Below, one piece after another: positions 1-44,233 of a DNA stretch of 44,233 nucleotides. The notes under the pieces are model-generated. The model searched no databases and was not told the DNA's origin. It saw only the letters and a list, made by a program, of their open reading frames with translations. Every line of letters starts with the position of its first letter. Positions within the stretch are counted from its first letter, which is position 1. Both the position numbers and the translations under genes were made by a program. The DNA is from Planctomycetota bacterium (GTDB taxonomy: Bacteria; Planctomycetota; Planctomycetia; Pirellulales; Pirellulaceae), in contig JAJDEH010000060.1 of NCBI GenBank assembly GCA_029259935.1, positions 1 through 44,233 on the forward strand, in the 5' to 3' direction.

Positions 1-1
1 C

Positions 2-205
2 GACCCCTACGCCTACATGAAAGATGTGTTTGAGCGACTTCCCTTCTGCGACCGCGAGGACTCGGAGTCACTCCGTCCGCTACTGCCGGACTACTGGCTC
101 GTCGACCATCCCGAATCCAAGTTGCAACTTCGCGTGACCGAATCGGAAGACAAGGCGGCTCGCAAACGCGCCCAACGAAGTCGCCGCCGCAAAGCGATCG
201 CGTGA
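2..205 (+). CDS. IS66-family transposase, C-terminal fragment (5' cut by window edge)
   Basis: The open frame enters from the left edge and ends at TGA 203-205, giving about 67 residues. The visible start, DPYAYMKDVFERLP, resembles the C-terminal segment of IS66 transposases (Y-x-x-D/R-V-L/F-x-R-L-P followed by a short LLP..W stretch), here LLPDYW. The tail is very basic (ARKRAQRSRRRKA). The ATG at 17 is internal to this motif, so it is unlikely to be the real start. I cannot see whether the full transposase upstream is intact, and no obvious IS66 terminal inverted repeat stands out in the 200 bases downstream. The call rests on the motif alone. Confidence 0.6.
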   Translation, partial: DPYAYMKDVFERLPFCDREDSESLRPLLPDYWLVDHPESKLQLRVTESEDKAARKRAQRSRRRKAIA

Positions 206-421
206 GACCAAGCTTGCCAGCCATCTATCCCAAGGTGGCCTATCTTCTCCAAATTTAGGAAGAACACAACACGCCGGCAATGTAGCGCTCACACCCACTT
301 ATCGCATTTCCCCTCAGGTATCGCACACTCGCATCGCGACCGGTCTCCCTTGCCACACCTCGAAGCAAATCCACTAACCCACCGGGAATTGCTGGCCGGG
401 TGGCTGCGCGGAGACACAGCG

Positions 422-1552
422 TTAAGGGTCGATCTGTTGCAGTGCAATGCATGCGAGACGCCTCATTTCCGGATCCCCCTCGCGCATGATGGTTCTCAGT
501 TGAGGAGCAGCCGATTTTGCACTCGGACCGATTTCGGCAAGCGTTCGAATCGCCCAGCGCCGATGGAAAGCGCGATCGGCTTTGAGCGTGCTGACTAAGG
601 CTGGCAGGAGGAGATCTGGGGCTTCCCGAGCCCACGTTGACATTTCAATGCGCCACTGTTCGCGATCGGCGAAGAACTCTCGTGATTCGGACTCGAATTC
701 CTCGCGTTCACTACCTGTCAACGCGAGTCGGTCGGCCAGTACCGAAATTGCCGCGGCTTCTCTTTCGATCTGGAGAACACTCGATGCCGCAAAGCGACGA
801 ACAAACGGATCTTCGTCCCCGAGCAGCCGCGTCAATTCAGGAACTGCGCTCTCTGCCTCTGGTCCCAGACCGCCAAGCGTTGCCACGGCTATCGACCTAA
901 CTTCAGCTGGCTGCTCTTGCGACGCTGCCTCCAGCAAGTCGACAACCTCGCTTTTCGTGTGACCGGAGTCACGCAAAAGCTGGACAACAAGCCCGGCCAC
1001 CATGGAGATTTGTACGTATCTCCCATTAGGCAACACTGGATCGTCTTCGACGTCGGAAAGCTTCATGTCCAGGGCGGTCTTAAGAGACGGCAGAACAAGA
1101 GAGACTACAGGAGTCGTTTCGTTTTCTACGAAGCAGAACGCCCGCACTGCATCCCACCGGAGCTCGCGAGGCCGGTTCTGATCGACCGCGAACAGCTTCA
1201 GTTTCGGCACGGCACCTCTTGCTTTCGTGCCCATTCTGGCTATCAACCGGAGTGACGCCCGAACCATGTCGTCATTCGAGCTGTCAAGTAGTTCCAGCAG
1301 GTTGGGAAGGAGAGGCTCCGCCTGCTGCCGAAAACTGCGGAGATCTTCCCAGTCCCGTCCGGCGAATTCACCCAGTGGCATAGCTAGAAAACTCTGATTG
1401 ATCCTGGCGAGCGCCAAGCTGCGCACATCAACATCCGTGGAACGAAGATCGTTGACGACCACAGCAAGTGGTTTCTCTAAATGTTGTGCCTGACATTTTG
1501 TACTACAAATAAATGCAAGAGTGGCAGCAACAACATAGACCGTCGAGCGCAT
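422..1552 (-). CDS. Exported HEAT-repeat protein
   Basis: The 376-residue product begins with a signal peptide (hydrophobic run after MRSTVYVV, likely cleavage near CQAQ at 20-23). The rest is mostly alpha-helical HEAT-like repeats: helical pairs with A-V-P-x-L and D-x-x-V-R-x-x-A signatures recur, for example SAVPELTRLLGDEDPFVRR and the last repeat ending in RRLACIALQQIDP. Such repeats normally form a superhelical protein-binding scaffold, and no catalytic motif is visible. The start is well supported: a full AGGAGG lies at 1560-1565 on the reverse strand, seven bases before the ATG. The gene stands alone, divergent from the nitrilase-family gene at 2048. The binding partner is unknown. Confidence 0.85.
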   Translation of the reverse strand: MRSTVYVVAATLAFICSTKCQAQHLEKPLAVVVNDLRSTDVDVRSLALARINQSFLAMPLGEFAGRDWEDLRSFRQQAEPLLPNLLELLDSSNDDMVRASLRLIARMGTKARGAVPKLKLFAVDQNRPRELRWDAVRAFCFVENETTPVVSLVLPSLKTALDMKLSDVEDDPVLPNGRYVQISMVAGLVVQLLRDSGHTKSEVVDLLEAASQEQPAEVRSIAVATLGGLGPEAESAVPELTRLLGDEDPFVRRFAASSVLQIEREAAAISVLADRLALTGSEREEFESESREFFADREQWRIEMSTWAREAPDLLLPALVSTLKADRAFHRRWAIRTLAEIGPSAKSAAPQLRTIMREGDPEMRRLACIALQQIDP

Positions 1553-2047
1553 CGCGGTGCCTCCTGGAACTCAGCAGCAGTAAGTTACCTGTCGACATTT
1601 ACATTTACGGACTCTCCTTTTAGCTTGATCGAGCGGAATCCGTCAATGTCTTCTGAACCAATTCGCCGCAGGTGTGAGGGCGTCAGAAATGTGGGTCGAA
1701 AATCCTTGGGAGTTATAACCTTGGGAAGTTACCAATTTTCCGCTCGTCTCATGGACCTTTGATCCTGTAATATCACACGCGTGCGTCGTGGCGGCCTCGT
1801 TCTCTCATCGCCTTTTTGCCGAGGGTGCCTTTAGCGTCGGCTGTTCGGCATCCGTCAATTCGAACGTATACATCTTGTGCATGGCGACCTTCTTGCCGAA
1901 ACTGGGCAATAGGAAGTGTTCGCGAAAAGCTCACTTGCAACAACCCTAATTCTTGTGCGTTACAATGCACTAGCTTGACTTTCCCTACAACGGGCTCCGA
2001 GGCCCTTCGAACTGACTGTAGTATTCACCAAAAACTGAGCAGGACCC
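1553..2047. other. Divergent intergenic region, no gene seen
   Basis: This 495-base gap separates two divergently transcribed genes and should contain both promoters. Short open frames here have no recognisable motif. The only local structure I see is a short direct repeat of CCTTGGGA around 1706-1728. No convincing -35/-10 pair can be assigned by eye, and planctomycete promoters are poorly conserved. Confidence 0.4.
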
Positions 2048-3421
2048 ATGGCGAGATCGCAAATCCAATTCTTGGCAGGCTACGTCTTACTGGTTCTCGC
2101 GTTCACCGAAGTCGCCGAGGGGTTCGCGGCTGCCTCGGAGACTTACCCGGACGGCTGGAGTACGGCGGCTCCGCGCGATGAAATTCGGCCCGACTTTGCT
2201 TACTCGCCGGACGGTGGGCGTGACGGCAAGGGGTGTTTCATCATCGAACATGATGACCGTGAGGGGCTCGATGGCCGCTGGACGAAAACGGTTGCGATCG
2301 AGGGCGGGAAATACTATCGCTTTCGGGCGTATCGGCGCGTGACCGACGTGAAGAGTCCTCGGCAGAGTGCGCTTGTGCAGTTGACGTGGCAAAACGACAA
2401 AGGCCAGATGGTGCCTTACGATCGCCAAGTTGTCGACTTTTATCGCAACGGCCGTGCGAGCATGGCCCGGCCCGAGTTTCCCATCCGCGAACGAGCCGAT
2501 AAAGAGGGCTGGGTCGAGGTCGCTGAGACTTATCAGGCACCCTCGCGGGCAACTCGAGCGGTGATCGCTCTGCACTTGAAATGGGCACCCGGCGGACGCA
2601 TCGAATGGAGCGACATTTCGCTATCGAAAACCAAAAAACCGGCGGGCCGCAAAGTTCGCTTGGCAACCGTGCATTTTCGCCCGCTGGGTGGCAAGTCGCC
2701 CGCCGACAACTGCCGCATGTTTGCGCCGCTCATTGAAAAGGCGGCTCGGCAAAAAGCCGATCTTGTCGTGCTGCCGGAGACGCTTACTTACTACGGTTTG
2801 GGAAAGAGTTACGCCGAGGCATCCGAGCCAGTCCCGGGTCCGTCGACCGATTACTTTGGCAAGCTGGCGGCCGAGCATGATCTGTACATCGTCGCCGGAT
2901 TGCTCGAACGCGACCAGCACTTGGTCTACAACGTGGCGGTGCTGATCGGTCCGGACGGAGGCATCGTGGGGAAATACCGCAAGGTGTGCCTGCCGCGCAG
3001 CGAAGCGGAAGGCGGGATCGCGCCGGGCGATGACTTCCCCGTCTTCGAAACTCGATTCGGGAAAGTCGGCATGATGGTCTGTTACGACGGTTTCTTTCCC
3101 GAGCCGGCTCGCGAACTGACGAAGCGCGGAGCCGAGGTCATCGCCTGGCCGGTGTGGGGCTGCAATCCGTTGCTGGCTCGTGCGCGTGCCACGGAGAATC
3201 ACGTCTATTTGATCAGCAGCACCTACACCGACATTCAATCGAAATGGATTGTTTCCGCCGTCTATGATCATCAGGGCGAAACCGCGGCATTGGCCAAGCA
3301 GTGGGGTGACGTCGTGGTGGCCGAAGTTGATTTGGATCAGCGAACGTATTGGTCCGGGATCGGCGACTTCAAGTCCGAAATGTTTCGGCGTCGCCCGCTG
3401 GATTCCAAGCCTGAAAAGTAA
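2048..3421 (+). CDS. Exported carbon-nitrogen hydrolase (nitrilase superfamily) with N-terminal accessory domain
   Basis: The product has 457 residues. Residues 1-28 form a signal peptide. Residues about 30-195 look like a beta-rich carbohydrate-binding-like domain ending in the motif [12 protein letters not shown]. Residues about 200-440 form a nitrilase-superfamily domain with the full Glu-Lys-Cys triad: E244 in VVLPETL, K312 in KYRKVCLP and C345 in [11 protein letters not shown]. Family members hydrolyse nitriles, amides or carbamoyl groups on non-peptide C-N bonds. The exported location and accessory domain suggest an extracellular or periplasmic amide substrate, which cannot be named from sequence. 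AGGA precedes the ATG. A short hairpin follows the stop. It appears to be a single-gene unit. Confidence 0.88.
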
Positions 3422-3426
3422 TCAAT

Positions 3427-3446
3427 GTTGGCGGCACAGCGCCAAC
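3427..3446 (+). terminator. Hairpin directly after the nitrilase-family gene
   Basis: A perfect 7-bp stem (GTTGGCG with CGCCAAC) encloses a six-base loop and starts six bases after the stop at 3421. No T-tract follows, so it may stabilise the mRNA 3' end or act as a weak terminator. The structure is seen directly and the role is inferred. Confidence 0.4.
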
Positions 3447-3669
3447 GCTTCGCGATAATCGCGGGCCGACGGCGGGGCCTTCTTCGTCGGACTCTTGCTC
3501 GGACCCGGATTATCCTGGTGTTCGTCTGCCATTTCCGCGATCCGGCGGACACCGCATTTTCCTTCGGGGATTTTTCGCCCGAAATCGCCCGAAAACGTGG
3601 CAAAACTGGTTTTGCGTTGAGTACAAATCGGCCCCTCCATCGTTATTTCCTAACGGGAGTCCGCAGCCG

Positions 3670-3969
3670 ATGAAGAACCACCGTCAAATGACCACCTTGG
3701 AGACGCTGGAAGCCACCACTAGGGCGCTTACCTTCGCCATCGGCTTGCTTGTGGTCGCAGTCATTTGCGGCGGCGTCGGGTTCACCGCGGGGATCTGGTT
3801 TTCGCAGTGGGGGCTCGCGGTTGCATCCGTTGCCGGAGCCGCTGTCTGCTGTTGGTGCATTGGCTGGCTGCGGCGGGTGTTCGAGGGGCTGACCGCGATT
3901 CACCGTCGCGAGGTGCATCGCCGCGAAAGAGAGAAACGCCATCAGCAGGAATTCAGTCCCTATGTGTAG
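3670..3969 (+). CDS. Small two-helix membrane protein of unknown function
   Basis: The predicted 99-residue protein has two hydrophobic helices, about residues 18-43 and 47-67, separated by a very short turn. A strongly charged C-terminus with repeated HRRE/RRER follows, probably cytoplasmic. I do not recognise the family. The composition (continuous membrane helices, then a positive tail) argues that it is real. A weak GGGAG lies upstream of the ATG. Its stop codon falls in an 18-bp tandem duplication (3959-3992). Confidence 0.5.
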   Translation: MKNHRQMTTLETLEATTRALTFAIGLLVVAVICGGVGFTAGIWFSQWGLAVASVAGAAVCCWCIGWLRRVFEGLTAIHRREVHRREREKRHQQEFSPYV

Positions 3970-3992
3970 GTTGATACCTATGTGTAGGTTGA
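3959..3992. repeat. Short tandem duplication across a stop codon
   Basis: A 16-base sequence beginning CCTATGTGTAGG occurs twice at an 18-base period (3959-3974 and 3977-3992). The first copy supplies the TAG stop of the small membrane protein. It is probably a replication-slippage product. Confidence 0.6.
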
Positions 3993-4072
3993 ACTGAGCG
4001 AGCGCTGAATTGGTCCTTCATCGTTTCGCGTTCGACATTCAAGATTCCGGTGGCGCGTTCGACCCCCTCTAG

Positions 4073-4137
4073 CTCCCCCTTGGCAAGGGGGAGAACTGAA
4101 GAAGGCTCTAGCTCCCCCCTTGGCAACAAGAAGGGAG
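4073..4137. repeat. Two tandem CTCCCCCTTGG hairpin repeats
   Basis: Unit 1 (4073-4093) is a near-perfect palindrome with CTCCCCCTTG and CAAGGGGGAG arms. Unit 2 (4112-4137) repeats the left arm, CTCCCCCCTTGGC, and closes with a degenerate AAGGGAG arm. Both are preceded by TCTAG. Similar G/C-run palindromes are common intergenic repeats in several bacterial phyla. Here they may be REP-like elements. Confidence 0.55.
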
Positions 4138-4434
4138 AACGGAAAAAACCAACCGGCAACTGCTAACCGCGCCAGTTCCCTGCGGACGTCTTGCTGTTCC
4201 TGTGTCACCGCTCAGGGAAATTTATGGTAGAAGCAACTGATCGGGTCCGGTAAAATGAAGGAAACTAGAGTTGAATGGGGAACTCGGTTTTTCCATTGTC
4301 ATCCGGCCATCGAAGGCGATAGGGCGCACGCTTCGGACGGGGTTGGATGATCGAGGGCAGCGCGATCTCGTCACTGCACGGGTGACGAGCCGGAGTTCTA
4401 TTGCCTTTTTTCTGCCTACCCATTTTGAAATGGT

Positions 4435-4460
4435 TGCAAAACTGCAAGGGTTTTGCAGTT
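4435..4460. repeat. Overlapping alternative hairpins
   Basis: Two perfect 8-bp stems share bases. TGCAAAAC (4435-4442) pairs with GTTTTGCA (4450-4457), while AACTGCAA (4440-4447) pairs with TTGCAGTT (4453-4460). Only one can form at a time. The location is about 290 bases upstream of the PHP-domain gene. A regulatory role is speculative. Confidence 0.35.
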
Positions 4461-4746
4461 CATTTCGTGGGCGGAGGGCGACGTGGGGACGGCCCTAACT
4501 CGTTGCGACATTTCCGGTTGAGGCACTACTGCTCAGAAAGAATAAGATGAACTTCCGCGATCGTTTGTATGTTACATTTTCCGAGTTGCCCCGCTTGGCG
4601 GGATCTTCACCGCGACGGATGCTTTACGTGTGCTGGCGAGGATTTTCGTTGGCAATGGGCCGAACAGCGAGTGAAGATATGGAAAAGGCCCAAGCCATCA
4701 CGATTGCCGGACTGGATAACGGATCAACACATTGGATCGCTTCATA

Positions 4747-6858
4747 ATGACTCACCTTACTCGACGCGCGCGTTTCCTTATCTCGTTGCTTGCCGTTGTT
4801 GCCGCATTCGGGACGCCGCCCTCGGCCCACGCTGAAAAACACGTGGTGACCGCCCGGTTGCATCATTTGCGAGGCGGCGACCGTCGCGAATGGGATACCT
4901 TTCCCAAGGAATCGGAAGGCGATCGACTGGAAGTGCGTTTTTCAGGCCGAACGAACAAACGGCCCGCGACATTGCATGTGCGGCAGCAAGATGTCAAACA
5001 GCGCTGGCAGGTCAAGCTGAACGAGCAATCTTTGGGACGCTTGGTTGTCGACGAAAATGACATGCTCCTTTGTTTTGATGTTCCCGCTGGAGTTCTCATC
5101 GACGGCGAGAATCTGTTGACGGTGACCGCCGAGGGAAGACATCGCCTATCGGATGATATTCGGGTGGGCGAGATTACTTTGGACGACCGGCCGCGCGAAG
5201 AAGCGCTAGGCGAATGCACGCTCGCGATGCGCGTCCGAGAAGACGGATCGAAAAGTGATTTCCCGTGCCGAGTTACCGTTGTTAGCGAAACTGGAACTCT
5301 GCCGACGTTTGCTACCGTGTCAAACGATGAAATGGCCATTCGGCCGGGTGTTGCCTTCACGTCGACGGGGCGGGCGGAACTGAAACTGCCCGCGGGCAGC
5401 TACACGGTTTATGCCGGGCGCGGATTTGAGTATTCGCTGTCACAGTCGCAAGTGACGATCAAGCCGGGCGAGCGCAAGCAGATTGATGTTTCGCTCACTC
5501 GCCAGGTCGACACGTCCGGATGGATTTCCTGCGACACTCACGTGCATACTCGTACGCATTCCGGGCACGGCGACTCGACGGTTCAGGAACGCATGATCAC
5601 GCTGGCGGCGGAAGGCATCGAGTTGCCGATTGCCACCGACCATAATGTTCACATCGATCACGATCCGTTTGCCCGTTCATTGCGAGTGCGAAAATATTTC
5701 ACGCCCGTGATTGGCAATGAAGTGACCACCAAGACGGGCCACTTCAACATCTTTCCCGTCAAAGCCGGATCGCCGATTCCCGACTTTAAATCGAACATTT
5801 GGAAAACGACGCTCGACAACATCTTCGCCACGCCTGGCGTTAAGGTCGCCATTCTCAATCACGCACGAGATGCGCATGGCGGAACGACTCCTTTCGGCCC
5901 CAAGCATTTCAACGAGGCCGCGGGCGAAATGCTCGACGATTGGCACGTTGGTTTCAACGCCATGGAAATCGTCAACTCGGGGGCGACGCAAAGCGACCCG
6001 CTGGAATTGACTCGCGATTGGATGACGCTGCTCAATCGAGGCCGGTCCATCACGCCGGTCGGCAGCAGCGACTCGCACGATGTGGCTCGCCATTTCGTGG
6101 GACAAGGGCGCACTTACATACGCGCCGATGACCGGGCTGCGGGTAAGATCGACGTGAGCAAGGCCGTGCAAAACTTCTTGCAAGGCCGCGTCATGGTGAG
6201 CTATGGATTGCTGGCGGAAATGAAAGTGAACGATAAGTTTGGAGCGGGCGAAGTCGCGGCGATCAGTGGTAAGAAGATCAAGGTCGACGTGTCCGTCCTT
6301 GGTCCGCATTGGGTCCACGCGGATCGCCTTCAACTCTTTGCCAACGGAATTCTTGTCAAGGACGTAGAGATTGGCAGCGCGGACCGTCAAACTTCGGTTT
6401 CTGGATTGATTTACAAGGCCACGTGGAACTTGCCGACACCAAAGCACGACGTGCATCTGGTGGCCCTCGCCACGGGTCCCGGCATTGAATCCTTGTACTG
6501 GAGAACCGCCAAGCCCTATCAGCCCAATTCAATGTCCGACCGCACGCGGACGCTTGGCTGCAGCGGTGCCATTTGGCTGGATGTCGACAAAGATGGCCGG
6601 GGAACAGCGGCTTCTGACTACGCGAGCAAAATCGTCCGCCAGTCGGACGCCGATCCCGACAAAGTGTTTCGCCAACTGGCCAGCTATGATCAGGCGGTCG
6701 CCACGCAAGCCGCGCTTCTGCTGGACCAAGCGGGCCATTCGCCGCTGTCACTGATGGAGCGGAAATCGTTCGCCGCGGCAAAGGAACCCGTTCGCCAGGG
6801 AATCACGGCCTATCTGGAAGCGTGGCGCGAAAACCAACTTGCTCGCGGATCGAACTGA
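4747..6858 (+). CDS. CehA/McbA-like exported PHP-domain metallohydrolase
   Basis: The 703-residue product starts at the ATG of MTHLTRR, which gives a clean signal peptide ending near AHAE. A frame-compatible ATG at 4732 is possible but adds only five residues. Residues about 35-255 are beta-rich domains. From 260 on lies a PHP-type metal-dependent hydrolase with H265 and H267 (CDTHVHT), D298-H299 (ATDHN), H372 (NHARDAH) and H444 (SSDSH), the metal-ligand layout of CehA/McbA-like proteins. CehA and McbA are known from carbaryl hydrolysis, but the wider family is diverse and the substrate here is unknown. A small residue-640-700 helical tail follows. It precedes the PhyH gene by 164 bases and may share its transcript. 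Confidence 0.8.
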   Translation: MTHLTRRARFLISLLAVVAAFGTPPSAHAEKHVVTARLHHLRGGDRREWDTFPKESEGDRLEVRFSGRTNKRPATLHVRQQDVKQRWQVKLNEQSLGRLVVDENDMLLCFDVPAGVLIDGENLLTVTAEGRHRLSDDIRVGEITLDDRPREEALGECTLAMRVREDGSKSDFPCRVTVVSETGTLPTFATVSNDEMAIRPGVAFTSTGRAELKLPAGSYTVYAGRGFEYSLSQSQVTIKPGERKQIDVSLTRQVDTSGWISCDTHVHTRTHSGHGDSTVQERMITLAAEGIELPIATDHNVHIDHDPFARSLRVRKYFTPVIGNEVTTKTGHFNIFPVKAGSPIPDFKSNIWKTTLDNIFATPGVKVAILNHARDAHGGTTPFGPKHFNEAAGEMLDDWHVGFNAMEIVNSGATQSDPLELTRDWMTLLNRGRSITPVGSSDSHDVARHFVGQGRTYIRADDRAAGKIDVSKAVQNFLQGRVMVSYGLLAEMKVNDKFGAGEVAAISGKKIKVDVSVLGPHWVHADRLQLFANGILVKDVEIGSADRQTSVSGLIYKATWNLPTPKHDVHLVALATGPGIESLYWRTAKPYQPNSMSDRTRTLGCSGAIWLDVDKDGRGTAASDYASKIVRQSDADPDKVFRQLASYDQAVATQAALLLDQAGHSPLSLMERKSFAAAKEPVRQGITAYLEAWRENQLARGSN

Positions 6859-7022
6859 GCGACCGCGCACCGCCGCATACTTGCGATCTGGCAAAATAGC
6901 GGAACATAATGACGCGACAAGTAAAGACGTGCCCCGGTGGCTCAATCAAAATGGGACCAGGGCACAAACCTCCGCTTTGACCCGCCGGTAGTAGTTCAGA
7001 CTCCAAATTGCGTACCAATTCC

Positions 7023-7781
7023 ATGCCGCTCACCGCGACCATCACCGACGAACATCGACAGCAATTCGTGGAAGAAGGTTTCTTTATCTTGCCACGTGCG
7101 ATTCCTGACGAGCACTTGCAGATACTGCGGGACGCTTGCGATTATTTGATCGAATCGATGCACCAGGAAATGGACCGGCTGGGGACGGATCACATTCACA
7201 TCAGCCACCGCGGCAAGCGATACCATATTGCCAAGAAGTACGAAGAAGCGCCTCGGTTGTCCGAATACGTGTTCAGCGACCTGATGGCCGAAGTTTGTCG
7301 GGCGACCATCGGTGACACGGCGTACCTTTTTTACGACCAATACGTGGCGAAGGCGGCGGAGCAGGGAATCAAGTTTTCGTGGCATCAGGACGGCGGCTAT
7401 CTCGGCTTCTTTCACCGTCCGTATGTGACCGTGTGGGCGGCCGTCGATGAAATGACCGAAGAGAACGGCACGGCCTATGTTTTGCCGTTTTCCAAGGTTG
7501 GAATCCGCTCGCTGGTGGAACACATTCGCGATCCCGAGACCGGCGACAAGGTCGGCTATTTCGGGCGCGAGCCGGGGATTCCGGCGATCGTTCCGGCCGG
7601 CAGCTTGGTCGTCTTCAGTTCAATCAGCTTTCATCGTAGCGGCGCGAATCGAACCGATCGAATGCGGCGCGCCTATGTCACTCAGTATTCCGCTGAACCA
7701 CTGTACAAACCTGGAACCGAAGAATTGATGCATCTTGGCGTGCCGTTTCTCGCCGCAGACAAGCAGCTTCGCGACCGTTAA
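7023..7781 (+). CDS. Phytanoyl-CoA dioxygenase (PhyH) family Fe(II)/2-oxoglutarate oxygenase
   Basis: The 252-residue product shows the double-stranded beta-helix facial triad: H121-Q-D123 in WHQDGGY and a distal H204 in SFHRSG, followed by the arginine-rich RTDRMRRAY segment that usually binds 2-oxoglutarate. The ATG at 7023 is preferred; a TTG at 7008 in the same frame would add five residues. It has no signal peptide, so it is probably cytoplasmic. PhyH enzymes hydroxylate diverse small molecules, and the substrate is unknown. It is 15 bases upstream of the next gene and is likely the first or second gene of an operon reaching 15175. Confidence 0.85.
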
Positions 7782-7796
7782 ACAAGGAACCCTTTC

Positions 7797-8723
7797 ATGG
7801 CCACCAGAACATCATGCGTCAACCGCCGGCAGTTTCATTGCGTGCTAGGCGGAGGGGCCGCGGCGCTGCTTGGCTCGCGGTTTGTCGAAGCGGCTGACGA
7901 TTCTTTCAAACCGCGATACATCGTCGGCTCGTGCATGTACGGCTATACGAAAGTTGCGGAAATCCTTCCTGAAGTCGCCAAGACCGCAGCCACCGCGATC
8001 GACATTTGGCCGAAGAGGCACGGCGACCAGCGCGAGCAGCTTGAAGAAATGGGCGAAGAGAAGTTCGCCGCCCTCCTTAAAAAACACAAAGTCGCTTTGG
8101 GTTGCATCACGCAATACAAGCTCGGCCCGTTCGGCCTGCAGGACGAAATGCGGATGGCAAAACGGCTCGGTTGCCAAACCATGGTCACCGGCGGTAAGGG
8201 TCGCAAGGGCCTTAAGGGTTCGGAATTGAAATCCGGAATCCAATCTTTTCTCGAACAAATGAAACCTCATCTGGCGGTGGCCGAAGAGACGGGGGTCACG
8301 ATCGCGATCGAGAATCACGGCAACAATCTGATTGATTCGCCCGATTCGCTGAAGTGGCTGATGGAGCTGCGCCCCAGCGAAAACTTGGGCGTTGCGTTGG
8401 CACCGTATCACCTGCCCCAAGATGAAAAGCTGTTGGCCGATCTGATTCGCACGTTGGGCAATCGTATCGCGATGTTCTATGCCTGGCAGCACGGCATGGG
8501 CTGCATGACGAAACTGCCCAAGGAACAAGAACTTCTGCAGTTGCCGGGGCGGGGTGATTTGAATTTCGGGCCGCTGTTGGCTGCGTTTAAGGAAATCAAA
8601 TACAGCGGCTGGACCGAGATCTTCATGCATCCGGTTCCGCGAGGTATTCCCATCTTGGAAACGACCGCCGCGGTCACGGCCGAGATCAATCGTTCGCGCC
8701 AGTACCTCGAAAAGCTGCTGTAG
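7797..8723 (+). CDS. Tat-exported sugar phosphate isomerase/epimerase-like TIM-barrel protein
   Basis: The 308-residue protein begins with a twin-arginine signal (NRRQFHCVLGGGAAALLG) and then a xylose-isomerase-like TIM barrel. Family signatures include the AIENHGN strand (E172, N173, H174), a second histidine-bearing strand in FYAWQHG, and a terminal TEIFMHPVPRG strand. These residues usually bind a divalent metal. In planctomycetes many exported members of this family exist and few have known substrates. AAGGA precedes the ATG and the gene follows the PhyH gene by 15 bases, so co-transcription is likely. Confidence 0.85.
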   Translation: MATRTSCVNRRQFHCVLGGGAAALLGSRFVEAADDSFKPRYIVGSCMYGYTKVAEILPEVAKTAATAIDIWPKRHGDQREQLEEMGEEKFAALLKKHKVALGCITQYKLGPFGLQDEMRMAKRLGCQTMVTGGKGRKGLKGSELKSGIQSFLEQMKPHLAVAEETGVTIAIENHGNNLIDSPDSLKWLMELRPSENLGVALAPYHLPQDEKLLADLIRTLGNRIAMFYAWQHGMGCMTKLPKEQELLQLPGRGDLNFGPLLAAFKEIKYSGWTEIFMHPVPRGIPILETTAAVTAEINRSRQYLEKLL

Positions 8724-8740
8724 AAAGAATAGTTTCTGAT

Positions 8741-10609
8741 ATGACATGTAATCACCGGCTCGTCTTGCTGGGCTGCCTCGTCTGGGTATTTGTGGTGGCC
8801 GGTCGCGGTCTCGCGCAGCAAGTTCGTTGGCCTGATCCGGTCGCGAATGACGTTTTGCCTTACGAATCGACCGGCCTGACGCATGGGCCGCTATTGGGCC
8901 GCGTCACGGCGGACTCGGTTCGCGTGTGGCTGCGAACGAGAGAGCCGACTCGGTTCGAAGTGGTGTACGACGTGCGGTTGCCGTTCACCAGCAAGTCGAC
9001 CAAGGTCGTCGGCGAAACCTCGGCGGATCGCGACATGACGGCGGTTGTTGATTTGCGCGGCCTACGAGCCCACACGCGATATTACTATGGAGTTCGACTA
9101 GCCGGCGAACTGGCGGACATTCGGACGGATGTGACTCGGCGCTGGCCGTCGTTTCGGACGTTGCCGACGCGCGAGACTTTTCGAGATCGGAACTACAACA
9201 AAGACGGCCTGTTCAACGTCACGTTTGCCGTGGGGCATTGTGCTTCGCAAGATCCCGCTAAGAGCGGCGGGCAATACACCAGTACGCCCGCTTACGACAC
9301 GATTCGTCGTCGGCATGCCGATGAAGCCATGTTCGCCATCGTCAACGGCGATGTGATTTATGAAGAGAAACGCGATGGCACACTGGATGGCGTCCGCGAG
9401 AACTACAAGCTGTATTTTTCGCGCGGGCGTTCCTTCAATTCGCTGTTTCGCAATACGCCCGCGCTGTTCACGTTCGACGATCACGATGTTGGTTGGGACA
9501 TTCACGGATGCGGACAAGTTGGACTGGGTGAAGGACCGCATCTCATTCGCGACACCGGTTTACGCGCCTATGAAGAATACTTGTCGTGGGCCAATTTCCA
9601 GGGTCCGCACTCCGGCCGCATTCAAGTCGGCCAAGCGACCGTCAAAGCGGGCAGCAACGTGCTGCATGATCCCAACGCCAACTTCGGTACGTTGGAACCA
9701 AGCAAAGTTAGCACCATCCATCTGGGCAACTACACCCGTGGTTCTTCGATCCGAAGAAAGGATGGGCCGCGTAGCGCCGGTGTGTACGGGCTGGTCAAAG
9801 TGATCGACGAGAAGAATCTGGAAGTGACTCCCGCCGCCAGGGCCGACGAGTCGCTTTCATACAGTATCGGGACGCACCATTATTACGATTGGAAGATCGC
9901 AAATTGCCATTTCTTCGCTCTTGATACCCGGGGCGAACGATCCGCGCTCAATGCCCGGGATCGACACGATCCGAAGTTGTTTATCCTTGGCAAGGCTCAG
10001 AAGAAATGGCTGATCGAAGGGGTTCAAAATACCGATGCCCAGTTCATCTTTTTGATTTCACCCGATCCTTGGATGATCTATCACACGGCGGCGCATGTCA
10101 GAAAAGAGCCGTGGGCCGACAAAGACGATAAGGGTGACGGCTTTCCTTCGTTCGTGCATGAGCGAAAGGAATTGCTAGGCGTGCTTGACGAAATTGACAA
10201 ACCGGTGCTGATTTTTACCGGCGACGTGCATGCTTCCGCCTCGGTTAGAATCAGCGACAACGTGTGGGAGATGATGTGCGGACCGCTCGGTTCGACCGGC
10301 CATCCGCTGGGCACCCTGGGCAATCCACCGACGGGCGGGCGGTGGAACAGTCAAGGCCGCGAAGTAGAAATCCGCTGGGTATCCGGTTTTCCGAACAACC
10401 TGCCCTATCAACGAATTCGAAATACTTACTACGGAATCGTGCAAGTGAACAATGTTCTGAAAGTCGGCTCACCTAGCGGGCAAGGCTATCAGTTTTCCGC
10501 TTACGATCAGCCGCAAGTCGTGGTGCGCTGGCACGACGGCTACACAGGACGGCTGGTCTACGCTGAATCGATCACCACGCTCGACGCCAAGAGTGATAAA
10601 AACAAGTAA
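8741..10609 (+). CDS. PhoD-like exported alkaline phosphatase/phosphodiesterase
   Basis: The 622-residue product has a signal peptide (cleavage near GLAQQ), an N-terminal beta-sandwich (about 40-150) with the opening GPLLGRVTADSVRVWLRT, and a calcineurin-like PhoD catalytic region. Metal-site motifs are VGHCAS, NGDVIYEE (D204), FTFDDHDVGWDIHG (246-DDHD-249) and FTGDVHAS (D495, H497). PhoD-family enzymes release phosphate from mono- or diesters outside the cytoplasm, usually using Fe and Ca. Between the motifs is a large insert (about 265-390). It lies 17 bases after the isomerase and 14 before the DJ-1 gene. Confidence 0.85.
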   Translation: MTCNHRLVLLGCLVWVFVVAGRGLAQQVRWPDPVANDVLPYESTGLTHGPLLGRVTADSVRVWLRTREPTRFEVVYDVRLPFTSKSTKVVGETSADRDMTAVVDLRGLRAHTRYYYGVRLAGELADIRTDVTRRWPSFRTLPTRETFRDRNYNKDGLFNVTFAVGHCASQDPAKSGGQYTSTPAYDTIRRRHADEAMFAIVNGDVIYEEKRDGTLDGVRENYKLYFSRGRSFNSLFRNTPALFTFDDHDVGWDIHGCGQVGLGEGPHLIRDTGLRAYEEYLSWANFQGPHSGRIQVGQATVKAGSNVLHDPNANFGTLEPSKVSTIHLGNYTRGSSIRRKDGPRSAGVYGLVKVIDEKNLEVTPAARADESLSYSIGTHHYYDWKIANCHFFALDTRGERSALNARDRHDPKLFILGKAQKKWLIEGVQNTDAQFIFLISPDPWMIYHTAAHVRKEPWADKDDKGDGFPSFVHERKELLGVLDEIDKPVLIFTGDVHASASVRISDNVWEMMCGPLGSTGHPLGTLGNPPTGGRWNSQGREVEIRWVSGFPNNLPYQRIRNTYYGIVQVNNVLKVGSPSGQGYQFSAYDQPQVVVRWHDGYTGRLVYAESITTLDAKSDKNK

Positions 10610-10623
10610 AAGGAATCTTCATC

Positions 10624-11202
10624 ATGGAAAAAGTATTGATTGTCGTCGGCGACGCCACGGAAACGCTGGACACGATGTACCCCTACTATCGAGTGCAAGA
10701 AGCCGGATTTCAGCCCGTGGTTACCGCGCCGGAAAAGCGGCTCTACCAGATGGTGCTTCACGAAGTGAAACCGGGTTGGACCATTACCAAGGAATGGGAA
10801 GGCTACACAATTCAATGCGATGTTCCCTTCGCCGAAGTGAATCCCGATGAGTATCTGGGCATCATGTTCTCTGGCGGTCGAGCGCCCGAATACATCCGCT
10901 ATGACGAGAATTTGATGCGGATCACCAAGCACTTCTTTGAAACAGGCAAACCGATTGCCAGTGTTTGTCACGGCGTTGAAATTCCCGCGCATGCCGATTG
11001 CGTTCGTGGCCGGCGGATGGCGACAGTGCCCAAGTGCAAGTTCGATTTGGAAGTTTGCGGCGGGACGTTCGTCGACGAGCCGTGCGTAATCGACGGCAAT
11101 CTGGTTAGCGGCCGCACGTTTCACGACAACGGACACTACGTCGGACCATGGATTCAAATGCTCGAAAATGCCGCTCGGCAAAAAGCGGAGAACGCTGCAT
11201 GA
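10624..11202 (+). CDS. DJ-1/PfpI family protein
   Basis: The 192-residue protein has the DJ-1/PfpI flavodoxin-like fold signatures: MEKVLIVVGDATE at the N-terminus, a FSGGRAPEY glycine-rich loop, and the nucleophile-elbow motif ASVCHG with C115 and H116. The family includes deglycases, chaperones, proteases and amidotransferase-like proteins, so activity cannot be assigned. No signal peptide is present. AAGGA precedes the ATG. The stop TGA overlaps the next ATG as ATGA at 11199-11202, which implies translational coupling with the cytochrome gene. Confidence 0.85.
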   Translation: MEKVLIVVGDATETLDTMYPYYRVQEAGFQPVVTAPEKRLYQMVLHEVKPGWTITKEWEGYTIQCDVPFAEVNPDEYLGIMFSGGRAPEYIRYDENLMRITKHFFETGKPIASVCHGVEIPAHADCVRGRRMATVPKCKFDLEVCGGTFVDEPCVIDGNLVSGRTFHDNGHYVGPWIQMLENAARQKAENAA

Positions 11203-13622
11203 GTGCATTTCGCCTCGGGTTGCTTTTTAGATCTCTGTCGCTTGTCGTGCTGTTGGCCGCCCAATCAGCACTGAGCCAAGAGGCTGCCGCGCCGTTTGTG
11301 GCAGGATTCGACCGCTTCGCGCGGCATGGCGACATCGAGCCAATTGTCGGTGGCCGCTTGCTGCTGAGTGAGTTGAGTTGTACGGCGTGCCACTCCACAA
11401 CGCACCGCGACTTACAGCCAAAACGCGGACCACGACTGGACGGCATTGGCAATCGGGTCCAACACCAATGGCTGCGGCGATTCATCGCCGCACCCCACTC
11501 CGTCAAACCGGGCACGACCATGCCCGAGGTGCTCGGCAGTTTGTCGAAGGGCGAGAAAGAACGAGTGGCCGACGCGCTTTCGGCATTTCTGTCCAGCCAG
11601 CGGAAGCCGTTTCCCGAAGTGAAGGCCACTGGAGCCAATCCGGTTCCGCATCAGTTTTGGACGAAGGGAAACCGCGAGCGGGGCCAGCAGCTTTATCATC
11701 AGATCGGCTGTGTTGCCTGTCACGAAGCGGACGAGGAATACGAGGGCGGAGAAGCCAAAACTACGGGGCTCGACCGGTTGCTCGAGCAACTGGATCCAGA
11801 AGAAATCGAAGAGATGGGATTGTCGTCGGCGGTGAGGCCGGTTCGTTCCGTACCCCACGGCGAATTGGCAACGAAGTATACGCGGCAATCGCTGACGTTC
11901 TTTCTCATGAATCCCGAACTGTCGCGCCCCAGCGGCCGGATGCCAAGCCTCAAGTTAAAACCGGTCGAGGCAGCCGACCTAGCGGCCTACCTGTTGAGAA
12001 ACCAAACTGGCGAAGTCGATGGCGCGAATTCACACGGAGAATCGTTGGTCGAGGAGGGCAAGCGGCTGTTCCGGGAACTGCAATGTCACCATTGCCACTC
12101 GGTGGGCGAATCAAGGCCGGCATCAACCGCCAAGCCGCTCGCCGAGTTGGTTTTTGATGCAAAGAAATCATGTGTTGATGATGCAAAGAACGGACTTCCT
12201 CACTTTTCGCTAGACAAAGAACAAATCAAGTCCATTCAACTAGCTTTGGCAGATCTGAAGAAACCGAAGGGAACAGCCAGGTCGCAGGCCGAATTTGCTC
12301 TGCTTCAGATGAACTGCTACGCCTGCCACGAGCGAGACAAGCGTGGCGGCGTGGGCCGCAATCGCCAAAGATACTTCGAGGTCGTGGGACACGTGGATCT
12401 AGGCGACGAAGGCCGGATTCCTCCGCCGCTGACCGGTGTCGGGCGAAAGTTGCACAAGTCGTGGTTTAATAAAGTGCTCGGCGGAACGGGCGATGTGCGA
12501 CCGCACATGATTGCCCGCATGCCGAAGTTTCCAACTACGTCGGTCGCCGCGCTGCCCGACTTGTTATCGCGGGCCGATGGAGCGAAACAGCCATCGGAAA
12601 AAGAGGTCTTTCCCAAGCAAACTGGCTTGGCCGCGGCGGGACGCACTCTGCTCGACACCGGGTGCGTTCAGTGCCACGCCCTGGGTGGCGAGCGAATGCC
12701 CGGCGTGGTCGGCGTGGAACTAGCGGGCATTGCGAGTCGTGTTCAACCCCAGTGGTTTCATGATTTCCTGCGTGATCCCGTGCAATTGAAAGATCGCACG
12801 CGCATGCCGACTTTCTTCCCCAAGGGGAAGAGTACCAGTCCATCGGTGCTGCATGGCGACGTCGAGCAGCAGATCGCGGCCATGTGGGCGTATCTCAAAG
12901 AAGTCGACAAACATCCGCTGCCTGACAAGATCGCCCAAGCTCGATCGCAAGACTTTGAACTGGTTCCCAAAGATCGGCCGATTCTGCTACGCACCTTCAT
13001 GGATCAAGCGGGCACCCACGCCATCGCCGTGGGCTTTCCGGAAAAAATTCACTTTGCGTTTGATGCCGAGGGCATTCGATTGGCGCAGGCCTGGCGTGGC
13101 GGATTCGTGGATGCCTACGGGACTTGGTTCGTCCGCTTCGCTCCGCCCGCCGATCCGCTCGGCGGCGATCTGAAGACGATGCCGTCCGGCGTCCCTTTCG
13201 CGTTGTTGACGAGTAAAGACCAAGCATGGCCTTCGGCGGCTGCCGACGAGATCGGCTACCGATTCTCCGGATATCGATTTGATCGCGAAGGCGTGCCGAC
13301 GTTCTTGTATCGGTTCGGACAATTTGAAATTGAAGACCGCATCGAACCCGGCAGCGACCGCGGCCTGAAACGTCGGCTGCGAATCAAACGCCGTCATCCC
13401 GGCAAGGCAAAATCTAGGTTGTGGTTTCGAGCCATCAATGGAAAAACGCTTGCACGCCGGAAACCAAACGGCTATGCCAACGAACACGGGCTGATAGTGG
13501 CTGTTTCGATGGTGAAGGACCGCCACGCGGAAGTTCGCAACATGAACGGCAACTCCGAATGGCTTCTGCGCTTGGACGTCGATGACGAAGCAACCATCAA
13601 GGTGCATTGTCAATGGAAGTAA
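11199..13622 (+). CDS. Exported pentahaem c-type cytochrome (PVC type)
   Basis: The 807-residue protein has a signal peptide (cleavage near LSQEA) and five CxxCH haem-binding motifs at 61-65, 171-175, 296-300, 373-377 and 489-493 (CTACH, CVACH, CHHCH, CYACH, CVQCH). Each lies in a cytochrome-c-like module with a later methionine that could be the axial ligand, such as GTTMPEV and GRMPS. The last 200 residues form a beta-rich domain without haem motifs. The ATG at 11199 overlaps the DJ-1 stop. A frame-compatible upstream ATG at 11148 would overlap that gene by 55 bases and lacks a signal peptide at its end, so I rejected it. It likely passes electrons from the following dehydrogenase-like protein. 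Confidence 0.85.
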   Translation: MSAFRLGLLFRSLSLVVLLAAQSALSQEAAAPFVAGFDRFARHGDIEPIVGGRLLLSELSCTACHSTTHRDLQPKRGPRLDGIGNRVQHQWLRRFIAAPHSVKPGTTMPEVLGSLSKGEKERVADALSAFLSSQRKPFPEVKATGANPVPHQFWTKGNRERGQQLYHQIGCVACHEADEEYEGGEAKTTGLDRLLEQLDPEEIEEMGLSSAVRPVRSVPHGELATKYTRQSLTFFLMNPELSRPSGRMPSLKLKPVEAADLAAYLLRNQTGEVDGANSHGESLVEEGKRLFRELQCHHCHSVGESRPASTAKPLAELVFDAKKSCVDDAKNGLPHFSLDKEQIKSIQLALADLKKPKGTARSQAEFALLQMNCYACHERDKRGGVGRNRQRYFEVVGHVDLGDEGRIPPPLTGVGRKLHKSWFNKVLGGTGDVRPHMIARMPKFPTTSVAALPDLLSRADGAKQPSEKEVFPKQTGLAAAGRTLLDTGCVQCHALGGERMPGVVGVELAGIASRVQPQWFHDFLRDPVQLKDRTRMPTFFPKGKSTSPSVLHGDVEQQIAAMWAYLKEVDKHPLPDKIAQARSQDFELVPKDRPILLRTFMDQAGTHAIAVGFPEKIHFAFDAEGIRLAQAWRGGFVDAYGTWFVRFAPPADPLGGDLKTMPSGVPFALLTSKDQAWPSAAADEIGYRFSGYRFDREGVPTFLYRFGQFEIEDRIEPGSDRGLKRRLRIKRRHPGKAKSRLWFRAINGKTLARRKPNGYANEHGLIVAVSMVKDRHAEVRNMNGNSEWLLRLDVDDEATIKVHCQWK

Positions 13623-15175
13623 ACCGGCTGATACAACTAGCCTGCGGCGTTCTGATTCTTTGGAATGCAGCAAGCAACGCCGTTAGTTCCGCCGACGACG
13701 AGAACGACTACTACCGTCTCGTTTCGATCCTGGTGCCAAGAGCTGAAAGCGAGTCGCGGTCGAAGAACTGGAAGCCCGCGCCGAAAGGTCTGGCACTGGA
13801 AGTCAGCGGGATGACCGTGCTTGAGGATCGCCGCCTGGCGGTTGCCATACGCAAAGGCGAGGTGTGGATTCTCGACGGCGCGTACGACGATCCGCCGAAG
13901 AATGTCACTTACCATCGATTCGCGTCGGGGCTTCACGAGCCGCTCGGATTGCTTCGGCACAACGATTCGTTTTACACGGTTCAGCGTAGCGAACTGACCC
14001 GACTGCGCGATACCGATGGCGACGGTGTGGCCGACGAGTATCTGACGGTCGCTAAAGGCTGGGGCGTGACCGGGCACTATCATGAATATGCTTACGGACC
14101 GAAACTGGACCACGACGGAAACATGTGGCTTACGTTGAATATCGGCCTTGGGCTGAAGAAAGAACATCTGGGCCGCACGGTCCACGATCCGACGTTGGGC
14201 TTTCGCCAAGGACGCTGGCGTGGCTGGGGAATGAAAGTCACGCCCGAGGGCGAACTGATTCCCGTTTGTGCCGGCATGCGTTCGCCGAGCGGACTGGGTG
14301 CCAATCGCGCGGGCGACATGTTCTACACCGATCAGCAAGGCAACTGGGTCGGCACCAATACGCTGCATCACATGCGCGAGGGGGCCTTCTTTCATCATCC
14401 AGAGGCGCTCGCGTCGATGGGCCAACGCGGCTCGCCCATCCAGGGCATCAAAGAAATCCCCGGTGGGCTGCCCTTTCCTCAAGCGGTTCGGCGACTACCG
14501 CAACTAAAGCCGCCGGCCGTTTGGTTTCCGTACAAAAAGGTCGGCCAGTCGGCGACCGACATCATGCTCGACGACAGCGGCGGGAAGTTCGGCCCATTCG
14601 ACGGGCAACTGTTCGTCGGCGAGTTCACGCTATCCTCGATTCATCGCGTGTTTTTGGAGAAGATCGATGGCCAGTATCAAGGCGCATGCTTTCCGTTTCG
14701 CGAAGGTTTTGCGTCGGCGGTGCTCAGATTGTCTCAAGGGACCGACGGCAGCGCGTTTGTTGGTCTGAGCAATCGCGGTTGGAGCAGTCTCGGGTCGTCT
14801 TCGTATGGACTTCAGCGACTGCTGTGGACCGGCGCGACGCCTTTCGAAATCAAAGAGATGCGGGCCCGCCCCGATGGGTTTGAACTTGTCTTCACCAAGC
14901 CTGTTGATCCCCGAACGGCGACCAATTTAGAGTCCTACGCCATGACAAGCCACACCTACACGTATCACGCGACCTATGGGAGTGACGAGATTCAGAAGCG
15001 GACGCTGGATGTAGAAGCCGCCGAGGTCTCGGCTGACGGGAGAAGCGTGCGATTGAAAGTCAAAGGCTTACGTGAATTGTTCGTTCACGAATTGCTGGCC
15101 GCGGGCGTTCGCGACAGCGAAGGGCAACCGCTGCTGCACCCCAGCGCGTACTACACACTCAACCGGATTCCTTAA
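13613..15175 (+). CDS. Exported sugar-dehydrogenase-like beta-propeller protein
   Basis: The 520-residue protein has a signal peptide and a six-blade-type propeller of the soluble glucose/sorbosone dehydrogenase group, as found in planctomycete membrane-bound dehydrogenases. Supporting stretches are PLGLLRHNDSFYTVQRSELTRLRDTDGDGVADEY, followed by CAGMRSPSGLG, and VGEFTLSSIHRVF. It has no CxxCH, unlike many planctomycete homologues in which propeller and cytochrome are fused; here the cytochrome is the preceding separate gene. The ATG at 13613 overlaps that gene's stop by 10 bases. It is the last gene of the run starting near 7023. Its stop lies 17 bases inside the convergent desaturase gene. 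Confidence 0.8.
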   Translation: MEVNRLIQLACGVLILWNAASNAVSSADDENDYYRLVSILVPRAESESRSKNWKPAPKGLALEVSGMTVLEDRRLAVAIRKGEVWILDGAYDDPPKNVTYHRFASGLHEPLGLLRHNDSFYTVQRSELTRLRDTDGDGVADEYLTVAKGWGVTGHYHEYAYGPKLDHDGNMWLTLNIGLGLKKEHLGRTVHDPTLGFRQGRWRGWGMKVTPEGELIPVCAGMRSPSGLGANRAGDMFYTDQQGNWVGTNTLHHMREGAFFHHPEALASMGQRGSPIQGIKEIPGGLPFPQAVRRLPQLKPPAVWFPYKKVGQSATDIMLDDSGGKFGPFDGQLFVGEFTLSSIHRVFLEKIDGQYQGACFPFREGFASAVLRLSQGTDGSAFVGLSNRGWSSLGSSSYGLQRLLWTGATPFEIKEMRARPDGFELVFTKPVDPRTATNLESYAMTSHTYTYHATYGSDEIQKRTLDVEAAEVSADGRSVRLKVKGLRELFVHELLAAGVRDSEGQPLLHPSAYYTLNRIP

Positions 15176-16421
15176 CCGCCAGGTACTCTTCATTGGCCGT
15201 AGCCAGCTCTCGGTTGCGCATGTCTTCGTTATCGAATTCCTGTTCCATCGTCTCGCGACTGGCGAAGGCGAACAGCATTGCCAATCTGGAAAAGGATTTG
15301 GTGATGATTAGATCGTCGTAGAACTCAGGGGCAATCTTTCGAAGGTTTCCCAAACGGCTCCAGGGGATTCCCATGATGTCGTGGTGCTCGGTGTGCAGGC
15401 CGAAATTGAAGGTCAGCCAGTTGTACCAGCCATAGTATGAAGACGACGGCTGATATCGCTTGTGTCCATGGAAGTGGGAATTACTGAGGATCAACCCGAA
15501 ATTGACCGGATGCAAAAATCCCGTCGCGAAAAGCTGACTCAACAGCAAATAGACGACCGCCTGCCAGCCAACAAAGCAAAACAGGGCCACCCCCATGCCC
15601 AGGCTAAAAAGCGGGTAGATCACCGCCCAGCGTTTCGTTCCGTAGTGCTCGTATCCAGAGATAAGATGTTCGTCGGCCAAGATCGCCAGGGCGGTTGGTC
15701 CCGGATCGAGTCGTCCCCGCAACAGGGAACCGAAAAAGTAGACGATCAGCCCCAGCAGCGAACGGAACACCTGCATGACCAGCATGAACAGCGCAAAGGG
15801 CATGAAGACCGGTGAGAAAAAAGCACAACACAACTTGTAGAGAATTCCCCGCCGTACGAATCCTAGATAGACGTCTTGTCGGGTCAACAAAAAGAACGTC
15901 CTGCGCCGTGTAATAAAGTCCTTCCGCGCGCCCAGATCGTTGTGATGAACATGATGTTCGATCCACCACGTGTGATGCCCCGACATGAACATGGGCAACG
16001 ACGTGAACGTGAACAGCCAGCGGTTCCAAGATGTCTTTTTAAACACGAGGTTGTGATTACACTCGTGCGCCAACTGAAACAGATTCAAATTGAGCCACCC
16101 ACCCACGACGTATGCCACCAACAGCATGACCCACCACGGCGCGCCGCCGGCGACAACGGCCAGTCCCACTTGTAAGCCAGCGAGAAGCAAGCACCAAAAA
16201 GCGGTACTCGGCGTGTTGCCAAACAGCTCTTTGATTTCCGGATGCGCCCTAATCATGTTCTTGGCGCGATCCCGATGCCAAACGGCGTCCGGCTTCTGAT
16301 CGTCCGGTACTGAATCCGAGATGTCGACTTCAAATCCCGGAAAGACGGGGGCCGGCGTGCCCAGAATGCGGGGGTGAAAACCGACCTTCTTGTGGTCCGG
16401 GCTGTCCTTGGGAAATAGCAT
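15159..16421 (-). CDS. Membrane fatty acid desaturase, DES1-like (sphingolipid delta-4 desaturase family)
   Basis: The 420-residue integral membrane protein carries three histidine boxes: HECNH, HHVHH (in WWIEHHVHHNDLG) and HTEHH (in NFGLHTEHHD). The flanks agree with the eukaryotic dihydroceramide desaturase family (DES1): an N-terminal RAHPEIKELFG segment comparable to the family's KYPEIK, NLNLFQLAHE before box 1, SYYGWYNWLTFNFG before box 3, and IP..L..LRKIAPEFYDDL after it. Family members insert a delta-4 double bond in the ceramide long-chain base; whether this bacterium makes sphingolipids cannot be seen here. The C-terminal 40 residues are acidic and extra. GGAGG lies upstream of the ATG. 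It overlaps the convergent gene by 17 bases. Confidence 0.8.
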   Translation of the reverse strand: MLFPKDSPDHKKVGFHPRILGTPAPVFPGFEVDISDSVPDDQKPDAVWHRDRAKNMIRAHPEIKELFGNTPSTAFWCLLLAGLQVGLAVVAGGAPWWVMLLVAYVVGGWLNLNLFQLAHECNHNLVFKKTSWNRWLFTFTSLPMFMSGHHTWWIEHHVHHNDLGARKDFITRRRTFFLLTRQDVYLGFVRRGILYKLCCAFFSPVFMPFALFMLVMQVFRSLLGLIVYFFGSLLRGRLDPGPTALAILADEHLISGYEHYGTKRWAVIYPLFSLGMGVALFCFVGWQAVVYLLLSQLFATGFLHPVNFGLILSNSHFHGHKRYQPSSSYYGWYNWLTFNFGLHTEHHDIMGIPWSRLGNLRKIAPEFYDDLIITKSFSRLAMLFAFASRETMEQEFDNEDMRNRELATANEEYLAVKESG

Positions 16422-16598
16422 TGGCCGCCAGCTACCTCCGCGGGTGGATTATGGGGGCAGGTTAAGACAATGGGTACGCGTTACAAGCTTCTACCTGCCC
16501 ACTCTTACTGTATAGACGTGACCAAACTTGTACGCAAGCCGAAATTTACCTAGATTAACTTCCCTGAGGTTTCACCGAGTCTTTTGGAACGGATTTTC

Positions 16599-19500
16599 AT
16601 GAGCAACGAGCATCCTCTCAAAATGACCACTACGTCGAAGACCGGCTCGGCTCGCACCGCGATCGTGGCAATTCTGGCCTTGCTTATACTGTGTGGAATT
16701 GGTGCCGGCATCTTGATGAGCCAGGGAAATTCACCAAGCAGTTCCCCGGACCCATCGGCTAAATCAGCTAAGGAGCCGACTTCGCCAGCACCGGAGAATC
16801 CGTCTTTGTCTCAGGCGGACGATTCGAGTTCGCAGGCGAAGACCGCACAGGCCAGCACAACGAAGGACACTGAGGCTGGGTCTGACGATTGCGAAGTAGC
16901 GGTCAACGATTCGCTTTCCGGGCTGGAGGGCTTTACGGAGCGGGTGGACGGTCAACTGAAGAAAATCACGCGATTGCTCAAACACCCGGCCGACATTCGG
17001 GAGGAAGCTGTAAAGGACTTGGTTACCGATGCATTTCACTGCGGTGCGTTGCGTTCCGACTTGACTGAGGTCTTTCAGTCCAACCAACTCGTCGTTCAAC
17101 GGGCTACCAGTACCACGGACGTCGATGACCTACCCAATGCCGGCGCGAGCGGTCTTGCCGAATCGCTAAAACGTCTCGCTGAACCGTACCGGGACGCCAG
17201 CGACATTCACGTCAAATTCAAAACTGTCCGCGTCGAAGCCAAGGATGACACCGTCACTTCGCGAGCTTATTTTCATGCCAGCGGTCATTGCCAAGATCGG
17301 CTTGTGGAACAGACATCGACCTGGGACTTCCAATGGCAAGCCGCAACGGCCGATGAAGACCTGCGGCTGACCGAGATCAAGGTGGATGACTTCGAGGAGG
17401 TGTCTTACAACTCAGCGCATGAGGCACTTTACGGAGACGCGACGCTTGCGGTCATGGGCGATTCGCCCGCTTTTCAAAAGCAACTCATGTACGGCATTCA
17501 GCATTGGCGGAATCAAATTCAAGACCGAGTGCCGATCGATTTTCGTGGCCATCACGGCATTGCCGTGGGCGATGTGAACAACGACGGCTTGGAGGATTTT
17601 TATTTGTGCCAACCCAATGGCCTGCCCAATCTGCTGTATGTGCAGAACGAAGATGGCACCGTGCGCGACACGTCGGCCGAAGCGGGAGTCGATTGGCTGG
17701 ACGCCTCGAAAAGCGCGCTGCTGATCGATGTGGACAACGACGGTGATCAAGACCTTGTCGTCAGCGTTCAAGAGCGAGTCTTGGTGCTGTCCAATGACGG
17801 CCAGGGCCGATTCTCACTGATCGCCGAACTCGAAGGTCCTCGCCTGCCGCATTCCATGTCCGCGGCCGACTTTGACAACGACGGAGATTTGGACATTTAC
17901 GTCTGCGGGTTTTGGAAGTTCGACGACTATAAGCTCAACCCATTGCGAGCCGCCTTGTACGTGCCAACGCCCTGGCACGACGCGAACAACGGCGCCCCCA
18001 ATCACCTATTTCGCAACGACGGCAATTTCGAGTTCGCCGACGTCACCGAGCAGTCCGGCCTGGACGAAAACAACACACGTTTCAGCCACGCCGCTTCCTG
18101 GGAAGATTTTGATAACGACGGTGATCAAGATCTGTACGTCGCCAACGATTTTGGCCGGAACAGCTTTTACCGCAACGACGAAGGCCACTTCGTGGATATC
18201 GCTCCCGAATCCGGCGTCGAGGACATGGCGGCCGGCATGTCGGTTTCGTGGGCCGATTACGACCGTGACGGCTGGATGGATGTCTATGTCAGCAACATGT
18301 TTTCTTCGGCGGGCGGGCGAATCACCTACCATCGGAAGTTCCAAGACCGGTTAAGCGAAGAGGTGCGGGCCGGCTATCGCAGACACGCCCGTGGCAATAC
18401 GTTGTTCCAAAACTCGGCGGGCAAGGCGTTCAAAGATGTTAGCCAGCCGGCGGCGGTCGTGCTGGGCCGCTGGGCTTGGGCGTCGCATTTCATGGATATG
18501 AACAACGACGGCCTGGAGGACATTTTTGTCGCCAACGGTTATGTCACGAATGAAGACACCAACGATTTGTGAAGTCTCTATTGGCGACAGGTCGTGTCGC
18601 AATCGCCGGAGATGAAGGGCAGCTTGAATCGGGATTACTTGCAAGGATGGCAGCAGATCGCCCGTTTGATTCGGGACGAAGGGAAATCGCTCAGCGGTCG
18701 CGAAGCCCACTGCTGCTTTCTCAACACGGGCGGCGAGCAGTTCGCGCACGCCTCGTCAGTCACCGGATTGGATTACATCGACGACGGACGGGCCGCAGCT
18801 CTTGTCGATTGGGATTTGGACGGCGACTTGGATATCTGGACTACCAATCGCACCGGTCCCCGCGTGCGCTATCTACAGAATCAAGGCCAAGACCACGGCA
18901 ACTATCTGGCGGTACGACTGGTTGGCACCTCGTGCAATCGCGACGCGATCGGCGCGCGGCTTGAATTCGCACTCGCAGGCGACGAACGAAAGATCATCAA
19001 GACCGTGCATGCGGGCGCGGGCTTCCTGTCGCAATCCTCGAAATGGGTGCATGTGGGGCTGGGCGAGCGGGAATCGGTGCAAAGCCTAACCATTCGCTGG
19101 CCGGGCGGGACAACCGACGTGCATGCCAACTTGGCGGCCAATCAACGTTACCGAATTGTGCAAGGAGCGTCGTCGCCCGAGGCATGGTCCGCGCCTCGAG
19201 GCGGGATTGAACTTGCCTCCAAAGTGCTTCCATATCCGGAAGTGAGCGGCAAGTCGCGCGTGGTCATCGCCCCGCGCGCCGCGCTCGCGACGCTAGATGT
19301 GATTGACCTGGACGAACAGAGTATTCAACTTGAGGAGTTAGCGACCGGACCGATTCTGTTGAATCTATGGCAGACGACGTGCGTCCCTTGCTTGAAGGAA
19401 CTGCGTGAATTCACGGAACGCGCGCCCGAGCTGCGCGAAAGCGGCCTGCAAATCGTCGCACTGCACTTGACTAATCAAGGGACCAAGCCAACCGATTCCA

Positions 19501-19823
19501 TCGACGAAATCAAGGATTTTCTGACCCGCACGAAGTTCCCGTTCCCCGTCACGATTGCCGTGGGCGATAGCATCAAACAGCTTAGCACCATTCAGAAGCG
19601 TCTGTTGCAATCGCACCGGCGAATTGTGCTGCCCACCAGCCTGCTGCTGGATAGCGACCGGCAGGTGGCCGCGATCTACAAAGGAACGGTTAGCGTCGAA
19701 CAATTGCTTCACGACGTGAAGCTAACGTCGCTAGATGAGGAAGCGGTCAACCAAGCCAGCGTCCCCTTCCCCGGCCGCTGGTATTACTCGCCGATCGACG
19801 AGACCTATCACGAGAGTCGCTGA
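16599..19823 (+). CDS. Candidate selenoprotein: FG-GAP/ASPIC (CRTAC1-like) protein with thioredoxin-like domain, in-frame TGA (Sec) at 658
   Basis: One frame runs 16599-19823 (1074 residues) with a single internal TGA at 18570-18572. An N-terminal signal anchor (about 22-42) is followed by a low-complexity Ser/Ala/Lys linker, a helical region, and FG-GAP/VCBS-type repeats with calcium-loop motifs such as DVNNDGLEDF, DVDNDGDQDL, DFDNDGDLDI and DMNNDGLEDI. After the TGA the same fold continues (DWDLDGDLDI), then an ASPIC/UnbV domain (GARLEFALAG, RWPGGTTD), then a TlpA/redoxin-like domain with C-V-P-C in NLWQTTCVPCLKEL. No frameshift is needed. The TGA sits in NEDTNDL-U-SLYWRQVV. A SECIS-like hairpin follows. 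Alternatives are a nonsense mutation, a sequencing error, or two separate proteins. The ATG at 16599 is preferred over TTG 16584. Confidence 0.65.
18570..18600 (+). promoter_or_regulatory. In-frame TGA followed by a SECIS-like hairpin
   Basis: TGA is at 18570-18572. After 11 bases a perfect 6-bp stem GCGACA (18584-18589) pairs with TGTCGC (18595-18600) around the loop GGTCG. Two more T-A pairs (TT 18581-18582 with AA 18601-18602) extend it past a bulged G. The classical E. coli fdhF SECIS also begins 11 bases after the UGA and has an AGGUCU loop; here the corresponding bases are AGGTCG. A G in the first loop positions is required for SelB binding. The hairpin is directly visible and the function is inferred. 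Confidence 0.6.
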
Positions 19824-19837
19824 TCGCTCCGCGATCA
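19821..19837 (+). terminator. Hairpin overlapping the stop of the selenoprotein candidate
   Basis: A perfect 7-bp stem TGATCGC/GCGATCA with a three-base loop begins at the TGA stop itself. No T-tract follows. It may be a weak terminator or mRNA-stabilising element. Confidence 0.35.
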
Positions 19838-19890
19838 TAGCGCGCGTTAGCAGTGACAAAAGTGGATAGCAGCTTGTAGACTGAAGGTCC

Positions 19891-20730
19891 ATGCTGCAAC
19901 CCAACCCAAAAATCGTCTTGCTCGTTGTCGCTCATTTTGTCGGCTTGACCGTCTTGGCGTTTCTTTCCGAATCAGATCTGTCCGACTGGCGTGACCATGC
20001 CGCCTTCATTCTTTCGGCCAGCCAGTTTTCCTTGTTGACGATTTTCGTCGGATTTGGCCCCGAACCTCTGTCGCGACGAATCGGCTATGGTGTTGCGGGC
20101 CTGCTCTTGATTCTGGTCTTGTCCGCGCCGTTCAGTAGCGTGGCTTCCATGACTTGGAGCATTAACCGCGTGGCTCGATGCGTCGCCGGCTGCGCCGTCT
20201 TAAGCTTTGTTCGCTATCGCACGACGCGGATTGCTCATGAGTCGGCGGAAGGTACCGAGAACCTGGGAAGATTTCAATTTCGCCTGTGGCAGTTGCTGGC
20301 GACTGGGATGGCGACGACAGTGGTTGTGTGGGTCGGACAACGAGTGCATGGATTTTTCGACAGGCCCATGGAGTCCATTCTTGCGAGTCAATTCCTGTTC
20401 GTGGCCTCAAATCTGATATTCTTTGCGGTGGGATTGATCTACAGTTTGACAATTGCGTTCGTTTCGCTGTGGGCGACTCTGGCCGTGAAACGCCCCATCG
20501 TGCCCATTTTTTTCGCCATCGCCATCGCCTGCGCGATTAGCCCTCTGTGGCCGTTCCTGTCGCAGCAACGGGCCGATTCGTACACGATCCAAGCAATGGT
20601 CACGGGTTGCCAAACCGCGATTGTTATCGCTTCACTTCTGGTGGTTCGCCTCTGCGGCTACCGGATGGTCCGCGCGCATGATGACTCGAAAGACGATCCG
20701 AGCATCGTAAGTGATGTCCCGGTGCCCTAA
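19891..20730 (+). CDS. Multi-pass membrane protein of unknown function
   Basis: The 279-residue protein is predominantly hydrophobic, with about seven candidate transmembrane helices (for example residues 8-26, 35-54, 64-83, 89-107, 137-157, 170-200 and 205-222, 235-257). I do not recognise the family and see no catalytic motif. The C-terminus is a short acidic cytoplasmic-type tail (HDDSKDDPSI). It converges with the DUF1501 gene, and the two stops overlap by 4 bases (20727-20730). It follows the selenoprotein candidate by 67 bases on the same strand and could share its transcript. Confidence 0.65.
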   Translation: MLQPNPKIVLLVVAHFVGLTVLAFLSESDLSDWRDHAAFILSASQFSLLTIFVGFGPEPLSRRIGYGVAGLLLILVLSAPFSSVASMTWSINRVARCVAGCAVLSFVRYRTTRIAHESAEGTENLGRFQFRLWQLLATGMATTVVVWVGQRVHGFFDRPMESILASQFLFVASNLIFFAVGLIYSLTIAFVSLWATLAVKRPIVPIFFAIAIACAISPLWPFLSQQRADSYTIQAMVTGCQTAIVIASLLVVRLCGYRMVRAHDDSKDDPSIVSDVPVP

Positions 20731-22115
20731 CCAAAGATGCCGTCGATCACTTGCCCGTCAGCAATCGGAGTCGGCCGCGGCAGACGCGGGAAGTAGGTGC
20801 GATGGTGGTCGATACCCAGCGCGCGGTAGATCGTCGCCGCGAAGTCTTCGGGCCTGCAGGGTCGAGTACTCGGTTCCGCGCCGTTGCGGTCGGTAGCGCC
20901 AATCACCGCTCCGCCCGCGATCCCCGCTCCCGCCAGCAACACGCTACCGGCATTGGGATAATGGTCACGGCCCGCGGTCTTATTGATTTTGGGCGTCCGT
21001 CCGAACTCGCCCATGGCCACGACCAGCGTGGTATCGAGCAGCCCGCGATCCTCCAAATCGTCAAGCAGCGCCGACAGCGACATATCGAGTTGGGGCAAGT
21101 TGCCGGGCCCCTTATAAGAATGCCAGGTGCTTGAGGCAGGAACCGCACTCGGCCGTTGTGCGAACGACATCATCGAATCGAACAGCCAGCCATGGTTGTC
21201 CCACGTTCCATTCGTCGTGCCGTTTCCGAACAGCCCGCCTTGCACGGCCTGATTGATGGTCACGAAGCGAGCGCCCGCTTCGACCAGCCGCCGCCCGAGC
21301 AACACGCGTTGGCCGTAGATGTTGGCACCGTATTTCTCTCGCAATGCGGTCGGCTCTTCGTCCAAGTTCATGGCCTGCTTCATCGCGCCGCTGGTCAGCA
21401 TGGCGATCGCTTCCTCGGCGAATTTATCGCTGGCCTCGAGCCCCGAGTCCTCGACCGACGCCAGCCGGCTCAGATTTTCCAATTGTTGCAGCATCGAACG
21501 GCGATCTTCAAAACGCACTTTCGACAAGTTCAGGCCACCGACTTTGATTTGTGGATTGGCCGGATCGCCGCCGATATTAAACGCATCGTGGGCCGACCCC
21601 AAAAAGCCGGGGGGATCGGTATAGCGCACCGCCACCGGCAGGCCAAAATGAGGCGGAACTCCCTTCACGCGGCTCCCGTACAGGGCGGAAATCAGGCAGC
21701 CAAAGTTGGGGAAATACTGGCCCGCGGGCGGCGAGTTGAAGCCACTGGCGACGTGCTGCGATCCCGTGGAGTGCGAGCCGCTTTTCCCTTGCCACGACCG
21801 TACAATGGCCACCTTGTCCATCCGCTGGGCCATCAACGGCATCTTTTCGCAAATCAACGTTCCGGGCACATTCGTTTGTGTCGGCTTCCACGGTCCACGA
21901 ACCTCGACCGGAGCATCCGGCTTGGGATCAAAGGTCTCAAAGTGGCTGGGTCCGCCCGCCAGAAAAATGAAGATGCACGACAAGTCGCGCTGCGGCCGGC
22001 TGTTCTCCGCGGCCTGCAGGAACTGAGGCAGATTCAATCCGAACAGTCCGACGCCAATTTGCAACGCCTGGCGACGACCGAGGCGGAAAGTTTCTCTAGA
22101 TTCGCGACACGGCAT
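20727..22115 (-). CDS. Tat-exported DUF1501 protein (sulfatase-like alkaline phosphatase fold)
   Basis: The 462-residue protein starts at the ATG at 22115, preceded by GGAG at seven bases; an upstream in-frame extension to 22214 lacks support. A twin-arginine signal (R14-R15 in GRRQALQIGVGLFG) leads into the DUF1501 domain: CIFIFLAGGPSHFETFDPKPDAP, then EKMPLMAQRMDKVAIVRSW, VTINQAVQGG, WDNHGW, VVAMGEFGRTPKI and GRDHYPNAGSVLLAGAGI. The family is related to the alkaline phosphatase/sulfatase superfamily, but its activity is undetermined. Here it is an orphan, without the DUF1549/DUF1553 partner gene usually beside such genes. It is transcribed toward the membrane protein gene. Confidence 0.85.
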   Translation of the reverse strand: MPCRESRETFRLGRRQALQIGVGLFGLNLPQFLQAAENSRPQRDLSCIFIFLAGGPSHFETFDPKPDAPVEVRGPWKPTQTNVPGTLICEKMPLMAQRMDKVAIVRSWQGKSGSHSTGSQHVASGFNSPPAGQYFPNFGCLISALYGSRVKGVPPHFGLPVAVRYTDPPGFLGSAHDAFNIGGDPANPQIKVGGLNLSKVRFEDRRSMLQQLENLSRLASVEDSGLEASDKFAEEAIAMLTSGAMKQAMNLDEEPTALREKYGANIYGQRVLLGRRLVEAGARFVTINQAVQGGLFGNGTTNGTWDNHGWLFDSMMSFAQRPSAVPASSTWHSYKGPGNLPQLDMSLSALLDDLEDRGLLDTTLVVAMGEFGRTPKINKTAGRDHYPNAGSVLLAGAGIAGGAVIGATDRNGAEPSTRPCRPEDFAATIYRALGIDHHRTYFPRLPRPTPIADGQVIDGIFG

Positions 22116-22351
22116 GACAAATCTCCAACGGACGCACATCAACAGTTCGCAACCCCGAGTATATCGGAATCGGTTGATGAATGAAAATCTCGCCGTGTAC
22201 CGGCCCCACGTCAAGCTGAATCGACTCGATCCGCTACAAATTGGTGGAAACAGACCGAATTTGAATCCAGACCGAAGGTCTTCTGCCCACGCCCCTGAGA
22301 TGTTAAAATCGAACTTTTGCCAAGCGAAACTTCATTTCGCAACCGATCCGA

Positions 22352-22435
<84 letters not shown>

Positions 22436-22450
22436 CTCGCTTCTGCTGTA

Positions 22451-22484
22451 AGGACTTAGGTGAACTCGCCTGAGTCCTTTTTTT
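22451..22484 (+). terminator. Rho-independent terminator of tRNA-Leu
   Basis: A 10-bp stem (AGGACTTAGG with CCTGAGTCCT, one G-T pair) with an eight-base loop is followed directly by a T-run through 22484. It is the clearest intrinsic terminator in the window, 16 bases after the tRNA. Confidence 0.85.
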
Positions 22485-22607
22485 ATGACTCCTTTCGTTA
22501 CTGGTGACATTTCTGGTGACATCGATGGGTTTACGTCGCTGGTTTTTCCCAACGTGACAGAGCTACCATCGATTCTGTCATCGCACCAACGATTCTGGAG
22601 CCATCCG

Positions 22608-22862
22608 ATGTCGTCCCTGCCAATTGTCGAAAACGGAAACTACCACATCAATTTTCGCTTCAATGGCAAGCGGTACCTGATCATCGAGGCGGGAATCGCT
22701 TTCAGCGGCGACGTAGCTGACGCTGACATGGATTTGGCGATTGCCAAGGCCACCGACGCCGAGCAGCAGGCCTCGGACGATGCGGCGAACCAGCCTAACT
22801 GCGTGGCCCTTAGCTTAGTACTCAGACGCAATTCCAGGCTGAGCCAAAAGAATCAGCCCTGA
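22608..22862 (+). CDS. Small protein, possibly an integrase N-terminal remnant
   Basis: An 84-residue open frame begins at the ATG at 22608, with GGAG eight bases upstream. It contains the stretch YHINFRFNGKRYLII, which resembles the arm-type DNA-binding domain at the start of tyrosine recombinases (usually F-x-G-K-x). No catalytic domain follows. The stop is immediately before the MITE-like element at 22864, so a longer gene could have been cut. Its position just downstream of a tRNA-Leu fits a relic integrase. The homology is weak, and a chance open frame cannot be excluded. Confidence 0.3.
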   Translation: MSSLPIVENGNYHINFRFNGKRYLIIEAGIAFSGDVADADMDLAIAKATDAEQQASDDAANQPNCVALSLVLRRNSRLSQKNQP

Positions 22863-22863
22863 A

Positions 22864-22980
22864 ACTAGGCTTCGTCCCAAAACAGGTTTGGGTGGCTGGG
22901 GTCGACCAACGGGAGCCCCCAGAAAACTGCGCTGCGATCCCAGCCATACTTGAGCAATGAGTTTTGGGACAAAGCCTAGT
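22864..22980. mobile_element. MITE-like element with 20-bp terminal inverted repeats
   Basis: The terminal repeats are 22864-22883 (begins ACTAGGCTTCGTCCC) and 22961-22980 (ends GGGACAAAGCCTAGT), inverted with one mismatch in 20 bases. Inside, a second inverted pair (TGGCTGGGGTCG and CGATCCCAGCCA) nests to give one long imperfect hairpin. The whole element is 117 bp and too short to code. These are typical features of a non-autonomous transposable element or a REP/BIME-like repeat. No clear target-site duplication is seen beyond a possible TA. Confidence 0.6.
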
Positions 22981-23116
22981 GTATGTTGCGGTTGGCAAGG
23001 CGTCGCACGCCACAACATTTCCGGCGCAACTTCCCCTCGCCGCCACCGAGACTCGGCCTGAGTGACGACCGTCGGAGCGCCAAATGCCACTCACGTAACT
23101 AAGTGGGGGGTGTTTT

Positions 23117-23271
23117 CGGTTCCTGACACCTTTTCCACCGCGTTTGAAGTTTTCAAGCGGATCGTGCCGACGCTCGACGAGTTGCTGACGGCCACTCGGC
23201 ACTACGCGCGGTACCGCGCGGTGACCGACACGCCGGCCTGTGATGCCGGGGTAAAACGACGTCAGGAACCG
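23117..23271. repeat. 155-bp segment bounded by an 11-bp perfect inverted repeat
   Basis: CGGTTCCTGAC at 23117-23127 is exactly inverted at 23261-23271 (GTCAGGAACCG), with T-runs or A-runs close to both copies. Between them is non-coding DNA with no recognised domain. It may be a second short inverted-repeat element or the ends of a decayed insertion. Confidence 0.4.
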
Positions 23272-23896
23272 TTTTTTGATCGCTCTTGCGTTTCTTGTGG
23301 CCGAGAACTGGCGACCTTGGCGGTCGAGGACCCACGGAAAAGAAAACTATTCAGTTCGGCGAATTGCTGTAAAATGAAGGTAGCAGTCAGATGGGGCGGC
23401 GATCGGAGTGCCTATGGATGGTGAACGGGACGCGGCTCGCTGGCACTTCAAGTTGTGAATCGGCGTGGGCATCGCGTGGATGTGTCGGTGCGCGCCTACC
23501 ATCCTGAATCGTTGCAACTTTGCAACCGATTTGGCGACGAGTTGGGGTGATCGCTGAGTGCCGGGTTGCGGCTAAGTCGTTACGGAAACTTTTCTTAGGG
23601 CAGTGAACGATGAGCAAATTAAAGGGGGCTTGCCGATGCGACGTATGTTACAAGCTCGTGAGTGCGCCGCTTTGCGAGGACGGGCAGGCAACGAGGAACA
23701 TTGGCTCGCCGACGAGCCGCAATACAAACCATTCGATTTGCAAACACCCGCGCTGCAAACGGAGATAGTGTGAATGCACCTCAGGAATAGGCGTCCACTC
23801 CATTTCGTGAGTCGAATTACTTGCAGTATTGGCGTCGTGAAGGTAAGACAGGATCGATAGAGACCTCCCATGAATCGCTCATCCGCACCAAGAGAA
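23272..23896. other. Degraded intergenic DNA without a convincing gene
   Basis: No complete gene is visible. A broken coding trace is possible: a short frame beginning MDGERDAARWHFKL (ATG 23414) stops at 23458, and an overlapping frame continues through NRRGHRVDVSVRAYHPESLQ to a stop at 23550, as if frameshifted. I do not recognise the family and the evidence is too weak for a pseudogene call. The rest shows small palindromes only. Confidence 0.3.
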
Positions 23897-24128
23897 ACTA
23901 ACGAGGCAGGGCCTCGAACCAATTACGAGCTACCGCTCGGGTGTGATAACCCGCTCCCGTTGGTCGCTAAAACTTGACTCGAGATTACCAACGTTTCACC
24001 TATGAGTAGACTAACGAGGCTGGGCCTCGAACCAATTACGAGCTACCGCTCGGATGTGATAACCCGCTCCCGTTGGTCGCTAAAACTTGACTCGAGATTA
24101 CCAACTTTTCACCTATAACTATAAGTAG
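23897..24128. repeat. Two tandem ~113/119-bp repeats with internal hairpins
   Basis: Copy 1 is 23897-24009 and copy 2 is 24010-24128. They differ by about three substitutions and a 6-base insertion near the end of copy 2. Each has two hairpins: CGAGGC/GCCTCG with a three-base loop, and CGAGC/GCTCG with loop TACC. A third start (ACTAA at 24129) overlaps the stop region of the DUF1080 gene. No spacers and no coding capacity are present. Confidence 0.7.
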
Positions 24129-24129
24129 A

Positions 24130-24888
24130 CTAATTGAGTTCTTTGATGTACATATTGCGGAACTGAACCAAGGCTGGCGGGCTGCGCCAGTTGCCCTCCT
24201 TGTCCTTGCCGCCGTGATGTTGCAAGGCGAGCGGTCCTTTGCTGGGGATGCCGGGAAGCTGTGCGTTTTCCAGCACTTGCTCGCCATTCAGCTTGACCCA
24301 CAGGCGATCCCCTTTCATCATGATTTCGAAGGTGTTCCATTCACCAATGTCACGATCGGCAAGTTTTTTGGGAGTTACTCCGGCCCGCACTTCCGGCGGC
24401 ATCTTCTTATCCATGCGATAGCCGTAGACCTCGCCCGAGCCGGTCGGCCAACACCAAATGTTGATTTGCGACTTGCCCTCGCCCCGTAAGAATACGCCTG
24501 AGTCGGAGTCCGGGACGGAGATTTTGATCTCCTTTCCGTCGGCATCCTTCTTGTGCGTGCCGTCGGGTTTGACGATTGGAACGCGAGGGTTGATGTAGGG
24601 CGTCTCTTTAATTCGCCAATCAACCTGCAAAACAAAGTCGCCGTATTCTTTCGCGGTCCACAGATTCTTGTCGCCCGGGGCCTGGCTTTCAGCATCGTAA
24701 TCAATCACGCCGTCGATGATCTTCCAGTGGCCGTTATCACCTTCGGGCACCTTCCAGCCATCAAACGTCTTGCCGTTAAACAAAGCCACGAACCCCTCGG
24801 GCGGCCCGGCCCGGGAAATGGATACGGGACCGGCGACCAGCGCCAACACGGCGGCCAGCAGAGAAATTTTGCAAATCGGTGTCTTCAT
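24130..24888 (-). CDS. Exported DUF1080 (3-keto-disaccharide hydrolase-type) protein
   Basis: The 252-residue product has a signal peptide (cleavage near SRAGPP) and a single DUF1080 domain of the concanavalin-like jelly-roll fold. Diagnostic segments are FVALFNGKTFDGWKV at 33-47, GHWKIIDGVIDYDAE, DFVLQVDWRIKE, DSGVFLRG, GEWNTFEIMMKGDRLWVKLNGE and GPLALQHHGG, in the usual order. The family is a glycoside-active jelly roll; in some members it is a 3-keto-disaccharide hydrolase, but the substrate here is unknown. The ATG at 24888 has GGGAGAAG six bases upstream. Its 3' end abuts the tandem hairpin repeats, which may shape its mRNA end. Confidence 0.85.
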   Translation of the reverse strand: MKTPICKISLLAAVLALVAGPVSISRAGPPEGFVALFNGKTFDGWKVPEGDNGHWKIIDGVIDYDAESQAPGDKNLWTAKEYGDFVLQVDWRIKETPYINPRVPIVKPDGTHKKDADGKEIKISVPDSDSGVFLRGEGKSQINIWCWPTGSGEVYGYRMDKKMPPEVRAGVTPKKLADRDIGEWNTFEIMMKGDRLWVKLNGEQVLENAQLPGIPSKGPLALQHHGGKDKEGNWRSPPALVQFRNMYIKELN

Positions 24889-25032
24889 CAAAATCTTCTC
24901 CCACGATTTTTAATGTTTAGGCCATCAGGTAAGGGTTTTCATGCTACTCGGCGGACGGACGAAAGTGAAGCGTCACCGAGCAGGTTTTGAGAAACGCCGG
25001 CCATCGGCAGCCCTGACGAATGCTTGGTCCAC

Positions 25033-25067
25033 TGGCTCGGCGGGCCAGAATCGAACCCGCACCTTCG
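25033..25067 (-). other. tRNA 3'-end-like fragment
   Basis: On the minus strand this 35-base stretch reads like the T-loop and 3' acceptor end of a tRNA: GGTTCGATT within a T-arm-like context, then CCCGCCGAGCCA with an encoded CCA. The T-stem pairs imperfectly (G-G mismatch), and the bases before it contain no D-arm or anticodon arm. It is probably an attachment-site scar or chance similarity. Confidence 0.25.
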
Positions 25068-25177
25068 TGAAAGCGCGGCAGGTTGGTGTTAAGATAGAGG
25101 CTTCAAGTAGTCCGTAAAAAGGGTAGTGATTCCTAACAGCCGTCGCCGCAACCACCTTCCTTCGAAGTCAGACAAAC

Positions 25178-28100
25178 ATGCGCACTTTTCTACATTCTTT
25201 TAGAGTACCGCTCATTCTGGCGTTCTCGTTCTTACTTTCCGCCGGGCAGTTCGCTCAGGGCGATCCGACCAAAACGGCCCCGGTCGACGGGTTAAGGGAA
25301 AACGTACCCGCCGTGTTCGCCATCCGCGCGGCGAAAGTGGTTATCGCGCCTGGCAAAGCGATCGAACCATGTACCATCGTCGTTCGCGACGGAGTGATCA
25401 CGGATGTCGGATCGAAGATTGACATCCCAGCGGATGCCCGCGTCTACGACCTTCAAGGCAAGACCATCTATCCCGGCTTCATCGATTCCTTCACTGAAGA
25501 GTCGATCGACGCAGCCTCGCTCAAGGATGGCGCTCCGCATTGGAATTCGGAAGTCCGTGCCCAATTGAGCGTGGCGCAGCGACTGCGCGACGGCACGGAC
25601 ACCAACGAGCAACTGCGGAAGCAAGGCATCATCGCGCGGCTGGTCGCGCCCAGCGGCGGCATCATCAAGGGGACGAGCGCGCTGATTTCGACAGGCAAGC
25701 ATTCCTCGTCGCACGCGATTCTCAAAGCCGACATCGCCCAGCATATGCGGCTGACGGTTGCGCGAGGTCGGAGCCGCGAGGAATATCCCAATTCGCCAAT
25801 GGGCGCTGTCGCCCTCGCGCGGCAAGCTCTCTATGACGCCGACTGGTACCACAAGGCATGGACGGCTCATCGGGCGAACAAGTCCGTACGCCGGCCTGAA
25901 CGAAACGACGCCCTGGAAGTGTTGCAGCATTTGGCCAGCGATCACGTTCCCGTGGTCATCGACACTTCCAACGAACTTTTTGTCTTGAGGGCCGACCGGT
26001 TCGCCCGCGAATTCGGCTTGAACTTGATTGTCCGTGGCTCGGGCAATGAATATCGCCGACTGGATGCCATCCGCCGCACTGGTCGGACGATTATCGTTCC
26101 CTTGGATTTTCCCAAACCGCCCAACGTGGCGACCACCGAAGCCGCGCTAAACGTCTCGCTGGAAGCCATGATGCACTGGGACATCGCGCCTGAGAATCCC
26201 GGTCGGCTGGAAAAGGCGGGCGTGCAAATCGTGTTGACTTCCGATGGCCTCAAAGCGGACAAGTTCTGGCCTGCGGCGCGCCGCGCTGTTCAGCGAGGTC
26301 TGTCGCGTGAGGGGGCACTCAAAGCGCTGACCACCGCGCCGGCCGAATTGTTCGGCGTGGCCGATCGCCTGGGGACCATCGAATCGGGTAAAGACGCCAA
26401 CTTCGTCGTCGCCAGCGGCGATATCTTCGATGCCAAAACCAAAGTCAACGAAACTTGGATTGACGGTCGCCGCTATCAGTTCGATCGGCCGCCGGAATAC
26501 GATCTGGTGGCAACTTGGAAGTTGACGTTCGACCAGCCGCTCGCGGACCGGAAAGAGCTGTTCATCGAAGTCAACGGAGAGCCGGGCAAGCTAACCGGCA
26601 CGGCGCGACCGAGTCTCGAAAAGGACGAAGACGGCGAAAGCATCAAGCTCGCCAAGACGGGCCTCCGCGGCGCTCGCTTCAGTTGCTCCTTCGAAGGCAA
26701 GGAACTGAAGCAAGAAGGAACGGTGCGTCTAAGTGCCGTCCTGGAAATCACCCCGGAGAAGCAAACCAGTTGGCAAGGGACGATCGACTGGCCCGGCGGC
26801 AGCCAAACCACCTACACGGCCATTCGCACCAAGGACTCGGCAACCGACGACAAAGCCAAGGACAGCGAGAACAAGCCAGCGGAAGAAAAGGAGAAGCCTC
26901 AAGCGGTGAACTATCCGCTGGGCGCATTTGGCCGTTCCTCATCGCCCGAAAAATCCGCCGCGGTTCTGTTGACCGGCGCCACGGTTTGGACCTGCGGAAA
27001 ACAGGGCGTGCTAAAAGACGCCTCGGTGCTTATTCGCGACGGCAAGATCGCGGCCATCGGCACCAATCTGGATGTGCCTTCCGATGTGAAACGGATCGAT
27101 GTCAAAGGCTCGCACATTTCGCCCGGCATCATCGACTGCCATTCGCACATGGCGACCGACGGCGGGGTCAATGAAGGCACGCAAGCCATCACGGCCGAGG
27201 TGCGGATCGGCGACTTCGTCGATTGCGACGACATCACCATCTATCGCCAACTGGCGGGCGGCGTCACGTGTGCCAACATTCTGCACGGGTCGGCCAATCC
27301 CATCGGCGGCCAGAATCAGGTGATCAAGCTTCGCTGGGGGGGCCTTTCGGAAGAATTCAAGTTCGCCGCCGCTCCTCAGGGAATCAAGTTTGCCCTCGGC
27401 GAAAACGTCAAGCAAAGCAATTGGGGAGACGAGTACACCACTCGCTATCCCCAGACGCGAATGGGCGTCGAACAAATCATGCGCGACGCCTTTCTAGCCG
27501 CCCGAGGTTATCAAGAACGCTGGGCCGATTGGGAAAAGAACCATCAAGGGCTGCCTCCGCGCCGCGATCTAGAACTGGACGCCGTCAGCGAGATCTTGCA
27601 AGGCAAGCGCTGGATCCACTGCCACAGCTATCGCCAAGACGAAATCCTGGCCCTGATCCGCACGTTGGACAACTTTCATATCACGATCGGTTCGTTCCAG
27701 CATATTTTGGAGGGCTACAAAGTGGCCGACGCGATGGCCAAGCACGGCGCGACCGGGTCGGCATTTTCCGACTGGTGGGCCTACAAGTTCGAAGTCTACG
27801 ACGCCATCCCTTACAACGGCGCGCTGATGCACTCGGCGGGCGTCAATGTTTCGTTCAACTCGGACGACCGAGAACTGGCCCGGCATCTCAATCACGAAGC
27901 GGCCAAAGCGGTCAAATACGGCGGCGTTGATCCGCTGGATGCCTTGAAGTTTGTCACGCTCAATCCGGCCAAGCAACTGCGAATCGATGAACATGTCGGT
28001 TCACTAGAAGTAGGCAAGGACGCCGATCTGGTTGTTTGGAGCGGTCCGCCGCTATCGATTCTGTCGCGTTGCCAACAGACCTGGATCGACGGCCAAAAGT

Positions 28101-28282
28101 ATTTTGATGTGGAAGAGGATCGCCAACTTCGCCAGCAGCGAGATCAAATGCGCATCGCGCTAGTGCAAAAGATCCTCAAGTCGGGCGAAGCAATGAACAA
28201 ACCGGGCGGTGACAAGATCGACCCCGCCAACCTGTGGCCACGCGAAGACATCTTCTGTCATCACCACGGCCATGGGCAATAG
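25178..28282 (+). CDS. Exported protein with two fused amidohydrolase domains
   Basis: The 1034-residue product has a signal peptide (ending near QFAQGD). Domain 1 (about 45-430) has the amidohydrolase composite-domain frame (AAKVVIAPGKAIE, GKTIYPGFIDSF, then GTIESGKDANFVV) but lacks the first metal-binding HxH: residues 103-106 are D-S-F-T. A middle beta-rich segment (about 445-560) and a Lys/Glu-rich linker (about 560-585) follow. Domain 2 (about 595-1010) is complete, with H655-S-H657 in GIIDCHSHM, later WIHCHSYRQDE, and SFNSDDREL carrying the expected Asp. The linked second amidohydrolase probably supplies the activity. The substrate is unknown, and neither a lysine bridge nor dipeptide specificity can be judged. 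Confidence 0.8.
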   Translation: MRTFLHSFRVPLILAFSFLLSAGQFAQGDPTKTAPVDGLRENVPAVFAIRAAKVVIAPGKAIEPCTIVVRDGVITDVGSKIDIPADARVYDLQGKTIYPGFIDSFTEESIDAASLKDGAPHWNSEVRAQLSVAQRLRDGTDTNEQLRKQGIIARLVAPSGGIIKGTSALISTGKHSSSHAILKADIAQHMRLTVARGRSREEYPNSPMGAVALARQALYDADWYHKAWTAHRANKSVRRPERNDALEVLQHLASDHVPVVIDTSNELFVLRADRFAREFGLNLIVRGSGNEYRRLDAIRRTGRTIIVPLDFPKPPNVATTEAALNVSLEAMMHWDIAPENPGRLEKAGVQIVLTSDGLKADKFWPAARRAVQRGLSREGALKALTTAPAELFGVADRLGTIESGKDANFVVASGDIFDAKTKVNETWIDGRRYQFDRPPEYDLVATWKLTFDQPLADRKELFIEVNGEPGKLTGTARPSLEKDEDGESIKLAKTGLRGARFSCSFEGKELKQEGTVRLSAVLEITPEKQTSWQGTIDWPGGSQTTYTAIRTKDSATDDKAKDSENKPAEEKEKPQAVNYPLGAFGRSSSPEKSAAVLLTGATVWTCGKQGVLKDASVLIRDGKIAAIGTNLDVPSDVKRIDVKGSHISPGIIDCHSHMATDGGVNEGTQAITAEVRIGDFVDCDDITIYRQLAGGVTCANILHGSANPIGGQNQVIKLRWGGLSEEFKFAAAPQGIKFALGENVKQSNWGDEYTTRYPQTRMGVEQIMRDAFLAARGYQERWADWEKNHQGLPPRRDLELDAVSEILQGKRWIHCHSYRQDEILALIRTLDNFHITIGSFQHILEGYKVADAMAKHGATGSAFSDWWAYKFEVYDAIPYNGALMHSAGVNVSFNSDDRELARHLNHEAAKAVKYGGVDPLDALKFVTLNPAKQLRIDEHVGSLEVGKDADLVVWSGPPLSILSRCQQTWIDGQKYFDVEEDRQLRQQRDQMRIALVQKILKSGEAMNKPGGDKIDPANLWPREDIFCHHHGHGQ

Positions 28283-28345
28283 GAGTCCACGGAACGCATT
28301 TCTGATGAAAGATGGACATGTGAAAACTGGCGGGTCACTTGCTTC

Positions 28346-30055
28346 TCATTGACGTTTCAACACGATCAAACGTTCGTGTGGCTGGTCTTTTTCCGACTTG
28401 AATTCTGTCGGTCTTTCGGCCTTGTCGTCGGGCTGGTTGTTGTTGCAAATCTTCAGTTCGTCTCCCTTGATCTCATAGATTCCCAGCCGAACTCGATTGT
28501 CCTCGGTGATGTCGATCCATTTCGGGCTTTTCGATGGGTCCAACTGAAACGCAAGAAACTCGGCTTTCCCGTTGGGCTCACGGACGATCATCATCTCATC
28601 GGTAATAACGAATTTCATCTTGCCACGAGCATCGACGGGCAACTCTTCGCCGCGCCATGCCGCCCGCTCGACCGTCCACGTTCCTTGCATGCGTTTGGCA
28701 TCTTCGCTCAGTGGTTTCGCCTCGGCGCGCTTCAATGTCATCAAGGCCTCGTGCGGTTGACCGCTCTCGGATGCAAATTTTGTCGGCCGGCTTTCAACTT
28801 GATTGGGATGTTCGTTGTAACAAATCGTCAGTTCGCCATTCTCGGTCTTGAAGATTCCGGGCAACGTGATACCGCGGCGAGCATCGGTCAAGTCAATCGA
28901 CTTAGGCGTCGTGGACGCATCCATCGTGAAACTCAGCATCACAATGCGCCGTTCTTGCTTGATCAAGAAGTGTCGATCCTCGGTGATGACAATCCGAGTC
29001 TCGCGTCTTCGCTGGTCCGCAACCGTGCGACCGCCGGCCATGGCCGAAACCAATTCCCAGTTGCCCGTCAGCCCGGACGCTTTCTCGTCGTCTTCCGCAT
29101 CGCCCTCGGCAGCGACGAATAGGGTGGGCTGCGGGGATTCTGAAAAATCGCTTCCAGGGGAGACAATAATCGGCCGAGCGTCCAGTGGTTCAGTGCCTGC
29201 CCGCGATGCCGAAGTTAGGGCTACCGAGCTGACAAGAGCGGCGACGAGTAGCATCACCACGGCGCACTTAAGCAGGGTTGAAAGAGTCATGGACAATTCT
29301 CCTTTAGCAAGAGATAGGGCGTTGGCAGTAACGGCATTACCCACGTATCCGCCGGTGGAAAACTCCACGGCGGCGGAAATCGTGGCAGCTACCAGCGTGG
29401 GTGTACCGGCTGCCACAACGAGTTGTTGCGAAATTCCCAGTGCCCCCATCGCGCACGACAGAGTCACTCCACGGAGGATCAGTTGCCTGCGCAGCTTGCT
29501 TCGGCCGCGTTCGAGACGTCCTTTGATGATCGCCTCGCTGCAGCCAAGCTGCTTAGCCGCGTCGCGGCGAGTTTTTCCTTGCAAGTAACACAAAATAAGC
29601 GGAGTACGATACTTCTCGGGCAGCTTGTTCAATTCCTCGTCGACGACTTGCGCCGCGTGCTGGTCGGCAACATCGTTCAATTCGTCTTGTGCCACGAACT
29701 CCATGGGACCGAGATGTTGCTCCTTTCTTTTCGCGCGTCGGGCGCGTGCCTTTAGTGCAATGCGGAAGGCAACTCCGTAAATCCAATTTGCGATCGATGG
29801 CTTCCAGCGAACTCGGCCCGCCTTGGCGGCCAGCACTAAGAACGTGGCTTGAAACGCATCCTCCACATCGTGGTGATCCGCCAGGTGCCGCCGGCACACC
29901 GCGAACACCAGACTCCGGTATCGCAACATCAATTGCTCGAATGCCTGCTCATCGCCAGATTGTGCAAAGCGCTCGATCAAGGCACGATCCGATTCGTCGA
30001 GCTGGTCGGCTTCGCCGATGCGCGCCGTTTCGTCATTCACTGCAATGCTGGTCAT
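28346..30055 (-). CDS. ECF-type sigma factor fused to a membrane helix and two TIGR03067-like domains
   Basis: The 569-residue product starts at the MTSIAVND ATG (30055); an upstream in-frame extension has no support. Residues 38-105 are sigma-70 region 2 (FEQLMLRYRSLVF, DVEDAFQATFLVLAAK). Residues 140-190 are region 4 (LPEKYRTPLILCYLQGKTRRDAAKQLGCSEAIIKGRLERGR). A hydrophobic segment (about 262-284) crosses the membrane. The outer part holds two domains with the pattern L-x-G-x-W-x-[VL] at about 318 and 430, IVITEDRHFL and TPKSIDLTD, as in TIGR03067. Planctomycetes have sigma factors with such C-terminal extensions, which may sense an extracytoplasmic signal. No separate anti-sigma factor gene is visible. 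Confidence 0.85.
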   Translation of the reverse strand: MTSIAVNDETARIGEADQLDESDRALIERFAQSGDEQAFEQLMLRYRSLVFAVCRRHLADHHDVEDAFQATFLVLAAKAGRVRWKPSIANWIYGVAFRIALKARARRAKRKEQHLGPMEFVAQDELNDVADQHAAQVVDEELNKLPEKYRTPLILCYLQGKTRRDAAKQLGCSEAIIKGRLERGRSKLRRQLILRGVTLSCAMGALGISQQLVVAAGTPTLVAATISAAVEFSTGGYVGNAVTANALSLAKGELSMTLSTLLKCAVVMLLVAALVSSVALTSASRAGTEPLDARPIIVSPGSDFSESPQPTLFVAAEGDAEDDEKASGLTGNWELVSAMAGGRTVADQRRRETRIVITEDRHFLIKQERRIVMLSFTMDASTTPKSIDLTDARRGITLPGIFKTENGELTICYNEHPNQVESRPTKFASESGQPHEALMTLKRAEAKPLSEDAKRMQGTWTVERAAWRGEELPVDARGKMKFVITDEMMIVREPNGKAEFLAFQLDPSKSPKWIDITEDNRVRLGIYEIKGDELKICNNNQPDDKAERPTEFKSEKDQPHERLIVLKRQ

Positions 30056-30309
30056 GGTCAATGTTTTATCAATGAGTAATCCCCGCAATCGAGGTTTCGG
30101 CACGAAAATTCTCCAAAATTCCTCATTCCGCCGCGGGAACGCCGGGTGACAGTTCTTTGCCGGCGGGACGAGCCAAGATTGTGACGGGGCGGGAGCCACG
30201 CCACCAATACTAACGCGCCTATGATATATTGGTTGCGCATTGCGGAGCGATTCCGCGGACCGCCTTCTTCACAATCAACTTCTCGGAGTACCACGGGAAT
30301 CGCCGATCG

Positions 30310-31347
30310 ATGAACTCGCAACAATCTTGTCCCCAAACGATTGACGAACTGGAAGATCTGCTAAGCGAGCCCACGCCAGGTGCCGTCGCGACGATGGCTA
30401 AATTGGAAGGCGACTTGGTACTGCTGGGGGTAGGCGGCAAGATGGGCCCCACGCTGGCCCGAATGGCGAAGCGGGCATCGGACCAGGCGGGCGTCGAGCG
30501 GAGGATTATCGGCGTTTCGCGTTTTTCGGATTCAGCGGCGCGCGCGGGGTTGGAGAGCTGGGGCGTGGAGACGATCGCGGGCGATCTACTGGATGAAAAC
30601 TTCGTCAACTCGTTGCCCTTGGCGAACAACGTGATCTACATGGCCGGTTTTAAGTTTGGCGCGAGTAGTCAACCGTGGATCAGTTGGGCGATGAATTGTC
30701 ATCTGCCGGCGCTGGTCTGCCGGCGGTATCGCGACAGCCGTATCGCCGCCTTCTCGACCGGCAGTGTCTACGGAATGGTTCCCGTCGCAAGTGGCGGCTC
30801 GCGAGAAACCGAGCCGCCAGAGCCCGTGGGTGAATACGCCATGGCGGCCCTCGGCCGCGAACGAATGTTCGAGTACTTTAGTCGCACCAACGATATTCCC
30901 GTTTCGCTTTTGCGGCTAAATTATTCCTGCGAACTCCGCTACGGGGTCCTGGTCGACATCGCCCTGCAAGTGCAATCGGAGCAGCCGATTCCGCTGTCGA
31001 TGGGCTACGCCAACGTCATTTGGCAGGCCGATGCCAACGCCATGACGCTCGTAGCGCTCGAACACTGCTCGTCGCCGCCTCGATTCATCAACATCGCCGG
31101 ACCCGAGAAACTGCGAATTCGTAAAGCGGCGGAAGGGTTGGCGATTCGCATGGATAGGCAAGTTTCGTTCGCGGGATCGGAAGAGCCGGACGCCTTGTTG
31201 AGCGACGGAAATAGCGGATATGAATTACTTGGCCGCCCCTCGATGCAACTGGATACAATGCTGGATTGGACCGCTGAATGGATCGGCAACGCCAAGCCAA
31301 CACTCGGCAAACCGACGAAATTCGAAAATCGAGAAGGAAAGTACTAA
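30310..31347 (+). CDS. NAD(P)-dependent epimerase/dehydratase-family (extended SDR) protein
   Basis: The 345-residue protein has a Rossmann fold: the nucleotide-binding glycine motif G40-V-G-G-K-M-G46 lies after the strand DLVLLG, then RRIIGVSRFSD and a VIYMAGFKFG segment. A STGSVYG serine and a GEYAMAALGRERM segment replace the usual Y-x-x-x-K with Y-x-x-x-x-x-x-R, so catalysis may differ. It probably acts on a nucleotide sugar or sugar-like substrate; this is inferred. The ATG at 30310 is the first with a normal SDR start, and an in-frame extension upstream is unlikely. It diverges from the sigma-factor gene at 30055, sharing a 254-base promoter region. Confidence 0.75.
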   Translation: MNSQQSCPQTIDELEDLLSEPTPGAVATMAKLEGDLVLLGVGGKMGPTLARMAKRASDQAGVERRIIGVSRFSDSAARAGLESWGVETIAGDLLDENFVNSLPLANNVIYMAGFKFGASSQPWISWAMNCHLPALVCRRYRDSRIAAFSTGSVYGMVPVASGGSRETEPPEPVGEYAMAALGRERMFEYFSRTNDIPVSLLRLNYSCELRYGVLVDIALQVQSEQPIPLSMGYANVIWQADANAMTLVALEHCSSPPRFINIAGPEKLRIRKAAEGLAIRMDRQVSFAGSEEPDALLSDGNSGYELLGRPSMQLDTMLDWTAEWIGNAKPTLGKPTKFENREGKY

Positions 31348-31517
31348 CGAGACTCTGGATGGATGATCGCTGGCGGGACGGGGCAAAGATCCGTCAAGAA
31401 AATGGAACCGACAACGGGTCCCGGCGGACAAAAAACATCTTTTCGACTGGACGCGAGAACTTTTCAGTAGATTCGCGACACCAATTGGCGGTATACCTTC
31501 ACAAAAGGAGAGAAGGC

Positions 31518-33095
31518 ATGAACTCGCGAGCCGTTCCACTTTCGTTAGTCTGTCTTGCGGTATCCATGGGGGTCGACAGTCGGGCCGCTCCGCCGAGCGA
31601 ACGAAACATGGCTGCTCGCGTGGATGCTCTGTTGGCCCAAGGTTGGGCCACCAACAAGGTCCATCCCGCGCCGCCGGCGAGCGATGCCGAGTTTCTCCGT
31701 CGGGCTTGGCTCGACTTGTGCGGTACCATCCCGCCGATCAATGACGACGACGGACTCAGCGGTATTCGCAACTTCCTTGACGACACGGGGTCGGACAAGC
31801 GAGCCCGCCTGATCGAGCGTTTGCTGGACAAGCCCACGCACGCCACGCACTATTCCAATATCTGGAAGAATGTGATGCTGCCCGCCGACGCCAATGTGCG
31901 GCGGTTCGGCGGCGACACCGGTTTTCAGAATTGGCTGCGCGGCCAGTTTGCCGACAACGTGCCCTACGACCGGATGGTTTCCGAATTGCTGTTGGCCACT
32001 GGTGCCGCGAACCAAACCGGGCCGGCACTCTTTTACACGGCGCTGGAACTCAAGCCTGAAGAGTTGGCTGCCAGCACCTCGCGCATCTTTTTAGGTACGC
32101 AAATTCAATGTGCCCAATGTCATGATCATCCATTCGATCACTGGACGCGGAAGGATTTCTGGGGCTATGCCGCGTTCTTCGCGCGGTTGCAACAACGGTC
32201 GCCAAGACAACAAGTGGCGTTTCAGGTCAACGACGCTGATGTTGGTGAAGTCATGCTGCCCGAAACCGACGAAATCATCCCGCCGCTGTTTCTGGGCGGA
32301 GAGTCAAGCACGGACGATGAGCAAAGCAATCGCCGCGCCCGGCTGGCCCGCTGGTTGACTTCCGCCGAGAATCCGTTCTTTGCCCGTGCGACGGTCAACC
32401 GGGTGTGGGCGCTGCTGTTCGGGCAAGGCATTGTCAATCCCGTCGACGATTTAGGAGGGCACAACGAGCCCAGCCATCCGGAGTTGCTCGACGAATTGGC
32501 GACGTATTTCGTCGAGACCGGCTTTGACGTCGACCGGTTGATTCGCACCTTGACCTTCTCGCGGGCGTACCAGCTTTCCAGCCAGTCGTCTCCCGACGAG
32601 GAAGACCAGCCCGCCTTGTTTGCTCGCATGGCGATCAAGACGTTAACCGCCGAACAGCTTTACGATTGCCTGGCCGAAGCGATGCGGCGGCGCGAGGCCG
32701 TAGCAACCACCCAGAGCGCGTTTGCGATCAATCGCGGTATCAATCAGAACCGGCAAGCATTCCTGGCCAAATTCCGAGCTCCCACACAACAGGCCACCGA
32801 ATATGAAGCGGGCATACCCCAGGCATTGACGCTGATGAACGGTACCAATATTCGGCAAGCGACCGATCTGGCCCAGAGCGACTTGCTGGTAGCGCTCGAC
32901 GCGCCGTTCTTCACCGACGAGCGACGGGTGGAAGTGCTGTTCCTTTCCACGCTTTCGCGGCCGCCAAACGACGAGGAGCGCGAGAAGTTCATCCAGTACG
33001 TCGAAAGCGGCGGCAGCAATGGCAACAGCCGCCAGGCATTGGGTGACATACTATGGGCGTTGTTGAACAGCGCGGAGTTTGTGTTGAATCATTAG
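31518..33095 (+). CDS. Exported DUF1549/DUF1553 protein
   Basis: The 525-residue product starts at the ATG at 31518, with AGGAG upstream; a longer in-frame extension to 31278 reads into the preceding gene and is rejected. The signal peptide ends near SRAAPP. DUF1549 (about 30-230) shows ARVDALLAQGW, FLRRAWLDLCGTIPP and the haem-type motif C198-A-Q-C-H202 in QCAQCHDHPFDHW. DUF1553 (about 270-510) shows NRVWALLFGQGIVNPVDDLGGHNEPSHPELLDELA and LSTLSRPPNDEE. The motif suggests a haem c site. The following DUF1501 gene, 75 bases downstream, is its usual partner. Confidence 0.88.
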   Translation: MNSRAVPLSLVCLAVSMGVDSRAAPPSERNMAARVDALLAQGWATNKVHPAPPASDAEFLRRAWLDLCGTIPPINDDDGLSGIRNFLDDTGSDKRARLIERLLDKPTHATHYSNIWKNVMLPADANVRRFGGDTGFQNWLRGQFADNVPYDRMVSELLLATGAANQTGPALFYTALELKPEELAASTSRIFLGTQIQCAQCHDHPFDHWTRKDFWGYAAFFARLQQRSPRQQVAFQVNDADVGEVMLPETDEIIPPLFLGGESSTDDEQSNRRARLARWLTSAENPFFARATVNRVWALLFGQGIVNPVDDLGGHNEPSHPELLDELATYFVETGFDVDRLIRTLTFSRAYQLSSQSSPDEEDQPALFARMAIKTLTAEQLYDCLAEAMRRREAVATTQSAFAINRGINQNRQAFLAKFRAPTQQATEYEAGIPQALTLMNGTNIRQATDLAQSDLLVALDAPFFTDERRVEVLFLSTLSRPPNDEEREKFIQYVESGGSNGNSRQALGDILWALLNSAEFVLNH

Positions 33096-33113
33096 CGAGG
33101 AGTTTCAAAATCG

Positions 33114-33151
33114 GCGAGCGGTACCGGCAGGCTGACGCCTCCCGCTCGCCA
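33114..33151. repeat. Hairpin repeat between DUF1553 and DUF1501 genes
   Basis: A perfect 9-bp stem GGCGAGCGG/CCGCTCGCC encloses an inner 4-bp hairpin AGGC-TGAC-GCCT. It lies in the 75-base gap between two co-directional genes. The sequence resembles an abundant planctomycete intergenic palindrome as I recall it, but that cannot be checked here. It could set differential mRNA stability between the two genes. Confidence 0.6.
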
Positions 33152-33170
33152 AAATCCCAAAGGCGAGATC

Positions 33171-34517
33171 ATGAACGAACGGAACCGCCGTGAACTGAAT
33201 CGTCGCGACTTGATGCGCGCCGCCGGGCTCAGCTTGGCGGGCTTTAGCATGAGTGGCTGGATGCCGCGAATGGCGGAAGCATTTGCCGCCGACCCAAAAC
33301 GAAAGCGTCACTGCATTCTGCTGTGGATGCCCGGCGGCCCCAGCCAAACCGATACGTTCGACATGAAGCCGGACCACAAGAACGGTGGCGAATTCAAAGA
33401 GATCGACACCAGCGTCCCGGGGCTGCGGATTAGCGAACATCTGCCGAAGCTGGCCGCGATGGCCGAGCACCTGGCGGTTGTTCGCAGCTTGAGCACCGCC
33501 GAGGGCGACCATAGCCGCGGCACGTACTTGATGCACACCGGACATCGGCCCAGCGGCCCGATCAGCTTTCCCACGATCGGTTCGTCGTTGTCCAAGGCGC
33601 TGGGCAGCGACGACGCCGAGCTGCCGAACTTCATCAGCATCTCGCCCTACACAGCTTTCAACAGTGCGGCGTTTGGTCCCGGCTTTTTGGGACCGCGCTA
33701 CGCGCCGCTGACGGTTGGGGCCACCAACGTCTTCCGGCAACAGCCGCAACCGAATCAGGATGGTTACGCCGAATTGGGCGTCGACGATTTGCGCAATCCG
33801 GGCGTCGATCGCGCTCAACAGGATGCCCGGCTCGATCTTTGGAACGCGCTGCAAACCAGCTTCCTGAAGAGCCACCCGTCGGCATCGCCGAAGGCGCAGA
33901 ACACCGTCTACGAGCGGGCGGTGCGAATGATGGACAGCGATTCGGCCAAGGCCTTCGACTTGACCGAGGAACCGGACAAGGTGCGCGACGCCTACGGTCG
34001 CGGACGGTTCGGCCAAGGCTGTTTGATGGCGCGAAGATTGGTCGAGCGGGGTGTGCCCTTCATCGAAATCGCACTTCGCGGTTCGACCGGCGGCGCGCTT
34101 GGCTGGGACACGCACGCGCAAAACTTTACACGGGTCAAGTCGCTCTCCGAAGAGTTGGACGCCGGCTGGGCGACGCTGATGGCCGAGCTCAAGCAGCGTG
34201 GTCTGCTGGAATCGACCACCATCGTTTGGCTTGGCGAGTTTGGCCGCACGCCGGTGATCAATCGCAACGGCGGCCGCGACCACTACCCACGGGCCTGGAC
34301 CAGCGTGCTGGCCGGCGGCGGCATCCAAGGCGGGCAGGCTTACGGGAAGACAAGCGAAGACGGGACCACGGTCGAGGTGAACAAAGTCGACGTGCCCGAT
34401 GTGCTGGCGACGCTGTGCCACGCGCTTCGCCTCGATCCCGGCTCGCAGAACATTTCAGAACTCGGCCGCCCAATTCGCATCGCCGAAGGAAAGCCGATTG
34501 AAGACCTTTTGGCCTAG
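33171..34517 (+). CDS. Tat-exported DUF1501 protein, partner of the DUF1549/1553 gene
   Basis: The 448-residue protein starts with a twin-arginine signal (R11-R12 in NRRDLMRAAGLSLAGF). The DUF1501 domain motifs are LLWMPGGPSQTDTFDMKPDH, ISEHLPKLAAMAEHLAVVRS, EGDHSRGTYLMHTGHRP, GWDTHAQNF, IVWLGEFGRTPVI and GRDHYPRAWTSVLAGGGI. Such alkaline-phosphatase-superfamily relatives nearly always neighbour DUF1549/DUF1553 genes in planctomycetes, as here, although the biochemical activity of the pair is unknown. The stop is followed at 50 bases by the EF-hand gene, which may belong to the same transcript. Confidence 0.88.
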   Translation: MNERNRRELNRRDLMRAAGLSLAGFSMSGWMPRMAEAFAADPKRKRHCILLWMPGGPSQTDTFDMKPDHKNGGEFKEIDTSVPGLRISEHLPKLAAMAEHLAVVRSLSTAEGDHSRGTYLMHTGHRPSGPISFPTIGSSLSKALGSDDAELPNFISISPYTAFNSAAFGPGFLGPRYAPLTVGATNVFRQQPQPNQDGYAELGVDDLRNPGVDRAQQDARLDLWNALQTSFLKSHPSASPKAQNTVYERAVRMMDSDSAKAFDLTEEPDKVRDAYGRGRFGQGCLMARRLVERGVPFIEIALRGSTGGALGWDTHAQNFTRVKSLSEELDAGWATLMAELKQRGLLESTTIVWLGEFGRTPVINRNGGRDHYPRAWTSVLAGGGIQGGQAYGKTSEDGTTVEVNKVDVPDVLATLCHALRLDPGSQNISELGRPIRIAEGKPIEDLLA

Positions 34518-34567
34518 TGATCACGAAACCTTCATAACGCTACTCGCAAAAATCGGAGACAACTGCC

Positions 34568-36634
34568 ATGGCCGCTCGCATCCCGCTGAGTCTGCTGTGT
34601 GGGCTACTGCTTTGTGCAACCATCGCCGCTGACGAGAAAATCGTCATCAAGAAAGCAGTGGCGGTCAAGAAAAAAGTGGCGATTAAGAAAGAAGTGACGA
34701 TCAAGAAAGTCGTGGCGGCCGCGGGTGCCGGCGGCGCTGTCCGGGTGGTCAAGAACACTGACACACAGCGGGCCGCCGCCAAAAAGCTCGCCGAGGCGTT
34801 GTTGGCGCAAAGCAATGCGGCCAAAGCGCTCGAGGAAGCCGAGAAAGCAGCGGCCGCCGACAGTGGCGAAGCCAAGCAACTGGCAACAGAGCAACTCGAA
34901 AAGGCCAAGGCAAAGCTAGAACAAGCCAAGAAGGACGTTGTAAATCGACGCGAAGAGTCCCGCAAAGCAGCGACGGTAAGAGCGGTCGTTGCTCGAAGCG
35001 TATATTCTCGCCCGTCAATCGCGGTGCGTGAAGTTGTCGATCCGCAAGATCCGGTCGAGCGATTCGCGTTGCTGTTGCCCGGCGGACCGGTGGTTGTCGT
35101 AGCGACAATGACGGTCGATGGCCAGCCATTTCGCATTGCGCGCGAAGAACTGATAAGCGAGATGCTCGACTTGGTCGACAGAAACAAAGATGGGCAAGCG
35201 ACCTGGGACGAAGCGTTAAAGAACAATCAATTTACGATGGGCCGCGTCCGCATCATCAACGACGATCAGCGAAATGCTTACATCAGAACGATGGACAAGA
35301 ACGAGAACGAGCAGGTCGATCGCGCGGAAGTGCGACAGTTTGTCGCCCAGTATTTCCAAGGACCAGCGTTCAACTTAGGCGGTGGAAACGGCTATCGCGG
35401 CGGCTTTGGCGGCCGCGTTGTTCTGTCCAGCAATGGAGCGGTCTATCGCGGCGGCGGTCAAGCCGACGTGCGGAAGCTACTGGATACCGACAGCGACGGT
35501 GTTTTGGACGAAAAGGAAATCGCCGCGGCAAGCGAGCGGTTGAAAAGCCGCGACGCCGACGACAACGATCTGCTCGATATGAACGAGATCGCGGGCGGTG
35601 CCGCGGCAGGCAACACGAGGATCCGCACGGTCGTGCGACAGTCCCAGGCACAACAGCAAGCGGCGGTGTTGCTCGGTCCGGCCACCACGGCCGAGTCGTT
35701 GATGCAAGCTCTCCAACAACAATATAAAAATGACGACGGCCATATTGCCGCCGGCAGTTTCTCCGCCGTTCCGAAGCTGTTCGAAGTGCTCGACAAAAAC
35801 GAAGACGGCCAGCTTGCAAAAGACGAAGTGCTGGCGCTGAACGACGTCAAGCCGCACATCGAATTGGCCGTCGATTTGGGCAAGACGAAAGCAGGCCAGG
35901 GACTGACGCTCAAGTCACTGGCGTCGGAACTTACAGAGTCGAAGTCGTCGGACGAAATACTATCGGTGGAACTTCCTGGCGTCAAATTGTCGCTAGTTGC
36001 CAGTCTCAGCGCTGCCCGGACGGCCAACTACGATCGCACGGCCCAGGCCTATCTCGCCCGGTTCGACAAGGACAGCAACGGCTATCTGGACAAAGTCGAA
36101 TTGACCGGCAGTCAGGCGCGCATGATGGAGATGTGGGATGGCGACGACGACGGCAAAGTCTTCGCCAAGGAGATTGTCGCGGGCTACGCGCGAATGCAAG
36201 CTCCCCAGCAGAGTCAGATTCGCGCCAACGCGGCCAATCAAGGAAATTCACTGTTTCAAGCTCTCGACCAAAGCGGCGACAGCCGATTGAGTTTGCGCGA
36301 AATGCGCACGGCTCACGAGCGGATCAAGACCTTTGACGAAAACAAGGACGGCCGCGTCACCGAGGATGAGATTCCCGTCACCATGTCGGTAACGTTCGGA
36401 GTAGGCAATGCCAGCTACTCTGCTCGTCTTCCGCAACGTGGCCGGCCGGTCACCAACCGCCCCGCCCCCAGCGATGGGCCTGCCTGGTTCACCCGCATGG
36501 ATCGCAACGGCGACGGCGATCTGACCCTGAAAGAATTCCTCGGCGACACCAAGGAGTTCAAACAACTCGACGCCAACGGCGACGGCTTCATCGAACCGAA
36601 AGAAGCCAAAGCGGCAACGGCAAGTAAGGAATAG
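34568..36634 (+). CDS. Exported calcium-binding protein with eleven EF-hand motifs
   Basis: The 688-residue protein has a signal peptide (cleavage near TIAADEK), then a striking Lys/Val-rich run of IKKAVAVKK and IKKEVTIKK units (about 23-50), an Ala/Glu/Lys coiled-coil-like segment (about 70-135), and many EF-hand loops with D-x-[DNS]-x-[DN]-G spacing. I count eleven between D204 and D668: for example DRNKDGQATWDE, DTDSDGVLDEKE, DKNEDGQLAKDE, DKDSNGYLDKVE, DGDDDGKVFAKE, DENKDGRVTEDE, DRNGDGDLTLKE and DANGDGFIEPKE. It is probably an extracellular Ca-binding or structural protein. Its location directly after the DUF1501 gene suggests a related function. Confidence 0.85.
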   Translation: MAARIPLSLLCGLLLCATIAADEKIVIKKAVAVKKKVAIKKEVTIKKVVAAAGAGGAVRVVKNTDTQRAAAKKLAEALLAQSNAAKALEEAEKAAAADSGEAKQLATEQLEKAKAKLEQAKKDVVNRREESRKAATVRAVVARSVYSRPSIAVREVVDPQDPVERFALLLPGGPVVVVATMTVDGQPFRIAREELISEMLDLVDRNKDGQATWDEALKNNQFTMGRVRIINDDQRNAYIRTMDKNENEQVDRAEVRQFVAQYFQGPAFNLGGGNGYRGGFGGRVVLSSNGAVYRGGGQADVRKLLDTDSDGVLDEKEIAAASERLKSRDADDNDLLDMNEIAGGAAAGNTRIRTVVRQSQAQQQAAVLLGPATTAESLMQALQQQYKNDDGHIAAGSFSAVPKLFEVLDKNEDGQLAKDEVLALNDVKPHIELAVDLGKTKAGQGLTLKSLASELTESKSSDEILSVELPGVKLSLVASLSAARTANYDRTAQAYLARFDKDSNGYLDKVELTGSQARMMEMWDGDDDGKVFAKEIVAGYARMQAPQQSQIRANAANQGNSLFQALDQSGDSRLSLREMRTAHERIKTFDENKDGRVTEDEIPVTMSVTFGVGNASYSARLPQRGRPVTNRPAPSDGPAWFTRMDRNGDGDLTLKEFLGDTKEFKQLDANGDGFIEPKEAKAATASKE

Positions 36635-36983
36635 TGACGTAAATCCGCGACCAGTTTCAGGTCGTAGTCGGTTCCATGTACGCCATTGAATTCTCACACG
36701 GATCGCAGTGGCGTAGTCAATAATTGTCGCGCCCCGCGTGCGTTGGAGGCGGCGATGGACGACTCTTAGGCCCAATGGGCGTCTTGAATTTCCAGGATTC
36801 CGTGCTAGTGATAGCACTGCCGCTTGGATTTTGATTCGATGGGCGGGAATAATTCAAGGCTTTCGCGCATCAACGTAACGGGGGATTCAACCGTACAGTT
36901 AGCCTGCTTAACTTAAAGGTGAAAACGTGGCCATCTTGAATCAGGTTTTAGCGACCGACGGGAGAGGGTCATTGGAGCCGACG
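36635..36983. other. Intergenic region with one tight hairpin
   Basis: No convincing gene is present. A perfect 6-bp stem GTGCTA/TAGCAC with loop GTGA is at 36802-36817, and GCCC/GGGC is nearby. The 3' end should contain the promoter of the lipoprotein gene. A GTG-started in-frame extension at 36927 exists but the lipobox places the start at 36984. Confidence 0.45.
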
Positions 36984-39422
36984 ATGTGTAGATCCTCGTC
37001 GTGGATCGCCTGCGTCACCATCATTCTGGCTACCGTTGGGTGTTCGAGCGAAGCCGTGAAGGAAGATCGCTCGATTAACTTTTCGCACGGTGGCGATGGT
37101 GTGGGATTTCAGCATGGCGAAGAAGGCGTCTTCGTCGCCAGTGACGACGGAGACAAGCTGGAAAAGATATTTGACCCGGGCGAAGAAACCATCGCCGTCA
37201 GTTCGCCTCTGTGGTCACCCGTAGACAAGCGGCTGATTTTTACGTCGGCCCGGCCTGCTCGTGCTGGTCGGAACCGTGTTGTTAGTGAGGAGGTTGTTAG
37301 TGAGGAGGTTGCCGGTAACAGAGTTGCCGATAACATCACGGCGTGGGATGCCAACCCTGAAGGCCGTAGCTTCTGGCCGGGTGCCATCGTCTACACCTGC
37401 ATGTTGCGGCCCGCGCCGAAGGCGGACGACTCACCGCCGCCGATCGCCTTGTTCGAAGCATCCTGTAATCACGCGGGTTATGTGGCGGCGAACTTGGCGG
37501 TGCGTTGGCATCCGTCTGGCGAACGCATTTTGTACGTTGACCAGACGGCCGAGGGACAGCACAGCTTGTTCGAGTTCGATTTGCTTACCAAGAAGTCCCG
37601 CCGAATTCTTCATCAGTCGGCAGCCGCACTGATCTTTGACTGGACGCCAAGCGGTTCGCATCTCGTGTGCGTTTTGGCCGGTGGTCGGGAGAAGCCGCGG
37701 CTTGATGGCATCTGGGTCCGCCCGGAAATTGACGGTGATGAAGGTGGCAATGGGTGGTGGAGGGTGCCACAATCGGGAGACCTAGCAAAGACGGATTCGG
37801 ACGCGTTACTGGAGCGACTTCGCTCAACGCGGCCGACCTGGACGGAAGACGATCGACGGTTTGCCTTCGTCGTGAATACCGCCACCGCGAAAGGAAGCGG
37901 TGGAAAGCGGGACGATGGCGACGCGATACTCGTCGTGGACGCAACCTCGCGCAAGCTGACGAGGCTCTATGAAGGACCAGACCAAATTCGCGATCTGCAC
38001 TGGCATCCCGGCTCTCGCAAGTTAGGCTTTGTCGAGGGAAAAGCGTCGGCATCGGTGCGGGTCATCGATGAAACCGGATCGGTCTCGGCTACCATCAACC
38101 CGGCGCGAGTCCGGCGATTTGCTGGCTGGAACCACGATGGAACCCGGCTGGCCTACATTACGCCCGAGTCGGCCACCGACTCGGGCAAACACTGGGCGCT
38201 CTTGTTTCCGCGCGTTCATGAAGCGCGCGACTGCGTGTATGTCGCTGACGACGCTGGCGTCCGTGGGGCGGAAGTGGTTCATTCGGGCGTTCGCATTACG
38301 TTTCCTCAGTGGTCGCCAAAGGACGATGTCCTTTCATTGTGGGGCACTTACGCGCCGTCGCATCGAAGTTGGCTGTCCACATTTCTTCCATGGACGTTGC
38401 GGCCCGGAGATCCGGCGGCCATCCTGGATTGCGATACGGGAACGATGAAATGGATGGCGGTTAACGCCCACGAAGAGGCGCAGGTCGGGCATTACTATCT
38501 GCTTAACCGGGACTACGAGCAGGCTTGGCAGTGGTACGAAAAATCAGCCGGATTGCGGCAGCCCGCGGGGCCGATCAAGCTCGGTGAGATCGATCTGTTC
38601 ATGCGACGAGCCCGCATTCACCAAGATTCATCCTTCTTCGAATACTTCTGCCTTACGAAACTGGGGCGGCACGACGAGGCAGCCGACCGTCTCGGCCAAT
38701 TTCGTCAGTCGATGAGTTTTGACACCCGGGATGTCGGCGATCTTTTTCAACAGCCAGGACTTGAGGACGAGGAGCGTCAAGCCGAAGTGGAACGGATGGC
38801 GGAGTTCGTTACACCGCTGATTCAAAACGCGTATATCACCGAGGTATTCCTGAGCCTCGGCGCGGCCACGGACGGCGTCGAGTTTTTCCAGCGCGAACTG
38901 GAAGCGGCCACGAGCGACGCCGAACGGCTCGCATGCGGGCTGTGCCTGAGCCAGGTGTTGCTGGCCGGCGACGAACGTCAGGCATACGCCGAACTCATGC
39001 TAGAAACACTGGCACCGCTGCTGATGAAAATGCACCAATCCGACGGGATGCTCAAGTCCAACGAGAACCGCGGTTTGCTCGCACTGCGGCGGCGGGTGGA
39101 GCAAGGCGTGCTGTCCATGGGCGGCGGACTGGCGCTGCTGCCGATGATGTCCCACGAGTTTACCGGCGGCTTTCCCGAAGACCAACTGCGAACCTACCTT
39201 GCACGCTGGCAAGCACTGCGAGACAAAACCAAAGACGACAAGGAACTGTTGTCGATCGATTTGATTTTGCTGGCCATCCTGAAACAACTGGGAGCCGACG
39301 ACGAAGCCATGACGGTCAAGCATCGCATTGAGAACAACTCTGAATCGGGACGCGATTTCCTGCCGAAAGATCCCGAAGATGTTGATCAGGCCATCGAGCA
39401 ATTCCGAACAATTGCTGGGTGA
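36984..39422 (+). CDS. Lipoprotein with TolB-like propeller and a helical repeat region
   Basis: The 812-residue product starts at the ATG of MCRSSSW (36984), with GGAG upstream. It has a short signal ending in the lipobox T-V-G-C20. Residues about 60-470 show the WD40/TolB-type repeated pattern: SSPLWSPVDKRLIFTSA, LAVRWHPSGERILYVD, IFDWTPSGSHLVCVL, DLHWHPGSRKLGFV, FAGWNHDGTRLAYIT and FPQWSPKDDVLSLWG. Residues about 480-600 look TPR-like (HYYLLNRDYEQAWQWYEKSAGL). A 15-base in-frame tandem duplication (37281-37310) encodes VVSEEVVSEEV and looks recent. Function is unknown; it may be a surface scaffold. It is a single gene by spacing. Confidence 0.75.
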   Translation: MCRSSSWIACVTIILATVGCSSEAVKEDRSINFSHGGDGVGFQHGEEGVFVASDDGDKLEKIFDPGEETIAVSSPLWSPVDKRLIFTSARPARAGRNRVVSEEVVSEEVAGNRVADNITAWDANPEGRSFWPGAIVYTCMLRPAPKADDSPPPIALFEASCNHAGYVAANLAVRWHPSGERILYVDQTAEGQHSLFEFDLLTKKSRRILHQSAAALIFDWTPSGSHLVCVLAGGREKPRLDGIWVRPEIDGDEGGNGWWRVPQSGDLAKTDSDALLERLRSTRPTWTEDDRRFAFVVNTATAKGSGGKRDDGDAILVVDATSRKLTRLYEGPDQIRDLHWHPGSRKLGFVEGKASASVRVIDETGSVSATINPARVRRFAGWNHDGTRLAYITPESATDSGKHWALLFPRVHEARDCVYVADDAGVRGAEVVHSGVRITFPQWSPKDDVLSLWGTYAPSHRSWLSTFLPWTLRPGDPAAILDCDTGTMKWMAVNAHEEAQVGHYYLLNRDYEQAWQWYEKSAGLRQPAGPIKLGEIDLFMRRARIHQDSSFFEYFCLTKLGRHDEAADRLGQFRQSMSFDTRDVGDLFQQPGLEDEERQAEVERMAEFVTPLIQNAYITEVFLSLGAATDGVEFFQRELEAATSDAERLACGLCLSQVLLAGDERQAYAELMLETLAPLLMKMHQSDGMLKSNENRGLLALRRRVEQGVLSMGGGLALLPMMSHEFTGGFPEDQLRTYLARWQALRDKTKDDKELLSIDLILLAILKQLGADDEAMTVKHRIENNSESGRDFLPKDPEDVDQAIEQFRTIAG
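37281..37310. repeat. 15-base in-frame tandem duplication inside the lipoprotein gene
   Basis: GTTAGTGAGGAGGTT occurs twice in a row, at 37281-37295 and 37296-37310. The 15-base unit keeps the frame and adds five residues (VSEEV). It resembles a slippage product and is the only such repeat in the gene. Confidence 0.6.
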
Positions 39423-39601
39423 GATCGCGATCTTGTCCAAGCCGAGGCTCAAGTGATTGACGCGCGGTGACAAAATCCCCAGGGGCGCATGGGGCGACTC
39501 TCGATGTTCGCTGCCGCGCGGACTACAATGTGGTCGTGTTGTTTCCAGGTAGCGCTAAGGTTGCTGCCCAGGCGTGCCTCACCGCGAAGGAAGGATTTTG
39601 A

Positions 39602-40990
39602 ATGGCAGTTCAGCTTGTGAAGCCTCTTGTGTTGCTGGCGATTGTCACCGTATCGGCCGCTTCCATCCTCGGCGCTGAGGTCGATGTCGCCGATATTGGG
39701 GGCCGTCGCGAACTGTTCGTTGACCGTCATCTGATCGAACGAACCAAGGGCGTGGAACTGAAACTGCATGCTCCGGTTCCTCAAGAAGTGGTTTGGAAGC
39801 CGGACGCTGCCTGGGAAAGCACGTCGGCGGCCTACTTCACGGTTTTTCATGACGGTGAACGGTTTCGCATGTACTATCGTGCCAGTCCCCGCGATATGCC
39901 GGATGTCATCTGTTACATGACCAGCGCGGACGGCATCCAGTGGGAACGGCCCAACCTGGGCCTGTTTGAATTCAAGGGTTCCAAGGAAAACAACATTGTA
40001 TGGACGGGCGGACCGTGGCGCACGTCGCAAATGTTTGCTCCGTTCAAGGACACTCGGCCGGGAGTTCCCGCTGACGAACAGTACAAGGCGCTGGCCGGGA
40101 GCCCCATTCATGCCTTCGCCTCGGCCGACGGCGTTCGTTGGCGGTTGCTCGTGGAGAGGCCGATCTTGACGGGCTCGAACTTTGATTCCCAAAACGTCGC
40201 ATTTTGGGATGAACGTAAGCAGCACTACGCGGCCTATTTCCGTCATCGGGTCAACGGTAATATTCGCTTTGTAGCCACGGCCACGTCCAAGGACTTTCTG
40301 CGGTGGAGCGAGCAAACGCCCATCGACGTCGGCGACACACCGCTAGAGCATCTCTATACAAACGGAACGCTGCCCTACTTTCGGGCACCCCATTACTACT
40401 TTTCGTTCATGAAGCGTTTCGTGCCCGAGCGCAACAAATTCAACGAGGGGGTCTCGGACGCCGTTTTCCTGAGCAGCCGTGACGGCCTGCACTTCGATCG
40501 CACGTTCATGGAAGCCATCATCCGGCCGGGCCGGGATCCGCGCCACTGGTCAGCGCGCAGCAACATGCCTGCCTGGGGTCTGGTACAAACCGCGACCGAT
40601 GAAATGTCGGTGTACTACTTGCAAGGCTATCGAACGCATGGAATCCAAATTCGGCGCGGTGTGTTGCGGCTGGATGGTGTCGCTTCGGCGCATGCCGGAT
40701 TTACGCCCGGTGAACTCATCAGCAAACCGGTTCGTTTTCGTGGCAAGAAACTGGTCCTCAACTATGCCACGTCCGCTGTGGGCAGTGTCCGTGTCGAATT
40801 GCAAGATGTCTCAGGTCAACCGTTGCCGGGGTTTGCGCTTGATGATTGCACCGAACTCTTCGGAGACGAGATTGGTGAAGCATGCCTGTGGGGAGATAAA
40901 CGCGATGTATCATCGTTGGCCGGAAAAGCGGTCCGTCTGCGGGTCGTCCTCAAAGATGCCGATGTCTTTTCTTATCAATTCGCACCGTAG
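39602..40990 (+). CDS. Exported five-bladed beta-propeller protein, GH32/GH43-like
   Basis: The 462-residue protein has a signal peptide (cleavage near ILGAE) and repeated propeller-blade segments such as FRMYYRASPRDMPDVICYMTSADGIQW, NVAFWDERKQHYAAYFRH, FVATATSKDFLRW, YYFSFMKRFVPER, DAVFLSSRDGLHF and MSVYYLQGYR, resembling glycosidase clans J and F. A C-terminal jelly-roll-like stretch (about 365-460) contains GKKLVLNYATSAVGSVRVEL. It lacks an obvious unmistakable catalytic triad that I can assign by eye, so a sugar-active enzyme or a binding protein are both possible. It is probably extracytoplasmic. It converges with the Rieske gene, 40 bases away. Confidence 0.7.
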   Translation: MAVQLVKPLVLLAIVTVSAASILGAEVDVADIGGRRELFVDRHLIERTKGVELKLHAPVPQEVVWKPDAAWESTSAAYFTVFHDGERFRMYYRASPRDMPDVICYMTSADGIQWERPNLGLFEFKGSKENNIVWTGGPWRTSQMFAPFKDTRPGVPADEQYKALAGSPIHAFASADGVRWRLLVERPILTGSNFDSQNVAFWDERKQHYAAYFRHRVNGNIRFVATATSKDFLRWSEQTPIDVGDTPLEHLYTNGTLPYFRAPHYYFSFMKRFVPERNKFNEGVSDAVFLSSRDGLHFDRTFMEAIIRPGRDPRHWSARSNMPAWGLVQTATDEMSVYYLQGYRTHGIQIRRGVLRLDGVASAHAGFTPGELISKPVRFRGKKLVLNYATSAVGSVRVELQDVSGQPLPGFALDDCTELFGDEIGEACLWGDKRDVSSLAGKAVRLRVVLKDADVFSYQFAP

Positions 40991-41030
40991 GTCCGTAGTA
41001 AATTCGCTCAAAATTGGCTTCTGACAGGCA

Positions 41031-42137
41031 TTAGGTGGGCTGCATCAAATCCAGATAGTGCCCGTCAAATTCTGCTACCGTGCTTTCCAGATTCGAATAG
41101 GGGGCTGGCGCGTACGATCGAGAAGCGATGCCGCGCTGAGATAGTTCACACACATGCCAATCCTGTAAATTGGTTTGATCCCAGAATTCGATCGCCGGCG
41201 TGGGGTCGAAGCGGGCATCGCCGGCCACGTCGCAGGGGAACAAGAAGTCGCAAGTGATGTGCGTGGTTTCGACATCGATGCGGCTTAATCGGTGAACCAA
41301 AACGTAGTCGGGGTGCGGGCTAAGGAAGACCGATGGAAACAGCGTGTAGTAATAGACGCGGCGTCGATCCGTCTCGCTCAGCCCTGGCAAGATCCGCCCG
41401 CATGCGCGTCCGTCGCCGGTCATGCTTTCCACGCCGTCGGCCAGTTGCATTGGGCCCCCCAGAAACGGGCCGCTCAGCAAATCGTTGCTCGCCGTTTGAA
41501 AGGCGGACATGGCGTTCAATGCCGGATGGACTCGCGGGCAATGGTAACACTCGCTGTAATTCTGAAACAACAATTTCCAATTCGCCCGCACCGTGTAGGC
41601 CAGTTGCTTGACGGAGACAAGATCGGAAATCGCCCAATCGGCGAACTTGCCCAACAACGGTTCGAATGCCTGCTTGAACGGCACCGGGGTCGCGGAAAAG
41701 TTGACGAACACAATGCCTTCCCAAATCGCGGTGGCCACGGCGTTCAAGGAGTAGTCTGATTTGGAAAAATCCTCGCATTCCTCCATGTGAGGCGCGGCAA
41801 TGAGCCGTCCCGTCAAGTCGTACGACCAAGCATGATAGGGGCAACTAAACGACTTGACGGACGAACCGCGTGGCTGCTGGCAAACCAACGCGCCCCGGTG
41901 CCGGCACACATTGTAAAAGCACCGCACTCTCTCGTCCGCGTCGCGCGCCAAGATCAAGCTCTCGCCTTCGATTTCCACCAGCAAAAAGCTTCCTGCTTCG
42001 CGAACGTCATCCGCGCTGGCAACGCACAGCCACTGGCCGGAAAAGATTCTGTCGGACTCAAGCTGATAGATTTCCGGAGATACATAGTATTGCCGAGGCA
42101 GCGTTCTTGATCCGCGAGCATTTCGAGACTTGTTCAT
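41031..42137 (-). CDS. Rieske 2Fe-2S ring-hydroxylating oxygenase, alpha subunit
   Basis: The 368-residue protein has the Rieske cluster motif C78-R-H80 and C99-P-Y-H102 in two blocks. The catalytic domain has the mononuclear-iron motif N-Y-S-E-C-Y-H199-C-P-R-V-H204, and a downstream EFWDQTNLQDWHVCELSQRG segment with the conserved Asp. The last motif is like that of glycine-betaine or choline monooxygenase-type members, but substrate assignment is uncertain. It lacks a signal peptide. No reductase or beta-subunit gene is adjacent. It lies 68 bases downstream of the sulfatase on the same strand, probably in one operon. Confidence 0.88.
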   Translation of the reverse strand: MNKSRNARGSRTLPRQYYVSPEIYQLESDRIFSGQWLCVASADDVREAGSFLLVEIEGESLILARDADERVRCFYNVCRHRGALVCQQPRGSSVKSFSCPYHAWSYDLTGRLIAAPHMEECEDFSKSDYSLNAVATAIWEGIVFVNFSATPVPFKQAFEPLLGKFADWAISDLVSVKQLAYTVRANWKLLFQNYSECYHCPRVHPALNAMSAFQTASNDLLSGPFLGGPMQLADGVESMTGDGRACGRILPGLSETDRRRVYYYTLFPSVFLSPHPDYVLVHRLSRIDVETTHITCDFLFPCDVAGDARFDPTPAIEFWDQTNLQDWHVCELSQRGIASRSYAPAPYSNLESTVAEFDGHYLDLMQPT

Positions 42138-42205
42138 TTCACGTGTTGTTTGGCCGTTGTTGACACCGCGAAAATACGTTGGTTCACGGAGCGAATGACG
42201 ACGTG

Positions 42206-43807
42206 TTAACGGGGATTTTCTTCGAACGAAACTTCAGTCTGCTTGGCCCAGTCGAGCCAAGCGGCCTTCATTTGAGCCACGCGCTGCGGATGTTTGCCGG
42301 CCAGATCGTTGGTCTCGGTGCGGTCGGTTTGCATATCGTACAGTTCCCACTTCGCCGCGGTCACTCCCCAGACAAGCTTCCATCGCCCCTGGCGAATCGC
42401 GCGGTTGCCGAACAGGTACCAGCACAGCGATTCGTGACCCGTTCGCTGCTTGCCTTGAAGAACTGGAAGCAAGCTGTGGCCTTCCGGACGCGGAATCGAC
42501 TGGCCGTTTCTCTCGTCGGGATATCGGGCACCGCTCAGTTCCATCAGCGTCGGCATGAAGTCGACGATGTGGCCGACCTGATCCGTCTTTGAACCTGCCT
42601 TAATGGTCGCGGGCCAACGGGCGATCATCGGCGTGGCAATTCCTCCTTCGTAGGTCCACACTTTGTAACGACGAAACGGTGCGCACTGGGCCCATCCCCA
42701 TCCCGGCGCGACAAAGTCATACGTGTCGACGCCGCCCGGCAGTTCCTGGTTGTAGGCGAGGCGGCCCGCGCGCTGATCGTCGTCCTGATAGCCGGGAAAC
42801 GAAGCGCAGCCTCCGTTATCCGACAGAAACATGACCAACGTGTTGTCGGCCACTTTGGCATTGTCGAGCGCACTCAAAACTCGGCCGATGCCTTGGTCCA
42901 AACTGTCGACCATGGCGGCATAGACTTCCATGCGTCGCTTTTCGCGGGCCGGATCTTCCACTTCGTCCCACGGCGTAATGCTGTAGTCGTAACGGAAGTC
43001 GCCAAGCCGATGATCTTGCGGCGACAGCTTCCAAGACGGGTCGATCAGTCCCAGTTTGATCATCCGCTGGTATCGGCGCTGCCTCAACTTGAAGTAGCCC
43101 TCGTCGTAGCGCCCCTTGTAGCGGGCGATATCTTGCGGCTTGGCATGCAGTGGAAAATGCGGCGCGGTATAGCAGACATGCACAAAGAACGGCGCCTCGT
43201 CTTTCGCGAAGCGCTCGATCTGCTTGACGGCGTGGTCGGTGAAAGCATCGGTGGTAAAGTAGTCGTCGGGAAAACTGGTGACGGGTTTTTCGTTATGAAG
43301 AAACGGCCGTCGCGCGCCGCCGTTATAAAAGACCGGATCGGGCCGCGACGGGTCGAAGTAGTTGCAGCATCCGCTCGCGACGCCATAGTACTCCTGAAAA
43401 CCGCGATCCGTCGGCCGGTTGGGTTCGGAGGAACCGAGATGCCACTTCCCGGTTAGCGACGTGTGGTAGCCCGCCGACCGCAGCACTTCGGCCAGCGTCA
43501 CCATGTCGTTGTGCAGCAAACTTTTCCCGCGCCGCCGAGGATGTAGGCCGGTCAGCAGTGCCGCGCGCGTCGTGACACAGACCGCGCAGTTGTAGAACTG
43601 GGTAAACTGCATTCCTTCGCTGGCCAGGCGATCGAGATTCGGAGTGCGGATCTCGCCGCCGTAACAGCCCAGATCCGAGAACCCCAAATCGTCCGCAAGA
43701 ATGAGAACGACGTTGGGCGCTTTTGTGTCATCCGCCTGGCAAGTTTCGCCCATCGCGAATGACAGAATCAGAACGGACAGTAAACCAAGGCGGCGGTGCA
43801 ATTTCAT
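42206..43807 (-). CDS. Exported formylglycine-dependent sulfatase
   Basis: The 533-residue product starts at ATG 43807, with GAGG upstream; a longer start to 43891 is rejected. A signal peptide (to about CQADD) leads to the sulfatase fold: PNVVLILADDLG (metal D39-D40) and the signature C77-V-T-T-R-A-A-L-L-T-G. C77 should be converted to formylglycine; the canonical Pro of C-x-P-x-R is Thr here, a known variant. Further motifs are GYHTSLTGKWHLG, VHVCYTAPHFPLHAKP and TLVMFLSDNGGC. Sulfatases of this kind are abundant in planctomycetes and act on sulfated polysaccharides. The substrate is unknown. It follows the LamG-domain gene by about 147 bases. Confidence 0.9.
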   Translation of the reverse strand: MKLHRRLGLLSVLILSFAMGETCQADDTKAPNVVLILADDLGFSDLGCYGGEIRTPNLDRLASEGMQFTQFYNCAVCVTTRAALLTGLHPRRRGKSLLHNDMVTLAEVLRSAGYHTSLTGKWHLGSSEPNRPTDRGFQEYYGVASGCCNYFDPSRPDPVFYNGGARRPFLHNEKPVTSFPDDYFTTDAFTDHAVKQIERFAKDEAPFFVHVCYTAPHFPLHAKPQDIARYKGRYDEGYFKLRQRRYQRMIKLGLIDPSWKLSPQDHRLGDFRYDYSITPWDEVEDPAREKRRMEVYAAMVDSLDQGIGRVLSALDNAKVADNTLVMFLSDNGGCASFPGYQDDDQRAGRLAYNQELPGGVDTYDFVAPGWGWAQCAPFRRYKVWTYEGGIATPMIARWPATIKAGSKTDQVGHIVDFMPTLMELSGARYPDERNGQSIPRPEGHSLLPVLQGKQRTGHESLCWYLFGNRAIRQGRWKLVWGVTAAKWELYDMQTDRTETNDLAGKHPQRVAQMKAAWLDWAKQTEVSFEENPR

Positions 43808-43954
43808 GGAGGCCCTCTTTCGATTCATATCAAGGAAGCTGCCTTCGACGGGGTGTACCGACAATGTGATCCCTACAATTCTGCAAGGCATTCAGTCGAC
43901 GTTCAACTTAATTGACGTCGAATTGCCAGACACGGCCACATAGTCAATCGCCGG

Positions 43955-44233
43955 CTATTGGCTTGATGCTGGTTTAGCGGCGGCGGAATTGATGAGAATT
44001 TCGATCTGCTGCTGGCTGAGAGCCCGATTGTAGACGCGGATATCATCGAGTTCCCCTTGAAATCGGGCCGAGGTTCCGGTTCCGTCACCCCACCAGTGAC
44101 GACCGAGCGCGGCGCGCTTGCTCTGCACCGACACATCCGCCACGGTCTCTCCAAGTAATCGCCCGTTTCGGTAAGCACGCAGCCGACGATCTTTGTACGT
44201 CATCGCATAATGTACCCAGCGGCCGCGGTCCGC
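43955..44233 (-). CDS. LamG-domain protein, C-terminal end (cut at window edge)
   Basis: The frame continues beyond the right edge. The visible 92 residues include RWVHYAMTYKDRRLRAYRNGRLLGE, then GELDDIRVYNRALSQQQIEIL, which is the classic end of a LamG/concanavalin-like jelly roll as found in large planctomycete surface proteins. The stop TAG is at 43955-43957. A start ATG at 44203 is internal to the motif and is not used. The domain usually binds carbohydrate. It is the probable first visible gene of the sulfatase-Rieske strand group. Confidence 0.75.
   Translation of the reverse strand, partial: ADRGRWVHYAMTYKDRRLRAYRNGRLLGETVADVSVQSKRAALGRHWWGDGTGTSARFQGELDDIRVYNRALSQQQIEILINSAAAKPASSQ

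Follow-up and report, generated by a model that had tools for sequence, protein, structure and literature searches.

Does the TGA codon that interrupts a long planctomycete reading frame specify selenocysteine (Sec)? The question arises in a contig of a Planctomycetota bacterium (JAJDEH010000060.1), analysed here over its positions 1 to 44,233 (the window), where a coding frame at 16599-19823 contains a single internal stop, TGA 18570-18572, at residue 658 of 1074, and closes at a second TGA (19821-19823). An earlier note on this DNA had described a 1074-residue frame with one internal TGA, which translation bears out, and had proposed a selenoprotein. Conservation of the TGA, its replacement by a Cys codon, selection on a downstream hairpin and a link with the Sec machinery in relatives' genomes support this proposal: with a probability of about 95%, as judged from sequence comparison, the gene encodes a selenoprotein, member of a new bacterial family, in which UGA658 is decoded as Sec.

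Gene and domain layout

Pfam models matched the window protein in four FG-GAP_3 stretches, one UnbV_ASPIC domain (residues 783-851) and, towards the C-terminus, AhpC-TSA (900-1025) and Redoxin (901-1032). Both domains that had been claimed past the TGA, ASPIC/UnbV and a redoxin with a CxxC, were thus found. The order of a propeller followed by an ASPIC/UnbV domain was confirmed by Pfam and by structure comparison, and the redoxin fold with its CxxC was recovered by Pfam, alignment and structure comparison. The NCBIfam cut-offs for the ResA and TlpA families were not reached (50.7 against 170 bits for ResA, 31.7 against 230 bits for TlpA). The AlphaFold2 model of the protein has a mean pLDDT of 91.6, and its structural matches to propellers span approximately model residues 181-668. 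As modelled, the fold is CRTAC1-like (FG-GAP propeller and ASPIC) with a ResA-like redoxin, and the predicted Sec lies within the propeller. Of the 76 homologues whose start is closed, 23 have a lipobox-like motif. When the window was scanned with Rfam and for tRNAs, one tRNA-Leu and nothing else came up. The features of the gene are collected in Table 1.

Table 1. Positions in the window of the features of the candidate selenoprotein gene, with the evidence for each.
Feature	Position	Strand	Evidence
Predicted selenoprotein coding frame, 1074 residues, Sec658	16599..19820	+	Translation; homologous frames open past the site
Probable N-terminal hydrophobic anchor or export signal, about residues 20-41	16656..16721	+	Translation read by eye
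FG-GAP beta-propeller, about residues 275-762, predicted Sec inside	17421..18884	+	Pfam FG-GAP_3 (four matches); AlphaFold2 model
TGA, predicted Sec (U658), motif DL-U-S-x-x-W-R-Q-V	18570..18572	+	Aligned loci; conserved downstream frame
Ser codon directly 3' of the TGA	18573..18575	+	AGY in 80/80 main-set TGA genes
SECIS-like hairpin: arms 18584-18589 and 18595-18600, loop GGUCG 18590-18594	18584..18600	+	
Cys705-Cys706, candidate partner of Sec658	18711..18716	+	Co-occurrence in Sec proteins
ASPIC/UnbV domain, residues 783-851	18945..19151	+	Pfam PF07593, 64.4 bits
ResA/TlpA-like redoxin domain, about residues 886-1044	19254..19730	+	
Redoxin CxxC (C928, C931)	19380..19391	+	CxxC in 78/80 Sec proteins

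The codon at the site and the hairpin behind it

With residues 560-760 as query, 1119 relatives were found at the protein level; the listing covers the best 120, the window's own entry included. Among these best 120, 79 (again with the window's own) end with an NG...DL motif just before the site; leaving that entry out, 78 of 119 listed database homologues stop at the Sec site. A scan of genome contigs that used the window protein alone as query brought up no relative, whereas an alignment-based scan found them: 556 loci were confirmed and the best 80 were analysed. These 80 come from Planctomycetota, Verrucomicrobiota, Acidobacteriota and a few other records. Aligning homologues at the site, as the earlier note had suggested, showed TGA opposite 18570-18572 in 79 of these best 80 loci and TGC, for Cys, in one (L007); TAA and TAG did not occur. 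In all 80 the frame stays open for 224-845 codons beyond the site, three being ended by the end of the contig. When the seven loci with open ends were dropped, R731, D737 and W834 were present in all of the 74 remaining complete proteins (the window and 73 loci) and the CxxC in 73.

That so many database records end the protein at the site is what would be seen if the UGA were a true stop, producing a working protein of 657 residues with the downstream part a separate gene or a relic; moreover, a GTG at 18594 could open a frame of 409 residues. Such a stop is highly improbable. It would remove the last propeller strands (residues 611-667 of the model), and in the 80 loci the same frame continues with conserved downstream residues, while sense-codon relatives have one continuous frame. 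A stop would also leave it unexplained that all 79 stop-bearing loci carry TGA, never TAA or TAG, and that the hairpin described below is incomplete in seven of eight sense-codon homologues. An error of sequencing or assembly at 18570-18572 is conceivable for the window, a single record without reads, and is the least probable reading of all, since the same TGA recurs in 79 of 80 other loci and in all 11 motif sites of one genome; as an explanation for the whole family, sequencing error is refuted by the 79 loci. On the evidence set out here and below, assembly error, a separate downstream gene and a changed genetic code were each rejected.

Relatives with a sense codon at the site fall into two kinds. 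The three full-length homologues of highest score (P0002-P0004) have Cys there, in a ranking whose query had C written for Sec and was therefore slightly biased toward Cys homologues. Of the 41 longer listed homologues, two or three of which are fragments, five have Cys (P0002, P0003, P0004, P0013 and P0022) and 36 another residue (E, S, Q, G, A, N, H, R or D). The earlier note had held that homologues with neither Cys nor TGA would tell against Sec. Relatives with TGA or Cys do exist, which favours the proposal; the 36 non-Cys homologues count on the other side, and they speak against a simple Sec/Cys family. Because most of them lack the CxxC (30 of 36) and the nearby Cys (27 of 36) discussed below, we take them to be paralogues devoid of the redox site and not to contradict Sec. 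For alignment, L007 (identical to P0002, at distance 0) was added to the 41 to give 42 sense homologues. On a tree of 122 segments, the distribution of U, C and other residues at the site requires 10 parsimony steps, with an uncertain rooting.

We then turn to the hairpin. In the window, the arms GCGACA and TGTCGC enclose the loop GGTCG and the first arm begins 11 nt past the TGA, so that the hairpin and the 11-base spacing that had been claimed are both there. Its minimum free energy is ordinary (z = -0.30, with 77 of 200 shuffles folding at least as well), and the hairpin claim must consequently rest on the relatives. The assertion that the arrangement is unlikely by chance thus fails for the window alone; it holds across the relatives. 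In the main set of 80 TGA genes (79 loci and the window), full helices of 6 bp were found in 73, compared with 3.3 +/- 1.7 (maximum 9) in 1000 synonymous shuffles made with the codon usage of each gene. Base pairs were kept at 473 of 480 positions in the TGA genes and at 293 +/- 9 in the synonymous shuffles, and shifting the pairing partners lowered pairing from 98% to 12-67%. The covariation score was 0.156 against 0.094 in shuffles, a value reached by none of 500; two pairs were changed on both sides, a number reached by 13 of 500 shuffles. Over 93 distinct TGA sites, part of which were found through a motif that fixes other hairpin columns, pair 18-28 was GU in 41, AU in 37, GC in 6, CG in 6, UG in 1 and unpaired in 2, and pair 20-26 was AU in 82, GC in 9, GU in 1 and unpaired in 1. 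A GU in the apical loop was found at the same position in 79 of 80 TGA genes. The Ser codon following the TGA was AGY in 80 of 80 genes, compared with 2409 of the 7349 Ser codons at other places in these genes; the sole exception to Ser, a Thr in L125, lies outside the main set.

The behaviour of the hairpin in genes with a sense codon was followed in Acidobacteriota, where the Gln-type homologue P0027 served to search 119 genomes. Of the 6 pairs, 2, 3, 3, 4, 2, 2, 6 and 3 were retained in the eight sense-codon homologues with a similar peptide, and all 6 in each of the eight TGA homologues that this search also found, two of which belong to genomes represented in the main set. All six pairs occur without TGA in an Asp homologue (L117) and in the Cys gene L007, which still has the hairpin, as expected of a recent change from Sec to Cys. 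Comparison across these genes indicates that the hairpin is under selection as RNA, with compensatory changes at two pairs.

Selenium machinery and spread of the family

If the TGA is decoded as Sec, the hosts should carry the corresponding machinery. The genomes behind 40 of the 80 loci were examined; they number 38, of which 37 have a TGA locus and one (G006) the TGC locus. SelB passed its cut-off in 31 of 38 genomes and in 2 of 14 controls, SelA in 32 of 38 and 1 of 14, and tRNA-Sec in 34 of 38 and 5 of 14; as five controls passed the tRNA-Sec cut-off, scores near 47-53 bits must be taken with caution. At least one of the three was over cut-off in 35 of the 38 relatives' genomes, and none of the three in G012, G017 and G020, which are draft metagenome assemblies.

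We also searched draws of genomes, assigned to phyla by the titles of the centre-locus records, for a DNA motif combining the TGA and the hairpin. In Planctomycetota, the draw of 294 genomes (which includes its centre, G002, and whose completeness filter is unconfirmed) had the motif in 37 genomes, at 66 sites, and the same motif read backwards at none. SelA (E <= 1e-70) was present in 172 of the 294, namely in 36 of 37 motif-positive genomes against 136 of 257 others (Fisher p = 1.6e-8, genomes matched by eye). The only motif-positive planctomycete without SelA (G303) carries a tRNA-Sec of 75 bits. Since 53% of the planctomycetes without the motif have SelA, the presence of SelA alone is weak evidence. 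In a small sample of Acidobacteriota, SelA was found in all 7 TGA genomes and in 3 of 7 sense-codon genomes, the corresponding counts for tRNA-Sec (E <= 1e-9) being 6 and 3.

These data bear on whether the UGA might be read, with no selenium, as Trp, Arg or Cys by a near-cognate tRNA or under a changed code. The open frame does imply read-through by itself. Yet TGA is the terminal stop in 26 of 77 closed frames of the family loci, as it is in the window gene, and it is therefore still a stop in those hosts; Trp is found at the site in none of the 41 listed sense homologues, the three best-scoring of which have Cys; and neither the link with SelA nor a covarying hairpin with an apical GU would be expected. 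We regard insertion of an ordinary residue as very improbable, and retain decoding as Sec.

All 20 motif sites that were fetched proved to be homologues of the window gene with the TGA at the aligned place. The planctomycete G002 has 11 motif sites, all of them within homologous frames with TGA at that place; the paralogues share 35-47% mutual identity, and a W-x3-CxxC is present in all but one of the 11. The other motif-positive planctomycetes have 1-4 sites each. With 11 diverged copies in one genome, selenium use in these bacteria has probably been undercounted; should the copies be selenoenzymes of the kind proposed below, the 11 in one planctomycete and the 2-4 in several would make this family a main use of selenium there. 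In Verrucomicrobiota, the DNA motif was detected in 1 of 193 genomes, and that one, G021, is the centre of the draw itself. The family, or at least its DNA motif, is thus rare in Verrucomicrobiota as drawn. Many of the best 80 loci nonetheless come from Verrucomicrobiota records.

The surroundings of the 80 loci were surveyed together with window positions 10000-27000 (81 neighbourhoods). A cluster of FG-GAP/ASPIC-type genes was seen in 15, one member of which (L037) was checked by Pfam, and a second copy of the TGA motif lay within four loci. Redoxin-type frames occurred in 12 neighbourhoods and DUF1501-type genes in 9, the window included. Across the 81, no operon was conserved that would point to a substrate.

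A candidate redox role and related systems

What might Sec do in a propeller? A Cys at aligned positions 703-707 was found in 74 of 80 Sec proteins (79 loci and the window), in 4 of 6 Cys proteins (which count P0002 and L007, the same protein, both) and in 9 of 36 non-Cys sense homologues; for the redoxin CxxC the corresponding numbers were 78 of 80, 4 of 6 and 6 of 36, and all these counts include shared ancestry. CxxC is missing from two Sec proteins: L039 has a frame that stops short of the redoxin, and L078 is cut off by the end of its contig. That Sec, the nearby Cys and the CxxC tend to be gained or lost together is what a shared redox function predicts, and shared ancestry contributes to it.

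The mechanism that we propose is the following. In the mRNA, the hairpin 11 nt after the UGA would act as a SECIS element, and SelB with Sec-tRNA would decode the UGA as Sec. The predicted product of 1074 residues would consist of an N-terminal export or anchor segment, the FG-GAP propeller, ASPIC and the C-terminal ResA/TlpA-like redoxin, with the Sec placed by the model where a short helix begins, late in the propeller. Sec658 may be the attacking selenol of a putatively extracytoplasmic thiol oxidoreductase, with Cys705/706 as its presumed resolving partner, and the CxxC redoxin of the same chain could re-reduce the Sec658 site. From their co-occurrence in sequences, we would give even chances that Sec, the nearby Cys and the redoxin CxxC form a selenol/thiol relay. 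The broader proposition, that of a large family of exported-type selenoenzymes with Sec in a CRTAC1-type propeller kept reduced by a fused redoxin, is tentative and in our judgement falls a little below that.

It may be instead that Sec is inserted but plays a structural or a metal- or cofactor-binding part in the propeller, with no thiol relay to the redoxin. We consider such a role rather unlikely, if deserving of attention. It would fit with a Sec that lies outside the thioredoxin fold, in a motif, DL-U-S-x-x-W-R-Q-V, that is no UxxC, and with the six of 80 Sec proteins lacking a Cys at 703-707; against it stands the tendency of three sites to occur together, namely Sec or Cys at 658, the Cys of 703-707 and the CxxC of the redoxin.

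The Sec would sit in a beta-propeller rather than in a thioredoxin-like fold, which PMC13188914 describes as the usual setting of Sec. Through the relay, bacterial FG-GAP/ASPIC (CRTAC1-like) proteins would gain a first handle on their function, as some may be redox enzymes; if true, propellers of the CRTAC1 type can be catalytic. Moreover, databases contain many members of the family as truncated entries (78 of the 119 listed). The family appears to be new and populous. A hypothetical selenoprotein with two reported members, GOS_A, is described in PMC2398784.

The earlier note knew of no established ASPIC/UnbV selenoprotein, and we likewise encountered none in the literature, in NCBIfam 20 or in the portion of the PMC13188914 inventory at hand. 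By titles and the beginnings of abstracts, the literature searched showed no FG-GAP, UnbV, CRTAC1 or VCBS selenoprotein, although papers beyond it, Haft and Tolstoy 2025 among them, could contain one. NCBIfam 20 has no fitting model over its cut-off. Table 1 of the 2026 inventory (PMC13188914, 119 families by its own count), in the part available, includes no FG-GAP, ASPIC, CRTAC1 or beta-propeller family, and none of the words FG-GAP, ASPIC, CRTAC1 or propeller occurs in its available text. FG-GAP is likewise absent from the available main text of PMC4807772 (on planctomycete selenoproteins), PMC2398784, PMC5029168 and PMC12013277. A possible lead to function is that CRTAC1-type genes adjoin hydrazine-synthase homologues in some bacteria, according to PMC12758564.

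Several known systems share single elements with the window protein. The E. coli selenoproteins of the FdhF type, with a bacterial SECIS, have an in-frame UGA, as does the window gene. In SECIS elements of the FdhF type, the hairpin begins 11 nt after the UGA and has a GU in its apical loop. We know of no Sec in CRTAC1. The succession of propeller and ASPIC, present in CRTAC1 (cartilage acidic protein 1, mouse structure PDB 9etn) and in the bacterial 'CRTAC1 family', is also that of the window protein, which differs by its predicted Sec in the late propeller and its C-terminal redoxin fusion. ResA/TlpA thiol-disulfide oxidoreductases have in common with the window protein the CxxC domain at its C-terminus; in contrast to them, the window redoxin scores below the NCBIfam cut-offs, is fused to a propeller and has the Sec outside the redoxin domain. 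A redoxin-type fold, as in the window chain, is also found in the UGC-containing TlpA and 'Redoxin family' selenoproteins of PMC13188914 (Table 1): their Sec, in a UGC (UxxC) motif, belongs to the redoxin-type domain itself, whereas in the window protein the redoxin has a CxxC and the Sec would lie in the propeller.

Homologues of the selenoprotein gene

One homologue from the 80-locus set, L007, carries TGC (Cys) at the Sec site (L007:7756-7758) and retains a complete SECIS-like hairpin, which is likely a fossil left by a recent Sec-to-Cys change.

An Asp-type homologue without the TGA, L117, was found in the Acidobacteriota genome search; all six of its six hairpin pairs are kept, and it may represent a recent loss of Sec.

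Separately, the read-through frame in the homologous locus L039 (L039:446-4600) closes 224 codons past the TGA and a redoxin-type frame begins 7 bases on: this is a split gene or a frameshift.

Gene surroundings

The desaturase gene upstream gave a weak match to sphingolipid delta-4 desaturase, and the 279-residue product had no Pfam match. DUF1501-like genes also lie near the selenoprotein gene in eight other loci.

Features around the selenoprotein gene
Feature	Location	Strand	Remark
Fatty acid desaturase gene	window 15159-16421	-	directly upstream, opposite strand
279-residue protein	window 19891-20730	+	next downstream; hydrophobic-looking
DUF1501 gene	window 20727-22214	-	near the selenoprotein gene
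tRNA-Leu (CAA)	window 22352-22436	+	sole RNA gene found in the window
FG-GAP/ASPIC-type neighbour	L037:7928-10033		also at L065, L036, L042, L064 and others

Related neighbours and copy number

Of the 81 loci, 15 have an FG-GAP/ASPIC-type gene no more than a few kb away from the selenoprotein gene (one member was checked with Pfam), and sometimes the distance is 100 bases or less. Four loci (L002, L048, L068 and L069) hold a second copy with the TGA motif, and the planctomycete draft genome G002 encodes 11 diverged selenoprotein paralogues (L132-L142).
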